In this document: positions 1 to 64,000 of the stretch, one piece after another
Numbering within the stretch: position 1 is the stretch's first letter
Layout: each line of letters starts with the position of its first letter
Origin: Tetrahymena elliotti 4EA
Lineage: Eukaryota > Ciliophora > Oligohymenophorea > Hymenostomatida > Tetrahymenidae
DNA: 64,000 bases
Direction of reading: 5' to 3'
Assembly: GCA_000231825.2 (NCBI GenBank)
Contig: JH720302.1
Location: 1,350,899 to 1,414,898 of the forward strand
The notes under the pieces: model-generated
Told to the model about the DNA's origin: nothing
What the model saw: the letters and a program-made list of their open reading frames with translations, nothing else
Databases searched by the model: none
Program-made: the position numbers and the translations under genes

Positions 1-1375
1 TTAGATATTTGAGATAAACCAAATATTTAAATTTTTTTTGGTACTAAATATGATAATTTTGTAATATTTTATCTATTTCACAATGTCTTTTACAAAATTA
101 ATAAATTCAAATAAAATTTGCATAAATTAATAGTAAAAATTTGACCATAGTTAGATTGTCTACAGATTTAATTAAAGAATGGCATTCGCACTATATCAAA
201 ATACGATTATATTACAATCTTTTTCAAAAAAATACACCTTAAAACGGAAATATAATTTATCAATTATTACTGATTGAAAATCTAATTAAATTAAAAAATT
301 TATATTTTAGGATTAATCAAATGTAACACTCACCTTCTAAAATAATTTATTTATTTTTACAAGTTTTAGCTGTTAAAAAATTCTCTCAATTCCTCTTATC
401 TTTACAACCACACTTTTTATTTAAATTATTTAGATCATGAACATATATTATGTATGACTTCTATTACTATTAAATTTCATTAAAAGGCGATCTAAATAAA
501 TATTTATTTATTTTAAATTTATTGAATTGAATTATCCATTCGAGCTTTATCACCAAAAATGTAAAAAATATTAAAAAAATCCATAAATGGATGCCCAACA
601 AGTTTAAATTTAAACATGCTTTTTTATTGATTTTTAAATTTATGGTTTTTAAGTTTTTCAATATATTCTTCAAACTTTAATAAATATTTTATTTTTTTTC
701 TATTTTTAACTTTAACATAATTAATTTCTTTCTTCAATGTGATAAGTAAGTGTAATAGACCTATTTTAAATTTGTATTTACTAATTAGAAAATTCTTTTT
801 TAGTTAAAAATAGATAAAAATAGTGTTTCTCTGTAAGTTAAAAATTTTAAATTTATAATTTTATCAAATTAATTTTAGTTTAGCAATCTTTTATAATTAA
901 TTAAGAATATCTATTAATATTCTATATAAATTTATGTATTCAAAACTAAACTTCTTTTGAAGACTTTGCATTTAAAATTTCATAATTTTTTCATACTCAA
1001 ATACAAATATGAATTACGAATTAAAATATTTCATCATTTATTTCATAAATATTATTTGATTTATTGTTCAATCATAGCTACTTATTTTTTGAGTTATCTG
1101 ACTCATCTCCATATCTAAGATTTTATAGATTACATCACTATGAGTTTAATTTATATTATTTTATAAAATACAAAAATCTATCTACACTCTATTTATTAGT
1201 TAAGCTAAGTAGACCAAAAATAAAAAATAGAAAATTTTAGTTGTAAGAATATTTAGTTATTACAATAATCACATAAATTATTGTAAGATTATATCAACAT
1301 ATATTGATAAGAATTGAAAAATAGCATAAAAAGAATTAAAATTTTGTATTTTGCTAAATAAACTCACTTTTTGGC
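1..1375. other. AT-rich intergenic region
   Basis: No convincing coding region was found on either strand. A 67-codon standard-code ORF on the minus strand (470-673) is Lys/Asn/Ile/Phe-rich and has no recognisable domain or neighbouring exon, so it is probably chance. The stretch is the 3' flank of the minus-strand exchanger gene that ends at 1376. Confidence 0.6.
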
Positions 1376-3825
1376 TCATATTTCAGCTTATTATTTGTTT
1401 TCGTCTTCTTTTGAATTGATATTATATGATTGATTAGACTTATTTTAATCTTCTTTTATATTGTTAAATTCAGTTTGAATGGGCTTTAATTGTATTTCTG
1501 AGCTGGATTAAAGTTATTCTTGTTATTTTTAGTTAGCTTAAGAGATTGTTAATTAATTGACTTATGTTAGCTTTTAAGATTATACTATTTAAAAAGTTGT
1601 TTTTAATTTTTATAAATTATTAGTAATAAAATCAGAATTCCTATTTGAGCCCATTGGTCTGGTTAATTATATTCTATCCTCTCTTAGTATTCTATTAGCT
1701 ACAATAAAATCATCTAATTTTTGCTAATAGTTTCTTATTAAAAATGTCTTGAGATATTTTTCATTGAATCTACTAAATTTAAATTATATTTTAGAGCCAA
1801 ATAGCTTTTCATCATATACATTGTTAAGTAACAAATCTATCTTTTATTTTTTGATGATAAAGTAATCTGTATCTGATAAATTTTCTTCATCTTGAATAAT
1901 TTCACTGTTGGTTTTAGACGATTATTTTACTATCTAAGTAACAGCTTTCCTTATTTACACTTCTTCATCTTATACTTAAGTTGGTTTTAAGATTTGTGCT
2001 TTATATAATTTATAAACTTCTACTTCTTCTTTACTTTCTATATCTTTTTTATCAATTTTATCATGCTGAATTTAGCTATTATTAGTATGATCTTTAGGTG
2101 GAGGTAAAATACAGTCAATTAATTTAGGATTTATTAATCCAAAAAATAGTGTAGTGGTGATGAGAACTCCAATCATTGTACTATTTAGTATATCCTTATA
2201 ATCATCTGAATGTATTTAATCTACTAAAATAAAACCAAGAATACCTCTACTTATTCCTGTAAGACAGATTACAATTTATTCTCTAAACTTAACAAGGAAT
2301 GGTGTTTTTCTGTAAAATAATCTAAAAATAGCACTAACTACAAAGACTTAAACTATTCTGCTAACCAATAAAATAAGTACAATCCATCCAATTAATGAAA
2401 AACTCCAAGCATTTCGATAGAAAGAGAAAGTAGTAAAACCAACAAAAGTAAACAAGAAATTTTCAGCACCACAAGAAATAGTTTGAAATGTAATATTAGC
2501 ACACATTTTAGCTTTGTCAGACAGATTATGAAATCCATAATATCCAATTATAAATCCACTTACAAGAAGAGAAATAATTCCTGATAAATTAAAGTATTCA
2601 ATGATACAATAACCAGAATAACTGCACATAAATACTATCAGAGATTCATGAATTACATTTTTGTTTATAAATTCAAAATGCTTTAAAATTAGTGTGCATA
2701 GTACTCCAAAAAATGTGCCAGATAGTATACTTTTAGTAATAAAAAAATCATTTTAATTCATTAATTTCCTCACTTCAATTTATATTTAGAATTTATAAAA
2801 TTATTAATGCTAATGTTAATTTAATATTTAATGCATAGGTTATATTAAAAAGGAATGTATATCATTAACCTATTAACTAAACTGTAAAAAAACCATTTTT
2901 GTCATTTATAAAATATAAAATAAGGATAATTAAATCTATTATTAATATTCCTTATAATTTATTTGAAATAATAAATTAAAAAAAATTTATTATTTTATGA
3001 TTTTGCAAGGAAAATAATATAAAAGAGGTTATTATTGGCTATTATTGAATATAATACTTTTAAACAATGAAAAAGATTTGAAATATAAATTTTTACCTGA
3101 TCAAAAAACTTTTGAGAAATACAACAAAAACATTAGGAATAGTACCCCAAGTAAAATTAGATTCACTTTCAATCAGAACTTCAAAGCTTTCAAAAAGAAT
3201 CAATGAAGTAGCATCATTCATGATACCCTCTCCAAAAATAATATGAAATAAAGTAGGAAAAAAGTGATGATTCACCATGGTAGAAGCTAAAAAAGAATCT
3301 TTAGAGCTTAAAGCTGCACTTAATAATATAATATCTTTTGAATTGAGCTATAAACTTTGTCCTTGAAGTCCATCACTAACCATATCTTTATTTCCTCTTT
3401 AAAAAATAATTATTTCATTTTTTAAAACTTTCAAATGATTTTAAATACCTTTCTACTATTATCAAATCGTTGTTGCAAAGATAGTTAATAGATGCAGCAA
3501 GGAAACTAAAAGTAATTATTGTTCCCAAGAATCCATAAATAAAAATATACATCATGTTATGAAAGAATATTTTCCTTTTCAACGAATAACCTTCTGCAAA
3601 AACAATTGCAGGGAGGAAAATAAATACAAAAACTTTTTTTTCTAACTTAACTTAGTAATCTAAAACATAGTAAGCGAAAGCCGAAACAGCTATTCCAAGA
3701 ACTATTGCTATTCCTGTTTGATGAAAGTATCTAAAATTCTTTTCTGAAAAATAGCTACCTAATATTGATTGTAAGATAATAATCAAAACTGTAAGAAAAG
3801 CTCCTATACCAAAATGATCGTTCAT
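1376..3825 (-). CDS. Na+/H+ exchanger (NHE/CPA1-like), copy A
   Basis: A predicted multi-pass antiporter exchanging Na+ (or K+) for H+, likely on an organelle or plasma membrane. The model has three exons (3825-3449, 3396-3097, 2768-1376) totalling 690 codons in frame, with a TGA stop. The intron sizes are 52 and 328 nt. The N-terminus begins MNDHFGIGAF and is followed by hydrophobic helices. Exon 2 carries the family hallmark FGEGIMNDATSLILFE. Exon 3 has AENFLFTFVGFTTFSFY and a GISRGILGFIL stretch, which matches the conserved region before the last helices of NHE proteins. The final ~230 residues are hydrophilic and rich in Gln, Lys and Glu, as expected for a cytosolic regulatory tail. Copy B (11723-14680) has exons 1 and 2 of exactly the same lengths (377 and 300 nt), so the two are duplicates. 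The family call is firm; the transported ion and the membrane are inferred. Confidence 0.88.
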
Positions 3826-5347
3826 TGTAATAACTTTTTCTTTCCTTTAATTTATTTGTTTGCAAAAATAATGAATCAAAATTTATTATGTGTTTAAGTT
3901 TATCATAACTACTTTTAAAATAATCAAATGAATAAGATTATGTTTTGAAATATAATTTATTTCATCCTTTTTTAAGTAAGATGCATCATATTCTATTAGA
4001 ATGTTAACATATTTATTTAATATTCACTCTTAATGCAGTGGATTTCTAAAATATTTTAATTATTCTAAAGTGATGAAATAAAGTTTAATTTCTTCAAATC
4101 TATTTTATTTAATTCTCAAAAAAACTTAAAAATTTTTTTTTCTTCTAAATTAATATGAATTGTTTGAGTAAATTTTGAAGCCATTTATTTTTGTGATCGA
4201 AATTGCACTTGAATTTGTTTAAAATAGATGAATTTAGTTTAACAAATTTTGAAATAGAGGAATTGTATTCTTTTTTGATTAAAAGTAATATCCGCAAATT
4301 ATAACTTTCAAAATTTAATTTTTAGTCAGAAAGTAATAAGATGTTAATCTACTGTTAAAAGCTAAAAATGAAATTTTTTCACATAAAATAAAAAGTTTTT
4401 TGAGTAAATATAATGTCAATTTAATGAGTTTCGTAGATAGATTAGTTTTGTTTTCTTTGTTAATTATCTAATTATTTCATCTTTTTTAAAAAATGGGTGT
4501 TATTACTCTTTTCAAAAAGTAAAAAAGTAAATTAGGAATTCGTAGACTTGCTTTTATTGCTTGAACAAAAGGGCGTCTATTTTAATTTATTTTTTTGATG
4601 CTTAGAAAAGCTAAATTTTTCAATAGAAAATAACTAGAGCTATTTATTACAAGCTCAAAAATATAGCTAATTATCAAAAAAATAATTCAATACAAATGTT
4701 TATTATCTATCTTTTATTTTTGGGACATAGTTAACATTAACAAGGTAAATAAAATCAAATTATTCATTAAGGATTAAAGAATCTTTTCTTTTTGTAAATA
4801 AGTAATTATGTTTCAACCAGAAAGTGAAATTTATTCTTTAAAATAAATCATTTTATTTTTCTATTCTCTAACAGCTAAACAGAGCATTATAATTCAATAA
4901 TTTAATTTAAAAAAATATTTATATTTATGAAGCTAAAAAGTGTAAGTTTTATCCATGTTTTTAATGCTTTAGTAAATAGTTATGGTTACATTATTTGCAA
5001 TCAAAAAAATTTCTTATCTGTAAAAGATCTATTTACAAACTTAAGAATTCGTAGGAAGAAAAATTAATTTAGAAGAAAAAATAAATTTCAATCAAATAAA
5101 TTCAACTTTTAATTGATGGATTTACTGATATTTTTTGAGGGGTATAAATAAATTTATTAATACTTGCTCAAATTTATAAAGAGACTAATATATTTTTTGT
5201 GGAATGTGGAATTTTTTTGGTTTAATTTTTTATATAAATGATACGATGAGAAAAAATGCATCCCTAGTATGAGTTAATACATAAAAAAAATATTAGTATT
5301 GCAATTTCATAAATTTAATATTTTTAGGAAATATTGAGAATAGCTAA
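3826..5347. other. intergenic region
   Basis: This AT-rich spacer lies between the exchanger start and the stop of protease copy A, both on the minus strand. It should contain the exchanger promoter. I see no exon, RNA gene or repeat array that I can support. Confidence 0.5.
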
Positions 5348-6355
5348 TCAGTAAGGTTGATATACATCGTCTCTAAGAATACCACCAAAGCCAGAAGTAT
5401 CACAACCTAATCTAATATAACCTGATTCTCCCCAATACTTACCCCAACTATTTCTTACTGTCCAATATTATTGAGTATATCCAACAACTGCAACTCCTGC
5501 AAGACATTCAGTACCTTATTTATTTCTTGGTAAAATACCACCAGTGTACTATTTCCAATTTAAAACATCAACACAAGCAATTAAAGCTCCATCTTTATAA
5601 AGAGCATATTTTATTTTTTAAGGAGTATTGTCAATTTTTTTGTATCCGGTAATCTTGTAAAGTGTTCCTGATGTCGATGCTTTGCAAGTACCATATACTC
5701 CAGTCCAAGGATAATTTTCTCTAAGAGCTATTCCTGTACTGACTGCATAATCATAGTAATCAGTGAACATTGCTCCAATACATCCATCATAAGTAGTACC
5801 ACAATCAACCAATTATTATTCAGAAAGATTAATATTTAGGCTTTACTTGCTATATAAATATTCAATGGTAGCAGTTGAGGCAAAAGCGAGAACAGCTCCA
5901 CATCCACCTTAGTTTTTCGCTTCTTAAAAGAAACCACTTGTATTTGTTCTAAGATCAAATACAGAAGGATAGGGTTATTACTCACTTTCAGTAGATGAAG
6001 TGCTTTCAATATAACTACCAAAAGATTTGCTCATTGCAGAGGGCTTAACTCCAGAATAAAGTTACATAAATTCTTCATCAGATAAATCAGAAAATTAGGT
6101 TACTCCAAATTAGGCAGAAGATTGTTCACTATTTAATCTGTCAACTTCTTACATATTTTAAAGGAAAACAGATAATCTGTAGGATTCGTGCTCATGAGAA
6201 TCATATGACTTGCCAAAACTTTTCTTGAACTTTTAGAAAGCTTATTACTAGGAGTGTTTTTTAGAAAAGTGTGTTTTCTATTTATTCACTTTCTCACCAA
6301 ATACAATGGCTAAAAGGAGAATAAAAACAATGGTTTTTTTCAAATTTTTATTCAT
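5348..6355 (-). CDS. secreted papain-family (C1) protein, catalytic residues lost (copy A)
   Basis: An intronless 335-residue cathepsin-L-like protein. Residues 1-20 form a signal peptide ([20 protein letters not shown]). An I29-type propeptide follows, with the FSDLSDEEF motif, then the peptidase domain. Where papains have QGxCGSCWAF, this protein has [10 protein letters not shown], so the nucleophilic Cys is Val (codon GTT). Where they have NHAVxxVGY, it has LAGVAVVGY, so the catalytic His is Ala. The Asn of NSWG is kept ([18 protein letters not shown]), and structural cysteines such as [10 protein letters not shown] and the oxyanion-side Gln are present. The reading frame is intact with a TGA stop, so selection seems to have kept the protein after catalysis was lost. 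It is probably a secreted or vacuolar pseudoprotease, perhaps a decoy or binding protein. Copy B (9356-10352) is a neighbouring paralog on the same strand. The length fits a full C1 zymogen. Confidence 0.85.
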
Positions 6356-9355
6356 TTTTATTTTTTAGTATTTTTGTTTTGCTATAAATTGATTATAAAA
6401 AGTGACAGTATGATTAAATACTTAAATTAATTATTACAGGGTTGGTATGACATTTATTAAATTAGTAAGAAAATATCTTTAACATATTATCTCATAAACC
6501 ACACAAATTCCAACAAAAATCTTTTAATAAAAAACCTAACCGCTTAAATCTGATTTAAATTAGAATATCTTATTTTTATTATCATAAATTACATTTAGTA
6601 ATTACAGATAGGTAAAAGGATTATATAAAATCTGAAAAGGGCATTTGAATTAAATAAATTTATTTATAAATAGCAATGAGGCTTGCAACAACTTTATAAT
6701 AACTTAGTTAGATTTATAACCTAATACTTAAATCTTTAAGATAAGATTTGCTACATTTTACTATTTAGCAAGGGAAATAGCTTAAATGAAAAAATATATC
6801 TTTACTAAATTATGTTACATTTATTTATTTGTAAATGCTCTGTTTTTTTTCAATCAAAAAATCAACAAAATTTGCATGAAAGCATTTGAAAACATCTAAC
6901 AGGTTTATTTCAGTTTTCATAAATTATGCTTGGTGATGGCTTATTTTAATAAAGAGAAATTGCTATCGACTTATTTTTAAATTAAGAGAGAAGAAATAAA
7001 CTTCACTCCCCAATAGCTTATTTCAGATTATTTTACCTTTGGGATGATCGAACAAATTAATTAAAAAAAATTGAAAGTTTGTGGAAAATACGATTTAGAG
7101 ATATTGATATTTTAAGGTCACTAAGTTATAATCTCTAAGGTTATTTATCTAAGCATTTGCTTGTGAATTCAAAAATTTAATCAGAATTAATTTGAAATAA
7201 AATTTCAATTTATTAAATTATGGGATTATTTTTTTATGATTTTTATCACTAGAAAATATACTAAAAAAAGGGAAGGAAGATTTTTGAAAAAAATATTTGC
7301 TTAACAAAAAAATTAAAACCTTAGTTAGAATATTTTATGGGAGTACTTTATTCATTATATATAAATATGCCCTACCATACATAAAAAGTATTTAAATTAA
7401 ATTATTTTTTTTTCAAAAATGTAAAGGCATGAATTAATAAAATCAAATTAAAAGATATTTATATCATTTGTTAACTGCAAATTAAGTTTTTAACGAATTA
7501 CTTAGTTACAAAAATCATTTATATATATCCCTCTTTTTATCAATCACTTATGTCACCAGCTCTTTCTTAATTTTAATAATTAGTTTCAAAACCAGTCTAG
7601 TTGCTAAATAATCATAATACTGCAAATCAGCTCCATGTATTCTGCATTTATAGTAAATCAAAAAGTCGATCCTTAATTTATTTTTAGGAGATAATTATTA
7701 ATTACCACTAATTTTGTGTTAATAACCTTATAATGAAGTATTTATAATCTTTAAATTTTATGTAAGGATTACATACTTATAACAAACAATCCTATCTTTT
7801 TTGAGAAATTTCAGTTACATTCTAACTATCCTATTCTAGATCTATCATACAAAGTTAAGCAATCTAAAAATTTTTTACTAGAGATATTAATATTTTAATT
7901 ATAATAAATCTATAATATTTCATCTAAAAATAGAATAAATTTTATATTCTGCTTTGTTTTTAGCTATTTAAATGTAGCAGAGCCTCTAATTTTGATTTTT
8001 TTGTTTTTAACCAAAAATGCTCAATTTTGAGTTGGATTAAAGAAGTAGAGGTTTCCATTCTTAACAACTTCTGTAGAAATATTAATTCAAATAGAGTGCT
8101 CTTTAATTCTTATTTGGTGGAATCAAAAAATTGATTTACTTTATCTTAATTCAAAATTTTGTATTTTTCAGCATCTCAAGAAAAAAGAGAAGAACTAAGT
8201 GATTGCAATTAAAATTAATCATATGATTTATTAAATATTTTAGAAAACTCTCCATAAATAAGAGTAACTAAAAAAAGATATTTAAAAAATATATTTTTAG
8301 AAAGATAAACGAATTTTAAAATTGCTATTCAACTACCAAATAAAAATAATAAAGTTCAATACATTATATCTATCAATAAATTCTATTCTTATTTTGGGCT
8401 AAGAAAATGAGTGATAAAGAATTTAAGAAAAAAGATAATATTTTAGTTAATTAGAAATAGATAGAGAGAAGTGTAAATTTATTATCATATCATAATTAAA
8501 TAACTAACTCAGTTATTAAAATTGATAAGAATTATTTAGGATTGTAAGTATTCAAATTTTTACCACTACTATTGCGTCATGCTAAGTTAATTAAATTGCT
8601 GCCTTTTTCTAATGTAAATTTAATATTTTAAATCAAAGCAATAAGAAAAGTGAAAGAAGAAAATAAGTAAATGTTTTTACTTCAAATCTAAATAAAAGTT
8701 AATTATCATTTACTTTTCTTTCTTATTTTGTATGAGTGTGAATTTATAAAATGATATCAAGTGTTTCCATCTTTTTCATTTGCACCTAGAACCATAATTA
8801 GAGTAAAACATTTTATAGTTAATTAATTATTCAATAATAATATTGTTAATAGTTGAGAACTAAACATATTTATTAGAGGTAAAAGGTTTGATTTTAAAAG
8901 TAAAAAAAAATAAAACTAAGATTTTGATGATCTCTAAAATTAAACAAACCAAACAAATCATAAGAAAAAACAAGATGATTTTCATAATTTTTAAAAGAAA
9001 TTAATTTATGTTTTTTTTTTTGAATAAAAATTAAATTATTTTAGATATTCTTATTGAGCGAAATAGTGTCTTTTTTAATCTTAAAAATGAATTATATTTT
9101 CATAAAAAGTTAAAGATTTTTGTAGTTAGATTTATTGCGAAGGCTAAATCTTTCTGATGAATTAAAATAAAAAAATGTAATAAAATAATCTTTAATTTAA
9201 TAAAATTAAGTTATTTGGAAAATTTATAGAAAGTAAAAATAAAAGATTATTAATTAATTAATTATAGAATTGTATTGTGAAATAAAAAAAAATAAACACA
9301 AAAACTTATTTAATTCATAATTTTTTTTTAAACTGAATAAATTAAAAATTTTTAA
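6356..9355. other. 3-kb intergenic region with doubtful ORFs
   Basis: The region is mostly featureless AT-rich DNA between the two protease paralogs. A ciliate-code minus-strand ORF near 7540-7690 reads FLIYYKCRIHGADLQYYDYL in its middle but has no clear start or family. A plus-strand ORF at 8407-8754 is listed separately. Nothing else could be supported. Confidence 0.4.
8407..8754 (+). CDS. doubtful small hypothetical protein
   Basis: A ciliate-code ORF of 115 codons beginning MSDKEFKKKDNILVNQKQIE and ending in TGA. The first ~45 residues look like ordinary hydrophilic protein. After a possible GTAAGTATTC splice donor at about 8537, the reading becomes hydrophobic and less protein-like, so the real gene, if any, is spliced or short. 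No domain was recognised. It could be a chance ORF, because only one codon in 64 is a stop in this code. Confidence 0.2.
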
Positions 9356-10352
9356 TCAGTAAGGTTAAAAGGCATATTTTATGATTGCACTATTTTAATT
9401 AGGATTGTAAGCCAATCTGATATAACCTTTTTCTGCCCAAGCAGTTCCCCAACTATTTCTGAGAATCAAATATTCATTTTTATATCCAACTAAGACAACT
9501 GCTTAATTACATTAATTGCCTTGCATATTTAAGTTTAAAACTCCACCTTAGAAACTATTCCAATTAGTAGCATCAGCACAAACAGCTACAGGTCCTTATT
9601 CAACAAGCGCTTTCTTTATAGATTAAAAATTTGACTCTATTTATTTAAATCTACTAATTTTGTAAAGCTATCCTGAAGAAGATTCTTTACAATTTGAATA
9701 ACCTTAGTAATGCCCCACATAAGGATACCTACTAGATAGAGCCACTCCAGTATTAGTTGTGTACTGATAATACTTTACGAACCAAAACCCATCACATCCA
9801 CTCATATTATGCCAGCCACAATCAACTAACTATTATTCAGAAAGAGTTACGTTTTGATTTTTCTTACTATATAAGAATTCAACTTATGATAGTACAGCAA
9901 AGGCTACACAATTTCCACATGAAACTTAGTTTTTAACTTGTTTTAAGTAACCATTTGTGCTTTATCTAAGATCGGAAGAAGCAGGACAACATGAACTTTA
10001 CTCACTCCCAGCAGTTGACTCTGTTTGAACATAGTTATCAAAAGAATTTGTAAATTCAGGAAGTTAAACTCCTCCTACATGAAGTTGCATAAATTCTTCT
10101 TATGTCAAATCAGTAAAATGGTTAACTCCAAATCTGGCTGAAGTCTATGAGTTATTCAATTCATCTATTTCTTTCAGATTTTAGATAAAAACTGAGAATT
10201 TATAAGATTCATATTCTTGAGATTATATGTTTAGCATATATTTTCTTAAATTTTTAGAGTTGTTATTACTACAAGTGTTTTTTAGTAGATTTTAATTAAT
10301 TAAAGTTTTTAGTTATTAACTTTTTAGAACAATAGAGTTATTTTTCTTTCAT
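9356..10352 (-). pseudogene. papain-family (C1) paralog, frameshifted, active-site His lost (copy B)
   Basis: A close paralog of copy A. From 10237 down to the TGA at 9356 there is an in-frame run of 293 codons beginning MLNIQSQEYESYKF. It contains the propeptide motif FTDLTQEEF and a Cys-containing active site, CGNCVAF, with Val in place of the usual Trp. The catalytic His is Gln (CNQAVVLVGY, codon TAA), while RNSWG is kept. Upstream, the N-terminal part that aligns with copy A (KKHLQQQQLQKFKKIYAK, from an ATG at 10352) is in another frame. The shift lies near 10225-10235 and has no plausible intron. No hydrophobic signal peptide is present in any frame, unlike copy A. Either this is a decaying pseudogene, or a sequencing error plus a replaced N-terminus has occurred. 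Even if it is expressed, the Cys-His pair is incomplete. Confidence 0.7.
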
Positions 10353-11722
10353 GACTTTATTTTTATATTTTTTTCCTTTGAATAAAAACTTAATTAAAAT
10401 TAACGAAAATTAGCGTAATTTGTATTTTAAGCGATTAAATTGTATTTTTCTTATAATTCAACTCTATAAAAGAATTTATAAGAATGAATCCAAAGTAAAA
10501 TATCTCAGATTTTAAAGATTGATTTTTATCAGTCGTATTTTTATCTCCTAAAACCACTAAGATAGCATTTTTTAAAATTTGTTCTTATTAATTTATTTTA
10601 AATTAAAATAGAAAAAAGGGAGACAAGAAAAATTACAAGTCATTTTATTTTGAGGAAAATTTTTAGTTTACTCCTTTGATTATTACTAATTATTACTGAT
10701 TTTTTTTATTTAAAAAAATCATCAAAATTTTTTATATTTTTGGATATTAGAAAGATTTAAAAAAATTAATAAATAATTGACTAAATTCACTAAACAGTAA
10801 AATAATTTTGTAGATTTTTTTGAGGATAATTACTGATTAAGATTCATTTTCCCTTAATAGATGTAAAATAAATTAATTTAATTTCGTGTTATGTAAGCAT
10901 GTTCGTTTTTATATTTTACAATAATTAGTTATTCAAAATCTAATTTGTTTTTTATAAAGTTAAAAAATTTTTAGAAAACAATTAGACTAATAAAAATATT
11001 TCTTACTTTAAATTTCTAAATTAAAAAAAATAAATTAGAAAAATTTTATATTTAAATTAAACATGTTTATCTAAATTTATCTTCAATGGATATTAATTAG
11101 TCTGTGATCAAAAGGAATGAGGAAGGTTATCATAAAAAATATAAAAGAACTAAATTTAATAAAGTAACTGACAACTCAGATTCTCAGATTTTTTGATTGT
11201 CGATCAGATCAAATTTTGCACTTTTAAGATTTAAAAAAAGAATCCAAAAGTAAGAATCATAAAAATGAGCGAAGTTTAATATAAATGTGTGACAAAAAAA
11301 ATTCTACTTATTATCAACAATAGATTTGAGAAAAATTTTTACAAATAAAAAATGTCATTATTTAAAGAAATAGTGCTTTTCTTATTTTTATTTTTATAAT
11401 ATATAGCTAGTTAGTTACCTTATTTTTTTTGTTAATACACCATAACAAAATAATAAGTTTAGATTTATTGAATTTTATCAAATTTAAATTGTCAAACTGT
11501 TTAAATAAAATTTTTTATTTTCTCCTAAAAAATAAATTAAAAGGTAAATGAATATAATTCTTGGTTGTTGATTAATTAATTTCAATCAACATTTTATGGA
11601 AATAAAAAGTATTTGTTTATTTGCAACAAAAAATAAAAAATAAATGTATTGCTAAAACAGCTTTTTATGATAAAGTACTCTATAAAAATTAAAGAGCAAA
11701 AACTTTAATTTGACACAAATAA
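10353..11722. other. intergenic region
   Basis: This AT-rich spacer lies between protease copy B and the 3' end of exchanger copy B. I see no gene, RNA or repeat in it. Confidence 0.5.
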
Positions 11723-11953
11723 TCATTCTATTTTATGCAAACTAGCTGTGTTAATATTTTAATTCACTAAATTATTTTTTTCTTCATCTGAAACTTTAGA
11801 TTTTTAATCTTATTCTTATTCTTCTTATTATTATTATTATTATTATTATTATTNNNNNNNNNNNNNNNNNNNNNNNNNNNNNNNNNNNNNNNNNNNNNNN
11901 NNNNNNNNNNNNNNNNNNNNNNNNNNNNNNNNNNNNNNNNNNNNNNNNNNNNN

Positions 11954-12025
<72 letters not shown>

Positions 12026-14680
12026 GATTATTAAAATTATGATAATTATTATAATTATTGTTATTATACTTTGTGATTTGATAGACTTTTTAAAACATTT
12101 TTTACTCTCATTAAGCTTTAAGAAATAAAGATAGAGTTTCTATTTTTATTTTGAGGTTTTATTAATTAAATTCTATCTTCTTTGAGTACTCTACTAGCAA
12201 TAATAAATTCATCTAATTTAGATTTGTAGTCTCTGATTAAAAATGGTTTTAAATATTTTTCATTAATTCTACTTATTTTAAACCTTAGCTTAGATTGAAA
12301 TAATTTTGGATCATATTTATTATCTAAAAGAGCTTAGATTTTTTATTTTTTAATAAAAAAGTATTCATGGTCTAATTCACTTTCATCTTGGCAAAAAAGA
12401 TTTTTCAATTTTTAGGCTATTTAATGAGTATACTACTTTTCATCTTAAATTATAGTTAACTTCTTCAAGTTTTTTGAGTTATTTTGTTGTTTCTCATCAT
12501 TTTCTTGTTAAGATTTAACTTATTTTAAATCTTGTATCGTTAATTTGTTTTAATTTTCAATATCTACTTCCTAAAGGCTGATTAAATTATTGCTTGCCTT
12601 TATTATTTATTATTCATTTTTATCTTCATTTAATTATTTTTATTTGCTTAAATCTTATGGTTTAGAGCTGCATAAATCTGTTTCTTACTTATTCGATTTT
12701 TTATCATCTATATTTATTTCTTTTTGATGTAAATTTTTATTTTCATGCTTTTAGCTATGATCATTGTGCTTAGATGTGTGTGCTGGTAAAATACAGTCAA
12801 TTACTTTTGGATTAATAATTCCAAAAAGAAGAGTTGTAATTATGAGAACACCAATCATAGTACTATTTAAAAGATCTTAATACTCATCTGAATGGACTTA
12901 ATCCATCAAAATATAACCTAAAATACCTCTACTGATGCCTGTGAAACACAAAACTGCTTATTGTCTAAGGTTAATGATAAATGGAGTTTTCCTGTAAAAT
13001 AATCTAAAAAAGGCACTCACTACAAAAACCTAAAAAATTCTGCTCACAATTAATACAAGTATAATCCAGCCAATTAGTGAATAGCTCCATGCATTCTAAT
13101 AGAAAGAAAATGTGGAAAAACCTACTAAAGCAAACAAAAAGTTTTCTGCACCACTAGAAATAGTTTAAAATGTAATATTAGCACAAATCTTAGCCTTATC
13201 TGACAGATTGTGAAATCCATAATACCCAACAATAAATCCACTAATAAGAAGTGAAATTATTCCAGAATATTAAAAGTATTCGATTATACAATAGCTTGAG
13301 TAGCTGCACATAAACACAACCAATATCTCATGAATCACAGTTTCGTTTAGAAATTTAAAATACTTTAAAATAAGGGTGCAAAGTACTCCAAAAAAAGTTC
13401 CTGACAAAACACTTTTTATTAAAATTAATATGGATTAAATTTTATTAAAATATATTATTAATCTTTTCAGTAATTGGTTTGAATTTAAAATTTATTTAAT
13501 ATTTTTATTTTTCTAGCTACATTATTTTTTTGTTAATTCCGAATTAAAAAATAATAAATCAAATGAAAAATATTTTTGACATTTAATTAAAAGTTAAAAA
13601 AAATAATTCAGAATAGGTTTGTTATCTAGCATTTTGAATTCAAAAATGTTGAATAGAAAATTAAAGTTTTTGATGAGGAAATTGAAATTTTTCAATAAAA
13701 TTTAAATGTTTTCAGTTATTTTTTTATTTTTTGAGAAAAATGGTGTCTATAGGTGAGAATTTTATCAAATTAAAAAAGACTAAATTTGGAATTGTTTTTA
13801 AAAATTATTCAATTTTATGATATTAGAAAGTAAATTTTACTACTTTTTTTTCTAAAAAGATTATTAAATTATATTCTCAAAATAAAGCATGATTTTTTTA
13901 AATTTATTTTTAAAAGGATTAATCAGAAATAATAAAAATAATTAATCTTACCTTAAACTTATGCTGATAGAAAATAAACCAAAAACTTATGGAAAATGTC
14001 TCCAACTAACATTAGATTCATGCTCTACAAGTTATTCTAAGCTCTCAAAAACAACTAAAGAAGTAGCGTCATTCATAATACCCTCCCCAAATATTATATG
14101 GAAGAGAGTTGGATAGGTATGATGATCAACCATGGTTGAAGCCAAAAAACTATCTTTAGAGCTTAGAGCAGCACTAAATAAAACAATTTCTTTAGGACTG
14201 ATAAAAACTTCTTATGAAGAAGATAGATCATTAGGATTTTGTTTGCGAGTTCTATTTTATGAAAGTAAATATTTGTTTATTATTAAAATATATTCAATTT
14301 TACCTTTCTATTGAAATTAATTAATTATTTTGTAAATAATTCATAGAAAAAGCTAAGAAAGCAAATGTAATGATGGTACCTAAAAACCCATAAATTAAAA
14401 TGTATGTCATGTTGTTAAAGAATATCTTTTTTTTAAGAGAATAACCTTCACTAAATACAATAGCAGGCAGAAATACATAAACAAAAACTTTCTTTTCTAA
14501 CTTGACTTAGTAATCTAATCCATAGTAAGCGATTGCAGAAACAAGGATTCCTAATAATATCGCAATACCTGTTTGGTGAAAATACTTAAAGTTTTTGGAA
14601 GAAAAGTAACTTCCAACAATAGACTGTATAATAATAATTAAGACAATAAAGAAAGCTCCAATACCAAAGTTATCACTCAT
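11723..14680 (-). CDS. Na+/H+ exchanger (NHE/CPA1-like), copy B, with polyglutamine tail
   Basis: A paralog of the exchanger at 1376-3825 with the same three-exon plan: 14680-14304 (377 nt), 14251-13952 (300 nt) and 13462-11723. The first intron is 52 nt in both copies. It begins MSDNFGIGAFFIVLI. Hallmarks are FGEGIMNDATSLVVFE and AENFLFALVGFSTFSFY. The cytosolic tail is longer than in copy A and very rich in Gln and Lys. Near the end it enters a (TAA)n run that is polyglutamine in this code, interrupted by the assembly gap. It resumes as more (TAA)n and then ends EEQEQDQKSKVSDEEKNN...LHKIE before TGA at 11723. The sequenced coding bases leave a remainder of one, so the true gap length should be 2 modulo 3 if the gene is intact. 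An earlier in-frame ATG (14806) exists, but alignment with copy A supports 14680. Confidence 0.85.
11821..12025 (-). repeat. ATT/TAA microsatellite encoding polyglutamine, containing an assembly gap
   Basis: The plus strand reads (ATT)n on both sides of the gap. On the coding minus strand this is (TAA)n, a glutamine codon in ciliates. The tract is thus a coding repeat in the C-terminal tail of exchanger copy B. Its true length is unknown because of the gap. Confidence 0.85.
11854..11953. other. 100-N assembly gap
   Basis: Exactly 100 Ns, a conventional placeholder. It sits in the middle of the trinucleotide repeat, which probably caused the assembly break. Confidence 0.98.
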
Positions 14681-16103
14681 TTTTAATAGCTGATTAATTT
14701 TATTTATATTTATTTTTATTATATTAAAAAATATTATGAGATTATTGAAAAGTACTAATCTTTCAATAAGTCGATTGATTATGAGAAGAAAATGAAGATC
14801 ATTCATTTAATTAAATATAAATTTGAGATAGTTAGTTAGTTAGTTTGCTATTTTTGAATTTATCTATATCTTGTCATTTAATTTAGACTACTCTTGTTTT
14901 TATAGACTTCTAATTAATAAGAAATAGACAAATCATCAAATCTTAATTGCTTTTTTTCTGATAAATTACTAGAAAGTTTGAAGTCATTTAGTTACTTTAT
15001 TTTTCTTTTCAATAATTTAATTAATTATCTATGAAAACTTTTATCATAAAGATAATTTAATTTTTCAAATTTAATTTCTCATAGCGTTTCAACTAAATCA
15101 TTAAATCTATTCTCTAATTTTAGTGAAAAAAACTATGTAATTATTTTTAGAACAAAGCAAAGACATCAAATTAAATAATTTCTAGTCATCTTTTGATTTA
15201 CTTATCAGATGCATTTAGGAAATGTGGCTATTACAAAATTACAAAGATTAAAATTAAATTTTAAGACTTTAAGAAAAAAATTAAATAAGAATGAATAGAA
15301 TAACACGTTGTGACAATTATTTTAAGGTTTTTTTAATGATTCAAAAAATTTGGTAATTTAATAATTTTATTTTTATTGAGCTCAATCAAAAATAAATTTA
15401 AATATTTTGTTTTTTTAGTAAATATGTTAGTTAGTTTGAAAAATATAATTAAGAATACAAAATATTAGATAACAGTCTTAATTATCTATTTTTTCTTGAA
15501 AGAAAATTCTTCATATTTAATTTAAATAAATTCGAAATTTTTGTAAATAAATTGTTAAATAATTTTCAATTTTAAAAATAAAATTTTTAATTTGAGCAAA
15601 TATTGAAAAATTTTCATATTTTTAATGAACTATATCATTTTAAATTTAAAAAAGAAAATAGAAAGTAAAATATTTGTCAAGTTTTTTTACACATGCAGAG
15701 ATTTTATAATGTTGGGGGTTTAGTAATTCTTATGGCACCTTTTATTTGCATTATGTGATTTAATTTATAAGTAGAATAGGAAATTATTTATGAGGTATTT
15801 AATATTTTTTGTAATATAGTTGTAGTGGTTTGATATTGTAAATTAACATTTTTGACATTCATCAACAATATTAATATTAAAATTATAAAGAGTTTTTTAA
15901 ATATATAAATGTCATACTATTTGCTCTAACATTCATTTAAAATTTTACAAAAGTAGATCTATAAATATAATAATTTTTGTTTTCATAATTTATTTATAAA
16001 TTTCAATTTAATTGTTAATAAATATTCAAAAGTTGTCAAATACTATTATATTTGTTAAATAAAATTGAAAATTAATTTAATACTATTGTTATTCATACTG
16101 TTA
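14681..16103. other. intergenic region
   Basis: This is the 5' flank of exchanger copy B and the 3' flank of the LRR gene. It is AT-rich, with no exon or RNA gene that I can support. Confidence 0.5.
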
Positions 16104-17410
16104 TCAATTATTATGTATTAGCAGCAGAACTTTAGAGTTCAGTTATTTATTTTTTTAAGTTTAAATTTCAATAAACAAGTAGAAATTCCATTAACCTTTT
16201 TAGTTTTAAAACTCTATTTTTTTTATCTGTAACTTGTTTATTGCTAATAATTTAATTTTTCCTATTTAATAAGAGAATATTAAACAAAGTTTTAAAAAGA
16301 TTATTTACTCAAATCTTAATTGGGCAGTCCTAAGATTTTTACATTGATATATCTTATCAAGCAAAATTATTAACCCTTCATTCCTAATATCGTTGTTACT
16401 TTTTAAAATATTATAATTGTTTGTTTAATTTTATGTTTAATGTAATTAATTTACTAAAAATCTAATTTTAGATGCAGAAGACATCTAACCTCATTCAAGT
16501 TAAATAACATGTTTTACAAATAAGTAAATCCTACCCTATTCGAACTAGAAATTTAATTCAATTTAAAATATATTGTCAAAGAATTATACTCAAAAACAAT
16601 AGATAGATTTTAAAGTTGCTCAAGAGTGGCATAGTTTTTAGGTTTATGATTAAAAGGTTTTATATTAATATTTGTGTTATTACTTTTTTACATTTAAAAA
16701 ATTTAATATTTTAATTATTCATATTTTAAACATATTATAAATACCCAAAGTCTAAATCTAAATTTTTTAGATTCTTGCATAACAAAATGGCTTCTAAAAG
16801 GCCTTCTACCCCATTCCCTGATACTAAGTTACCACTTTTTAATTGTTTATATATTAGATAGTAGAAATTATTTAAAAATAATACTCTAAGTAGATAGTCA
16901 TATTTTAAAGACTTAGACATTACTAAAGATTTGTCCCCAAATAAATAACTCCTCTATCACAAACTTAATTATGACTTTTAAGAGCACAAAGAATAATAAT
17001 AATAATAATAATAAATATTTATATCAAAAAATACCTTAGATCTAAATATAAAACTTTTAATTTTTCAAGCTTTTTCAATCCATCAGATAGCTCTTTTAAA
17101 TGTCCATCATGAAATCTAATATTTCTGTATGATTTAAGACTATATATTGAAAATTATTTAGAGATTCAAAATACTGAAGGTTGATGCAAAGATCAAGCAA
17201 GTTTATCTATGTACAAAGTAGTTTTTTTAAATTTCTAATTTTCTTTAATGGAATTGTATTGTTTCTTTTAGTATAAAAATGTTAATTAAAATATATAATT
17301 TATACCATTTTATTTACTCAATATTTATTGCAAATCTTGTCAGTTTTTTACAGTTATTGAATGATTCTAAGAAATACTAAAACCAATTTTCCTTTAGTAT
17401 CTAAAAAGAA
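16104..17410 (-). CDS. leucine-rich-repeat protein with about one repeat per exon; ends uncertain
   Basis: Several short minus-strand exons each encode roughly one ribonuclease-inhibitor-type LRR. In gene order they include ENWFQYFLESFNNCKKLTRF ending at a GTAAAT donor at 17317; NLKKLLCTQINLLDLCINL (about 17160-17250); a repeat ending LKKLEKLKVLYLDL (about 17040-17130); GVEGLLEAILLCKNLKNLDL (about 16740-16830); YATLEQLQNLSIVFEY (about 16580-16640); and NEGLIILLDKIYQCKNLRTA (about 16310-16390). Introns of about 50-200 nt lie between them; one contains an AAT microsatellite (about 16995-17015). A short terminal segment ending at TGA 16104 is a guess. Such proteins usually mediate protein binding. 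The start codon was not found and exons upstream of 17410 may exist. The related genes at 19045, 22913 and 26836 join similar repeats to a kinase-like domain, and the gene at 60566 has the same repeat-per-exon plan. Confidence 0.5.
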
Positions 17411-19044
17411 AATTCACTAATATATCAATACAAATATTTCAATAACCTTTTTTGATCTACTTAAAATTTACTTAAATTGTAAAATTACAGTAGAAAGATT
17501 ACAACACATTTAAATATCATTTAAAATGTTCCTATTCGATGCATTCGAAGGTTAGATACTAATAAAAATCTATTGAATATTTTTATATTCAATCAAAATT
17601 TTACTATTTGAATGTTTCGCTTTGCATAAACGAATACAAATCATCATCAATTTAATCTTAAAAGCTATTAAATAAATTTATTAATAAATTGGCTAAAATC
17701 TAGAAATTTTTACAAAAAATCCAGTTTCAGAGTTTCTACTAATTGCATGCAGGGTGTATTTTTTAACTAAAAAAATAATTTAAATTTATTCAAAACCCCA
17801 AAAATTTACTTAGTGAATACTCTTTATTTCATTTTGCTATTGTTTTAAAACTAATTTTTTGCTCTTCATTATTAATTTTGTTTAATAAATCTAAATATGT
17901 AATTGAAATTTCTACAAAAAAATAAATATTTTTTTGGATGTATTTATTAACCAAATAATTAATTCACATTTTCTATTAAAATTCTAATTTATTTTAAAGG
18001 TTTTTTATTACTAGATAATAGAAATTATTTTATTTATTCTTCTTTAATATCATTAATTTAAATTGGAATAAGATTTTTAAAATAAGGAGTCATTTAACAA
18101 TCTAATGTTAATATAACATAGTTAATGAAGGGTAAACCAAACAATTTTAAAAGAATAAGATGCTCCTCTTTCACAATAGAACAATTAAATAAAATTTACA
18201 GAAAGTTCCTTCAAATATTTATTAAATTAGAAAATTTAAAGATAGTTATTTTCTCAAATTGTATTGTTAATCTATTACTAATTTAAAAGTATTTATTGAT
18301 TGTTAAATGTTTTAGTGTAATAAACCAAGATTTATTTACTGACGCACTTATAAAATTTTAAGAATGACATAACAAGTAATTCAATTAAACTGTGGATTTC
18401 GTTTTCTAAATTAATTTTTTTAATAGACTAAAAAAGAAATTTCTTTGATAAAGATTATCATGAGAGAACTGATTAAAAATTGTTAAAGTAAACTAAAAAT
18501 TGAACCTCCTTTTTAAATATTTTCCTTTTTTATTTATTTTTCAATCTAAAAGAAAATTAAAACATAATTTCATTTAAAATTATTTTACATACTCTTTTTT
18601 CTTTAAAATTATTGTAAAACTCATTTTATTTTCTTTTTAATCCTTTTTGTCTATTGTTAAATCAAGATAGAAATTTCTTAAAAAAATTATAAAGTTTCTT
18701 AAAAATATAGTATTCAAACATTTCTAAATAATCCTTTTGATAGTTCGAAGAAATGTTGTAAACGAAATTACAAAGTATTTTTCATGGAAATTAACATAAA
18801 CAAAAATATTGTTAAGATTCTAATTATTTTATATCAGAAATATATATTCATATACTATATATAAATTAGAAATATTTATTTTTAAATGGACAGAATACTT
18901 TGATATTTGATTGGATATACTTTTTTATATGCAAAAGATATTTTTTTTTTGAAATTTCAATTAATAATAAGTATTTATAAAGTTGCGCAAATTTAAATTT
19001 TTAAATTAAAGAGAAAAGCTATTAAGAGATAAAGGAGATAATAA
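17411..19044. other. intergenic region
   Basis: This lies between the 5' side of the LRR gene (minus) and the start of a plus-strand gene at 19045, so it is probably a divergent promoter region. Undetected 5' exons of the LRR gene may lie in the first few hundred bases. Nothing else is supported. Confidence 0.4.
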
Positions 19045-22000
19045 ATGGATTAGAATATCGAAGAAAAAGAGAACGGCCCTGTGACAGATTACAACTAGGA
19101 TGATATAATTACAAAAATTATGTAAAGGAATAACAAAATACTAGGTTATGGTGAAATCCAACATTTGTTTGAGTCAATAAAGAGAGAAAAACCTCATTTT
19201 ATTATAACTTAGTATATCACTTCTGAATTCAAACCTCAGAAGGTGCCTTCTTTTATTTCTCAAAAGTCAGCCATAATGTAAATAATATATTTGTTGTTAA
19301 CTTAATTCATATCAAAAAATTAAGTAATAAAACAGTTTCAGGAGCAATTCTATATCTCAGAGTATTTGATTAAGAGCAAAAAGTACCCAAGTGTTTAAAA
19401 ATTTATTTTTTAGATCACTTTCTTGATGGGATATTTGTTACTAGAATTAATTAATTGTATGAGAGCATGAAAACTCTAATTAGAACAGATCTTATTTTAT
19501 AGGTATTTGGTACTTATGTACTTAATGGTAATGATAACTGTAAGACTTATTATGTGATTGAGTATGAAAATTATGAGAATTCGCTTTCGAAACTTTATAA
19601 TTTCAATAGACCAAATTTGCTACCTGAAAATTTGAAGTAAATTATGGAAAATACTCTTAATTACTGCTCTGATCGTTCTAGCATTTAAGAAAAAGCAAGG
19701 ATGAAAAAAATGAATTTTCCTTAGGATTACTTAAAGTATTTTTTTATGGTGAAAAAAGATGAAGAAGAATATTAAATTAAGCTAAATATTCTCTCACCTG
19801 AAATATTCTAAAGCAGTATAGAAACAGGAGAAGATTTAATATTAAAAAATATTAAGAGCGAAACATCTTCAAAAAAGAAAAAGCAAAAAAATGAAAGAAA
19901 TAAACAAGTTAATGAACTTAATAGCAAATTAAGTAGACTACTTTTAAATGTACAGGTTCTTAATGAAATCAGAAAAGAAGATCTAGTTGAAGCTTTAAAA
20001 AAAAACTTCAATTAAATAATATAAAGCCATGGTATTCAAATATTTGAAATTATTGCTTAGCATCCAAAATATCGTAGCTTCGAATTAGAGGAATACAGTC
20101 CTGATTTCTTTATTTTAAGCACTTAAATGAACAATAACTATTACAGTTTAAAGTGTGAAAAGTTTAAATCATTGAAAGAAGTTGAGGATACTATTAAATT
20201 ATATGAAATATTCTACTAAAACAGTAATAATATGTTGATTCCTGTGAGTAACTATGAACCTATTATTGTAGAGGAAGGCTATTACTTATTGGTTGAAGAG
20301 TAAATCTTACCAAACTCCAATAAATTTAAAAAGAATAAACAGATTTAAATAAATCATAACACAACTTTTATTACTATTTAGTAAATTTGGGATAAAAAGA
20401 ATTCAACAAAATAAGATAAATTGAGAGTTTTATAAATTATTGTTTAATTGTTGAAGTTTAGTCAGCATCTTTATTCTAACAAATTCTCTCATGGCGATAT
20501 TGATTTTTAAAATACTTTAGTAAGCTATTCAAACGCTTATTCAGCAGAACCACCAAAAATATATTTTAGTAACCCTGTATTTTTGAGATATAAATAAAGT
20601 AGTAATACCTAAAAGAGAAAGGAAAAAAGTGATTTTCAAAGTTTGGATGATATTATTTTTATGCTTCTTATTGATTAGAAATTAGATGGTATATTAGATC
20701 AAAGAGCTATAGAATCATTCTAAAATATTTTGGAAAAATACTTTTAGGATATTATTAATGGCAGATTAGATGATAATAAAAATAACTCTATGATGTAGTC
20801 TGAAGAAAATAGTATCAGCTTTTATATTAATCGCCTGACTGATTTGTTTAAACTATTTGAAGAAATTTATTAAAAATAAATGTCAGATAAGTATATTAGA
20901 ATCAATAAGAAATGGTAAATTAAACTTGGAAAATATTTAGCTAACACTTCATGCTAAGTTATTGTTTTCAATAATCATGCATATCATGAGCATCATGAAT
21001 AAGAGGGAAATGATTCCTTTGATAATTAAGATGAAGACGATGATGACATTTTTGATGATGACGATGAAAATGATGATGATGGATTTGGTTTTTGGCAATT
21101 TGTTGATGAAGATGAAATCGATTCAGATAACGATGATGATGGTGGTGCTCAAAATTATATACATTATTTAGATTAATGTGTTATTCCAGAAATGTTTTCT
21201 CTTAAAGTTGATAAAATTGTTTATAATTTCAAAGCCAGAAGAGATTTTACAATTTTATAAATTCTAGAATCAATAGCAAGCAATAATGACTTGGTTTCAA
21301 TAAATTTTAAATCATTTTCTTCTTGCTAAGTAAAAAATGTTAAAAACAACAAAGTACATACAAACAATTACATGAACAACATTCTTAGAAATTGCAGTAA
21401 TTTATAGACTATTAAGTTAGATATTTTACAGGAGGATATTTAAGCATTTGATGTTAAATTATTGTAAAACTTGAGAGATTTAGAAAAAATTAAATTGAAA
21501 ATATTTCTTTAGCTGAATTCAAACACTTTCAAAAATGAAAATCATTTTATGGAAAATATTAACTTTTACAAGAATCTTTTGGAATTATTTATTGTGAATA
21601 AAAATTTCAAATAAATAAATGTCTATCCATATACTTTTTTTATTTGTGCTTTACCTTACAATAATATCAATTGGTATTTCTAATCAATGACTAAACTTTT
21701 TAATGTAGTTAATTAAAATATTATTAACTAAGAATCCAATAGCAACAATCCTCATAAAAGAAAAAAACCTATCAAGTAGCTTCATAGTTTTTCATAACTG
21801 ACCTAAATAAATAGCTAATAAATAACAAATAGAGTATAATCAAAAGATAATGATGACGTTGAAGAAGCTATTGATGCTTTTTTCAGATAAAATAACATCA
21901 GACATTCTTAACTAAGAAAGAATACCAAATAAAATATAATAAATTAAGTGACTACTATTTTGAGGAAATATCAATTTTTGTCATTCTAAACCTAAGTAGA

Positions 22001-22628
22001 TGAAAATAAAAAGGAATAGTTAATATTGAAGTTTTCTAATCTAATAGATGAAGAAATTGGAAGCTTAACAATAAAAATGATATATGATTAATTAATAGGA
22101 TTTACTGTATAATCTGAAGAATGCAATGATTATGACAGATACAAATGCTACTAATTTAGATTTTTAATGTAAGAATTCAACATAAGAATGATTGAAAGAT
22201 GGATCCTCTGTGATTATGATAAGAAAATTAAATCATACATATTTGGAGAAGACTATGTTCCTTTATGCAGGCATTGTGACACATTTTAATTCTAAAAATT
22301 TACATATTTAGGATAGAAAAATCTATAAAAGCTAACTCTCCATCTTGAATTCTGTGAAAATTACAACAAAATATTAACTTAAAATAAAGATTTCTTTGGC
22401 CTATCTTAAATACCTTCAAAACAATTTAATTAAATCAAACTTGTTCCAAGAATTTTTGATTATAGAAATGTTAAATAATTCTACATAAACTTAAAAAATT
22501 AATTTTAAAATGCAAGAAATTTATTCAAAGTAGATATTGTCATCAGTGAAAACTTTATTGATATCAACATTAAAAAATAACTGATGAAAGTTAAAAGGCT
22601 TGTTTCAATTTAATTTGTTTAGGAATGA
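19045..22628 (+). CDS. large degenerate-kinase/LRR-like protein, member 1
   Basis: The model has two exons (19045-19277 and 19325-22628, a 47-nt intron) giving 1178 residues, TGA stop. The N-terminus (MDQNIEEKENGPVTDYNQDD) leads to a KILGYGEI block shared with member 2. A kinase-like fold follows. The beta-3 segment is GAILYLRVFD, with Arg where the ATP-binding Lys should be. The catalytic-loop equivalent is SHGDIDFQNTLV (about residue 466). The DFG position reads YFSNP. It is therefore probably a pseudokinase. A strongly acidic Asp/Glu run lies at about residues 645-685. The C-terminal half has irregular Leu-rich segments (CSNLQTIKLDIL, NLRDLEKIKLKIF, NLQKLTLHLEF) like the ribonuclease-inhibitor LRRs nearby. 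I do not recognise a named family. Member 2 follows head-to-tail after 284 bases, so this is a tandem duplication. Confidence 0.75.
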
Positions 22629-22912
22629 AAGAATTAATAAATAAATGAACAAAATGAATTAGTAATTAATTAAAATTTAATAATTTAATTAGATTCAATT
22701 AAAAATTTAAAAATATTTTCGTTTAATTTGTATCAATTGTAATTTAATGAATTTCTTAATAAAAATAAATTTACCCTATTTTTCTAAATAATTGTTGATT
22801 CTATTTTAAAAATATTTATGAAGTTTTAAAGTTTATGAACTCTTTTTTAATTTTAATTATTCTATTTTAGATTTAAAATAATGAAAAAATAAGGTTTATA
22901 ATAAAATTATAA

Positions 22913-25900
22913 ATGATTATACAATTTAATTGGCGCAATTTCAAATTTGGATATGTTAATAGCATTAAAATTTTTGAGATAAAAGCAAAGCTTAATTTAA
23001 TTCTAAATAAAAAAGAGATAAGATACATCTATTTATTACAAATGAATGAAAATTTGGTTTTTCAGATTTGGGAAAAGAATAAAAAGATCTTAAGTTATGG
23101 AGAGATAAGCCATTTATTATAAACTTTGTAAACATAAAAACCTTAATTTAAAGATATTTCTTTTATCTGTTCAGAGCATTAATGGAGTAGCAAAGAAGAG
23201 TAAATTAATACATTAAATTTTTTTTTTGATTTGCTTCTACTTCTTTACTAAATTAAATATAATATGAACTAGAGAACCCTTTACTGTCAAAGGAGCTATT
23301 ATTTTGTTGAGAGTTTATGATGAAAAAGAAAAGATTAAAAAAAGTTTAAAAGTTTTTTTCAGAAATCATTTTAGATTTAGTCTTTATGTAGAAGAAATAT
23401 TGAATCTTTTCTAAATTGCTAAATCTTTTATAAGAAAGGATTTGATTTTGCAAATATATGATGTGTATCATCTCAAGTTCAATGAGAGGTGTAATATTTA
23501 TTTTGTCATAGAGTAGGAAGATGTTTAATGTAATTTATAGGATATGATTTCTATTTACAATAAAAATGAATAATAAATAAATTAAATTATGGAAACTGCT
23601 ATTAATTATTGCTAAAATTGTACTTTGATTTAGCTTAAGTTATCTACTAAAAAATTGAGTTTTCCTAAATAATTTTTAAAATATTTTTATCTTTCAAATT
23701 AAGAAAATGGTGATTTATCTATAAAATTGAATGTTTTAGATTATGAAATATTTACAAATCCTCATGAGGAATAAGAATATTTGCAAGATTCTTAAACTCC
23801 ATCTTCAATTAGTTAATCTTAATATAATATGGAAGACATCAACAGTAAACTTTCTAAATTGTTAATAAATCTTAAATAGTTAGAGGTCATTAAAAGTGAG
23901 GATTTTATTGAGACAATAAAATCATATTAAAATTCTTTACTTAAACATCATGATTTGTAATTATTTGAAATAATTTGCCAGCATCCAAAATATGAATAAT
24001 TTGAACTAATTGAATATGATGAAGAGTTCATCATTCTTGCTGTTAAAATGCAAGGCCAAAACTTTTATTTAAAGCTGGAAAAATTTGAAAATCTAAAAGA
24101 GGCTGAGTAGTAATTGAATGAGTACCATACTTACAATGAAGCATTAGATAATATGCTTGTTCCTATTGAAAATGTAGAGATCCTTCTTTTAGAAAATAAC
24201 TCAATTTACTTACTTATTGAAGAAAAAATGTTACCTTATCAGAGACTTATAAAAAATGAAAAATAAAAACCCTAGATATTAAACAATTAAATTATTTTTA
24301 TGAGTACTTCCAAAAAGGAGGCAGAGAAAATAAATAAACTAACTTCATATAATACTCTAGAATTTATTATTTTAAATGCATCAGATGCAAAAATAGATTA
24401 ACTCAGGATCTTACAAATTATTGTTCAACTAATTAAATTTATTACCAAATTATACAAGAATAGAATATATCATGGAAGAATCAACACCTCAAATATTATT
24501 GTGTATTTTCCAGTTTAGTTCAGCTAAAAACCGCCAAATATCTATTTTTAGAATCCTCTTTTTATGCGTAATAAAAAATAAAAAAATAAATGTTAAAAAG
24601 ATTTAGAAAATGATAAAGAAGAAATGAATTTAATTTTATATTGTTTGATTCATTAAATTTATAATACCATAATTGATATAAAAGCTTTGAAATTATTTAA
24701 GAGAGATATTTATAGATACTTTGATTATTTGAATGAATACTACATAAGCAAACAAGATAATTAATTGTAGAGTGAAAATGAGTAGATTTTCCTTTACATT
24801 TAAAAACTTGAAGATTTGTTTGGGGTATTTGAATAAATTTATAAGAACTAATGGGATGATAAGCATGTCAAGATAAACAAAAAGTGGATGATTTCTGTTA
24901 ATAAATATTAGGGTATTCAAAAGTAATTTGGCTATTATGTCTATAATGATAATTAAGATGATGATGAAATTAATTAATTTCAGTAATATGATTTTTTTTC
25001 TGACAGTGGTGAAAGTGATAGTGATAGTGATTCTGAATATGGAGTCTTTAAAAGTAAATATGATTAATGTAGATCTACTCATGTATTTGAATTGAACATT
25101 GAGAAAATTAGTTACGATTTTGAATCTCATATGGATGAATAAGCTATGAATAAAATTGAGAGCATCTCAAAAAATAAAAGCCTAAAGTCTCTTCATATAA
25201 AAGGATATAAATTTTAGAAAATATCTTCAATGTATTTTTTTCTTTCTTAGAAACCTTTAGATCAAAACAGCAAATAATATTTAGAAAATCTTTTAATAAA
25301 TTGTAGTTCACTAAAAAAATTGAAACTAGAAATTAAAATGGAAGAATATGATTCTTTTGATTTGAGTGGAATCAAATAAATGAAAGAGTTAGAGTTTCTT
25401 AAATTAAAGTTTAGTTGTTATTTAGATTGTAGTCGAAAAAATGAATATAAAGATATGATACAAATGAAAAAATAATTCTATGATTTCATAGAGATTTTTC
25501 AGTATGTTAGAAATCTCAAAGTGATTGATTTTGATTTTGTTTGCACAGTGGTTTCATCTTTTTAACATCTTGATTTCATTTGGTATTTTGAAAAATAAAA
25601 ACTTATTTGTGAATAAATTGTTGAAAAAAAGTAACTAAAAAATGATGATACTAATGAAAATAATTAAAATTAACTCGATTTTGATATTAATTTCTTAATT
25701 AATGATAAAAGAATTTAGTAGATCATTGCAGATAAGAATATGGAGGTTTTAGATTTAAATACAGTTATCAATATAGCTAACTTTTATTTATCATTTTAAA
25801 ATTAAGAGTAAGAAATTGTTTAGGAGAGTAAAAATTGGCTTATTGAGAATTTAACTCTTTTTTTACAAAAAAATAAATTCATAAGCTGCACAAGTTTTCT

Positions 25901-26618
25901 TATGTATTAAAATGATACACAGCTTCTCGTTTTAGAGTTTTAAAATATTTTGGATTTTAGAATAGGAAGTCTCTCCGTTTATTTATAATTTACTGGATAA
26001 ATGTACCTCCTTGTTAACAATTTTAAATGCAGAAGCCTTAATAGATTTAAATGCTAATAAAAAAATTAAATTTAAAACTTTTTAATTGATATTGTGGTGT
26101 ATGCATGGCTTTAATGTGAATATGAGACAAATATCAAAGAACAGCTATTTAATTCAAAATTTTTTCAATTCATAAAAAATAATTCAGTTTAATAAGGTAA
26201 ACTCAAAGAACATTAATAGGAAAATGAGCAAGAATATGTTTCTGATTAATCATGCAAGCATTTAGATTATATGCTTTATCAGATGCCTTGTTATCAAAAC
26301 CAAATTAATCTCTAAAAATTAACCTATCACTTTTATTTTTGTGATGCAGTTTTGTAAAATTTGATTAAATCTAAAGATTTTTTTAGATTCTCATATTTTA
26401 ATACAAATACTCTATTAGAATTGCATTTAAAAATATATTCAGAGGATAAGTTACTAATAAGACCACATTTTTTTTAAAATTTGAGAAGGCACATTGAAGA
26501 AGCAAAATCACTTGTTAAAATAACTTTGGATTTAAACTAAAATAATTCCTAAATAGCAAAAAGACAACTTTAAAAACTTAGAAGAGTGGTTTTTGTTAAA
26601 TTTTTAAGAAAAAGATGA
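22913..26618 (+). CDS. large degenerate-kinase/LRR-like protein, member 2
   Basis: A tandem paralog of the gene at 19045. The exons are 22913-23199 and 23273-26618 (73-nt intron), 1210 residues, TGA stop. The intron is at the same place, just before the beta-3 segment (GAIILLRVYDEKEK, again Arg for Lys). The catalytic-loop equivalent is YHGRINTSNIIV, so even the catalytic Asp kept in member 1 is lost. The DFG position reads YFQNP. An acidic serine-rich patch (SDSGESDSDSDSEYG) replaces the Asp run of member 1. The C-terminal half has Leu-rich segments such as CSSLKKLKLEI and NLKVIDFDF. The start is uncertain: 22913 is the first in-frame ATG, but the ATG at 23042 gives an N-terminus closer to member 1. 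Probably a scaffold or binding protein rather than an enzyme. Confidence 0.72.
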
Positions 26619-26835
26619 AAAAAATCAGAATCAATATTAATTTTAGGTTATTTTAAGATAACTAAAATTTCTTTGTACTAATTATAAAACAATTTAAAAA
26701 ATTAAAGTTATTTAAATTTGCTTTAATATGTTTTCGTACCATAGAATAGTTTTTTAAATAAAGAGGGTTCTGAAAATTCTACCCTTAAATAAGTTTTTAT
26801 CACAAACATGTAATAGACATTTCTATTTTTAAAAA

Positions 26836-28970
26836 TCATTTAGCTATAAATATAACTTTTTTTAAAATCATAATTAATATTCTGAAATTAAACCTTGAAA
26901 ATCTTTTAATAAAATATTTTTTTTCAATTTAACTTATTTTATTTTGTGTAAAATTCAATTAATCTATTCTAATACGTGGCTAATTTTATTTTAAGGCTTT
27001 TAAAATAGAATTAATCCCTTCATGTTTCAATATATTATTATACAGATAAAGAGAGAATTAAGTTATTTACTTTTGATTTTCTATCATATTAGCTATAATT
27101 TTTGCTCTATCATCATCAATGTTAGATTAGTTTAGCCATAAAATTAATTTTGTTAAGAATCTTAAATATATAAATGAATTTACTACAACTTCAACTCCTT
27201 CAGGGCCAATATTATTATCACTAAAGCTAATTTATAGTATTTGAATGTATTTACAGTTTTTAAAAATCTCAGTTAAATTATTAACTCCAAAAGAGCTTAT
27301 CTAATTATTTGCTAAGTAAAGATTCTTCAATTCTGTAAGATTTTTAAAACATTAAATCACATTAAAAATATTTTAAGCTGCTTAATCATTAACTTAACTA
27401 TAACTAAAAGAGACAAACAGATAAGAAATATTTGAAAATTTTTATATTGCATTTGTGATATTTTAAACTCCTTCAAATCCAATTTAATTTTATTTTAAAG
27501 ACAAAGTTAATTTAGTGATTTTTTTATAATTTTTGATTGTATTTGCAATAATTTAGGCTCCTTAATTACCAATTTAATTTTTAGTCAGTATGAGGTGAAA
27601 TTCAGTTAAATTGTTATAATTCTAAATTCCATTCTTTATTAAACTTAATTTTTAGGAATCAATATAATCATCTACAAATTAAAGAGTTAATTAAGAAATA
27701 TTTATAAAATTTTAAAGCGTTTCTGAAATCAGATTTATTATTAAGTTGTTTAAACTAGAAATTTTATTTAGATTAATAAGATTTTTACAATTTCTTAAGG
27801 AAAATAAAATATTAAAGAACTTAATCAAGCTCATTTAAATTACAATCTTATAAGTTAATTGTTAAACTGGTCAAATGAATAGAGTTACCTAAAACATTTG
27901 AAATTAACCTTGAAAGATTTTAATTTATTTATTAGCCATTTAAGTCAATTTCTACATTATTGGAATTTATTCTTTCAGCGATATCTTCCAACTTTGCAAT
28001 TTTTATTGGATTTTCATGATCTTAATTTTTTAAAGAAAAATAAAATTCATATAGCCTTTTTACTAAAGAGAACACTTCATACTAAATTTTCTTATTATTT
28101 TTTAGATCAAAACATTTTTCAGCAGAAGATATTGATTCTTTTATTTTTTAGATTAATTTAATTTATTTTACTTGATAATATCTTTTAACATCTAATTTTA
28201 TTGCTCTAGATCAGTCTGTTAAGTTTTAATTATTTCTACTAGTTTTTCCTTTAAGAAACTTCATTATAATCTAAAATAGGTTAATTCTTAACATCTTTAA
28301 AAGATTAAAGATTCTTTAAAACATTCTTTTCTTTCTCATCCAACAAATCTAAAACTTAAATTTTAAAATCCTTGAAGAATTACTTTATTTCTGAAAGTTT
28401 TTCCTATTATTATTATTATTCTTTTATTGATATCTCTATTAGATCTTCATATATTTAGTCATCATCCTCATAAATAGGCCAACCCTTAAAGATAGTATCA
28501 TCTTTACTCTCAAGTAAATTTTCTAGGTAAATAGAATGTTTATAATATTGTGAGTTTAAACAACTAACACATTTAAGCACATACTGATCCTCCTCATCAT
28601 CTAATCTTAAATCTTAGCAATATTAATTATTTTTTTAGGTGGATTTGGCATTTCTTGTAATTTTGCAACATAAATTCTTCTATTTCTGATAAGCTAAACT
28701 TTTTTTCTTAATCTTACATGGCTATCATCTTAAATTTTGAATGAAATTCTATTTTAAGTTTTATTTATTGTTGATTTATTCAAAACAAAAAAATTTGAAC
28801 TAAAAAAATCAATATCTTTAACACTAAGATTCTTTATTGGAGTTTCCTTTTTATTCTTAAAATATTTATTTAATTATTTAAGATTTTTGATAAAAATCTT
28901 TGATTAATATGTGTTCTTTTGGGGACTTATATAAAATTAAGAAGCTTTAATATACAGATTTAAGAAGGTA
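26836..28970 (-). pseudogene. third kinase/LRR-like relative, probably broken
   Basis: A minus-strand relative of members 1 and 2 and convergent with member 2 (217 bases between the stops). The C-terminal part is a good LRR domain: NLTEFHLILTKNQIGNQGAQ, KITKLTLSLKQNQIGFEGVQ, NLYLANNQISSFGVNNL, then TGA at 26836. The middle has YVLKCVSCLNSQYYKHSIYL, QQQQQ and a likely 38-nt intron near 28160-28200. Two breaks are unexplained by introns. One lies at an A7 run near 28640 (RRIYVAKLQEMPNPPKK in one frame, YCQDLRLDDEEDQYVLKC in the next), the other near 27800 within an LRR. No start codon was found for the N-terminal segment that opens near 28960. These may be true frameshifts or homopolymer sequencing errors, so the call is pseudogene or damaged model. 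Confidence 0.5.
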
Positions 28971-29212
28971 ATTTTTAATCATTATTTTAAGATATTTGCA
29001 GTAAAAAGAAGAACTAATTATAATTAGCATCTTTGACTTTGAAATAAGCCTAAGATGATATTAAATCATTTTAAAAATATTTTTCACAAAAAACAAGCAT
29101 AAAAATTTGAAACTGATAAAAATTGATTATAAAAAAAATAAATTTTGCTTGTATTTTAATTAAAATATGATTAAGTGTTTAATTATTTATATAAATATTT
29201 TTGTTTAATTAT

Positions 29213-30430
29213 TCAAGAAGTCAATGTTTTGATTTAGAAATTTTTAGGTACTTTGGTATCATTTGGGGTGTATTCTCTGAAAACATTTTAATTAGTTATA
29301 ATATAGATTTGGCCTTCTTCGAGAAGACTAACTTTATCATTAAGAGATTAGCATTATTGCTATGAGACAATATGAATTTAATCTTCTTATTTCACTAATA
29401 TGGCAGGTCTAAACCCACTATTATCTCTGAAAAAGACTAATGTATCATTATATTCATCATACATAGAAAGATTACAAGGGCCACAAACTTAAGGCATTCC
29501 TTTAGCTCTAGCATATTAGGACAGTTATGAGTCTCCTCTTGTAGAACGAGTAATCATGTGGATAATATCTTCAAGGGAGAGTTCAGGATAAAGTGATTTA
29601 AGGCATTGAATATATCTTTAAAGCACATAAGAATCACTGCATTTTATTAGTTCATCTCTATCAATTAATATACCTTTTTCCTTAAATAACTCTGAATTTT
29701 TTTCAAGATAAGAAATAATTGATCTCTTAGTTACTATTTCACCATTGTGAATAAGATTTTAGAAAGGGTGGGCTTTAATAGCTGCACTTGCAACATTCCC
29801 AGTTAACTAAGGTTATAAAGTAGTAGTTGCAAAACGAGTATGAGTTAAAATAGTGTCTGCTTTATAGCCATATTTAGGATTTAAATCTTCATAAGCTTCT
29901 ATTTCTGATGCAAATGAAGCAAGCTTGTAGCAAACATATTTTGTTGAGATTGAAGCTAAAGCATCTGTTTCATTGACAACTGAACGAGGATTCTGTTAAA
30001 TCTTTTAAATAATTTTATCAAGGGTGTTTGGTTATTGAGGTACTACAAAAAATTAATAAGAAAGTGGGTGCTATCTAGCTTCTCCTAAGATGAATTTCTT
30101 TTAGTTTATTATAACCTCACGTTTATGTATAACAGCCAAACCCTAACGAGTTAATTTGTCTTCTATTTATTTAATATCATTATTATCTCTAATAAATACT
30201 TAGCATATTGCTAAGGATTTCTTAATCTCTTCAAAATTCTCTATAATGGATTGAGAAAATCCTCCATAATTCTCAAAAAAATCCCAATCAATCTTCAAAA
30301 GAAGTCCAGCTCCATCACCATATCCACTAACTCCTGCTCCTCTAGCTAAATCATCTTTCAAGTGACGAACTGCACTTTAAACAAATTCGATTGTAGGGTT
30401 ATTAGTCTTATGAACACCTATACCACAGGC
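29213..30430 (-). other. C-terminal class II glutamine amidotransferase (Ntn) domain of the glutamate synthase
   Basis: This domain would release ammonia from glutamine. It begins at [10 protein letters not shown], where the Cys corresponds to the N-terminal nucleophile of glutamate synthases. It continues through [58 protein letters not shown] and [12 protein letters not shown], all family landmarks. In normal enzymes the Cys is exposed by removing a propeptide. Here it lies about 2260 residues into the chain, so activity as an Ntn hydrolase would require cleavage just before it. Confidence 0.85.
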
Positions 30431-33400
30431 TGAGCGATTAGATCCTGCTAAAATTAGCTTAGTAATTCTATCGCTCATCAAATCTTTAGCAGTATGTTAA
30501 CAACTAAGTATTGCTTTACATTCTTTAGGTATTGTTTCAGCACTTAAACCTCCCTTTGAAATAGCTATCTTTTGTTCTGCTTATTCATATTGGTCAACAG
30601 GATCTTAAGTGAAGATAAAGCATCCACCACAACTACCTTTAAATAAGGATAATGTTTATTTTAATATATAGTTAATAAATATATTTAAGGAATACCTGAT
30701 TCACAATCACCTTACATGATATTAAGACAGTCTCTCAAACTTTTATCTGAAATAGGAAGTTCTATTTCTTTAGGATTATTATCATCTTTTCATATTCAAA
30801 AATTATTTAAATTAATTAACCTAAAAATAATTTTTACTTAAATCTTGTAATATTTTTAGTTTCCTTGGCTACTTTGATGTATCAGATTACTATACATTTT
30901 TATTTGAAATATTTAACTATTTGGAAATAGATGCCCCTTTATCTGCTTATTGTTGCATAAATAAAAGTTTTCTATAATTTTCAATATGCTTTTTAATCAC
31001 ACTTGGAGTTATATACTTTTGGGTATAGTGAGATCTTAGAGATTACATTATTTGAAGAACAATATCCTTAGATACAGCTCCTTGCTTGTAATAATAATCT
31101 TCTAAGAATCCCTCTACTGAAGGTTTTCTTTATAAATTTTATGCATTAAAATTTTTCAGCAAAGTCTTTACATCAGATTTGGTATGTCCTATTAAAATAA
31201 TAATAATTTTTATACTTTTTATTGAAATTTTAAAATAAATAATTACCAATGGTACCAATACCTGTTTTAGCCTAACCTGCTACAAGCAAGTTTGGAACAA
31301 TGTAGGTAGGTGTTTAAGCAATTGTACTTGATTAAGATTATTGTTAAGATTTTTATAATGAAAAACCTGTTTAGCCTGTAGGCGTTATTTAAAGAAAATT
31401 AGAAACAGGCATATGGGGTTAGTAACCTAATGATGCTATGAAGGCTTCTGCTTCAATAGTATTACCAGAGAGGAAATGACCCATAACAAGAGGACTTCCA
31501 GCTTGCTTCTCAAAACCCTTTATCGGATCTATATCTTCGCTAAAGATAAAATTAATAAACTTTACTGTTGAATTTTGCTTCAGTTAATTGATTTATTCAG
31601 GTGTTTTATGATATTACTTGAAGAATTCAAAAAGTTAAATTTTATTTTCAAGTTCTTCTATTTCTCCTTTGAGCTATTCAGTTTAATCTTATTGTTCTTT
31701 TTGCTTGGGTTAAGATTACTATGAAGCAAGAGATTATTGCTTTTTAATAAGCTTTTATCTTATTTTTTCAACATTTGTAGAAGAAGTTATGAGATCAAAT
31801 TAAGCAGCTAATTAAAATTGTTTTTCATTATCAGCCAAATCTTTTAATTCAAGTAACTCTGGTATTCCAAATTTAGCTTCATAAGGTTCTTTTCTACCAA
31901 TACAAGTTACTCTTCTAACTCTGGAGAGTTTAAGTTAATTGTAAACATAAGTGGTGATATTGTCTTTCAATATTGCATCATCTGGATTTCTTAACAAAAT
32001 TCTAGCAATATCAAGAGAAACATTTCCAACACCTATTATAGCAATTGACTCTGTTTCAGGAATACTAAATGGACAAGGAGGATGAGCCTTTTCTGTTCTA
32101 TAAAATGGAATACCTTCAGTTTTATTATCATTCATATCTGTTTTAGAGTTATACCATTTTACGACATCGTCAGCAGATATGACATATTCTTTTCCTGAAA
32201 TATTTTCAGCAAGCTTACGAGGAGTTGCACCATGAGTTAAAAAGACAGCACTAAATTACTCATAAATGTATCTCATACGACGTTAATCAATATAAGAATT
32301 TCCAACAAATTGTATTTTATCATGTTCAAAAATAGAAAAATTCTTGAGTTGTTTCTTTGTGATTGGATGATCAGGTGCAACAGCATCTATAATTTTTCCA
32401 CCAGGTGCAAAATAGGAATCAAATAAAACTATTTCATCAACTTCTGGATAATTATTTGAAATTTAAATTGCAGTTTCTAAGCCAGCAGGACCTGCACCTA
32501 TAACTGCAACAGAAACTGTGTGAGGTCTGTCTTTGAAGCTTTATCTTACATTAACTCTCTACAATTTTTCAAAATAAGCCTAAAAATTATCTAAAGATGG
32601 CTTGGAAATCATAGTTTAAAGAGCATCAACTCTCTTATTATCCCACAAATGCTAAAACTTTTTACTTGACTTTAGCATGTTGCCTTTATTTAACTCAAAA
32701 TCGACCTTTCATTAAAAAGTGGAAATTTTTAACAATTAATTTTGAGTAAATTTAAAAGATTACCTTTGAATTTGATTGCAAATTAGAGCTGTTTGATAAG
32801 TTTTCATTAATTGTACCCATAAAACGATTTTAGAAAATAGAAGATATGAATTCAAGATTAAGTGCTTCAGTGCTGAAGAAAGACTCAACACCAATTTGAT
32901 TTGCCAGCTCTTTTTGTAAGAATAAACATGTATAAGTCTAAGCATAAACTCTTGTACTTAAATCGACATCACCATCCTTTGCAATAATTCTCTTGAGAGC
33001 TTTTTGCATACCAACTGAGTAATTATTCCATAATTCTTTACTTGTGTAAGTTGCACCTCTTAGGTCTTTATATCTATTAGCTAATACAGAGAAATGTTTT
33101 TCAACAGCTCTTGGATGGACTAATTTAACTCCACAAACATTTAAAAGAACATCTAATGAATGAGGGTCTATAGGTTCATCAGTCTCTAAAATTACATCAA
33201 AATCAACTAAACCCTCCTTTTTTAGTCTTTATCTTACTAAGCCAATAATTACCCAAGAATCCAAATGCATTTAATCATTAAATGAATCATCCCCTTATGT
33301 TTCAATGTGATCACTAGTTCTTGATTCTTATTCTGATCCTAATCTATGAGTAAATAGAATAACCCTCTTATTACCAACTACTATTTCATTTCGAATTTAT

Positions 33401-36400
33401 TTCAAAATCATATCTATTTTTTCTTCTACTGTTGTTTTAGCAACTTATATTTCAAAGACATCACATCTTTTATTTTCAAATTATTTTTTATTGATTACGT
33501 TTTCATAAATAAAAAATTTTACCTTAAATCTACTTCAATAGGATTTACTTAAGGAAGAAGTTGTTCTAATTAACTGGAACTAATTACAGGATGATCGAAT
33601 TTATAGTATGTCTCTTTGTATTCGCTGGGAGAGTAAGCTTTAATGTAGATATCGGAGTTAATAAATTGGCTTTCAGAGTCAGCATCTACTGGTGGACGAG
33701 TCTCTTGTGCAAATGGCTGTCTAAATAAACCATAAAAATTAGTACTTGAACCAGAGTTCATAAATCTATCTTAAAAGTTGAGTTAATCACCCATTGAATA
33801 AGTCATTTCATCAAGACCACTCTTTGCTATAGATTCTATACAAGTTTGTATCTCGGAATTCCATCCAGCAGATTATTAAATTTTTAAAAGATTTTTAGCT
33901 AATTTAATAATTTTTTCTCTTGCCTTGATATTCTTGTAGCTATAGAAGTCCTTTTCATGAGTAAACATTCTAAAATGCTTTTCAATCATTTTAATGTTTT
34001 CTAACTCTGTAAATTAGTTGTTTATGTCATTGTAAATTATCAAATCCCCATTTTAGTAAATTATTTCTTTTTCCTAAAGTTATATTTATTACTTTTTAGA
34101 TAGTGTAATAGATGGAGTATTTTGATTAGAATTATTCAAGATTAATAGTGCAAATTATCTAAAATGCTCTAGCACCCACTTTGATTGTTAAAATGTTAAA
34201 GGCTTTAAGCTATCTTCATTTATATTTGAAGCTTTATTAGAGTTAATAATTATTGTGCTTTAAAGATGAGCATTTTTAGCAAATCCTTATCCAATCTCTC
34301 CCAAGACAATAACTTTAGCATTTTCTCTTAGCTCATGACAACAGTTAACACCTGTATTTGTGATGATAGCTGTTCCATTAAACTAAAATAGAGCATGGTG
34401 TCCTAGCTCACTTTCAGATTTAACATAAACATTTGCACTTGATCTCATAAAAGGATATCTTCCAGTGAATGACCCTGAACTAGCTTTGTTGGCAGATTTT
34501 TAATTTAGTACAACTGTTCCTTTGCTCGAATAACCAACAAACTATCCTAGTCTTAACCCTTCAAAAATCATATTACATTGAGGTGGACAAAATGAAGCAA
34601 AATCATTTCCTGCTATACCATAAAATTTGAATGAAAAAGGTGTTTACCTCTTTTTACAGTTAAATAGCTTGGCCAATGATTCACCAACTCCTGAATCACT
34701 AGCATATAATTCATATGTATTTTCTTTTTTATTTTTATTTAGGTAATCCTATTCTAGCAAAAAGTTCAAATTGTAAGGATTATGGAACTTGAATTTTTTC
34801 ATAGACTCCTACCAATTATCTAAAACATGCTTAGCTTCTATTGATTAAGTTTCTTTGTAGCAATTTTCTACTAACCTCTTAAAAATATCACGAGCATCAC
34901 TGCATTCTTCCAAACTCAAGAACCTTTTTCCTTAGACATGCTTTCTATTTTATTGAATATCGTAATTCAAAAACAAATAACCACCAGTCATTCCTATTTT
35001 TTAAATATTAAATGAAAAATAAAAAGTGAAAAATAGTTTTTTAGGAAAATTAAATGTACCTGCTGCACAATTTCTACCTACATTTCCTAAGACAACAATA
35101 TTTCCTCTAGTCATGAATTCACAAAAGTGATCATTGACGTTTCCTGTTACCACAGCATCCATACCTGAATTTCTTACAAAAGATCTTGTTCCTGAACTTC
35201 CGTCAATGTACATTTCACCACAAGTAGCACCAAAACCAATAGAATTTCCTACTATTACTTTTAAATTATTTTATTTCTTTTTAACAACTATTTTTCCTCC
35301 TGAGTTGGCTTTTCCTACGTGATCATTGCAGCTACCCTCTATAACTAGAGTTATATTATTTTTCAAGAAACAACCAAAATTCTAAGGTCCTACTTAATGA
35401 CTTGAGTGAAGATGAATTTAAATAGGGAAATTTATACGATGATATTAGCAATAACCACTAATAGCAGCACCAAAACTAACATCAGATTGATTAAGAGAAA
35501 TATCATTTATAAGTAGGGGTGGGATAACAGAAGAATTTTAGTGTACTTATAAATGACTTTAAATTCTTTCTATAACTTTTATGTCCTTTTCAGATGGGAT
35601 TTGAAGCAATGTATCAATATATCCTTTCTAGGCTTTAAGCTAAATTTTACCTTGAAATAAAAATGAATTAAAACATTTCTTTTAATAAATAAAATAAATA
35701 AATAAATACCTAGTAATAAATCCAGATCTGAGAAGAATCTGTTGCTTTATAAAAACTCTTTTGCTCTTCCTCTTAACTTGTATAAGCTCCCTTTTTAGTT
35801 GCATTTTTCATTCATGTATTTAAGAGCTCCTAATCCTAGCATAAACAAGAAGTCCTAAGCTTTTTCTGGAGTACCTTCATACTTCTTTATGTATAAAGGA
35901 TCTTAAGTATTCAGACCAACAGTACACCCTCCACTTGCATTTTCTAAAACTTTTCTTGATATTTCAACTAAGGATTCTTCTAAATCCAATTCATCAAGCT
36001 TTCCATGACGATCTTCAATTTCTTAGTAATCTAAAGTAACTGCACCAGTTGATACTTCAACGTATCCTGCTTCACATAATGAGTCCTATTTATTCAAAAA
36101 TTCATTTAATTTGAAGCTTAATAAACATTTGAATTGTTATGAAAATTTTAACTAAAAAATTACATAAACCATTCTTGCTAATAAGTTAACATCTATATTC
36201 TTGCTTTCAGCACTCTTTTTTAGTGGCTAAATAAGAGAATCAATAGTAATTTATCTGGGAGAATGGCATTTTCTAAGCATTATACATCCTAAACTAACTA
36301 AAGCTGAAGTACCGATTTCAACTTTATCTGCACCAAGAAGAATAGCTTCTACTACATCTTAGCCATTTACAATACCACCACTTGCTACAAGTTATATTTT

Positions 36401-38263
36401 ATTTCTTAAATCATAAGAATCTAACATTTGATGAGTAAGAGCAACTCCCCACTCCCAAGGCATACCTGTATTAAAAATCGAACTAATTTTAGCAGCACCA
36501 GTACCACCACTATGACCTGCTATTGTAATTCTATCAGCTCCAGCTTTAACAGCCCCTAATGCTGTAATTGCAACTTCAGGATCTGAAGCCAGCTTAACGT
36601 TTACTTAAATACCTGGCTTTACACTCTTTAAAGCATGAATAAGTAAATATAAATCTTCTATTGAATATAAATCATGTTATGGCTATGGTGAAATTAAAGT
36701 TGTTCCTTTTCTTGCTCTTCTAATAGCTGCTATTCTCAAAGATACCTTAGATCCTGGTAAATGGCCTCCTTCACCTGGCTTTGCTCCTTATGCTAATTTT
36801 ATTTATACTTCATCTGCTTCAATGATTGAATTTAAGTCCTTTATTATTTTTAAAAATAAAAACTAATTCAGAATTTTCAAATTATAAAAATAAGTAAAAT
36901 TTAAAAAAATTATTGGGCTGATAAAATCTATTTTAAATTAAAACCATTTTTCGCTTTCAATATAAAACTAGAATCACTAAATTTTTATCAATTTACTAAA
37001 AATTATTTTAACTAATTTTATTATTTTTCTTATTACTAAATCTTAAATATATTTAAAATGATTTAATAAGTTATGCTACATGATTTGCTCACATCTGATT
37101 TTTTTAAGCTTTTTCTAAAAAATCAAAAAAAAAATTGAATGAATCAGTTAAAATGAAAAATTTAAAACATTTCTTTTTTTGGGTAAGTTGGTTAAGTTCT
37201 ACTTGAATATTGAATAAAAAATTATGATCAGGTTAATTGGTGATTTATTTTTTTGTAGAAATCTTTCAAAATAATTGAAAAATAATCTTGTTTTTTAAGA
37301 ATTTGATTATTTTTTCTAAATAAAATAGGTATTTTTGAGTTTTTAGAAATTATTTAAAAATGATATAAACTGTTTATTATTTGTATTTTATATTTCATGT
37401 TTTTTTACAAATCCAAAACGACCTGAAGCGCACTAGATGATTAGTGGGTTTTCTATTGTTTAATGTCTGTCTTCTTCTACTCCTCCTTCTCCTGCATTTG
37501 TTAAGACTCCTGTTTTATTTGCTGCATGAGTCAAATGTCTATGTACTTGAGATGAGAGAGCACCATCAGACATTCCTCCTATTTCTATATGACAAGAGAG
37601 GATCTATGCTATTTATTCAGTTGTATACTCCTCAAACTCTTTTCTTAAGTCATCTGAATAGTGGGATTTCCTTTCTTCAAAAGTAGACTTACAATTTAAA
37701 GTTCTGATCATTTAGTTTGATAGAGCTACAAATTAACTCACTGTCATTCCTCTTTTTTTAGCTAACTACTTCAATTCCTCATATGCTTGAGCAGTTTATG
37801 TAGAGAAGCTAGACTTTGTTATTATTTGCTATTATAAAATTTATTATGTTTACTATTACTAAGACTGTGTAGCTGCCTAGTTCAATAGCTTTAACTATGC
37901 TCTATGCTTTAAATAGTCATCAAAGCTAGTTGTTCCTCTTTCTTTAATAACAAGAGAATTGAAGTAATCTTTAATACTATTTATAGGTATTTATTGCTAT
38001 AAAGTAATCTAATGAGATGTCTTCAAAGGCTCACTCAATTATAAATCTTCCTATGAATGTCCTGCTTATTATTGAACTTAATCTTATTCTTACTTTAAAC
38101 CATTAGAAACCTATGTTTTGTCTTTTTGACTAATGGGCTTCTCCCATAAATTTAAATGTTCCCACTTCCATGAAGTTGAAAAGTATTTCTTAACTTATAA
38201 ACTTGAATTAGATCTAATAACCTATTGGATGGCTATATTACCTTTTGCTAAATTCTTAATCAT
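29213..38263 (-). CDS. domain-shuffled glutamate synthase fused to ferredoxin reductase and ferredoxin
   Basis: Predicted to make two glutamates from glutamine and 2-oxoglutarate. Ten exons: 38263-37409, 36838-36164, 36085-35710, 35650-35060, 34993-33523, 33466-32764, 32705-31247, 31188-30838, 30785-30696, 30636-29213. They sum to 7995 nt, an exact 2664 residues plus TGA. The order of domains is: presequence-like N-terminus ([15 protein letters not shown]); FMN synthase domain from ~226 ([44 protein letters not shown]); GXGXG domain (~640-880, [36 protein letters not shown]); a degenerate second GXGXG copy; central domain (~1245-1557, [34 protein letters not shown]); adrenodoxin-reductase-like FAD/NADPH domain ([14 protein letters not shown] ~1622, [23 protein letters not shown]); [2Fe-2S] ferredoxin (CESGSCGGC); C-terminal class II glutaminase (SACGIG ~2260, [17 protein letters not shown]). 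Canonical enzymes start with the glutaminase. The domain calls are firm; the electron path and mitochondrial location are inferred. Confidence 0.88.
30500..30870 (-). other. [2Fe-2S] ferredoxin domain within the glutamate synthase (three exons)
   Basis: The segment reads [19 protein letters not shown], then [14 protein letters not shown] and, after 39 residues, ILSCQHTAKDL. The spacing C-x4-C-x2-C-(39)-C and the flanking pattern (beta strand, helix with -LRDCL-, Cys loop, VDQ, LSCxH) match plant- and adrenodoxin-type [2Fe-2S] ferredoxins. It follows directly on the adrenodoxin-reductase-like domain, its natural electron donor. The introns at 30786-30837 (52 nt) and 30637-30695 (59 nt) cut through it. 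Confidence 0.75.
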
Positions 38264-40298
38264 TCTACTAATTTGTTAAATTTATTATTTATTTTACTAA
38301 AATTCTAGTTTATTGATGTAAGCTTTTTTAACAAATAATTGAAATCCTTGTATTAATTAACTAGTTTTTGATCAAATTAAATCAATCAATATAGAATGAA
38401 TAAATGATTGTATTTGCTTGTCTTAAATATTTTTAAAAATATTGTTCTTTTAAATATTGATTTCGGTCTTTCTTATGTGCTGAACCTTTTTAATCTACTT
38501 GAAACTATTATATTTTTAAAAATTGTTAATTTATTTATTGGATTTAAATACATCCTTTTAATCTTTCAATAAGTGGAAATGTTTTTTTTTCAAAATTAAT
38601 AATTTGTTTGTTTTTTTATTTAATTGTTGAGTTAAAATTTTAACAAATATTAAAAATTTTTGACTGATTTTTGAACACAATTCTATTGAATGCAAATAAT
38701 CTATACTTTAATGCTTGATTGAGATCCTCTAAAATGAAATGGATTTCTACTTTACTTTTTGGAGAGGATGGATAAAGATTTAATTGAAATATATTGATTT
38801 TATTGTTTAATTGGTTGATACATATTCAATTTTTAAAAACGTAAAATTTTAAAATAAACAATAAAATATCTAGATTATTTGAATAAGTGTAATATGACTT
38901 AATATAACGAAATACTAAAGCAAGCGTCATCTTTATTGATGTGTATTTATAAGGTTTTTAATTAATTGTATCTACGTAAACTGTATTAGATTATTGTTGA
39001 CCTAAATAATTTCTTATGCAAATCTATTTCATATGTATTTAGATATTGCGTATCAGAAATTTAATATCGTAATTTTGTTTAAATTCCCCACTTAACTGAG
39101 CGATTGAAAAATTTTCTATAACTTAAATCAATTCTTTACACTTACTAATTTGGACAAAAAACGAAAAATCCCAATAAACTCGAACATCAAATCTAATTTA
39201 AACTGTTAGTTCAAAAAGATGCAATTTACCACCTAATATTTGTTTTGTAAGTTTTTTCAAAATCACATAAATAATAAAGTGAAATGTTATTAAGATTAGC
39301 TAGAAATACACTCAAAATAGAGACTTATCGCGTATTAAATAATACACAATCTCTGAATTTTGTTAATATATTTTCAAAGTCATTCGTGATAAATAATTAT
39401 TGTGCTCTAATTATTCATCTAATATTTTATAAAATTACTAACTAAACATCTAAGTAATTTAAATATCTTAAATGGTAGCAATAAATTACATGACATCTCT
39501 TTCTATTTTTAAATTTTTTCTTCTAATTTCATAATTTTTATTGTCTCAAGATATTTAGTTTATTATTCCTCAATAAAGCACTCGATAACATAATTTAACT
39601 TGGTTTATTTTAACAACAAATGTTTTATTAAAATGTACTAATTCATATTTTATTAAATTTAACTAAATGAAAGAATTAAAAGTAGATTTTTAAATAAAAT
39701 ATTAGATTACTTACAGTCTATTAATAATGTAAATATTTCAAAATTAACTATAAATAGTGTTAGAACTATTTATTCTTTCAAAACGGATAAGGTATATTTT
39801 TAGTAAATCTACTAAATCTAAAGATTTTTTTTAAATTTTGATTGAATTCTTTTAAAATATTAACTGAAAAAAATTGGACTAAAAAAAGATGAAAGAAAAT
39901 AAAAAATAATGTAAAAACTTTTAATTTAATTAATAAAAAGTAAGTTTTCTTTCTAATCCTACTTTTTGTATAAAATTATGTGAATTTGATGAGAACAAAT
40001 TAAAAAATGAAATGTTTTCTTTGATTAAATGAATAATTTAAAATTTTTATTTTATTTCAAGTTAAAAAAAAATTAATTTTTTTTTGATTGTTTGTTTGTT
40101 TGTTTGAGAATTATTTTGAAGAAATATCATTCATCTGTTCGTGTAAATTTTCTTTTTTAAAAAGAAAATAATTAAAGAACGAGTAAATGAATGAATGATC
40201 TTTTTACTTCAAAGAGTTTTATACAACATATTTTATTTGAATTAAGTGGAAAAGAATTTTATTTATTTATTTAGTTATTTATGTGATTAGTAGTTTTT
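38264..40298. other. intergenic region
   Basis: This is the 5' flank of the glutamate synthase gene and the 3' flank of the nuclease gene. It contains only simple AT-rich runs, including (GTTT)n near 40088-40104 and (ATTT)n near 40260. No exon or RNA is supported. Confidence 0.5.
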
Positions 40299-41357
40299 TC
40301 ATAGTTTAGTATTATTAGAATTTTTTTAATCTTGATTTTCATCTTTTGATTATTTCTATTAGTTATCTTTTGATTATTCCCATTCATTATCTTGGATTAT
40401 GTTAAATATAGCTGTTATTGGTAAATGATCAGATGGGTAATATTCGCTAGGTAGACCTTCTTACTTTTTAATCCAATCAGTAGGAATGTCTTTTACCTCA
40501 GACAACTAAAATTATTTCATTTTTGGGTTGAATAATATATAATCAAGAGTTCCTTTAAATGATTTTGTGTAATTTGTAAATTCTGGATGCTTTCCAGTTC
40601 CTTAATAATCCTCATACGAACTCTTCAAGTCAATTAAATTCATTTCGCTGAACATCTTATGAATAGTCATCATGTCTTTAATCTTTACATACTTCGAAAA
40701 TTATTTCTCTACTCTGCTTAAGTGAGGTTCTTTTTTGTCAGTAACATACTTAACGACATTACTTGATGGCATAGAGTTGAAATCTCCACATAAAATTATA
40801 TTTTCATCCTCTTTGTAATTTTTAGTGAGGTGACAAAGAATTTAGGCAGCTTAAAGGAGCTTTACTTCTTCGTTTTGTGGATTCCAGAAAAGGTGTGTAT
40901 TAGCAATAACTAATTTTAGATCAGAATTTAAATGCTTTATGTAAAGTATGAGAGCATTATTGTTTCTTTAATAATTTGCTTTGTCAAAGGTATTAGGAAT
41001 CTCACTGTCAAAGTTGATGGGATGCTCAGAAATCAACTTAAATTTATCTTTTTTAAACATTGTTAAAACACCTTCGTTTCTGTAAGGCTTAAATATATAG
41101 TATATATAATATCCTAACTGATAAAACTACTACCAGTAAAAGTCATCAATATGATCTACTTCCTAAAGACACACAATATCACTATTTAGTCGCTTAATTT
41201 CTTCTACTATTTTCCATTTTCGATAATCAAAATTTAAAAACTATTTTGGACAGTAAGGGAAATACCATGGATCTGTATACAAATCTGCTAAAATATTGTA
41301 TGAAGTAATTGATATTGAACTATCAGGATCTTTATTTATCTTATTAATGCTATCCAT
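40299..41357 (-). CDS. endonuclease/exonuclease/phosphatase-family protein, CCR4/nocturnin/ANGEL type
   Basis: An intronless gene for 352 residues. The fold is a Mg2+-dependent phosphodiesterase; relatives remove poly(A) tails from mRNA or dephosphorylate NADP(H). Family motifs appear in the expected order: SITSYNILADLYTD near the N-terminus, DIVCLQEVDHIDDFY (metal-binding Glu), VIANTHLFWNP, ILCGDFNSMPSSNV, GTLDYILFNP and SDHLPITAIFN (catalytic Asp-His). All key residues are present. There is no LRR domain or obvious targeting peptide before the catalytic domain, so it is not a classical CCR4. The C-terminal tail is Gln/Lys/Asn-rich (NEWEQSKDNQQKQSKD) and ends in TGA at 40299. The start at 41357 (MDSINKINKDPDSS) is the only ATG just before the domain. 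Substrate cannot be decided from sequence. Confidence 0.88.
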
Positions 41358-42647
41358 TTTTAAAGTATTGTTACCTCCTTTGTTAAATCCTAATTGTTAC
41401 TTTATTTTACCTACTATATTAAGTAAATTTTGCATACTAAAAAAACAATTAATAATGCTTATTAATTTCAATCAATTATTTAAATAAAGGTTTTTCTAGA
41501 ATATATACTAATAGCTCTAAACCAAACATATTTATCTTCAACTTTTCATATTCTTAGTTAAATAATTGACACATCAATTCAACTTCATATTTAAAATGCA
41601 TTCTTAACTACCTTATTTTCACTAATAAAAATAAATCAAAGATAACAATATTTTTATAGGTACTTTATTTTATCAAGACATTATCCATACTTTAAAAGTA
41701 ATAACAGTAAATATAAATATACTTTAAATTTTTTAAATATTTTCTTTTTTCTATTTCACTTAAAATAATTAACAAAAATTGCAACACTTATATATTCATG
41801 ATAAAAGAGATCAAATTATTTTTTTTTAATTTTGAGAACAGAAATTTTATTATAAAATAAAAGACTTTATCTTAACATTTTAAATCATTTTTGTTAATAT
41901 TAAATAATTTTAAATTATCAAATTATTTTTTTTGGTTTTATTTTCTTCAATTTTATTAATTGAACTTGTTTGATTTTTATAAAATATGAATGACTAAGAC
42001 TTTTATTTAAATTTATTCTATGGAAATCATTTGATAAGAAATTTGGAAAGTATATATTTAGAATGATAATTAATATATTGATCATTCATTAAATTGCTTG
42101 GTATACAAAATAAAAGTATTTTAAAAGTTTTTGAGAGGTTTTATACTGATCTTTATTGAATTTGATCTGAAAAAAAAATTATTTATTGAAATCTAGACAC
42201 CAGTATTTATCTAAAATCAAACTTAAAAAATAAAAAAGTTTTATTTATATTAAAACTTATAATACAAAAATTTTTACAAAAAGACTAGTTAAAATTTTAA
42301 ACAAAAACTTACTAACTACAGTGATTATTTTTGATGGATAAATGGGTTTTTATTTAAGATTATTATGAGGAAAGAGGTTAAGATATGATGAAAATTTGAT
42401 TAAGATGCTATGCAAGTGTTTATTTTTTTATAAAAGTAAATAAATTGAATTCATCAATTAACCAAATAGACACTTATTATTTTTTAGCTTTCTATCCTCT
42501 TTATTAATGGATGAGTGAATGTGAATAAAATTTGTTTAATTTAAAGAGATTGCTAGCTTATTAATATAAAATATAAAAAAAATAAAAATAAAAATTCAAT
42601 AAATTAATTAATTAGGAAGTAAAAGATATTTAAGAACAAGGAAAGAA
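41358..42647. other. divergent intergenic region
   Basis: This spacer separates the minus-strand nuclease start from the plus-strand helicase start, so it should carry both promoters. It is AT-rich, and I recognise no element. Confidence 0.5.
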
Positions 42648-43982
42648 ATGGAAAGCACTACTCTTGAAACTGATTTAAAGGACAGAATGAAAAATGTGAA
42701 GCAATGGTTTCACAAAGTTGAAACTGATTAAGAAAAGAAGGATTTTATTTTTGAGTTTATTAACAAGCTCATTGTAGAAACTGATGTTATACCAAAGGTT
42801 GTGATCTTCTTCAATGAAAAATAATATTTACTTAAGGTATTCGATGAATTACAAAAGGATCAACGTTTCAAGGAAATAGCTGATAAATTTAATGTTATGC
42901 ATGGTGATTAGAAAATCGAAGATAGAAAAAAGATTCGTCGTCAATTCGACAATAATGAATTTAACTATCTTTTGGCAACAAACTTGGTAGCTAGAGGTAT
43001 TGACTTCAATGAAGTCACATCAGTAATTAATTGTGATATCCCACTCTAAACAAGCAAAGGGAGCAGAGGTGAATTAGACGTCTAAACCTATATCCATAGA
43101 GTAGGTAGAGCAGGTCGTTCAAATAAGAAAGGTGTTGCTATCTCAGTTTCTAATTAGAAAGAAGAAGAAGCCATTATTGGTTTAGCAGTAAAATTTGATA
43201 TCACTATTCATTTATACAAAGATTTTGATGAAATTAAAAAACATCTTAATGAATGTCATAAGCATAATAAGGAATAAAATGAAAAGCTCAAGGCTCTCGT
43301 TTCTGATAAGACCTGGTAAGATATAGGAATAAGTGATGAATTTGCTAACTAACTTTAAGAAAAAGGTTTTAAATTCCCTAAACCTTCATAAGTACTTTGT
43401 GTTCCTAAAATAATCAAATTCGAACCATCAGAAGATTAGTTTTATCAACATATTTCAGTATTTGGTTTTGCTAATGGAAGAGGAAAGACTCTTTGCTTCC
43501 TTGCACCTTTGATTTAAAAATATTAAAGCTAAGACAAAATGTCTAAGCTTTGGTCTCCTTAAGCTATTATTATGGCTCACTCAAAGGATCTCTGTTTGCA
43601 AATTGGTCAATAAATAACTAGTATAATGCCTCCAAGCAAAAAGTATTAAATCTCTTATCTCTTTAAAGATACTGATACTAAGGATATTAAGGGTTCCATT
43701 TGCATAGGTACTCCAGGCTATATCTAAAAAATATTGAATGGTATTAAAACTGATAAGCTTTAATTCCTCATTATTGACGAAGCCGACGAGGTCTTGTAAA
43801 ATAACTAAGATGATCTCAAAGATACCTTAAACAAAATTTATGGTAATATAAATAAAGGTTTCTAACTTATTTTGTTCTCTGCTACATTTGAAGAAACTGA
43901 TATTCAAAACCTAGTAGAAATTATTGATGATGCTGATTTTAAAGAAGACGATATTAATTTCGAAACCCACTTCGAAATTTGA
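42648..43982 (+). CDS. circularly permuted DEAD-box protein (Dbp5/DDX19-like)
   Basis: An intronless ORF of 444 residues with TGA stop. The C-terminal helicase lobe comes first: NVKQW (16-20), motif IV VVIFFNEK (51-58), MHGDQ (84-88), motif V LATNLVARGIDF (109-120), motif VI YIHRVGRAGR (148-157), KKGVAISVSNQ, and the lobe end EIKKHL (195-200). The N-terminal lobe then follows, complete with its own boundary: Q-motif-like WQDIGISDEFANQL...GFKFPKPSQ (223-248), motif I FANGRGKT (274-281), the motif Ia region SPQAIIMAHSKDLCLQI, Ib IGTPG, motif II DEAD (377-380) and motif III SAT (411-413). It stops soon after SAT, where the linker to lobe 2 would normally start. The lobe-2 features (GELDVQTYIHRVGRAGR, DLP-like IPLQTSKG insertion) best resemble Dbp5/DDX19, mRNA-export ATPases. 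Motif I is one residue shorter than AxSGxGKT, and the Q-motif Gln is displaced. Activity is uncertain. Confidence 0.88.
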
Positions 43983-45128
43983 AAATTTACTAAGTGAAAT
44001 ATATTTATCTTATATGGTCTAATTTATTTGTTTTACTTGTATTGAATTATCTCTAAATCATTTTTAATCTTAATAATACTCAATTCAAAAATATTTCTAA
44101 ATTTTTAAAAATAACTAACTAATCTACCATAATTTAACTTTTTCCTCTCTCCCTACTCTCATACATCATACAAGTATGATTATTGGTATTATATTTAAAG
44201 TTATCTTATTATTTTTATTAAATTAGCTTTTTTATTTGTAAAATTTTATTTTTTTAGATTATTTAAAATAATTAATATTTTAAAACTATTAAAGAGTACG
44301 AGTTAAAAAATATTCTTTTAAATTTAAACATTATTTATTAGGTATTTATTTTATTAAAATTAATGAATAACAATTTAAATGAAAGTTATTGGTGTGATGG
44401 CATTTATTTTTTTCAATAAAGTTATTATTTTACAAAAATAAAGTATGAATTGAATATCTAAATTTAAATATAGAGATATTTATTCCATTCAGACATAATA
44501 TTTTATTACTAAAACTTTTTTGTTTTAATTTATTGTAATTAGAAGTGGTTTCATAAAATGAGAAATACAATTTTTAGTTTGTTATAGTAACACAATGAAA
44601 TCATTCTGGCAATTTTATTTTATCATATTGTTAAAATATTTGATTTAAAGAGGCATTTTGTGAACAGCAAAAGTAATGTTTAAATAAAGTTTGTGTTAAT
44701 AGGTTGAGTTTAAGAATTTTTCTTAAATGAAAGTAAAATAAAAACTTAAATATATACTTATAGACTATTAAATGAAGAAAAGAGCTAAAAATAACTAAAA
44801 ATGAAATCTGATTAAACGAATTTTTGTTGGAAAGGGATTTTGGTTTTAAAAAATAAACAGTAATATTAATAGTAAAATAAATTCTGTTTCTTTTTTAACA
44901 TAATAGTAAAAATATCTTGCTTTGTTTGTTTGTTTGAATAAGCAGTGCAATCTATACTATTTTCAATTAATTGTTTTGATTAGATAATAGTTAATTTTTT
45001 TTGTTCTACTCAGTACTCTAAAATATAATTTTAAAGAGAGTTTTATACAAAAAAAAACATTAAAATTTTTTGTTTAGGTTTAAAAATAAGTTAGTAATTT
45101 TAAAATAATCCAGTGAAATAAGTCTTCC
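43983..45128. other. intergenic region
   Basis: An AT-rich spacer between two plus-strand genes, with a (GTTT)n run near 44920-44935. No gene or RNA is supported. Confidence 0.5.
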
Positions 45129-48100
45129 ATGAAGCTACGTACTTAAAGAATCCATGAAGTAGGTGGCAGTAATGCTGATTTTAGGTAATATATTCATTCG
45201 CTTTAATCTGTTTTACATTTCATGTTTTTTAAATTGATAAATTTATATTTTTAGACCTAAGAATTATGCAAGACCTGATGGGCTTGAAAGAATAGATTTT
45301 TTATCCAAAACAAAATCAGTACAAAATTTTAATGAAATAATTAAGTCAAAGACAATGAGATAATCTCCTCATCCATAGGATATATCTGAACAGTTTTACA
45401 AAACAAATCACAAATAATTAAAAGAGAAATCTATTCTTATTGCACCTCACCACTCTACTTTGGAGGATCAAGATAAACTAAAAGTATTTACAGGAGATTC
45501 TTAGTTATTGGGAGATAAAAAACAATAATTTGGATATGTCAAAGCAAAGACAAAGACTTAAAAGAAGAGTAATTTGTTTTATTCCATTAGAAAAAAGGTT
45601 AAAAGCAATTAGAAAAAAAACACAAAAACAAGTTTTATTTTAGAAATTTATTCCAGTAACAGCAAGACATAAAATAGAAAAGTGATGTTGAACCAATGTA
45701 GATAATAAACATCAGAAATATGATTTTATTTTCAATAAAGTATTGAAATCAATTCATTAGTATTTTAGTTTTAATTTGCAAAGAAGTTTTATTATTTATT
45801 TATAGTATGATTATTTAAATACTGGAAATAAATAATAAACAATATGAATCATTCTATTCCAGATTAATAAAAATATAAAACTTATTTAATTTTATAAATA
45901 AATAGACCCAGAATTTTAGAGCTTGGTTAATGAGAAACATGAGCTTCATGCAACAGCTATTTAGGAAACATAGTTAGTAGGTTTAGAGCAAAGAGATACA
46001 TTGGAAGGTAAGATTGATCTTGAAAATGTTCGTGAAATTAGAAAAGCTTTGAGAAGAAGATATGCAAATCGTAAAAATTTTTAGAAGATCTTTGCTGCTT
46101 GGGATTATGATGCAACTGGTATTATAACTATAAAAAAAATGTATGAGATGCTCAACAAAATGGAAATTAAAATTAATATGGATGAAGCTAGAGTACTTGT
46201 AGCTTCAGCTGATGAAAATAGTTAGGGATATTTGAATCTCAATTAGTTTATGTATCTCATATTTAATTCTAATGAAACCCTCAATGTTGATTTAAAAAAA
46301 ATTCCAGGTTGAATTAGTTTCAGTGAAAAATTCTTTTTTTAAATTATTATTTTTTATTAGTTTTAAGTGAAAATGAAATGTAAGAGTTAGTTGGAGGAGC
46401 TAAAGTTGTAGATAAGCTTGCAGAAGATGTAAGCAAAGTTAAAAATAGCAGGAAGGAAAAGTAATTGTTAGCAGTCTTGAAGAATAGACTTGAAATTATT
46501 GTTAATTAAATTCTTCAATAAGATACTCTAGATTTTGGGTTTATTCCATATGAAAAATTTGAAACTGCTATGAAAAAAGTAGCTATACCTACCTCTGTTA
46601 TGGATACAGGAGATATAAGGAGATTGTATGATTAATACAAAGTTGATGAACATAAATTTGATTATAAGAAATTCATTAATACTCTAAGAAATTACACCTT
46701 TATTCTTGAAGATTTATATGTATAAACTTTATATATTTTTCTTAGATATAATCAATGCTTTTTATTTAACTGAAATAGAAACCTGATGTGGAAGAGGAAG
46801 GTGTCCATTTAAAGAAAAACGCAGATAAAAACATGCTTTTACATTAAAAGCTGTTGAGTATGGAAAAACCAATACATATCATAGATTCTCATGAGTAAAA
46901 TAGTTGGTAGCTGGAATTAATTAGAACCAAAGCAAATAAAGTATTTAAAACCATTCAGAGATATTTCTCAACAAAAAAAGAGTTTCAAGATTTTCTTCAA
47001 AATTAACTTCATTAAGCTGAAGGAGAAAATATTTCTAAACAAAACCTCACTAAATTTTTCAAGAATGTTTTCCTCACTGTAGGAGAAAAAGATGTAACAT
47101 AAAATGAACTGGAAGGCTTTCTTTCTGCATTTAGATATAACAACCATGGTTACACTCCCGTTAATGAAATAGCTCCCCTAATTTATGAGTAATTTAAATT
47201 TATTCTAAATGATATTTTATACATTAAAGCATATTTTGGATAGAATTAACTAGTAAGTTAAAAAAAATGATCATCAAAATCATAATTTTGGTAGTAGTTT
47301 CTTACATAAATAATAGGCAATGTCTTTTTTATTTTTAAAAATTAATTTTAAAAAGTCAACATTTTTTGATGAAAATAAAATACACAGCAATAGGAGAAAG
47401 AAGTTTTGTTGACATTATTTCAAATGGTTTAATTTGATTAAATTTTATAATATGTTTATTTTTAAAAGTAGATAATATTTTTGAAGCTTTTAAATTAATT
47501 TTTTAGCACTACAAATTGATAGTTAATATATCCAATTTATTAAAAAGATAAATTAATTAACTTATTGAAATATTAATTTTTAATTAGAGAATCAGATAAA
47601 GAATGGAATATACGTATGCAGTGGAAAAAGAATAGACCTGCTCCTCCAAATTCAAAACTATTTCATGAAGATTTTCCCAGGGAAGACCTAGATTAAAAGG
47701 AGAATGATGAATATATTAGATAAAAGAATGGATGGATTGAGGAGAAAGATGAATAAAACAAATAAAATTTATTAGAGAGTACAATTATTAATAATAACAG
47801 TACTTTATATTAGACATAAGAAAAGAGCCCTAAGAGAAGACGTAAACTATATTCTTAAAATAGCATTTCTCAAAGTACTCCTTAACTAGAAACTTTACAC
47901 AATGAATAAGGTAAAAATATAAATGGTACCTTTGAAGATTTGCAAAAGACGAAATTAAACGACACTTAAACCAAAACTGAAAATTCTGATGTTTTCAAAT
48001 AGTCAAATGTCTTTTAAAATAATAATTCTTCCATTTACAATTATAGAACTCTAACTTAATCAAGGAGCTTTAATTTAAATAAAATTTTATAGAAAGTTGA

Positions 48101-49391
48101 AAACAGGCTATTCAACTCATCAACCAAAGCTCTTGAAGTTTACAGGTGTTTTGATACTGATAATGATGGTAAATTCATTTTTTTATTCATAAAAAATAAT
48201 TTAAAAGAAAACAATTTTGCTTGATATAATAAATCAATGTTAAATTTTTCACTCTGAGATTTTAATCACTCACTACTTATTATTTTGATATAAAAAATTT
48301 TCTTTTCCAATTTAACAAAATAAATAGTTTTTAATCATTTTTATTTCATTTATTGATTAAATATCATTTAAATACTCTTATTTTCTAAAAATTTTTAAAT
48401 TATTTTGAAAAATATTGTTTGAAAGAATCCTAAAAGATATTGAGTATTTTAATTAGTTTATTTTTTTATTTATTAATTTTAAATAAAAAAATCTTTAAAA
48501 TGTAACATACTATAAAAGATGTTGAATATTATAAATTTATTTTCACAAATTACATTGAAATAAATTTTAATTTGAAAAAAGGTTATGTTTCTTAAAAAGA
48601 TCTGGTTTAAAAGATAAAAGAATTAAATTTATTAGAACAAGAAGAAATAAGACCATTTTTATAGTATTTTGATCCTGAATAGAAAGGTTATGTGAATTTT
48701 CATGAATTCAGCTCAAAAATAAGATCTGGTATGACTATTAATAACCCAGAAGGTAAAAACACAGTTATTCCTACTATCCTTCCTGCTCCAGAAAAACATG
48801 ATAAAGTTAAATCCATGCTACCTATGATTAAGACTACAATTTAAAGCTTAAGAGATAGTTTACGTCCAGAAAACTCTACTTTAGGTATCAAATAGATTTA
48901 AATAGCAAATTTTAAAATAATTTTCAACAATAGATGATTAGAAAAAAACAAGATTTGGAGCTACTCCTCTTCATTAAAATACTTTCGTCAATATCAGTGC
49001 TTCTGCAAATAGTCCTATGTACTAAAGCGACAAGGTAAAATTAAATATAAAAAAATCGTTTTTAATGACCTTCCTTCATTTAATAAAACAGGATAGATTT
49101 GATACTAAGCATAATCATCGCATTTAATTCTAAAAAGAAGAGTTAAGCAAAAAGTACAATATTCTAAATGCAAAAATTACAAAAATAAAAGAAAGGAATA
49201 ACTCAATTAGCACAAGAATAGAAGAATAATGGCACAAAACTTAATTTTTGGAAAGTGAAAAAATAAAATCCAAAGGCTATGCTCAATGGGCTTATGAACA
49301 TGTAAATAAATAAAATAAGTTCAAAAAAATTAACTTTAAAATTTAAATAAAATATAAATAGAGAGCACATTTACAAAACGATTGGAAATGA
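45129..49391 (+). CDS. EF-hand calcium-binding protein, possibly axonemal
   Basis: Nine exons (45129-45184, 45255-45568, 45906-46307, 46361-46719, 46779-47188, 47588-48168, 48582-48884, 48934-49034, 49092-49391) total 2826 nt, an exact 941 residues plus TGA. Four EF-hand-like loops can be read. DYDATGIITIKK and ADENSQGYLNLN form a pair in exon 3. DTDNDGYVSQKD, split by intron 6, is canonical. DPEQKGYVNFHE follows in exon 7. Between them are long helical, charged segments, and the last exon is Lys/Gln-rich and probably coiled-coil. The N-terminus (MKLRTQRIHEVGGSNADFRP) is basic with no signal peptide. The architecture resembles multi-EF-hand ciliary or flagellar proteins, but I cannot name the ortholog. 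The intron 3 donor is GTTGAA rather than GTA, and intron 2 (337 nt) was placed by frame, so both are less certain than the rest. Confidence 0.78.
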
Positions 49392-50588
49392 ATTAATTTA
49401 TACTTACACATAAAATAAATTACTTAAAATCTTTTTATTTTAAACATTTATCTCTTATTTTTTCTTTTGAAAAATGTTCAACTTATATATCAATTTACTC
49501 TTTAAAATTAGTAGAAAATAATAACTTCATATTTACTTTAATTTAATTTCTTTATAAAAATTATTTATATAAATAAAATCTGTTTTTAAAAATACAAATC
49601 ACTGTAATAATATATTTAATTTCTAAAAACATTTTCAAGTTTTTGTATGACTTATCATTTTTAATTAACCATATCCTATAAAAATTTTTAATTAACCACA
49701 TCCCATAAAAATTTTGCCCTTTTAATCTGATGTAAAAAAGACTTTATCAAATGGAATAGCTTAAAATAGACAAATAGGCATTTAATTTGAAAAAATTGCT
49801 AGGATATGAATAGAAAATATAATATGGTGTTATTAAATATAAAAAAATATATTTTAATCTGAATTTATCTATTACAAATCTTATGAATTTAAAAGCTTGG
49901 ATGTCATGAGTCATGAGTCAGTATTAATTGAAATGTCTATTTTTAATTTTAAACAATCTATTTTACAGATCAAGACAATATTTTAATTAAATAAAATTAA
50001 TTGAACTCTCTGCTTGTTCATTTGATTCTAATATATCGAAATTGGATATCCATCTAAAATTACTTTTAATATCAAAAAGCAAAAATCGGTTTGTATTCCA
50101 AACAATGAAGATAGATATGATCATTAATTAATATCTTTTCAATTTTAAAGGAATTATTTCTTCATGTATCTTCAAAATGAAAAAAAAATGGCTTTTTTGC
50201 AATTTAATGTAATTAAATTAATGTAAGTTTTTTTATTTTAATGACTTAAATAAGTAGCTGCTTACTATCTCTTTTAAGTAAAGATTTTGATTAAGTAAAA
50301 TGATGAATTTTATTTGTTATTGAAAGATACTAGGTTTATTTAGTTTTATTGAATGTGATTTGACTGAATAATTGAATTTCTTAAGTAGTAGTAGTATTTT
50401 AGCTAATATTCTTTATTTTTCTGTTGGCTTGTTTTTAAATAATAGAAAGTTGTAAATATATGATTTAACCCTATCTTTTTTAATTAATTTTTGATATAAA
50501 TCTAAATATCATCAAATTATTTTACAAGAAAAATTTAGAAAAATTACGAAAAACTGAAAGAACAATTTGACTAAATTAGGTTAAAGGC
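49392..50588. other. intergenic region with a short tandem repeat
   Basis: An AT-rich spacer between plus-strand genes. A direct repeat of about 28 bases, TTAATTAACCATATCCTATA and its near copy, lies at 49661-49715. The heptamer CATGAGT is repeated at about 49904-49918. No gene is seen. Confidence 0.5.
49661..49715. repeat. two-copy direct repeat, about 28 bp
   Basis: Copies at 49661-49688 and 49689-49715 share the core TTAATTAACCAYATCCYATA followed by AAAATTTT. Two transitions distinguish them. It is noncoding, and probably replication slippage. Confidence 0.7.
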
Positions 50589-52503
<1,915 letters not shown>

Positions 52504-53537
52504 ATAGCCTAGCCTCATTTTAGTCTACTATAATCAACATTTTTACTATTTAAAAAATCAACTAAATCATGAATAAAAAGTATAAATAAATAAGAGAAAT
52601 CATAATAATTAATAATAATAAAAGAAACCAATAAAAATAAAGTAAGCATTTTTAGTGCTCTCATAGAATAAATATATTTAATATTTATTATCATAAATCA
52701 ATTAATTGATTTTTGTAAAGTCATTCCATAAATTGTATAAACAAATATTATTAATTCTTCAAACTCAAAATTATATTTATTGTTGTATCATCTATGTAAA
52801 TATTCAAACAACTCCTTCTTAAATTTGCAAAAAATCAAAAAAATAAATAAATTTTAAATTGCAAAAAAATAAACTTCTATTCATTTTTTTAATTAATTCT
52901 CACTTTTTAATTGAATTTATTCTTACTCAGCAATCCTTTTTGTTAAATTCTCAAAAAACTGATATTCACAAAAAAAAAATTAATCACTTATTATTTTTGA
53001 TATTTTGGTATTTTTCTGATTTTAAATTAGTTATTAGTGATTAGATGGATATAAGAGATAATTCTAATTTTTGAATGGACATGAAAAAAATTGAAATTAA
53101 TGAATGGCAACTATTTTAAGTTGTTAATATGAAATATAATATCATGGGGGAAAAAAATGTTTTCCTTTCACTAAAACTTTTTGTTAAAAAGTTAAAACGA
53201 TGTATATGCTCAAGTGATAAGCAAAAAATTAAATAAATAAGCAAATTGAATAATCATTGAAAAAAGGAAATGTAAAAAAATGAATTATTTATTTTTTAAA
53301 TATTTGGAAAGATCCTTTAAAAGCATATTTTTTTTTAGCCATTAATTGTTTGATGGTTTTAATAAATTATTTAGTGGTAATAAACTAATGCTAATAACAA
53401 GAGTAATCATTTCTTATCATATAATTATTAAGTTAGAGGATAAATATTCTTTTTGAGAGAAATAAAGGGAGAAGATAATACTAACATTTTTTAAGAATAA
53501 TAGAACTTACTTTAGATAAATAAGTCATTTATATACC
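52504..53537. other. intergenic region
   Basis: An AT-rich spacer between plus-strand genes. A 61-codon ORF at 52859-53044 is hydrophobic and low in complexity, with no family, and I treat it as chance. Confidence 0.5.
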
Positions 53538-53945
53538 ATGAAAACTATTATAATTAGTTTGATTGCTATCAACCTCATATCTATCGCTTCCTGCACTAAG
53601 CTAGAATATGAAACTTGTAGAAAAAATATTTGTGGTGCTTCAACTATTTGTGGAACTGATACAAATTGCTAAGAAGATTTAAACACATTTTATACCTGCT
53701 ACAATAAAAGTGTTAATTGTTAAAGCCTTTACAAAGTATGGAACTAGATGAGCGATTAATCTATTGTCCCCGATTCTTTGAGTGGATGCATATCTGACTG
53801 TAGTAGCTCTTACAAAACCTAGCAAGTTAATTCTTATTTCACTTGCATCAAAAATACATGTCTTCCATTAGCTTAATAAGGTATTGCAAGCTCATCAATT
53901 CTTTCAGTTTCCATAATTTCTGTTCTTTTAGTCTCTCTTATTTGA
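53538..53945 (+). CDS. small Cys-rich secreted or GPI-anchored surface protein
   Basis: An intronless gene for 135 residues with TGA stop. The signal peptide is MKTIIISLIAINLISIASC. The mature part has about a dozen cysteines in pairs (ETCRKNICGASTICG, CQEDLNTFYTC, CISDCSSSY, FTCIKNTC). The protein ends with a hydrophobic run and no charged tail (SSSILSVSIISVLLVSLI) after a small-residue stretch AQQGIASSS, which is typical of a GPI-attachment signal. The likely role is as a cell-surface or secreted protein. It is much shorter than ciliate immobilisation antigens and lacks their long repeats, so I do not name it as one. Confidence 0.75.
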
Positions 53946-55291
53946 TAGTAATCATATTGATACTAAATAAAATAAATAAATTAAATCCTTTTCTGAAACT
54001 TTATATGGATATTAAGAATAGTTTTGAAAAAATTTAAAATAGTGGTCTATCCTTCTAAACCTAAAATGCTAACTTGAATAATAAAATAAAACAATGCAAA
54101 TTGATAAGGATGATTAAATAGGAAAAGATGTCTTATTTGATGAGATTGAACTAAATAATTAATTTCTCAAAGAAAGATAAATAGTTTTTGAAGGTCTTAT
54201 AATAATTTATATTAAATTTGATATATTTATTTTTTATATTTATCTACTTTACTTTAATAATATTCAAAAATTCATTTTAGACTATTTTTCTTGTAATTAA
54301 CCTTAGCTTACAAAATAATAAATCAATACAAATTTAAAGAAATATTGTTTTGTTTTTGATGAAAAAATCATAACCATTTAGATAAAACAACATTTAGCCA
54401 CCTCTCATTTAGATAAATGAAAAAAGGTATCTTAAATTTTATTTATTTTAAAGTATTTTTCCAAAAATATAACATTTTAATCTAATTCAATCCACAAATT
54501 ATTTGAAACACCATTTGTTATTATTTAAGTATTTAAATTAAAAATTTATCTCAAACATATATATTTCTTTCATTTCTAAGTAGACTAATTTAAACCTATG
54601 AACAAAAAAAGGTTTTTATTATTTAAGTTGAAATCTAGTTAAAATTATTAATATTTTATTATAATTATCTTGAAATTGTACAAAAAGCTGCATTTTTTTG
54701 AAATATATTTTGTGAAATAAAAAAATTTATTGCAGGTTATATATTTGTTTTTCTTTCTAGATATTTAATCATATATTTATTTTAGTTTTCTTTTTTTAAA
54801 AATTGATTAAAAACATAATATAAGGTGATTTTAACTTAAATTTGAATGAAATCTTTGTTGAAAGAGAAAAAACTTATACAATTATGCAAATTACATTTGC
54901 AGATTAGATTACTAAATTATTTTTGTGATGTTTAATAATTTTTTTTTTTTCTTTTTTGTTTTCTTAGAAAAATCGATCAAAAAATAAGATTGAAATTTAA
55001 TAATCAAATAATTTGTGGTTGATTTTATAATTAATAATTACTTTAATACTCATTTTAAAACACAAATTTACTTTGCAATACAAATAGTAAATATTATTTG
55101 TAATTAATATCTTAATCAACTTTTATTTATTTTTTAATTTTTACATTTTTAATGTTTAAAATTTTTTTAGTTTTTAAAGTGATTTGTTTTGTTTTAGCTT
55201 AACCACTCATTTAAAAAAATTGATTTTCTTTTGTTCAGCTAATTACTTTTTTACTACATCTAAAAATTATAAAATTTTTTAACGACTTTGT
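53946..55291. other. intergenic region with one doubtful coding fragment
   Basis: Mostly featureless AT-rich DNA. A plus-strand segment from an ATG at 54005 reads MDIKNSFEKIQNSGLSFQTQ in one frame. In the next frame (from 54094) it reads KDDQIGKDVLFDEIELNNQF. Together they vaguely resemble part of a syntaxin-type SNARE, but there is a frame change with no intron and no transmembrane or SNARE motif after it. It is at best a gene remnant. Confidence 0.3.
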
Positions 55292-57097
55292 TCATCCTTA
55301 GACCTTTTCAATTAAATATTTAAAATTAAAAAAGATAAAAATATTAATGTAACTTTACTTATTATATATTTATTAAAGTGCTTCAATATTTTTATTCTTT
55401 ACTGCATGCTCAATAGCCAAATCATTTTAATCTAACCCAATTAATAAATCACAAGCAACAAATACATCTTCAATTTTTAAAATGTATTTCCAAGCTCTTT
55501 CAAATTAAGATGCTTTATAAAATTAATCAGCTATCAATTAGTAATCTATTTGATATATGTTTTTCTTATTTTATTCATCATATCCAACAAAATTATTTTT
55601 CTCAATAAATTCATCAGCCTTTTCAAAATCTTTAACCCATAAAAGACTTTTAAATTATTTAATCACTGCCATTCTTGAACTCAAATTTTGCTCTTAAATG
55701 TATTTATTTGCTTAATCCATTTATTTTTTCTCATAAAATTCTTCCAATTTTTCATTCACTGTAGATAGTACATCTGTATTCTATTAGGTATATTAAACAA
55801 ATTAGCAACTTAAAATAAGAAGAATTTAAATTATTTAATTTATATAAAATTCATTAGATCCTAAAATAATATATTTTTTGTCTAAATTTAAATTCAAAGC
55901 AAAGAAGATAGCGAATTTTAGAATACAAAATAGAAAAAATTCATAAAAAAAGATATTGTTTGATATTTATTTTTAAATAGAATTTATATTTTATCGATTC
56001 GTTTTTGTCTATTTATTTAAAATTAAATTAGATAAATTGGAATTATTGAATTTTGAAAAAGTATTTCTATAAATAAAAACAAAACATTACATATTTTTGC
56101 ATGAATTAAACTTACTCTGTCATTGGATCTACCACTATTTCTTCAAATTTTTCTGTTCTGTTATTTGCTACTAACTACCTTGCTAGCTTAACAAATTCAA
56201 ACTAACACTCTTTATTGTCATTTGCAAAAGCTTTCTTGTAAAGTATGTAACCTGATTCAACATCTGATAGGAAAAAATAATCTGAAAAAGTCTTTAATAA
56301 GTTAGGTTTAAATAATCTTAAGTATCTTATGAAATGTTTTTTTAAATATTTATCTTAAACAAATATTTCAAAGATTTTCTACAAATCTATTTTATTTCTA
56401 AAGAAAACACTAATCACAGCAAATATTGCATCAGAATTTCTAGAATCACTAGCATCCTTGACTGCTGTTTTATACATATTTACATATTTAAAGTATGTTG
56501 CATTTGATGCCAGCCACGCTATTAAGTAAGCTCTGTTAACTGGATTTGGTCTAAACTTTAAAGAGTAAAAAATAATTAGTTTTCTTGTATAAGAATTTAT
56601 AAATATATGCAACCAAAAGGTCTCTAAATAGTTAATTTAACAAAACTAAAAGTTTACCATCTATTTTTATTAAAAAAAATCATTTTAATATAAACTCGAG
56701 GATAATTAAAAACATTACTTTCTATTATTAAGATGATTCAGTTAGTTAGTATCATTCAAAAAAATAAATAAAGATTGAATTTATAAAATAAAAATAATAG
56801 AGCTATTTTGTTCTCTTTTGTGTTAATGTCAAAAATAATATTCACCATCTAATTTGTTATTGAAATAAATAAATTTAAACTAAATCAGATATTTAAAATT
56901 ACTGCTGTCAGAATTGGGCCCAAAGTCATCTTCATTTCTCTTTCTTTTAAATTAAAAAATTTTATAACTTTGTAGCATAATAAATAAAATATAACTAAAA
57001 TTTATTCTTCAGAAATTAATAAATAAAATATAACTAAAATTTTTTTCAGAAATTAATTAATAAATGTCTTACATACTTCTTTGTCAAATTTATCCAT
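55292..57097 (-). CDS. VPS16 C-terminal-domain protein (VPS16 or VIPAS39-like), short form
   Basis: Predicted vesicle-tethering protein. The C-terminal two thirds match the helical Vps16_C region: RPNPVNRAYLIAWLAS, SDAIFAVISVFFRNKIDL, DYFFLSDVESGYILYKKAF, ADEFIEKNNFVGYDE and FERAWKYILKIEDVFVACDL, then DLAIEHAVKNKNIEAL. The best model runs from an ATG at 57097 (MDKFDKE), through short exons (NEDDFGPNSDSSNFKYLI near 56890-56940; KLLVLLNQLFRDLL near 56610-56655), then exon FRPNPV...MQKY ending at 56091, then 55780-55292 with TGA. Introns are inferred from frame. The small 5' exons are uncertain. No beta-propeller domain, as in true VPS16, is present in this model. The short length resembles VIPAS39/SPE-39, which has only the C-terminal domain. 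The pseudokinase gene upstream ends almost at this start (57084), so the two could be joined in one transcript. Confidence 0.65.
56980..57056. repeat. two-copy tandem repeat in an intron
   Basis: About 38-40 bases starting ATAAATAAAATATAACTAAA and ending in a TTCAGAAATTAAT-like sequence are repeated in direct tandem. The repeat lies in the first intron of the VPS16-like gene. It duplicates a pyrimidine-rich CTTCTG-like segment on the plus strand; no function is evident. Confidence 0.7.
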
Positions 57098-58719
57098 CTT
57101 CTACTTTTTAATTTTATCTTAGATCTTTTTGTTAAAAGATTAATAAATTATCATTTAAATTATTTTTGCTAGAATAAATATTTTAGAATGAAATCATCGA
57201 TGAATTTTTTTTTTAATTTACTGTTGGCAGTTTTTTAGGTATTGGTTGTGCAATATTCTCCTTTAATTCTTCAATTTTTTTCATTATTTTAAATTCATTC
57301 TAAATTCTTTAATCTGTGACATGTCTTACATTTGACTGCATCAAATTCATTTGGTCTTACATAGAGAACTATTTATTATAAACCATACTTTTGAATGCAT
57401 TTGAAAAACAAAATTGGTATTTGAATTGAAATAGAATATAAAAAAGAATATGGGAATAATAATATCTTGAAATTTAAATAGTAAAATACAATTTATTGTT
57501 GAAGCTGATTTATTATCTAGGTCTACTTCTTTATTGCTTCTTCCTTTAGAAATAAATAATAAGGATATTTTATATATAGGATTATAAAAACAAATAAAAG
57601 ATCTACTAATATTTTAATTTAACTTTTATATCCAGAATGAAGATTTTCTATTTCTTTATTTTTTTAATCTTCGAAATGCAGCAAATTTGTTGGCTTCCAA
57701 GTCTGCACAGGATCAACTGCAAATGTTTAGATCTTCAATTTTAGATTTTCATGCATAGAATAGACTATTTTAGTGAATCTATCTCTTTTACGAGGGTTTA
57801 CATGGATCATATTTTTAAGAATTGAAAAAAGAAATTCATGTCCTTTTAAATAGGAAATATTATCGTGTATCATAGTATTAAGTTTATCTTAATTTTAATA
57901 TATTTCTAGCATTTTAGGATCTCCTTTTACTTCTAATGTGAAATCCCATTTAGATACTTATTTCAAAAAGATCAACTCAAAGAAAGTGATACCTAAATTA
58001 AAAGAATCTACCTAATAAATAAGAAATATTTAATATTTAGTATTTTATATATAAGATACCTTAAAATAATCCATATCATATGGCGTGGATAAAGCAGAAC
58101 CTTCAAAAGTATTCATTAAATATTTTTCTTCTGGAGAAACATAGCATAAATCCCCATCATTTGCTCCCCAGACCAAGTTAGAGAAACCAAAGAGTTTAAA
58201 TTCTACTCTTCCTTCTTGATTAAATATATAATAAATGTTGTTTAAAGTTAGATTTTTGTGGCTAATATTTCTGCCTTCTAATTCAAAAAAAGTTGATGCC
58301 ATAGATTTGAATTATTCTATAAATTAATCTGGCTTAATTCTGTTGCCTAATTGCAAAAATGTTTTTAAAGTGCCAACACACTTTTCCATAATAATCCTAA
58401 TATAAAATTCATTTCCATCATTAACAATATCAAATCCAGCTATAATTCCCAAATTAGTCTTGTATTAAATCTTTTCATAAAGATGATACATCTCATTAAG
58501 CTATCTACATAGGTTTTCCGCTAAATTTTTATCATATTATCTTTTGATGTTTTTCATAATATAATCCTATTTGGTTTTTTTATCAACGCATTCATAAATC
58601 CATACACTCTTACTAGCAGTTGTCTTACTGCTGATCATTTTTCCCTTTTCAAAAGAGGAAATCATATCTTAAATATACCATTTATTTTGCTTAAATTTAT
58701 CTAGTGTATGTTTATCCAT
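57084..58719 (-). CDS. protein pseudokinase
   Basis: Exon 1 (58719-58060) begins MDKHTLDKFKQNKWYIQDMI and encodes most of a protein-kinase fold. The beta-3 Lys is present (YIMKNI, about residue 56). The catalytic loop, however, is SHKNLTLNNIYYIF (HRD to HKN), and the DFG position is KLFGFSNL (DFG to GFS), so catalysis is unlikely. The structural motif YVSPEE (APE) and NLGITFFELIF follow after a 46-nt intron (58059-58013) in exon 2 from 58011. The C-terminal extension reads PVQTWKPTNLLHF and then NEFKIMKKIEELKENIAQPI near 57230-57300, with at least one more intron I could not place. In the last frame the first TGA is at 57084, only 8 bases short of the VPS16-like start. The kinase relationship is clear, but the family and partner are unknown. 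Confidence 0.65.
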
Positions 58720-59426
58720 CTTTAACTTATGTATTATTGTAACACCTAAATTATTATACTTTAATTAACTATTTATCAAATAATTTAATATTAATCAATT
58801 GATAGGGAATTCTACCAAACAATTTATAAATATTTATCAGTAATCATTCTTTCATCTTTTATTTTCTGGTCTAATATTTAAATCTTTCTAAAAATATTCT
58901 GCTCAGATCATCTCTTGCTAACATAATTTTAAATATTCTAATAATTAACCATATCCTAAATGCAATAGAATAATTATTTTTTTTTTGAAATTCAAATAAT
59001 AAATAAATAAATATTTAAAAATAAAATCTTAAATCAACTATCTTCATTTGAATTAGCAAATTAAAAACTTATAATAATAAATAAATATTCCATAAAATAA
59101 ACTATTTCTAATTATAGTTATTATCTCAATTTTTTTTTTATTTAAGTTTATAAAATATCACCATATTAAGCCACATGTATGATACTATTAAAATAAAAAA
59201 TAAAATTAAGATAAGTAATAATAATCTAGTTACTTATCAAATACTCTAATTTTTAGCTTAAAGTAATGCTTTTAAATATTTCCTCTTACCTTATGAACAA
59301 AAAATAAATTAATTGAGAATTTTTGAAAAATAAATTAACATGAAGTAAAAAAGCAAGAAAAAAAAAGAGATGATGTAAAAAAAAAATAATTTAATAATCT
59401 TCAATAAGTAAATTTAAATTGATATT
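58720..59426. other. intergenic region
   Basis: AT-rich 5' flank of the pseudokinase gene. Nothing else is recognised. Confidence 0.5.
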
Positions 59427-59716
59427 TCACGAAAAATAATTATTTTTTAACTGTTTTGTTTGTGGATTCTGATTTAACTTCTCACATAGATTTAACCATT
59501 AATTTAGAGTAATTATTTTATATTAAAACTTTTTTATTTTTAACATACAGGCTCTCAATTTTTTAATTTAATTCTTCAGTTTCTACTAGTAAAAACTAAA
59601 AGATTGATTATTCAATTCATTATAACTTTTTTGGTTTACATTCTCTAAAACTAGGATTTTAAATATTTCTGCATAACTACTTTTTGTTTTATTCCTTTTT
59701 TTCATTTAGTTCTAAA
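59427..59716 (-). CDS. short basic hypothetical ORF, possibly a terminal exon
   Basis: A ciliate-code ORF starting at an ATG near 59703 (MKKRNKTKSSYAEIFKILVL) and ending with TGA at 59427. It is about 90 residues, rich in Lys, Gln and Asn and partly helical (YQQKLKNQIKKLRACMLKIK). Upstream frames contain short leucine-containing pieces that I could not join. No family is recognised, and it may be the last exon of a gene whose other exons lie at 59700-60100, or chance. Confidence 0.3.
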
Positions 59717-60565
59717 AATATTTTTTTTAATAACTATAAGCTCAAATAATATTTCAAACCAGAGAGCATCACTATTAGGCTCTACTTTAGCTTAATGCCC
59801 TTATTTCACAACTTTGAATCTCAATCTTTAGTAAAATATTTTGATTTTTTTTCAATATTCTTTCAGATTGACTTGCTTTTTAATTTTATTTACTTTTCAT
59901 CTCCAGATGAAAGCTTCAATCTTTAAATTTTGTTCTTCTTTGTTTCATTTTTACTTATTTCTTCTAATTTTTAAAAATTTCAACTCAAAATAAGTGTAGA
60001 AATTATCTCAAAAAAAATTTGTAAAATAAAATAACACTCTAAAAATTAAACTAAGCTAAACTTAAAATTAGTTTTACACAAATAAAATAAATTAAAAATT
60101 AAATATTTACTTTAAATTCTCAATAAAACAACACACATTTATCAGTGATGGATGATTTTTAATTTTATTTCTAGTATCCCACTTCTTTCTATTTATTCAT
60201 ATTTTTTTAATTAGCAAAATATTTTAAAAAATATCTAAATCCATTTTTTTGAAAATAAAAAATAATTAATTAATTTTAATTTTCATATTAAATTAATAAA
60301 AATATTATCAATTGTTACAATTATCAAATATAAACTAGGTAAATAAGATTACAATTAATATAAAATTTTTTGCTCAACAAGAAAAAAATATTTAGAATTT
60401 ATAAAATTTTTTTAAGTTTTACCTAAAGTAAAAAAATATTCAATAAAAACTACATTTTTAAAAATAAAATTTGTAAATTATTCAACTTTTAATTATGATT
60501 TATTAAAAAATTAAAATATTGATGATATTTAACATCTCAAAAAAAAATATTTTCATATTAAAAAG
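59717..60565. other. unassigned region
   Basis: AT-rich DNA between a doubtful minus-strand ORF and the first recognised exon of a plus-strand LRR gene. Earlier exons of that gene may be present but I could not identify them. Confidence 0.35.
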
Positions 60566-62349
60566 AGAAACTCAATTGGCGTTTATGGGTTGAGTTCAGC
60601 TTTAGCAAAATGCACTTGTCTCTCTACTTTATCTATTGATATCTAGTAAAATAATTCTATTATGTTGTAATAATATAAAAATAATTAATACTAAATTATG
60701 TGCTTTGAGATAATATTAGAAATTACTCAATAATTTGTTATTGATTGATTTTCGTTTTTTGATTAAATGACTTTCCAAATAGCTAGAATAAATAACAAAT
60801 GTTTATACATGATATTTTGACTCTTTTTTTTGTTTTACTTGTCAAGTTCATAAATAAATTGAATATTTATTGATAAATTCTATCAGAAAAATTGAGTCAA
60901 CCTGCTAAGATATTCAATTTTATTTAAACTGTAGTTTATTTTATTTTGAATTTTTAAGTTAATTATTTTAACATTCTATTTTCTTTTTATTTTTTACTAA
61001 ATTTCTCAGTTAATTCATAACATATTTTTAATAATAAAAATAGTTATAATTATATTTATGAATAGAGTTTATCTGAATTAGGTACTAATTTAGCTCAATA
61101 CCCTAAGCTCAAAACTTTGGAACTAGACCTAGAGTAATAAAATTTTCATTTTTTAATTAATATGTAAGTAATTGATTAAAAAACAAACAATTAGAAAGTG
61201 AATAAATTGTAATTAATTTATTAAATTACTCTCAAGTAAAAATACACAAATTTTAATTTGCAATTTTTTCAATTTATTTTGAAAAACTTTTTTTACATTT
61301 TAAACCTAACAACAAATAACTCACTCTTTATATTTTTTTTCAATTCCATTTCAAATTTACATTTTCACTTTTTTTTATCAGCTTTATTTTTTCTACAAAA
61401 TTTTTTGTTCTCATATCAAAGAGGAAACTAATTTGGATTAAAAGGAGCTTTATCTCTTGGGTCTGCTTTAGTTTTGTTTAAGGAGTTCAGAAGTTTGAAA
61501 AAACTATGTTTTTGATTAAATAACTAAAAAAAATAATAATTTAGTAATTTATTTTTTAAGGATAGATTTGATTGATTGATTAATTTTTGTGAAAAATATT
61601 TTTGCTTTTTCTATTCGTTAAATCTTAAATATATTTTTTATACCTATTAAAGATTGAATAAAATTGGTGACTTGGGAGTAAAATATTTTAGCTCTACTTT
61701 AGTTTAATTGTCTAACCTTGCAAACTTGATTCTAAATGTAGAGTAAAAATATTTTTGTTTTTTACAAATCTTCAGAAAAATCTTAATTTAGATAGAAAAT
61801 TCGCAAATTTTTTAACTCACTTTTATTTTTATTTAATATTTATTTTAATGTTCAGAGAAAATCAGATTGGAGATAATGGGATATCGAACTTAATGTCATC
61901 ATTCGATAAGTGCCCTAGGTTGAGAACTTTATAACTTGGGATAAAGTAAAAATAATTTATTTTTTATTGAGAAAAAATTTCAAATAATTATGAAAAAGAA
62001 AGTGAATTTTAAAATAATAGATTAAATTCATAACTTAAATTTAATTATTAATTTTTATTTTTAATTTCTTCTCTTATCTATACTTTAATTTTTTTTCTTT
62101 TGCTCAAAATGTATTCCAACATTCTTCATTCATATTTTTCAAATAATAAAAAAATCTAATAAATTTAAAAGAAAATTCAGCTCAAGTAAGAAATTAAGAG
62201 AATCAAAAATTAGTTCTGTTTAGCTTTTTGAGCTATTCTTGATTAAAATCTAAAAATATGATATAAGCCTTTTATTTACAAATATAAGTTGATAACTTTA
62301 TGTTGAATAAGTTTTTTAATTCTAAATAATTTAAGAATTAGTTTCAATT
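60566..62349 (+). CDS. leucine-rich-repeat protein, about one repeat per exon, running into assembly gap
   Basis: Five exons with consistent phase are readable: 60566-60645 (NSIGVYGLSSALAKCTCLST), 61068-61133 (LSELGTNLAQYPKLKTLELD), 61422 to about 61505 (NQFGLKGALSLGSALVLF), 61653-61742 (NKIGDLGVKYFSSTLVQLSN) and 61856-61945 (NQIGDNGISNLMSSFDKCPR). Each carries the NxIGxxGxxxLxxxLxxCxxLxxLxLxL pattern of ribonuclease-inhibitor-type LRRs. Most exons end in GA or AA before GTAA and the next begins with A after AG, so introns sit at nearly the same point of each repeat. The end of the third exon and its junction with the fourth could not be settled. Start and stop were not found; the gene probably extends upstream and into the gap at 62350. 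Likely a protein-binding scaffold. Confidence 0.6.
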
Positions 62350-62449
62350 NNNNNNNNNNNNNNNNNNNNNNNNNNNNNNNNNNNNNNNNNNNNNNNNNNN
62401 NNNNNNNNNNNNNNNNNNNNNNNNNNNNNNNNNNNNNNNNNNNNNNNNN
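62350..62449. other. 100-N assembly gap
   Basis: Exactly 100 Ns, a conventional placeholder of unknown true size. It interrupts or follows the plus-strand LRR gene. Confidence 0.98.
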
Positions 62450-63123
62450 CATTTAAACTTAGATAACTGAGATTTTAGAATTAAAAATAGGACGATAAAT
62501 GCTTAATTTTTAATGAGAAATGCAATAAAAAAATTATAAGATTACTAAAAATTTAGATAAAATTAAAAAAATTTTTAATAAATAGGTGTAGAGGAAAAAT
62601 GTTTGCAGAGGAAAGAAAGGTTTATTTTTTTCATCCTCATCTAAAACTTTAGCCTTTCCAAACTCTGAAATAGGTTAGAACATTATTTATCTAAAAAAAT
62701 TTAAGGTTAAATATTTTACTTTAGAAGAGTAAATTTAAGAAAATATTTTTCCAATCAAAATTAGTGTAAAAATAAAATTCTCTTTTTCAATTTAAAAAAA
62801 CAGGGGTTAAATTAAAGTCTTTTTTGAATTAAGTTTTTTCATCAACAGACAGTATTTTTAAATAATTAATACAATAATAATATATATAAATACTTATTTA
62901 TAAATTAACTGAACTGTATAATATATTTAGAGAGAACATCTCTTAAGATTATAAAATAAAAACTGTAAAATAAGAACAGCTCATAGAATTAAAATAAATA
63001 CTTGAAAATAAAAAGCATAAAATAAATGCATCATTTTAGTGATCAAATATTTAAAAATGTTTTAAATGTAATATAAGAGTTATGTTTTGTTTTTTAACAT
63101 ACTTAATAATAATATAATATCTA
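62450..63123. other. intergenic or unresolved region after the gap
   Basis: AT-rich DNA between the gap and the stop of the minus-strand FHA gene. The end of the LRR gene should lie in the gap or here, but I could not identify an LRR exon. Confidence 0.4.
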
Positions 63124-64000
63124 TCAGAGTATTGATGCTTAAAACATAGTCTAATTGGCTTTGATTATCATACCATCTACAATTTACTCTTCTTTTTACA
63201 AATAAATCCATGTGCCGTTAGTAGAAGGAAGAGATCCATCCCCATCTTTAAGAATCCATCCTATATTTGAATTGAATTATATAAGACACTATATTTTAGA
63301 TATTAATTTGTCTTTAAAGCACAAAGAACAATTTTCAGATCTACCTAAAGTGACTTCTTAGTATTCTTTAGGATCTAATTCATAAATCTCACCATTAGAA
63401 TATCCTCCATAGAATTGTGCTTTTAATATAATTTCTTCTTTATTTTGGAAATACTTTTAGGAGAAACTTTTATCAGGGTTATCTCTTGTAATAAATTTGA
63501 TAGTGCAAAGAGTAAGTCCAAAGTTAATTAAGTCGTGATTACGAAATATATGAGGGACAGTAGCTTTTTTAAAAGCACCAAATCCTACTCCTAAATCAAC
63601 AATTGTGTAGAAATTATTTTTAATATCATATTTTATTTAAAAGTGTCTGCCTCTCTGCTGCTTTGCTTGCACAGGATCTGTTGGAGGTATAATAAAGTCA
63701 TTTATAATTAATCCTTGTCTTGTATCTTTAGAAACTTTCTTAGCTTTTTTCTTGCAACCAAAAAATACATATCCATCCTTTTCATTTCTTAGACCATTTA
63801 ATAAGCCTTAAGCATTTATTGTTAAGCAATGATCTTTCTTTAAATTAGCAGATGCTATTACAGTTAGTCTTAAAACTGGTGCAAAATTTATTATTTCTGA
63901 TAATCTCTTAACGCGCTCTGCATATTTTCTCTACTATTCTTTCATCTCTACTGTATCATTAATATTTTATTTTTAAGTGATCACCTGTTACAATTTTGAG
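63124..64000 (-). CDS. C-terminal FHA-domain protein (5' end outside window)
   Basis: A continuous ciliate-code frame of about 291 codons runs from the window edge to TGA at 63124. The visible N-terminal part is helical and charged (EMKEQQRKYAERVKRLSEII). The middle (VLRLTVIASANLKKDHCLTI and on) is unrecognised. The last ~75 residues form an FHA domain: VTLGRSENCSLCFKD, ISKIQCLIQF, GWILKDGDG and STNGTWIYL, ending near FQASIL. FHA domains bind phosphothreonine peptides. The GR and S/NGT positions are kept, but the usual SRxH is SKIQ, with the structural His replaced by Gln. No catalytic domain is visible in this part. The name cannot be refined without the missing 5' exons. Confidence 0.75.

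Follow-up and report, generated by a model that had tools for sequence, protein, structure and literature searches.

A Dbp5/DDX19-like DEAD-box protein with its RecA lobes in swapped order in the ciliate Tetrahymena elliotti

Introduction

DEAD-box proteins work when their two RecA lobes close on ATP and RNA, which takes both lobes and a tether that permits closure; one of these proteins, DDX19, has an N-terminal inhibitory helix. The order of the two lobes along the chain is treated as fixed in these proteins. In permuted GTPases and DNA methyltransferases, the rearrangement falls inside a single catalytic domain. Extracts from PMC9196750 and PMC3320104 present GTPases (Nug1 among them) and DNA methyltransferases that are circularly permuted. 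Like the protein described here, they are natural permutants of a domain that handles nucleotides or is catalytic, but here whole RecA lobes swap places.

The closest conventional counterparts are Dbp5/DDX19/DDX25 (the mRNA export ATPase). Dbp5/DDX19 is regulated by Gle1 and Nup159/Nup214. According to extracts from a comparative study that includes T. thermophila, DDX19 is well conserved across supergroups and Gle1 is missing from Chromalveolata (PMC3032688). Gle1 is also reported missing in T. thermophila in extracts from PMC5450191, in which neither DEAD nor DDX19 was found and helicase occurs only in a reference title. According to the initial annotation of the locus, no natural DEAD-box protein of permuted form is known to have been described, and our searches of open-licence PMC papers likewise found none.

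Results

The gene lies in a 64,000-nucleotide (64-kb) stretch of T. elliotti DNA, referred to here as the window, and its coordinates and those of neighboring features are given in Table 1. It includes 23 TAA/TAG codons, which are read as Gln under the ciliate nuclear code (table 6); with the bacterial code, no frame of at least 80 codons overlaps positions 41000 to 46000 of the window. The TGA-free run at this locus is 485 codons long. We rejected open-frame length as evidence, since shuffling the 7-kb neighborhood produced TGA-free runs of more than 485 codons. What places the gene beyond chance is that both lobes have matches and that their order is common to full-length relatives in two other Tetrahymena species. 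The assembly (label G000) is 90 Mb in 134 contigs. Among the matches listed (part of 163), telomere-type repeats all sit at contig ends, none of them on the contig of this gene, and for this reason the assembly looks macronuclear rather than like scrambled germline DNA.

Pfam places Helicase_C at residues 36 to 158 (E value of 3.3e-21), followed by DEAD at residues 275 to 420 (E value of 2e-22). The protein has both RecA lobes of a DEAD-box (SF2) protein, with motifs Q, I, Ia (variant AHSKDL), Ib, II (DEAD), III, IV, V, and VI, but its chain does not run from lobe 1 to lobe 2. The domains are from Pfam, and the motif names and consensus sequences are those that we take to apply. The exact coordinates, the Pfam order, and the motif positions confirm the earlier claim that all lobe-2 motifs precede all lobe-1 motifs in one uninterrupted 444-codon open reading frame.

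To map the break points, we used a profile of 12 conventional Dbp5-like proteins, 441 positions long. Residues 13 to 208 correspond to profile positions 254 to 440, and residues 207 to 429 correspond to positions 34 to 243. The two parts cover the profile once, in swapped order and with the old termini joined, and leave uncovered only the interlobe linker (positions 244 to 253), the loose N-terminal tail (positions 1 to 33), and the last position. By this mapping, the former termini are fused to each other, and the new chain ends fall in the old interlobe linker. This supports the initial annotation, which had put the break points at the ends of the RecA lobes. It had also proposed a new linker at about residues 200 to 222; the junction is there, and its position can be refined: the old ends meet near residue 207/208, within a predicted helix.

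Table 1. Features of the permuted gene and of its surroundings in the window
Feature	Nucleotides	Strand	Residues	Remarks
Whole gene, permuted Dbp5-type DEAD-box protein	42648-43982	+		intron-less single frame, 444 codons, ATG at 42648, stop TGA ending 43982, ciliate code
Lobe 2 (RecA2; motifs IV, V, VI)	42684-43271	+	13-208	profile 254-440
Motif IV			49-55	
QxxR region			85-100	
Motif V			111-120	
Dbp5-type insertion	43044-43088	+	133-147	15 residues, between NCDIP and YIHRVGR
Motif VI			148-157	
New junction	43224-43313	+	193-222	old C-terminal tail plus old N-terminal tail; predicted helix 193-217
Lobe 1 (RecA1; motifs Q, I, Ia, Ib, II, III)	43308-43934	+	221-429	profile match (34-243) from residue 207
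Q aromatic			221-227	
Motif Q			240-248	
Motif I			274-281	
Motif Ia			310-315	variant AHSKDL
Motif Ib			354-357	
Motif II			377-380	
Motif III			411-413	
C-terminal 15 residues after lobe 1	43935-43979	+		within old interlobe linker by profile
Na+/H+ exchanger-like gene	1376-3906	-		Pfam on 1379-2905
Papain-family protease genes	5348-6820; 9356-10237			Pfam; between the two exchanger-like genes
Second, similar Na+/H+ exchanger-like gene	11764-14806	-		by eye
Runs of exactly 100 N	11854-11953; 62350-62449			probably assembly gaps; first inside Gln/Asn repeat of exchanger-like frame
Neighboring frames, 1,053 and 1,024 codons	19467-22628; 23544-26618	+		similar layout by eye; first without Pfam match at 1e-5
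Glutamate synthase pieces over several frames	29213-35804	-		Pfam GATase_2, Pyr_redox_2, GXGXG, Glu_syn_central; higher G+C, 0.24-0.30

The initial annotation suggested looking for orthologs in other ciliates, and permuted relatives were found in three species. The proteins of T. malaccensis (P0002, 75% identity) and T. thermophila (P0003, 71% identity) match the permuted protein end to end, with a common start, the same lobe order, and nearly the same length (451 and 452 codons versus 444); among the matches listed, the named proteins nearest to it come from Tetrahymena and are 71 to 75% identical. The Ichthyophthirius protein (P0004) is 46% identical over 82% and has the same lobe order. Profile mapping of P0002 and P0003 gives the same swapped picture, and P0004 has a shorter first part. 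In the public gene model of P0004, a LUC7 domain (residues 1 to 113) precedes the permuted helicase, whose lobe 2 is missing its front part; the joining is either a fusion or an annotation error.

Lobe order was compared in 256 proteins, for which the best 120 of 221, best 120 of 278, and best 120 of 6,194 database matches were taken. The order is conventional in 250, permuted in 5 (P0001 to P0004 and P0122, a paralogue on C14 of the T. elliotti genome), and in one protein, from the T. elliotti genome, lobe 1 stands alone. Leaving out the three proteins from the T. elliotti genome gives 250 conventional and 3 permuted (P0002, P0003, and P0004) out of 253 database proteins, among the matches listed. 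Within the T. elliotti genome, 42 stretches picked from search matches, with some Helicase_C matches left out, were scanned: 26 have both lobes in conventional order, 14 have one lobe or none, and 2 are permuted, namely, the gene described here and the C14 paralogue. Given the same swap in three other ciliates, the rearrangement looks real and lasting in what is a very conservative enzyme.

The protein shares several features with Dbp5/DDX19/DDX25, including the motif set, LFSATF at motif III, and a long insertion before motif VI. In trees, the protein groups with Dbp5 and not with eIF4A or other families (93 for both lobes, 89 for lobe 2). The lobe-1 tree places it with conventional Dbp5-like proteins (88), within a wider clade (73) that takes in L052; an earlier, poorer lobe-2 tree disagreed with the Dbp5 grouping. 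The insertion that separates N-x-D-x-P from the histidine of motif VI is within the Dbp5 range of at least 10 residues, while the same interval is 5 residues in 14 of 17 matched DEAD lobe-2 stretches of the T. elliotti genome. Such an insertion of at least 10 residues is present in 19 of 197 matched proteins (256 scanned), including P0099 and P0006, which are outside the trees. The best PDB sequence matches of the permuted protein are also to the Dbp5/DDX19 family. Together with the lobe-2 fold described below, the trees and the insertion support the Dbp5/DDX19-like identity proposed in the initial annotation. In addition to its lobe order, the protein differs from Dbp5/DDX19/DDX25 in having a new junction before lobe 1 in place of a free N-terminal extension and in its GRGKT and AHSKDL variants.

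A first structure model, based on 4 sequences, was poor (pLDDT of 52.7). A second model (AlphaFold2, 20 sequences) has one helix, residues 193 to 217, spanning the junction. By tens of residues, its pLDDT is 69 to 96 from residue 11 to 210 and 37 to 79 from residue 211 to 430, with a pTM of 0.57, and the relative placement of the lobes is therefore untrustworthy. The 20-sequence alignment is deep over lobe 2 only (MAFFT aligned conventional proteins to one lobe), so the fold comparison is limited to residues 3 to 206 of the predicted model; the best fold match of lobe 2 is to the Dbp5/DDX19 family.

The C14 paralogue (L029 = G000:C14:1200000-1209500, positions 4002 to 6737, minus strand) is 61% identical to the permuted gene in an alignment and 59% identical in the genome search. 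It is arranged as lobe 2-1-(TGA)-1-1: beyond an in-frame TGA, the frame continues with two extra copies of lobe 1. Its motifs are altered (NSRGKT, RGIYF, and HRVSKAN), and of the extra lobe-1 copies, one has SDA for SAT and the other has DEAA and SAI. By a simple Nei-Gojobori type method, which gives rough values for such AT-rich DNA, dN/dS is ~0.29 (0.27/0.92) between the permuted gene and the C14 copy and 0.42 to 0.52 among the C14 lobe-1 copies. Judged from its altered motifs, the C14 paralogue is a decaying permuted copy.

We had considered the permuted gene to be the sole Dbp5 of the genome, an idea that was dropped once the tree revealed L080, a divergent Dbp5-like gene of conventional order (G000:C43:369500-372100, about 754 to 2240, plus strand). 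Like the permuted gene, L080 has the Dbp5-type insertion and occurs in T. malaccensis (P0138, 82%) and T. thermophila (P0139, 80%). It differs from the permuted gene in that its lobes keep the conventional order, inspection by eye suggests one intron, motif Ib is TPD or TPE, and motif VI is HNIGRTGR, in which asparagine replaces the first arginine; the motif VI arginines are all kept in the permuted protein. The best PDB match of L080 is Dbp5, with a small margin over eIF4A (72.5 versus 68.6 bits). The four best genome matches of a DDX25 probe are eIF4A, eIF4AIII, DDX21-like, and DDX42-like proteins, as named by PDB match. A Gle1 profile had no match in the T. elliotti genome, and 14 control genomes were equally silent.

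Discussion

Based on domain order, profile mapping, and trees, we conclude, with a probability of roughly 0.8, that this gene encodes a Dbp5/DDX19-type protein that underwent circular permutation, most simply in the common ancestor of Tetrahymena and Ichthyophthirius, and has been retained since. Because the permuted order is present in both genera, the permutation would predate their split, unless it arose twice. The structural claim of swapped lobe order is strong; the function of the protein we infer.

Permutation by duplication and by fission-fusion are the two main models in extracts from PMC3320104. The initial annotation favored tandem duplication followed by loss of the outer halves, and duplication is plausible: the likeliest route would be an in-frame fusion of tandem copies, after which both outer halves were trimmed. 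The near-exact join of the old ends (profile position 440 to 34) argues for tandem copies that were read through, and tandem copying of lobes does occur in this family, as seen in the C14 array. The traces that such a route might leave were not seen. A duplication scar in the form of one linker segment present at both ends looked promising by eye but was not significant in any of 4 proteins; the 64-kb window contains no remnants of outer halves, and no further match to lobe 1 or lobe 2 rises above noise in it; and none of the relatives examined is an intermediate. The lack of a duplicated linker and of remnants would fit a history in which lobe 1 and lobe 2 of a Dbp5-like gene were split into two genes and later fused again in reverse, with no complete tandem copy involved, and the lobe-1-only copies adjoining the C14 paralogue indicate that single lobes can be copied alone. 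However, our search of the T. elliotti genome found no lobe-2-alone gene of Dbp5 type, and a join of the old termini almost residue for residue is the direct outcome of tandem read-through. We therefore consider fission and fusion unlikely.

The motifs kept in four species suggest that the permuted protein would be an active RNA-dependent ATPase, although the Ichthyophthirius model is without motif IV. Alternatively, it could be a folded and conserved protein that is no longer an ATP-driven RNA clamp and is retained to bind a partner. Motif Ia is AHSKDL instead of PTREL-like, and the altered motifs of the C14 paralogue indicate that activity is dispensable in some copies, but Walker A Gly-Lys-Thr, DEAD, SAT, and all motif VI arginines are kept in P0001 to P0004, which makes loss of activity quite improbable. 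That two genes or a tandem array were joined by misassembly or by a wrong gene model, of which the odd P0004 model could be a hint, appears very unlikely indeed, since separate genomes agree on one uninterrupted chain with the same start in two other Tetrahymena species and telomere-type repeats lie, among the matches listed, at contig ends as in macronuclear chromosomes.

If the circularly permuted protein is active, its two RecA lobes would fold as usual and close round ATP and single-stranded RNA like those of other DEAD-box proteins. A short helical tether (about residues 207 to 220) would connect the lobe-2 end with the Q motif, and the old hinge between the lobes would be left open. The protein might also remodel RNA-protein particles in the fashion of Dbp5, possibly in mRNA export. 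A further proposal, which we regard as tentative and rather doubtful, is that in Tetrahymena-type ciliates the permuted protein, and not the conventional one, does the work of Dbp5, given that it keeps every motif VI arginine and L080 has lost one, with the new helix between lobe 2 and the Q motif replacing the DDX19 inhibitory helix and control of the ATPase cycle rewired by chain order. If Gle1-type partners are reduced, one might guess that constraints on Dbp5 have loosened in the ciliate lineage.

The retention of such a natural permutant in two ciliate genera would demonstrate that the core of the helicase requires neither that lobe order nor the old linker. The protein offers a ready test of the roles that linker and N-terminal extension play during the Dbp5 cycle, and its relatives are a place to look for the individual steps of a permutation.
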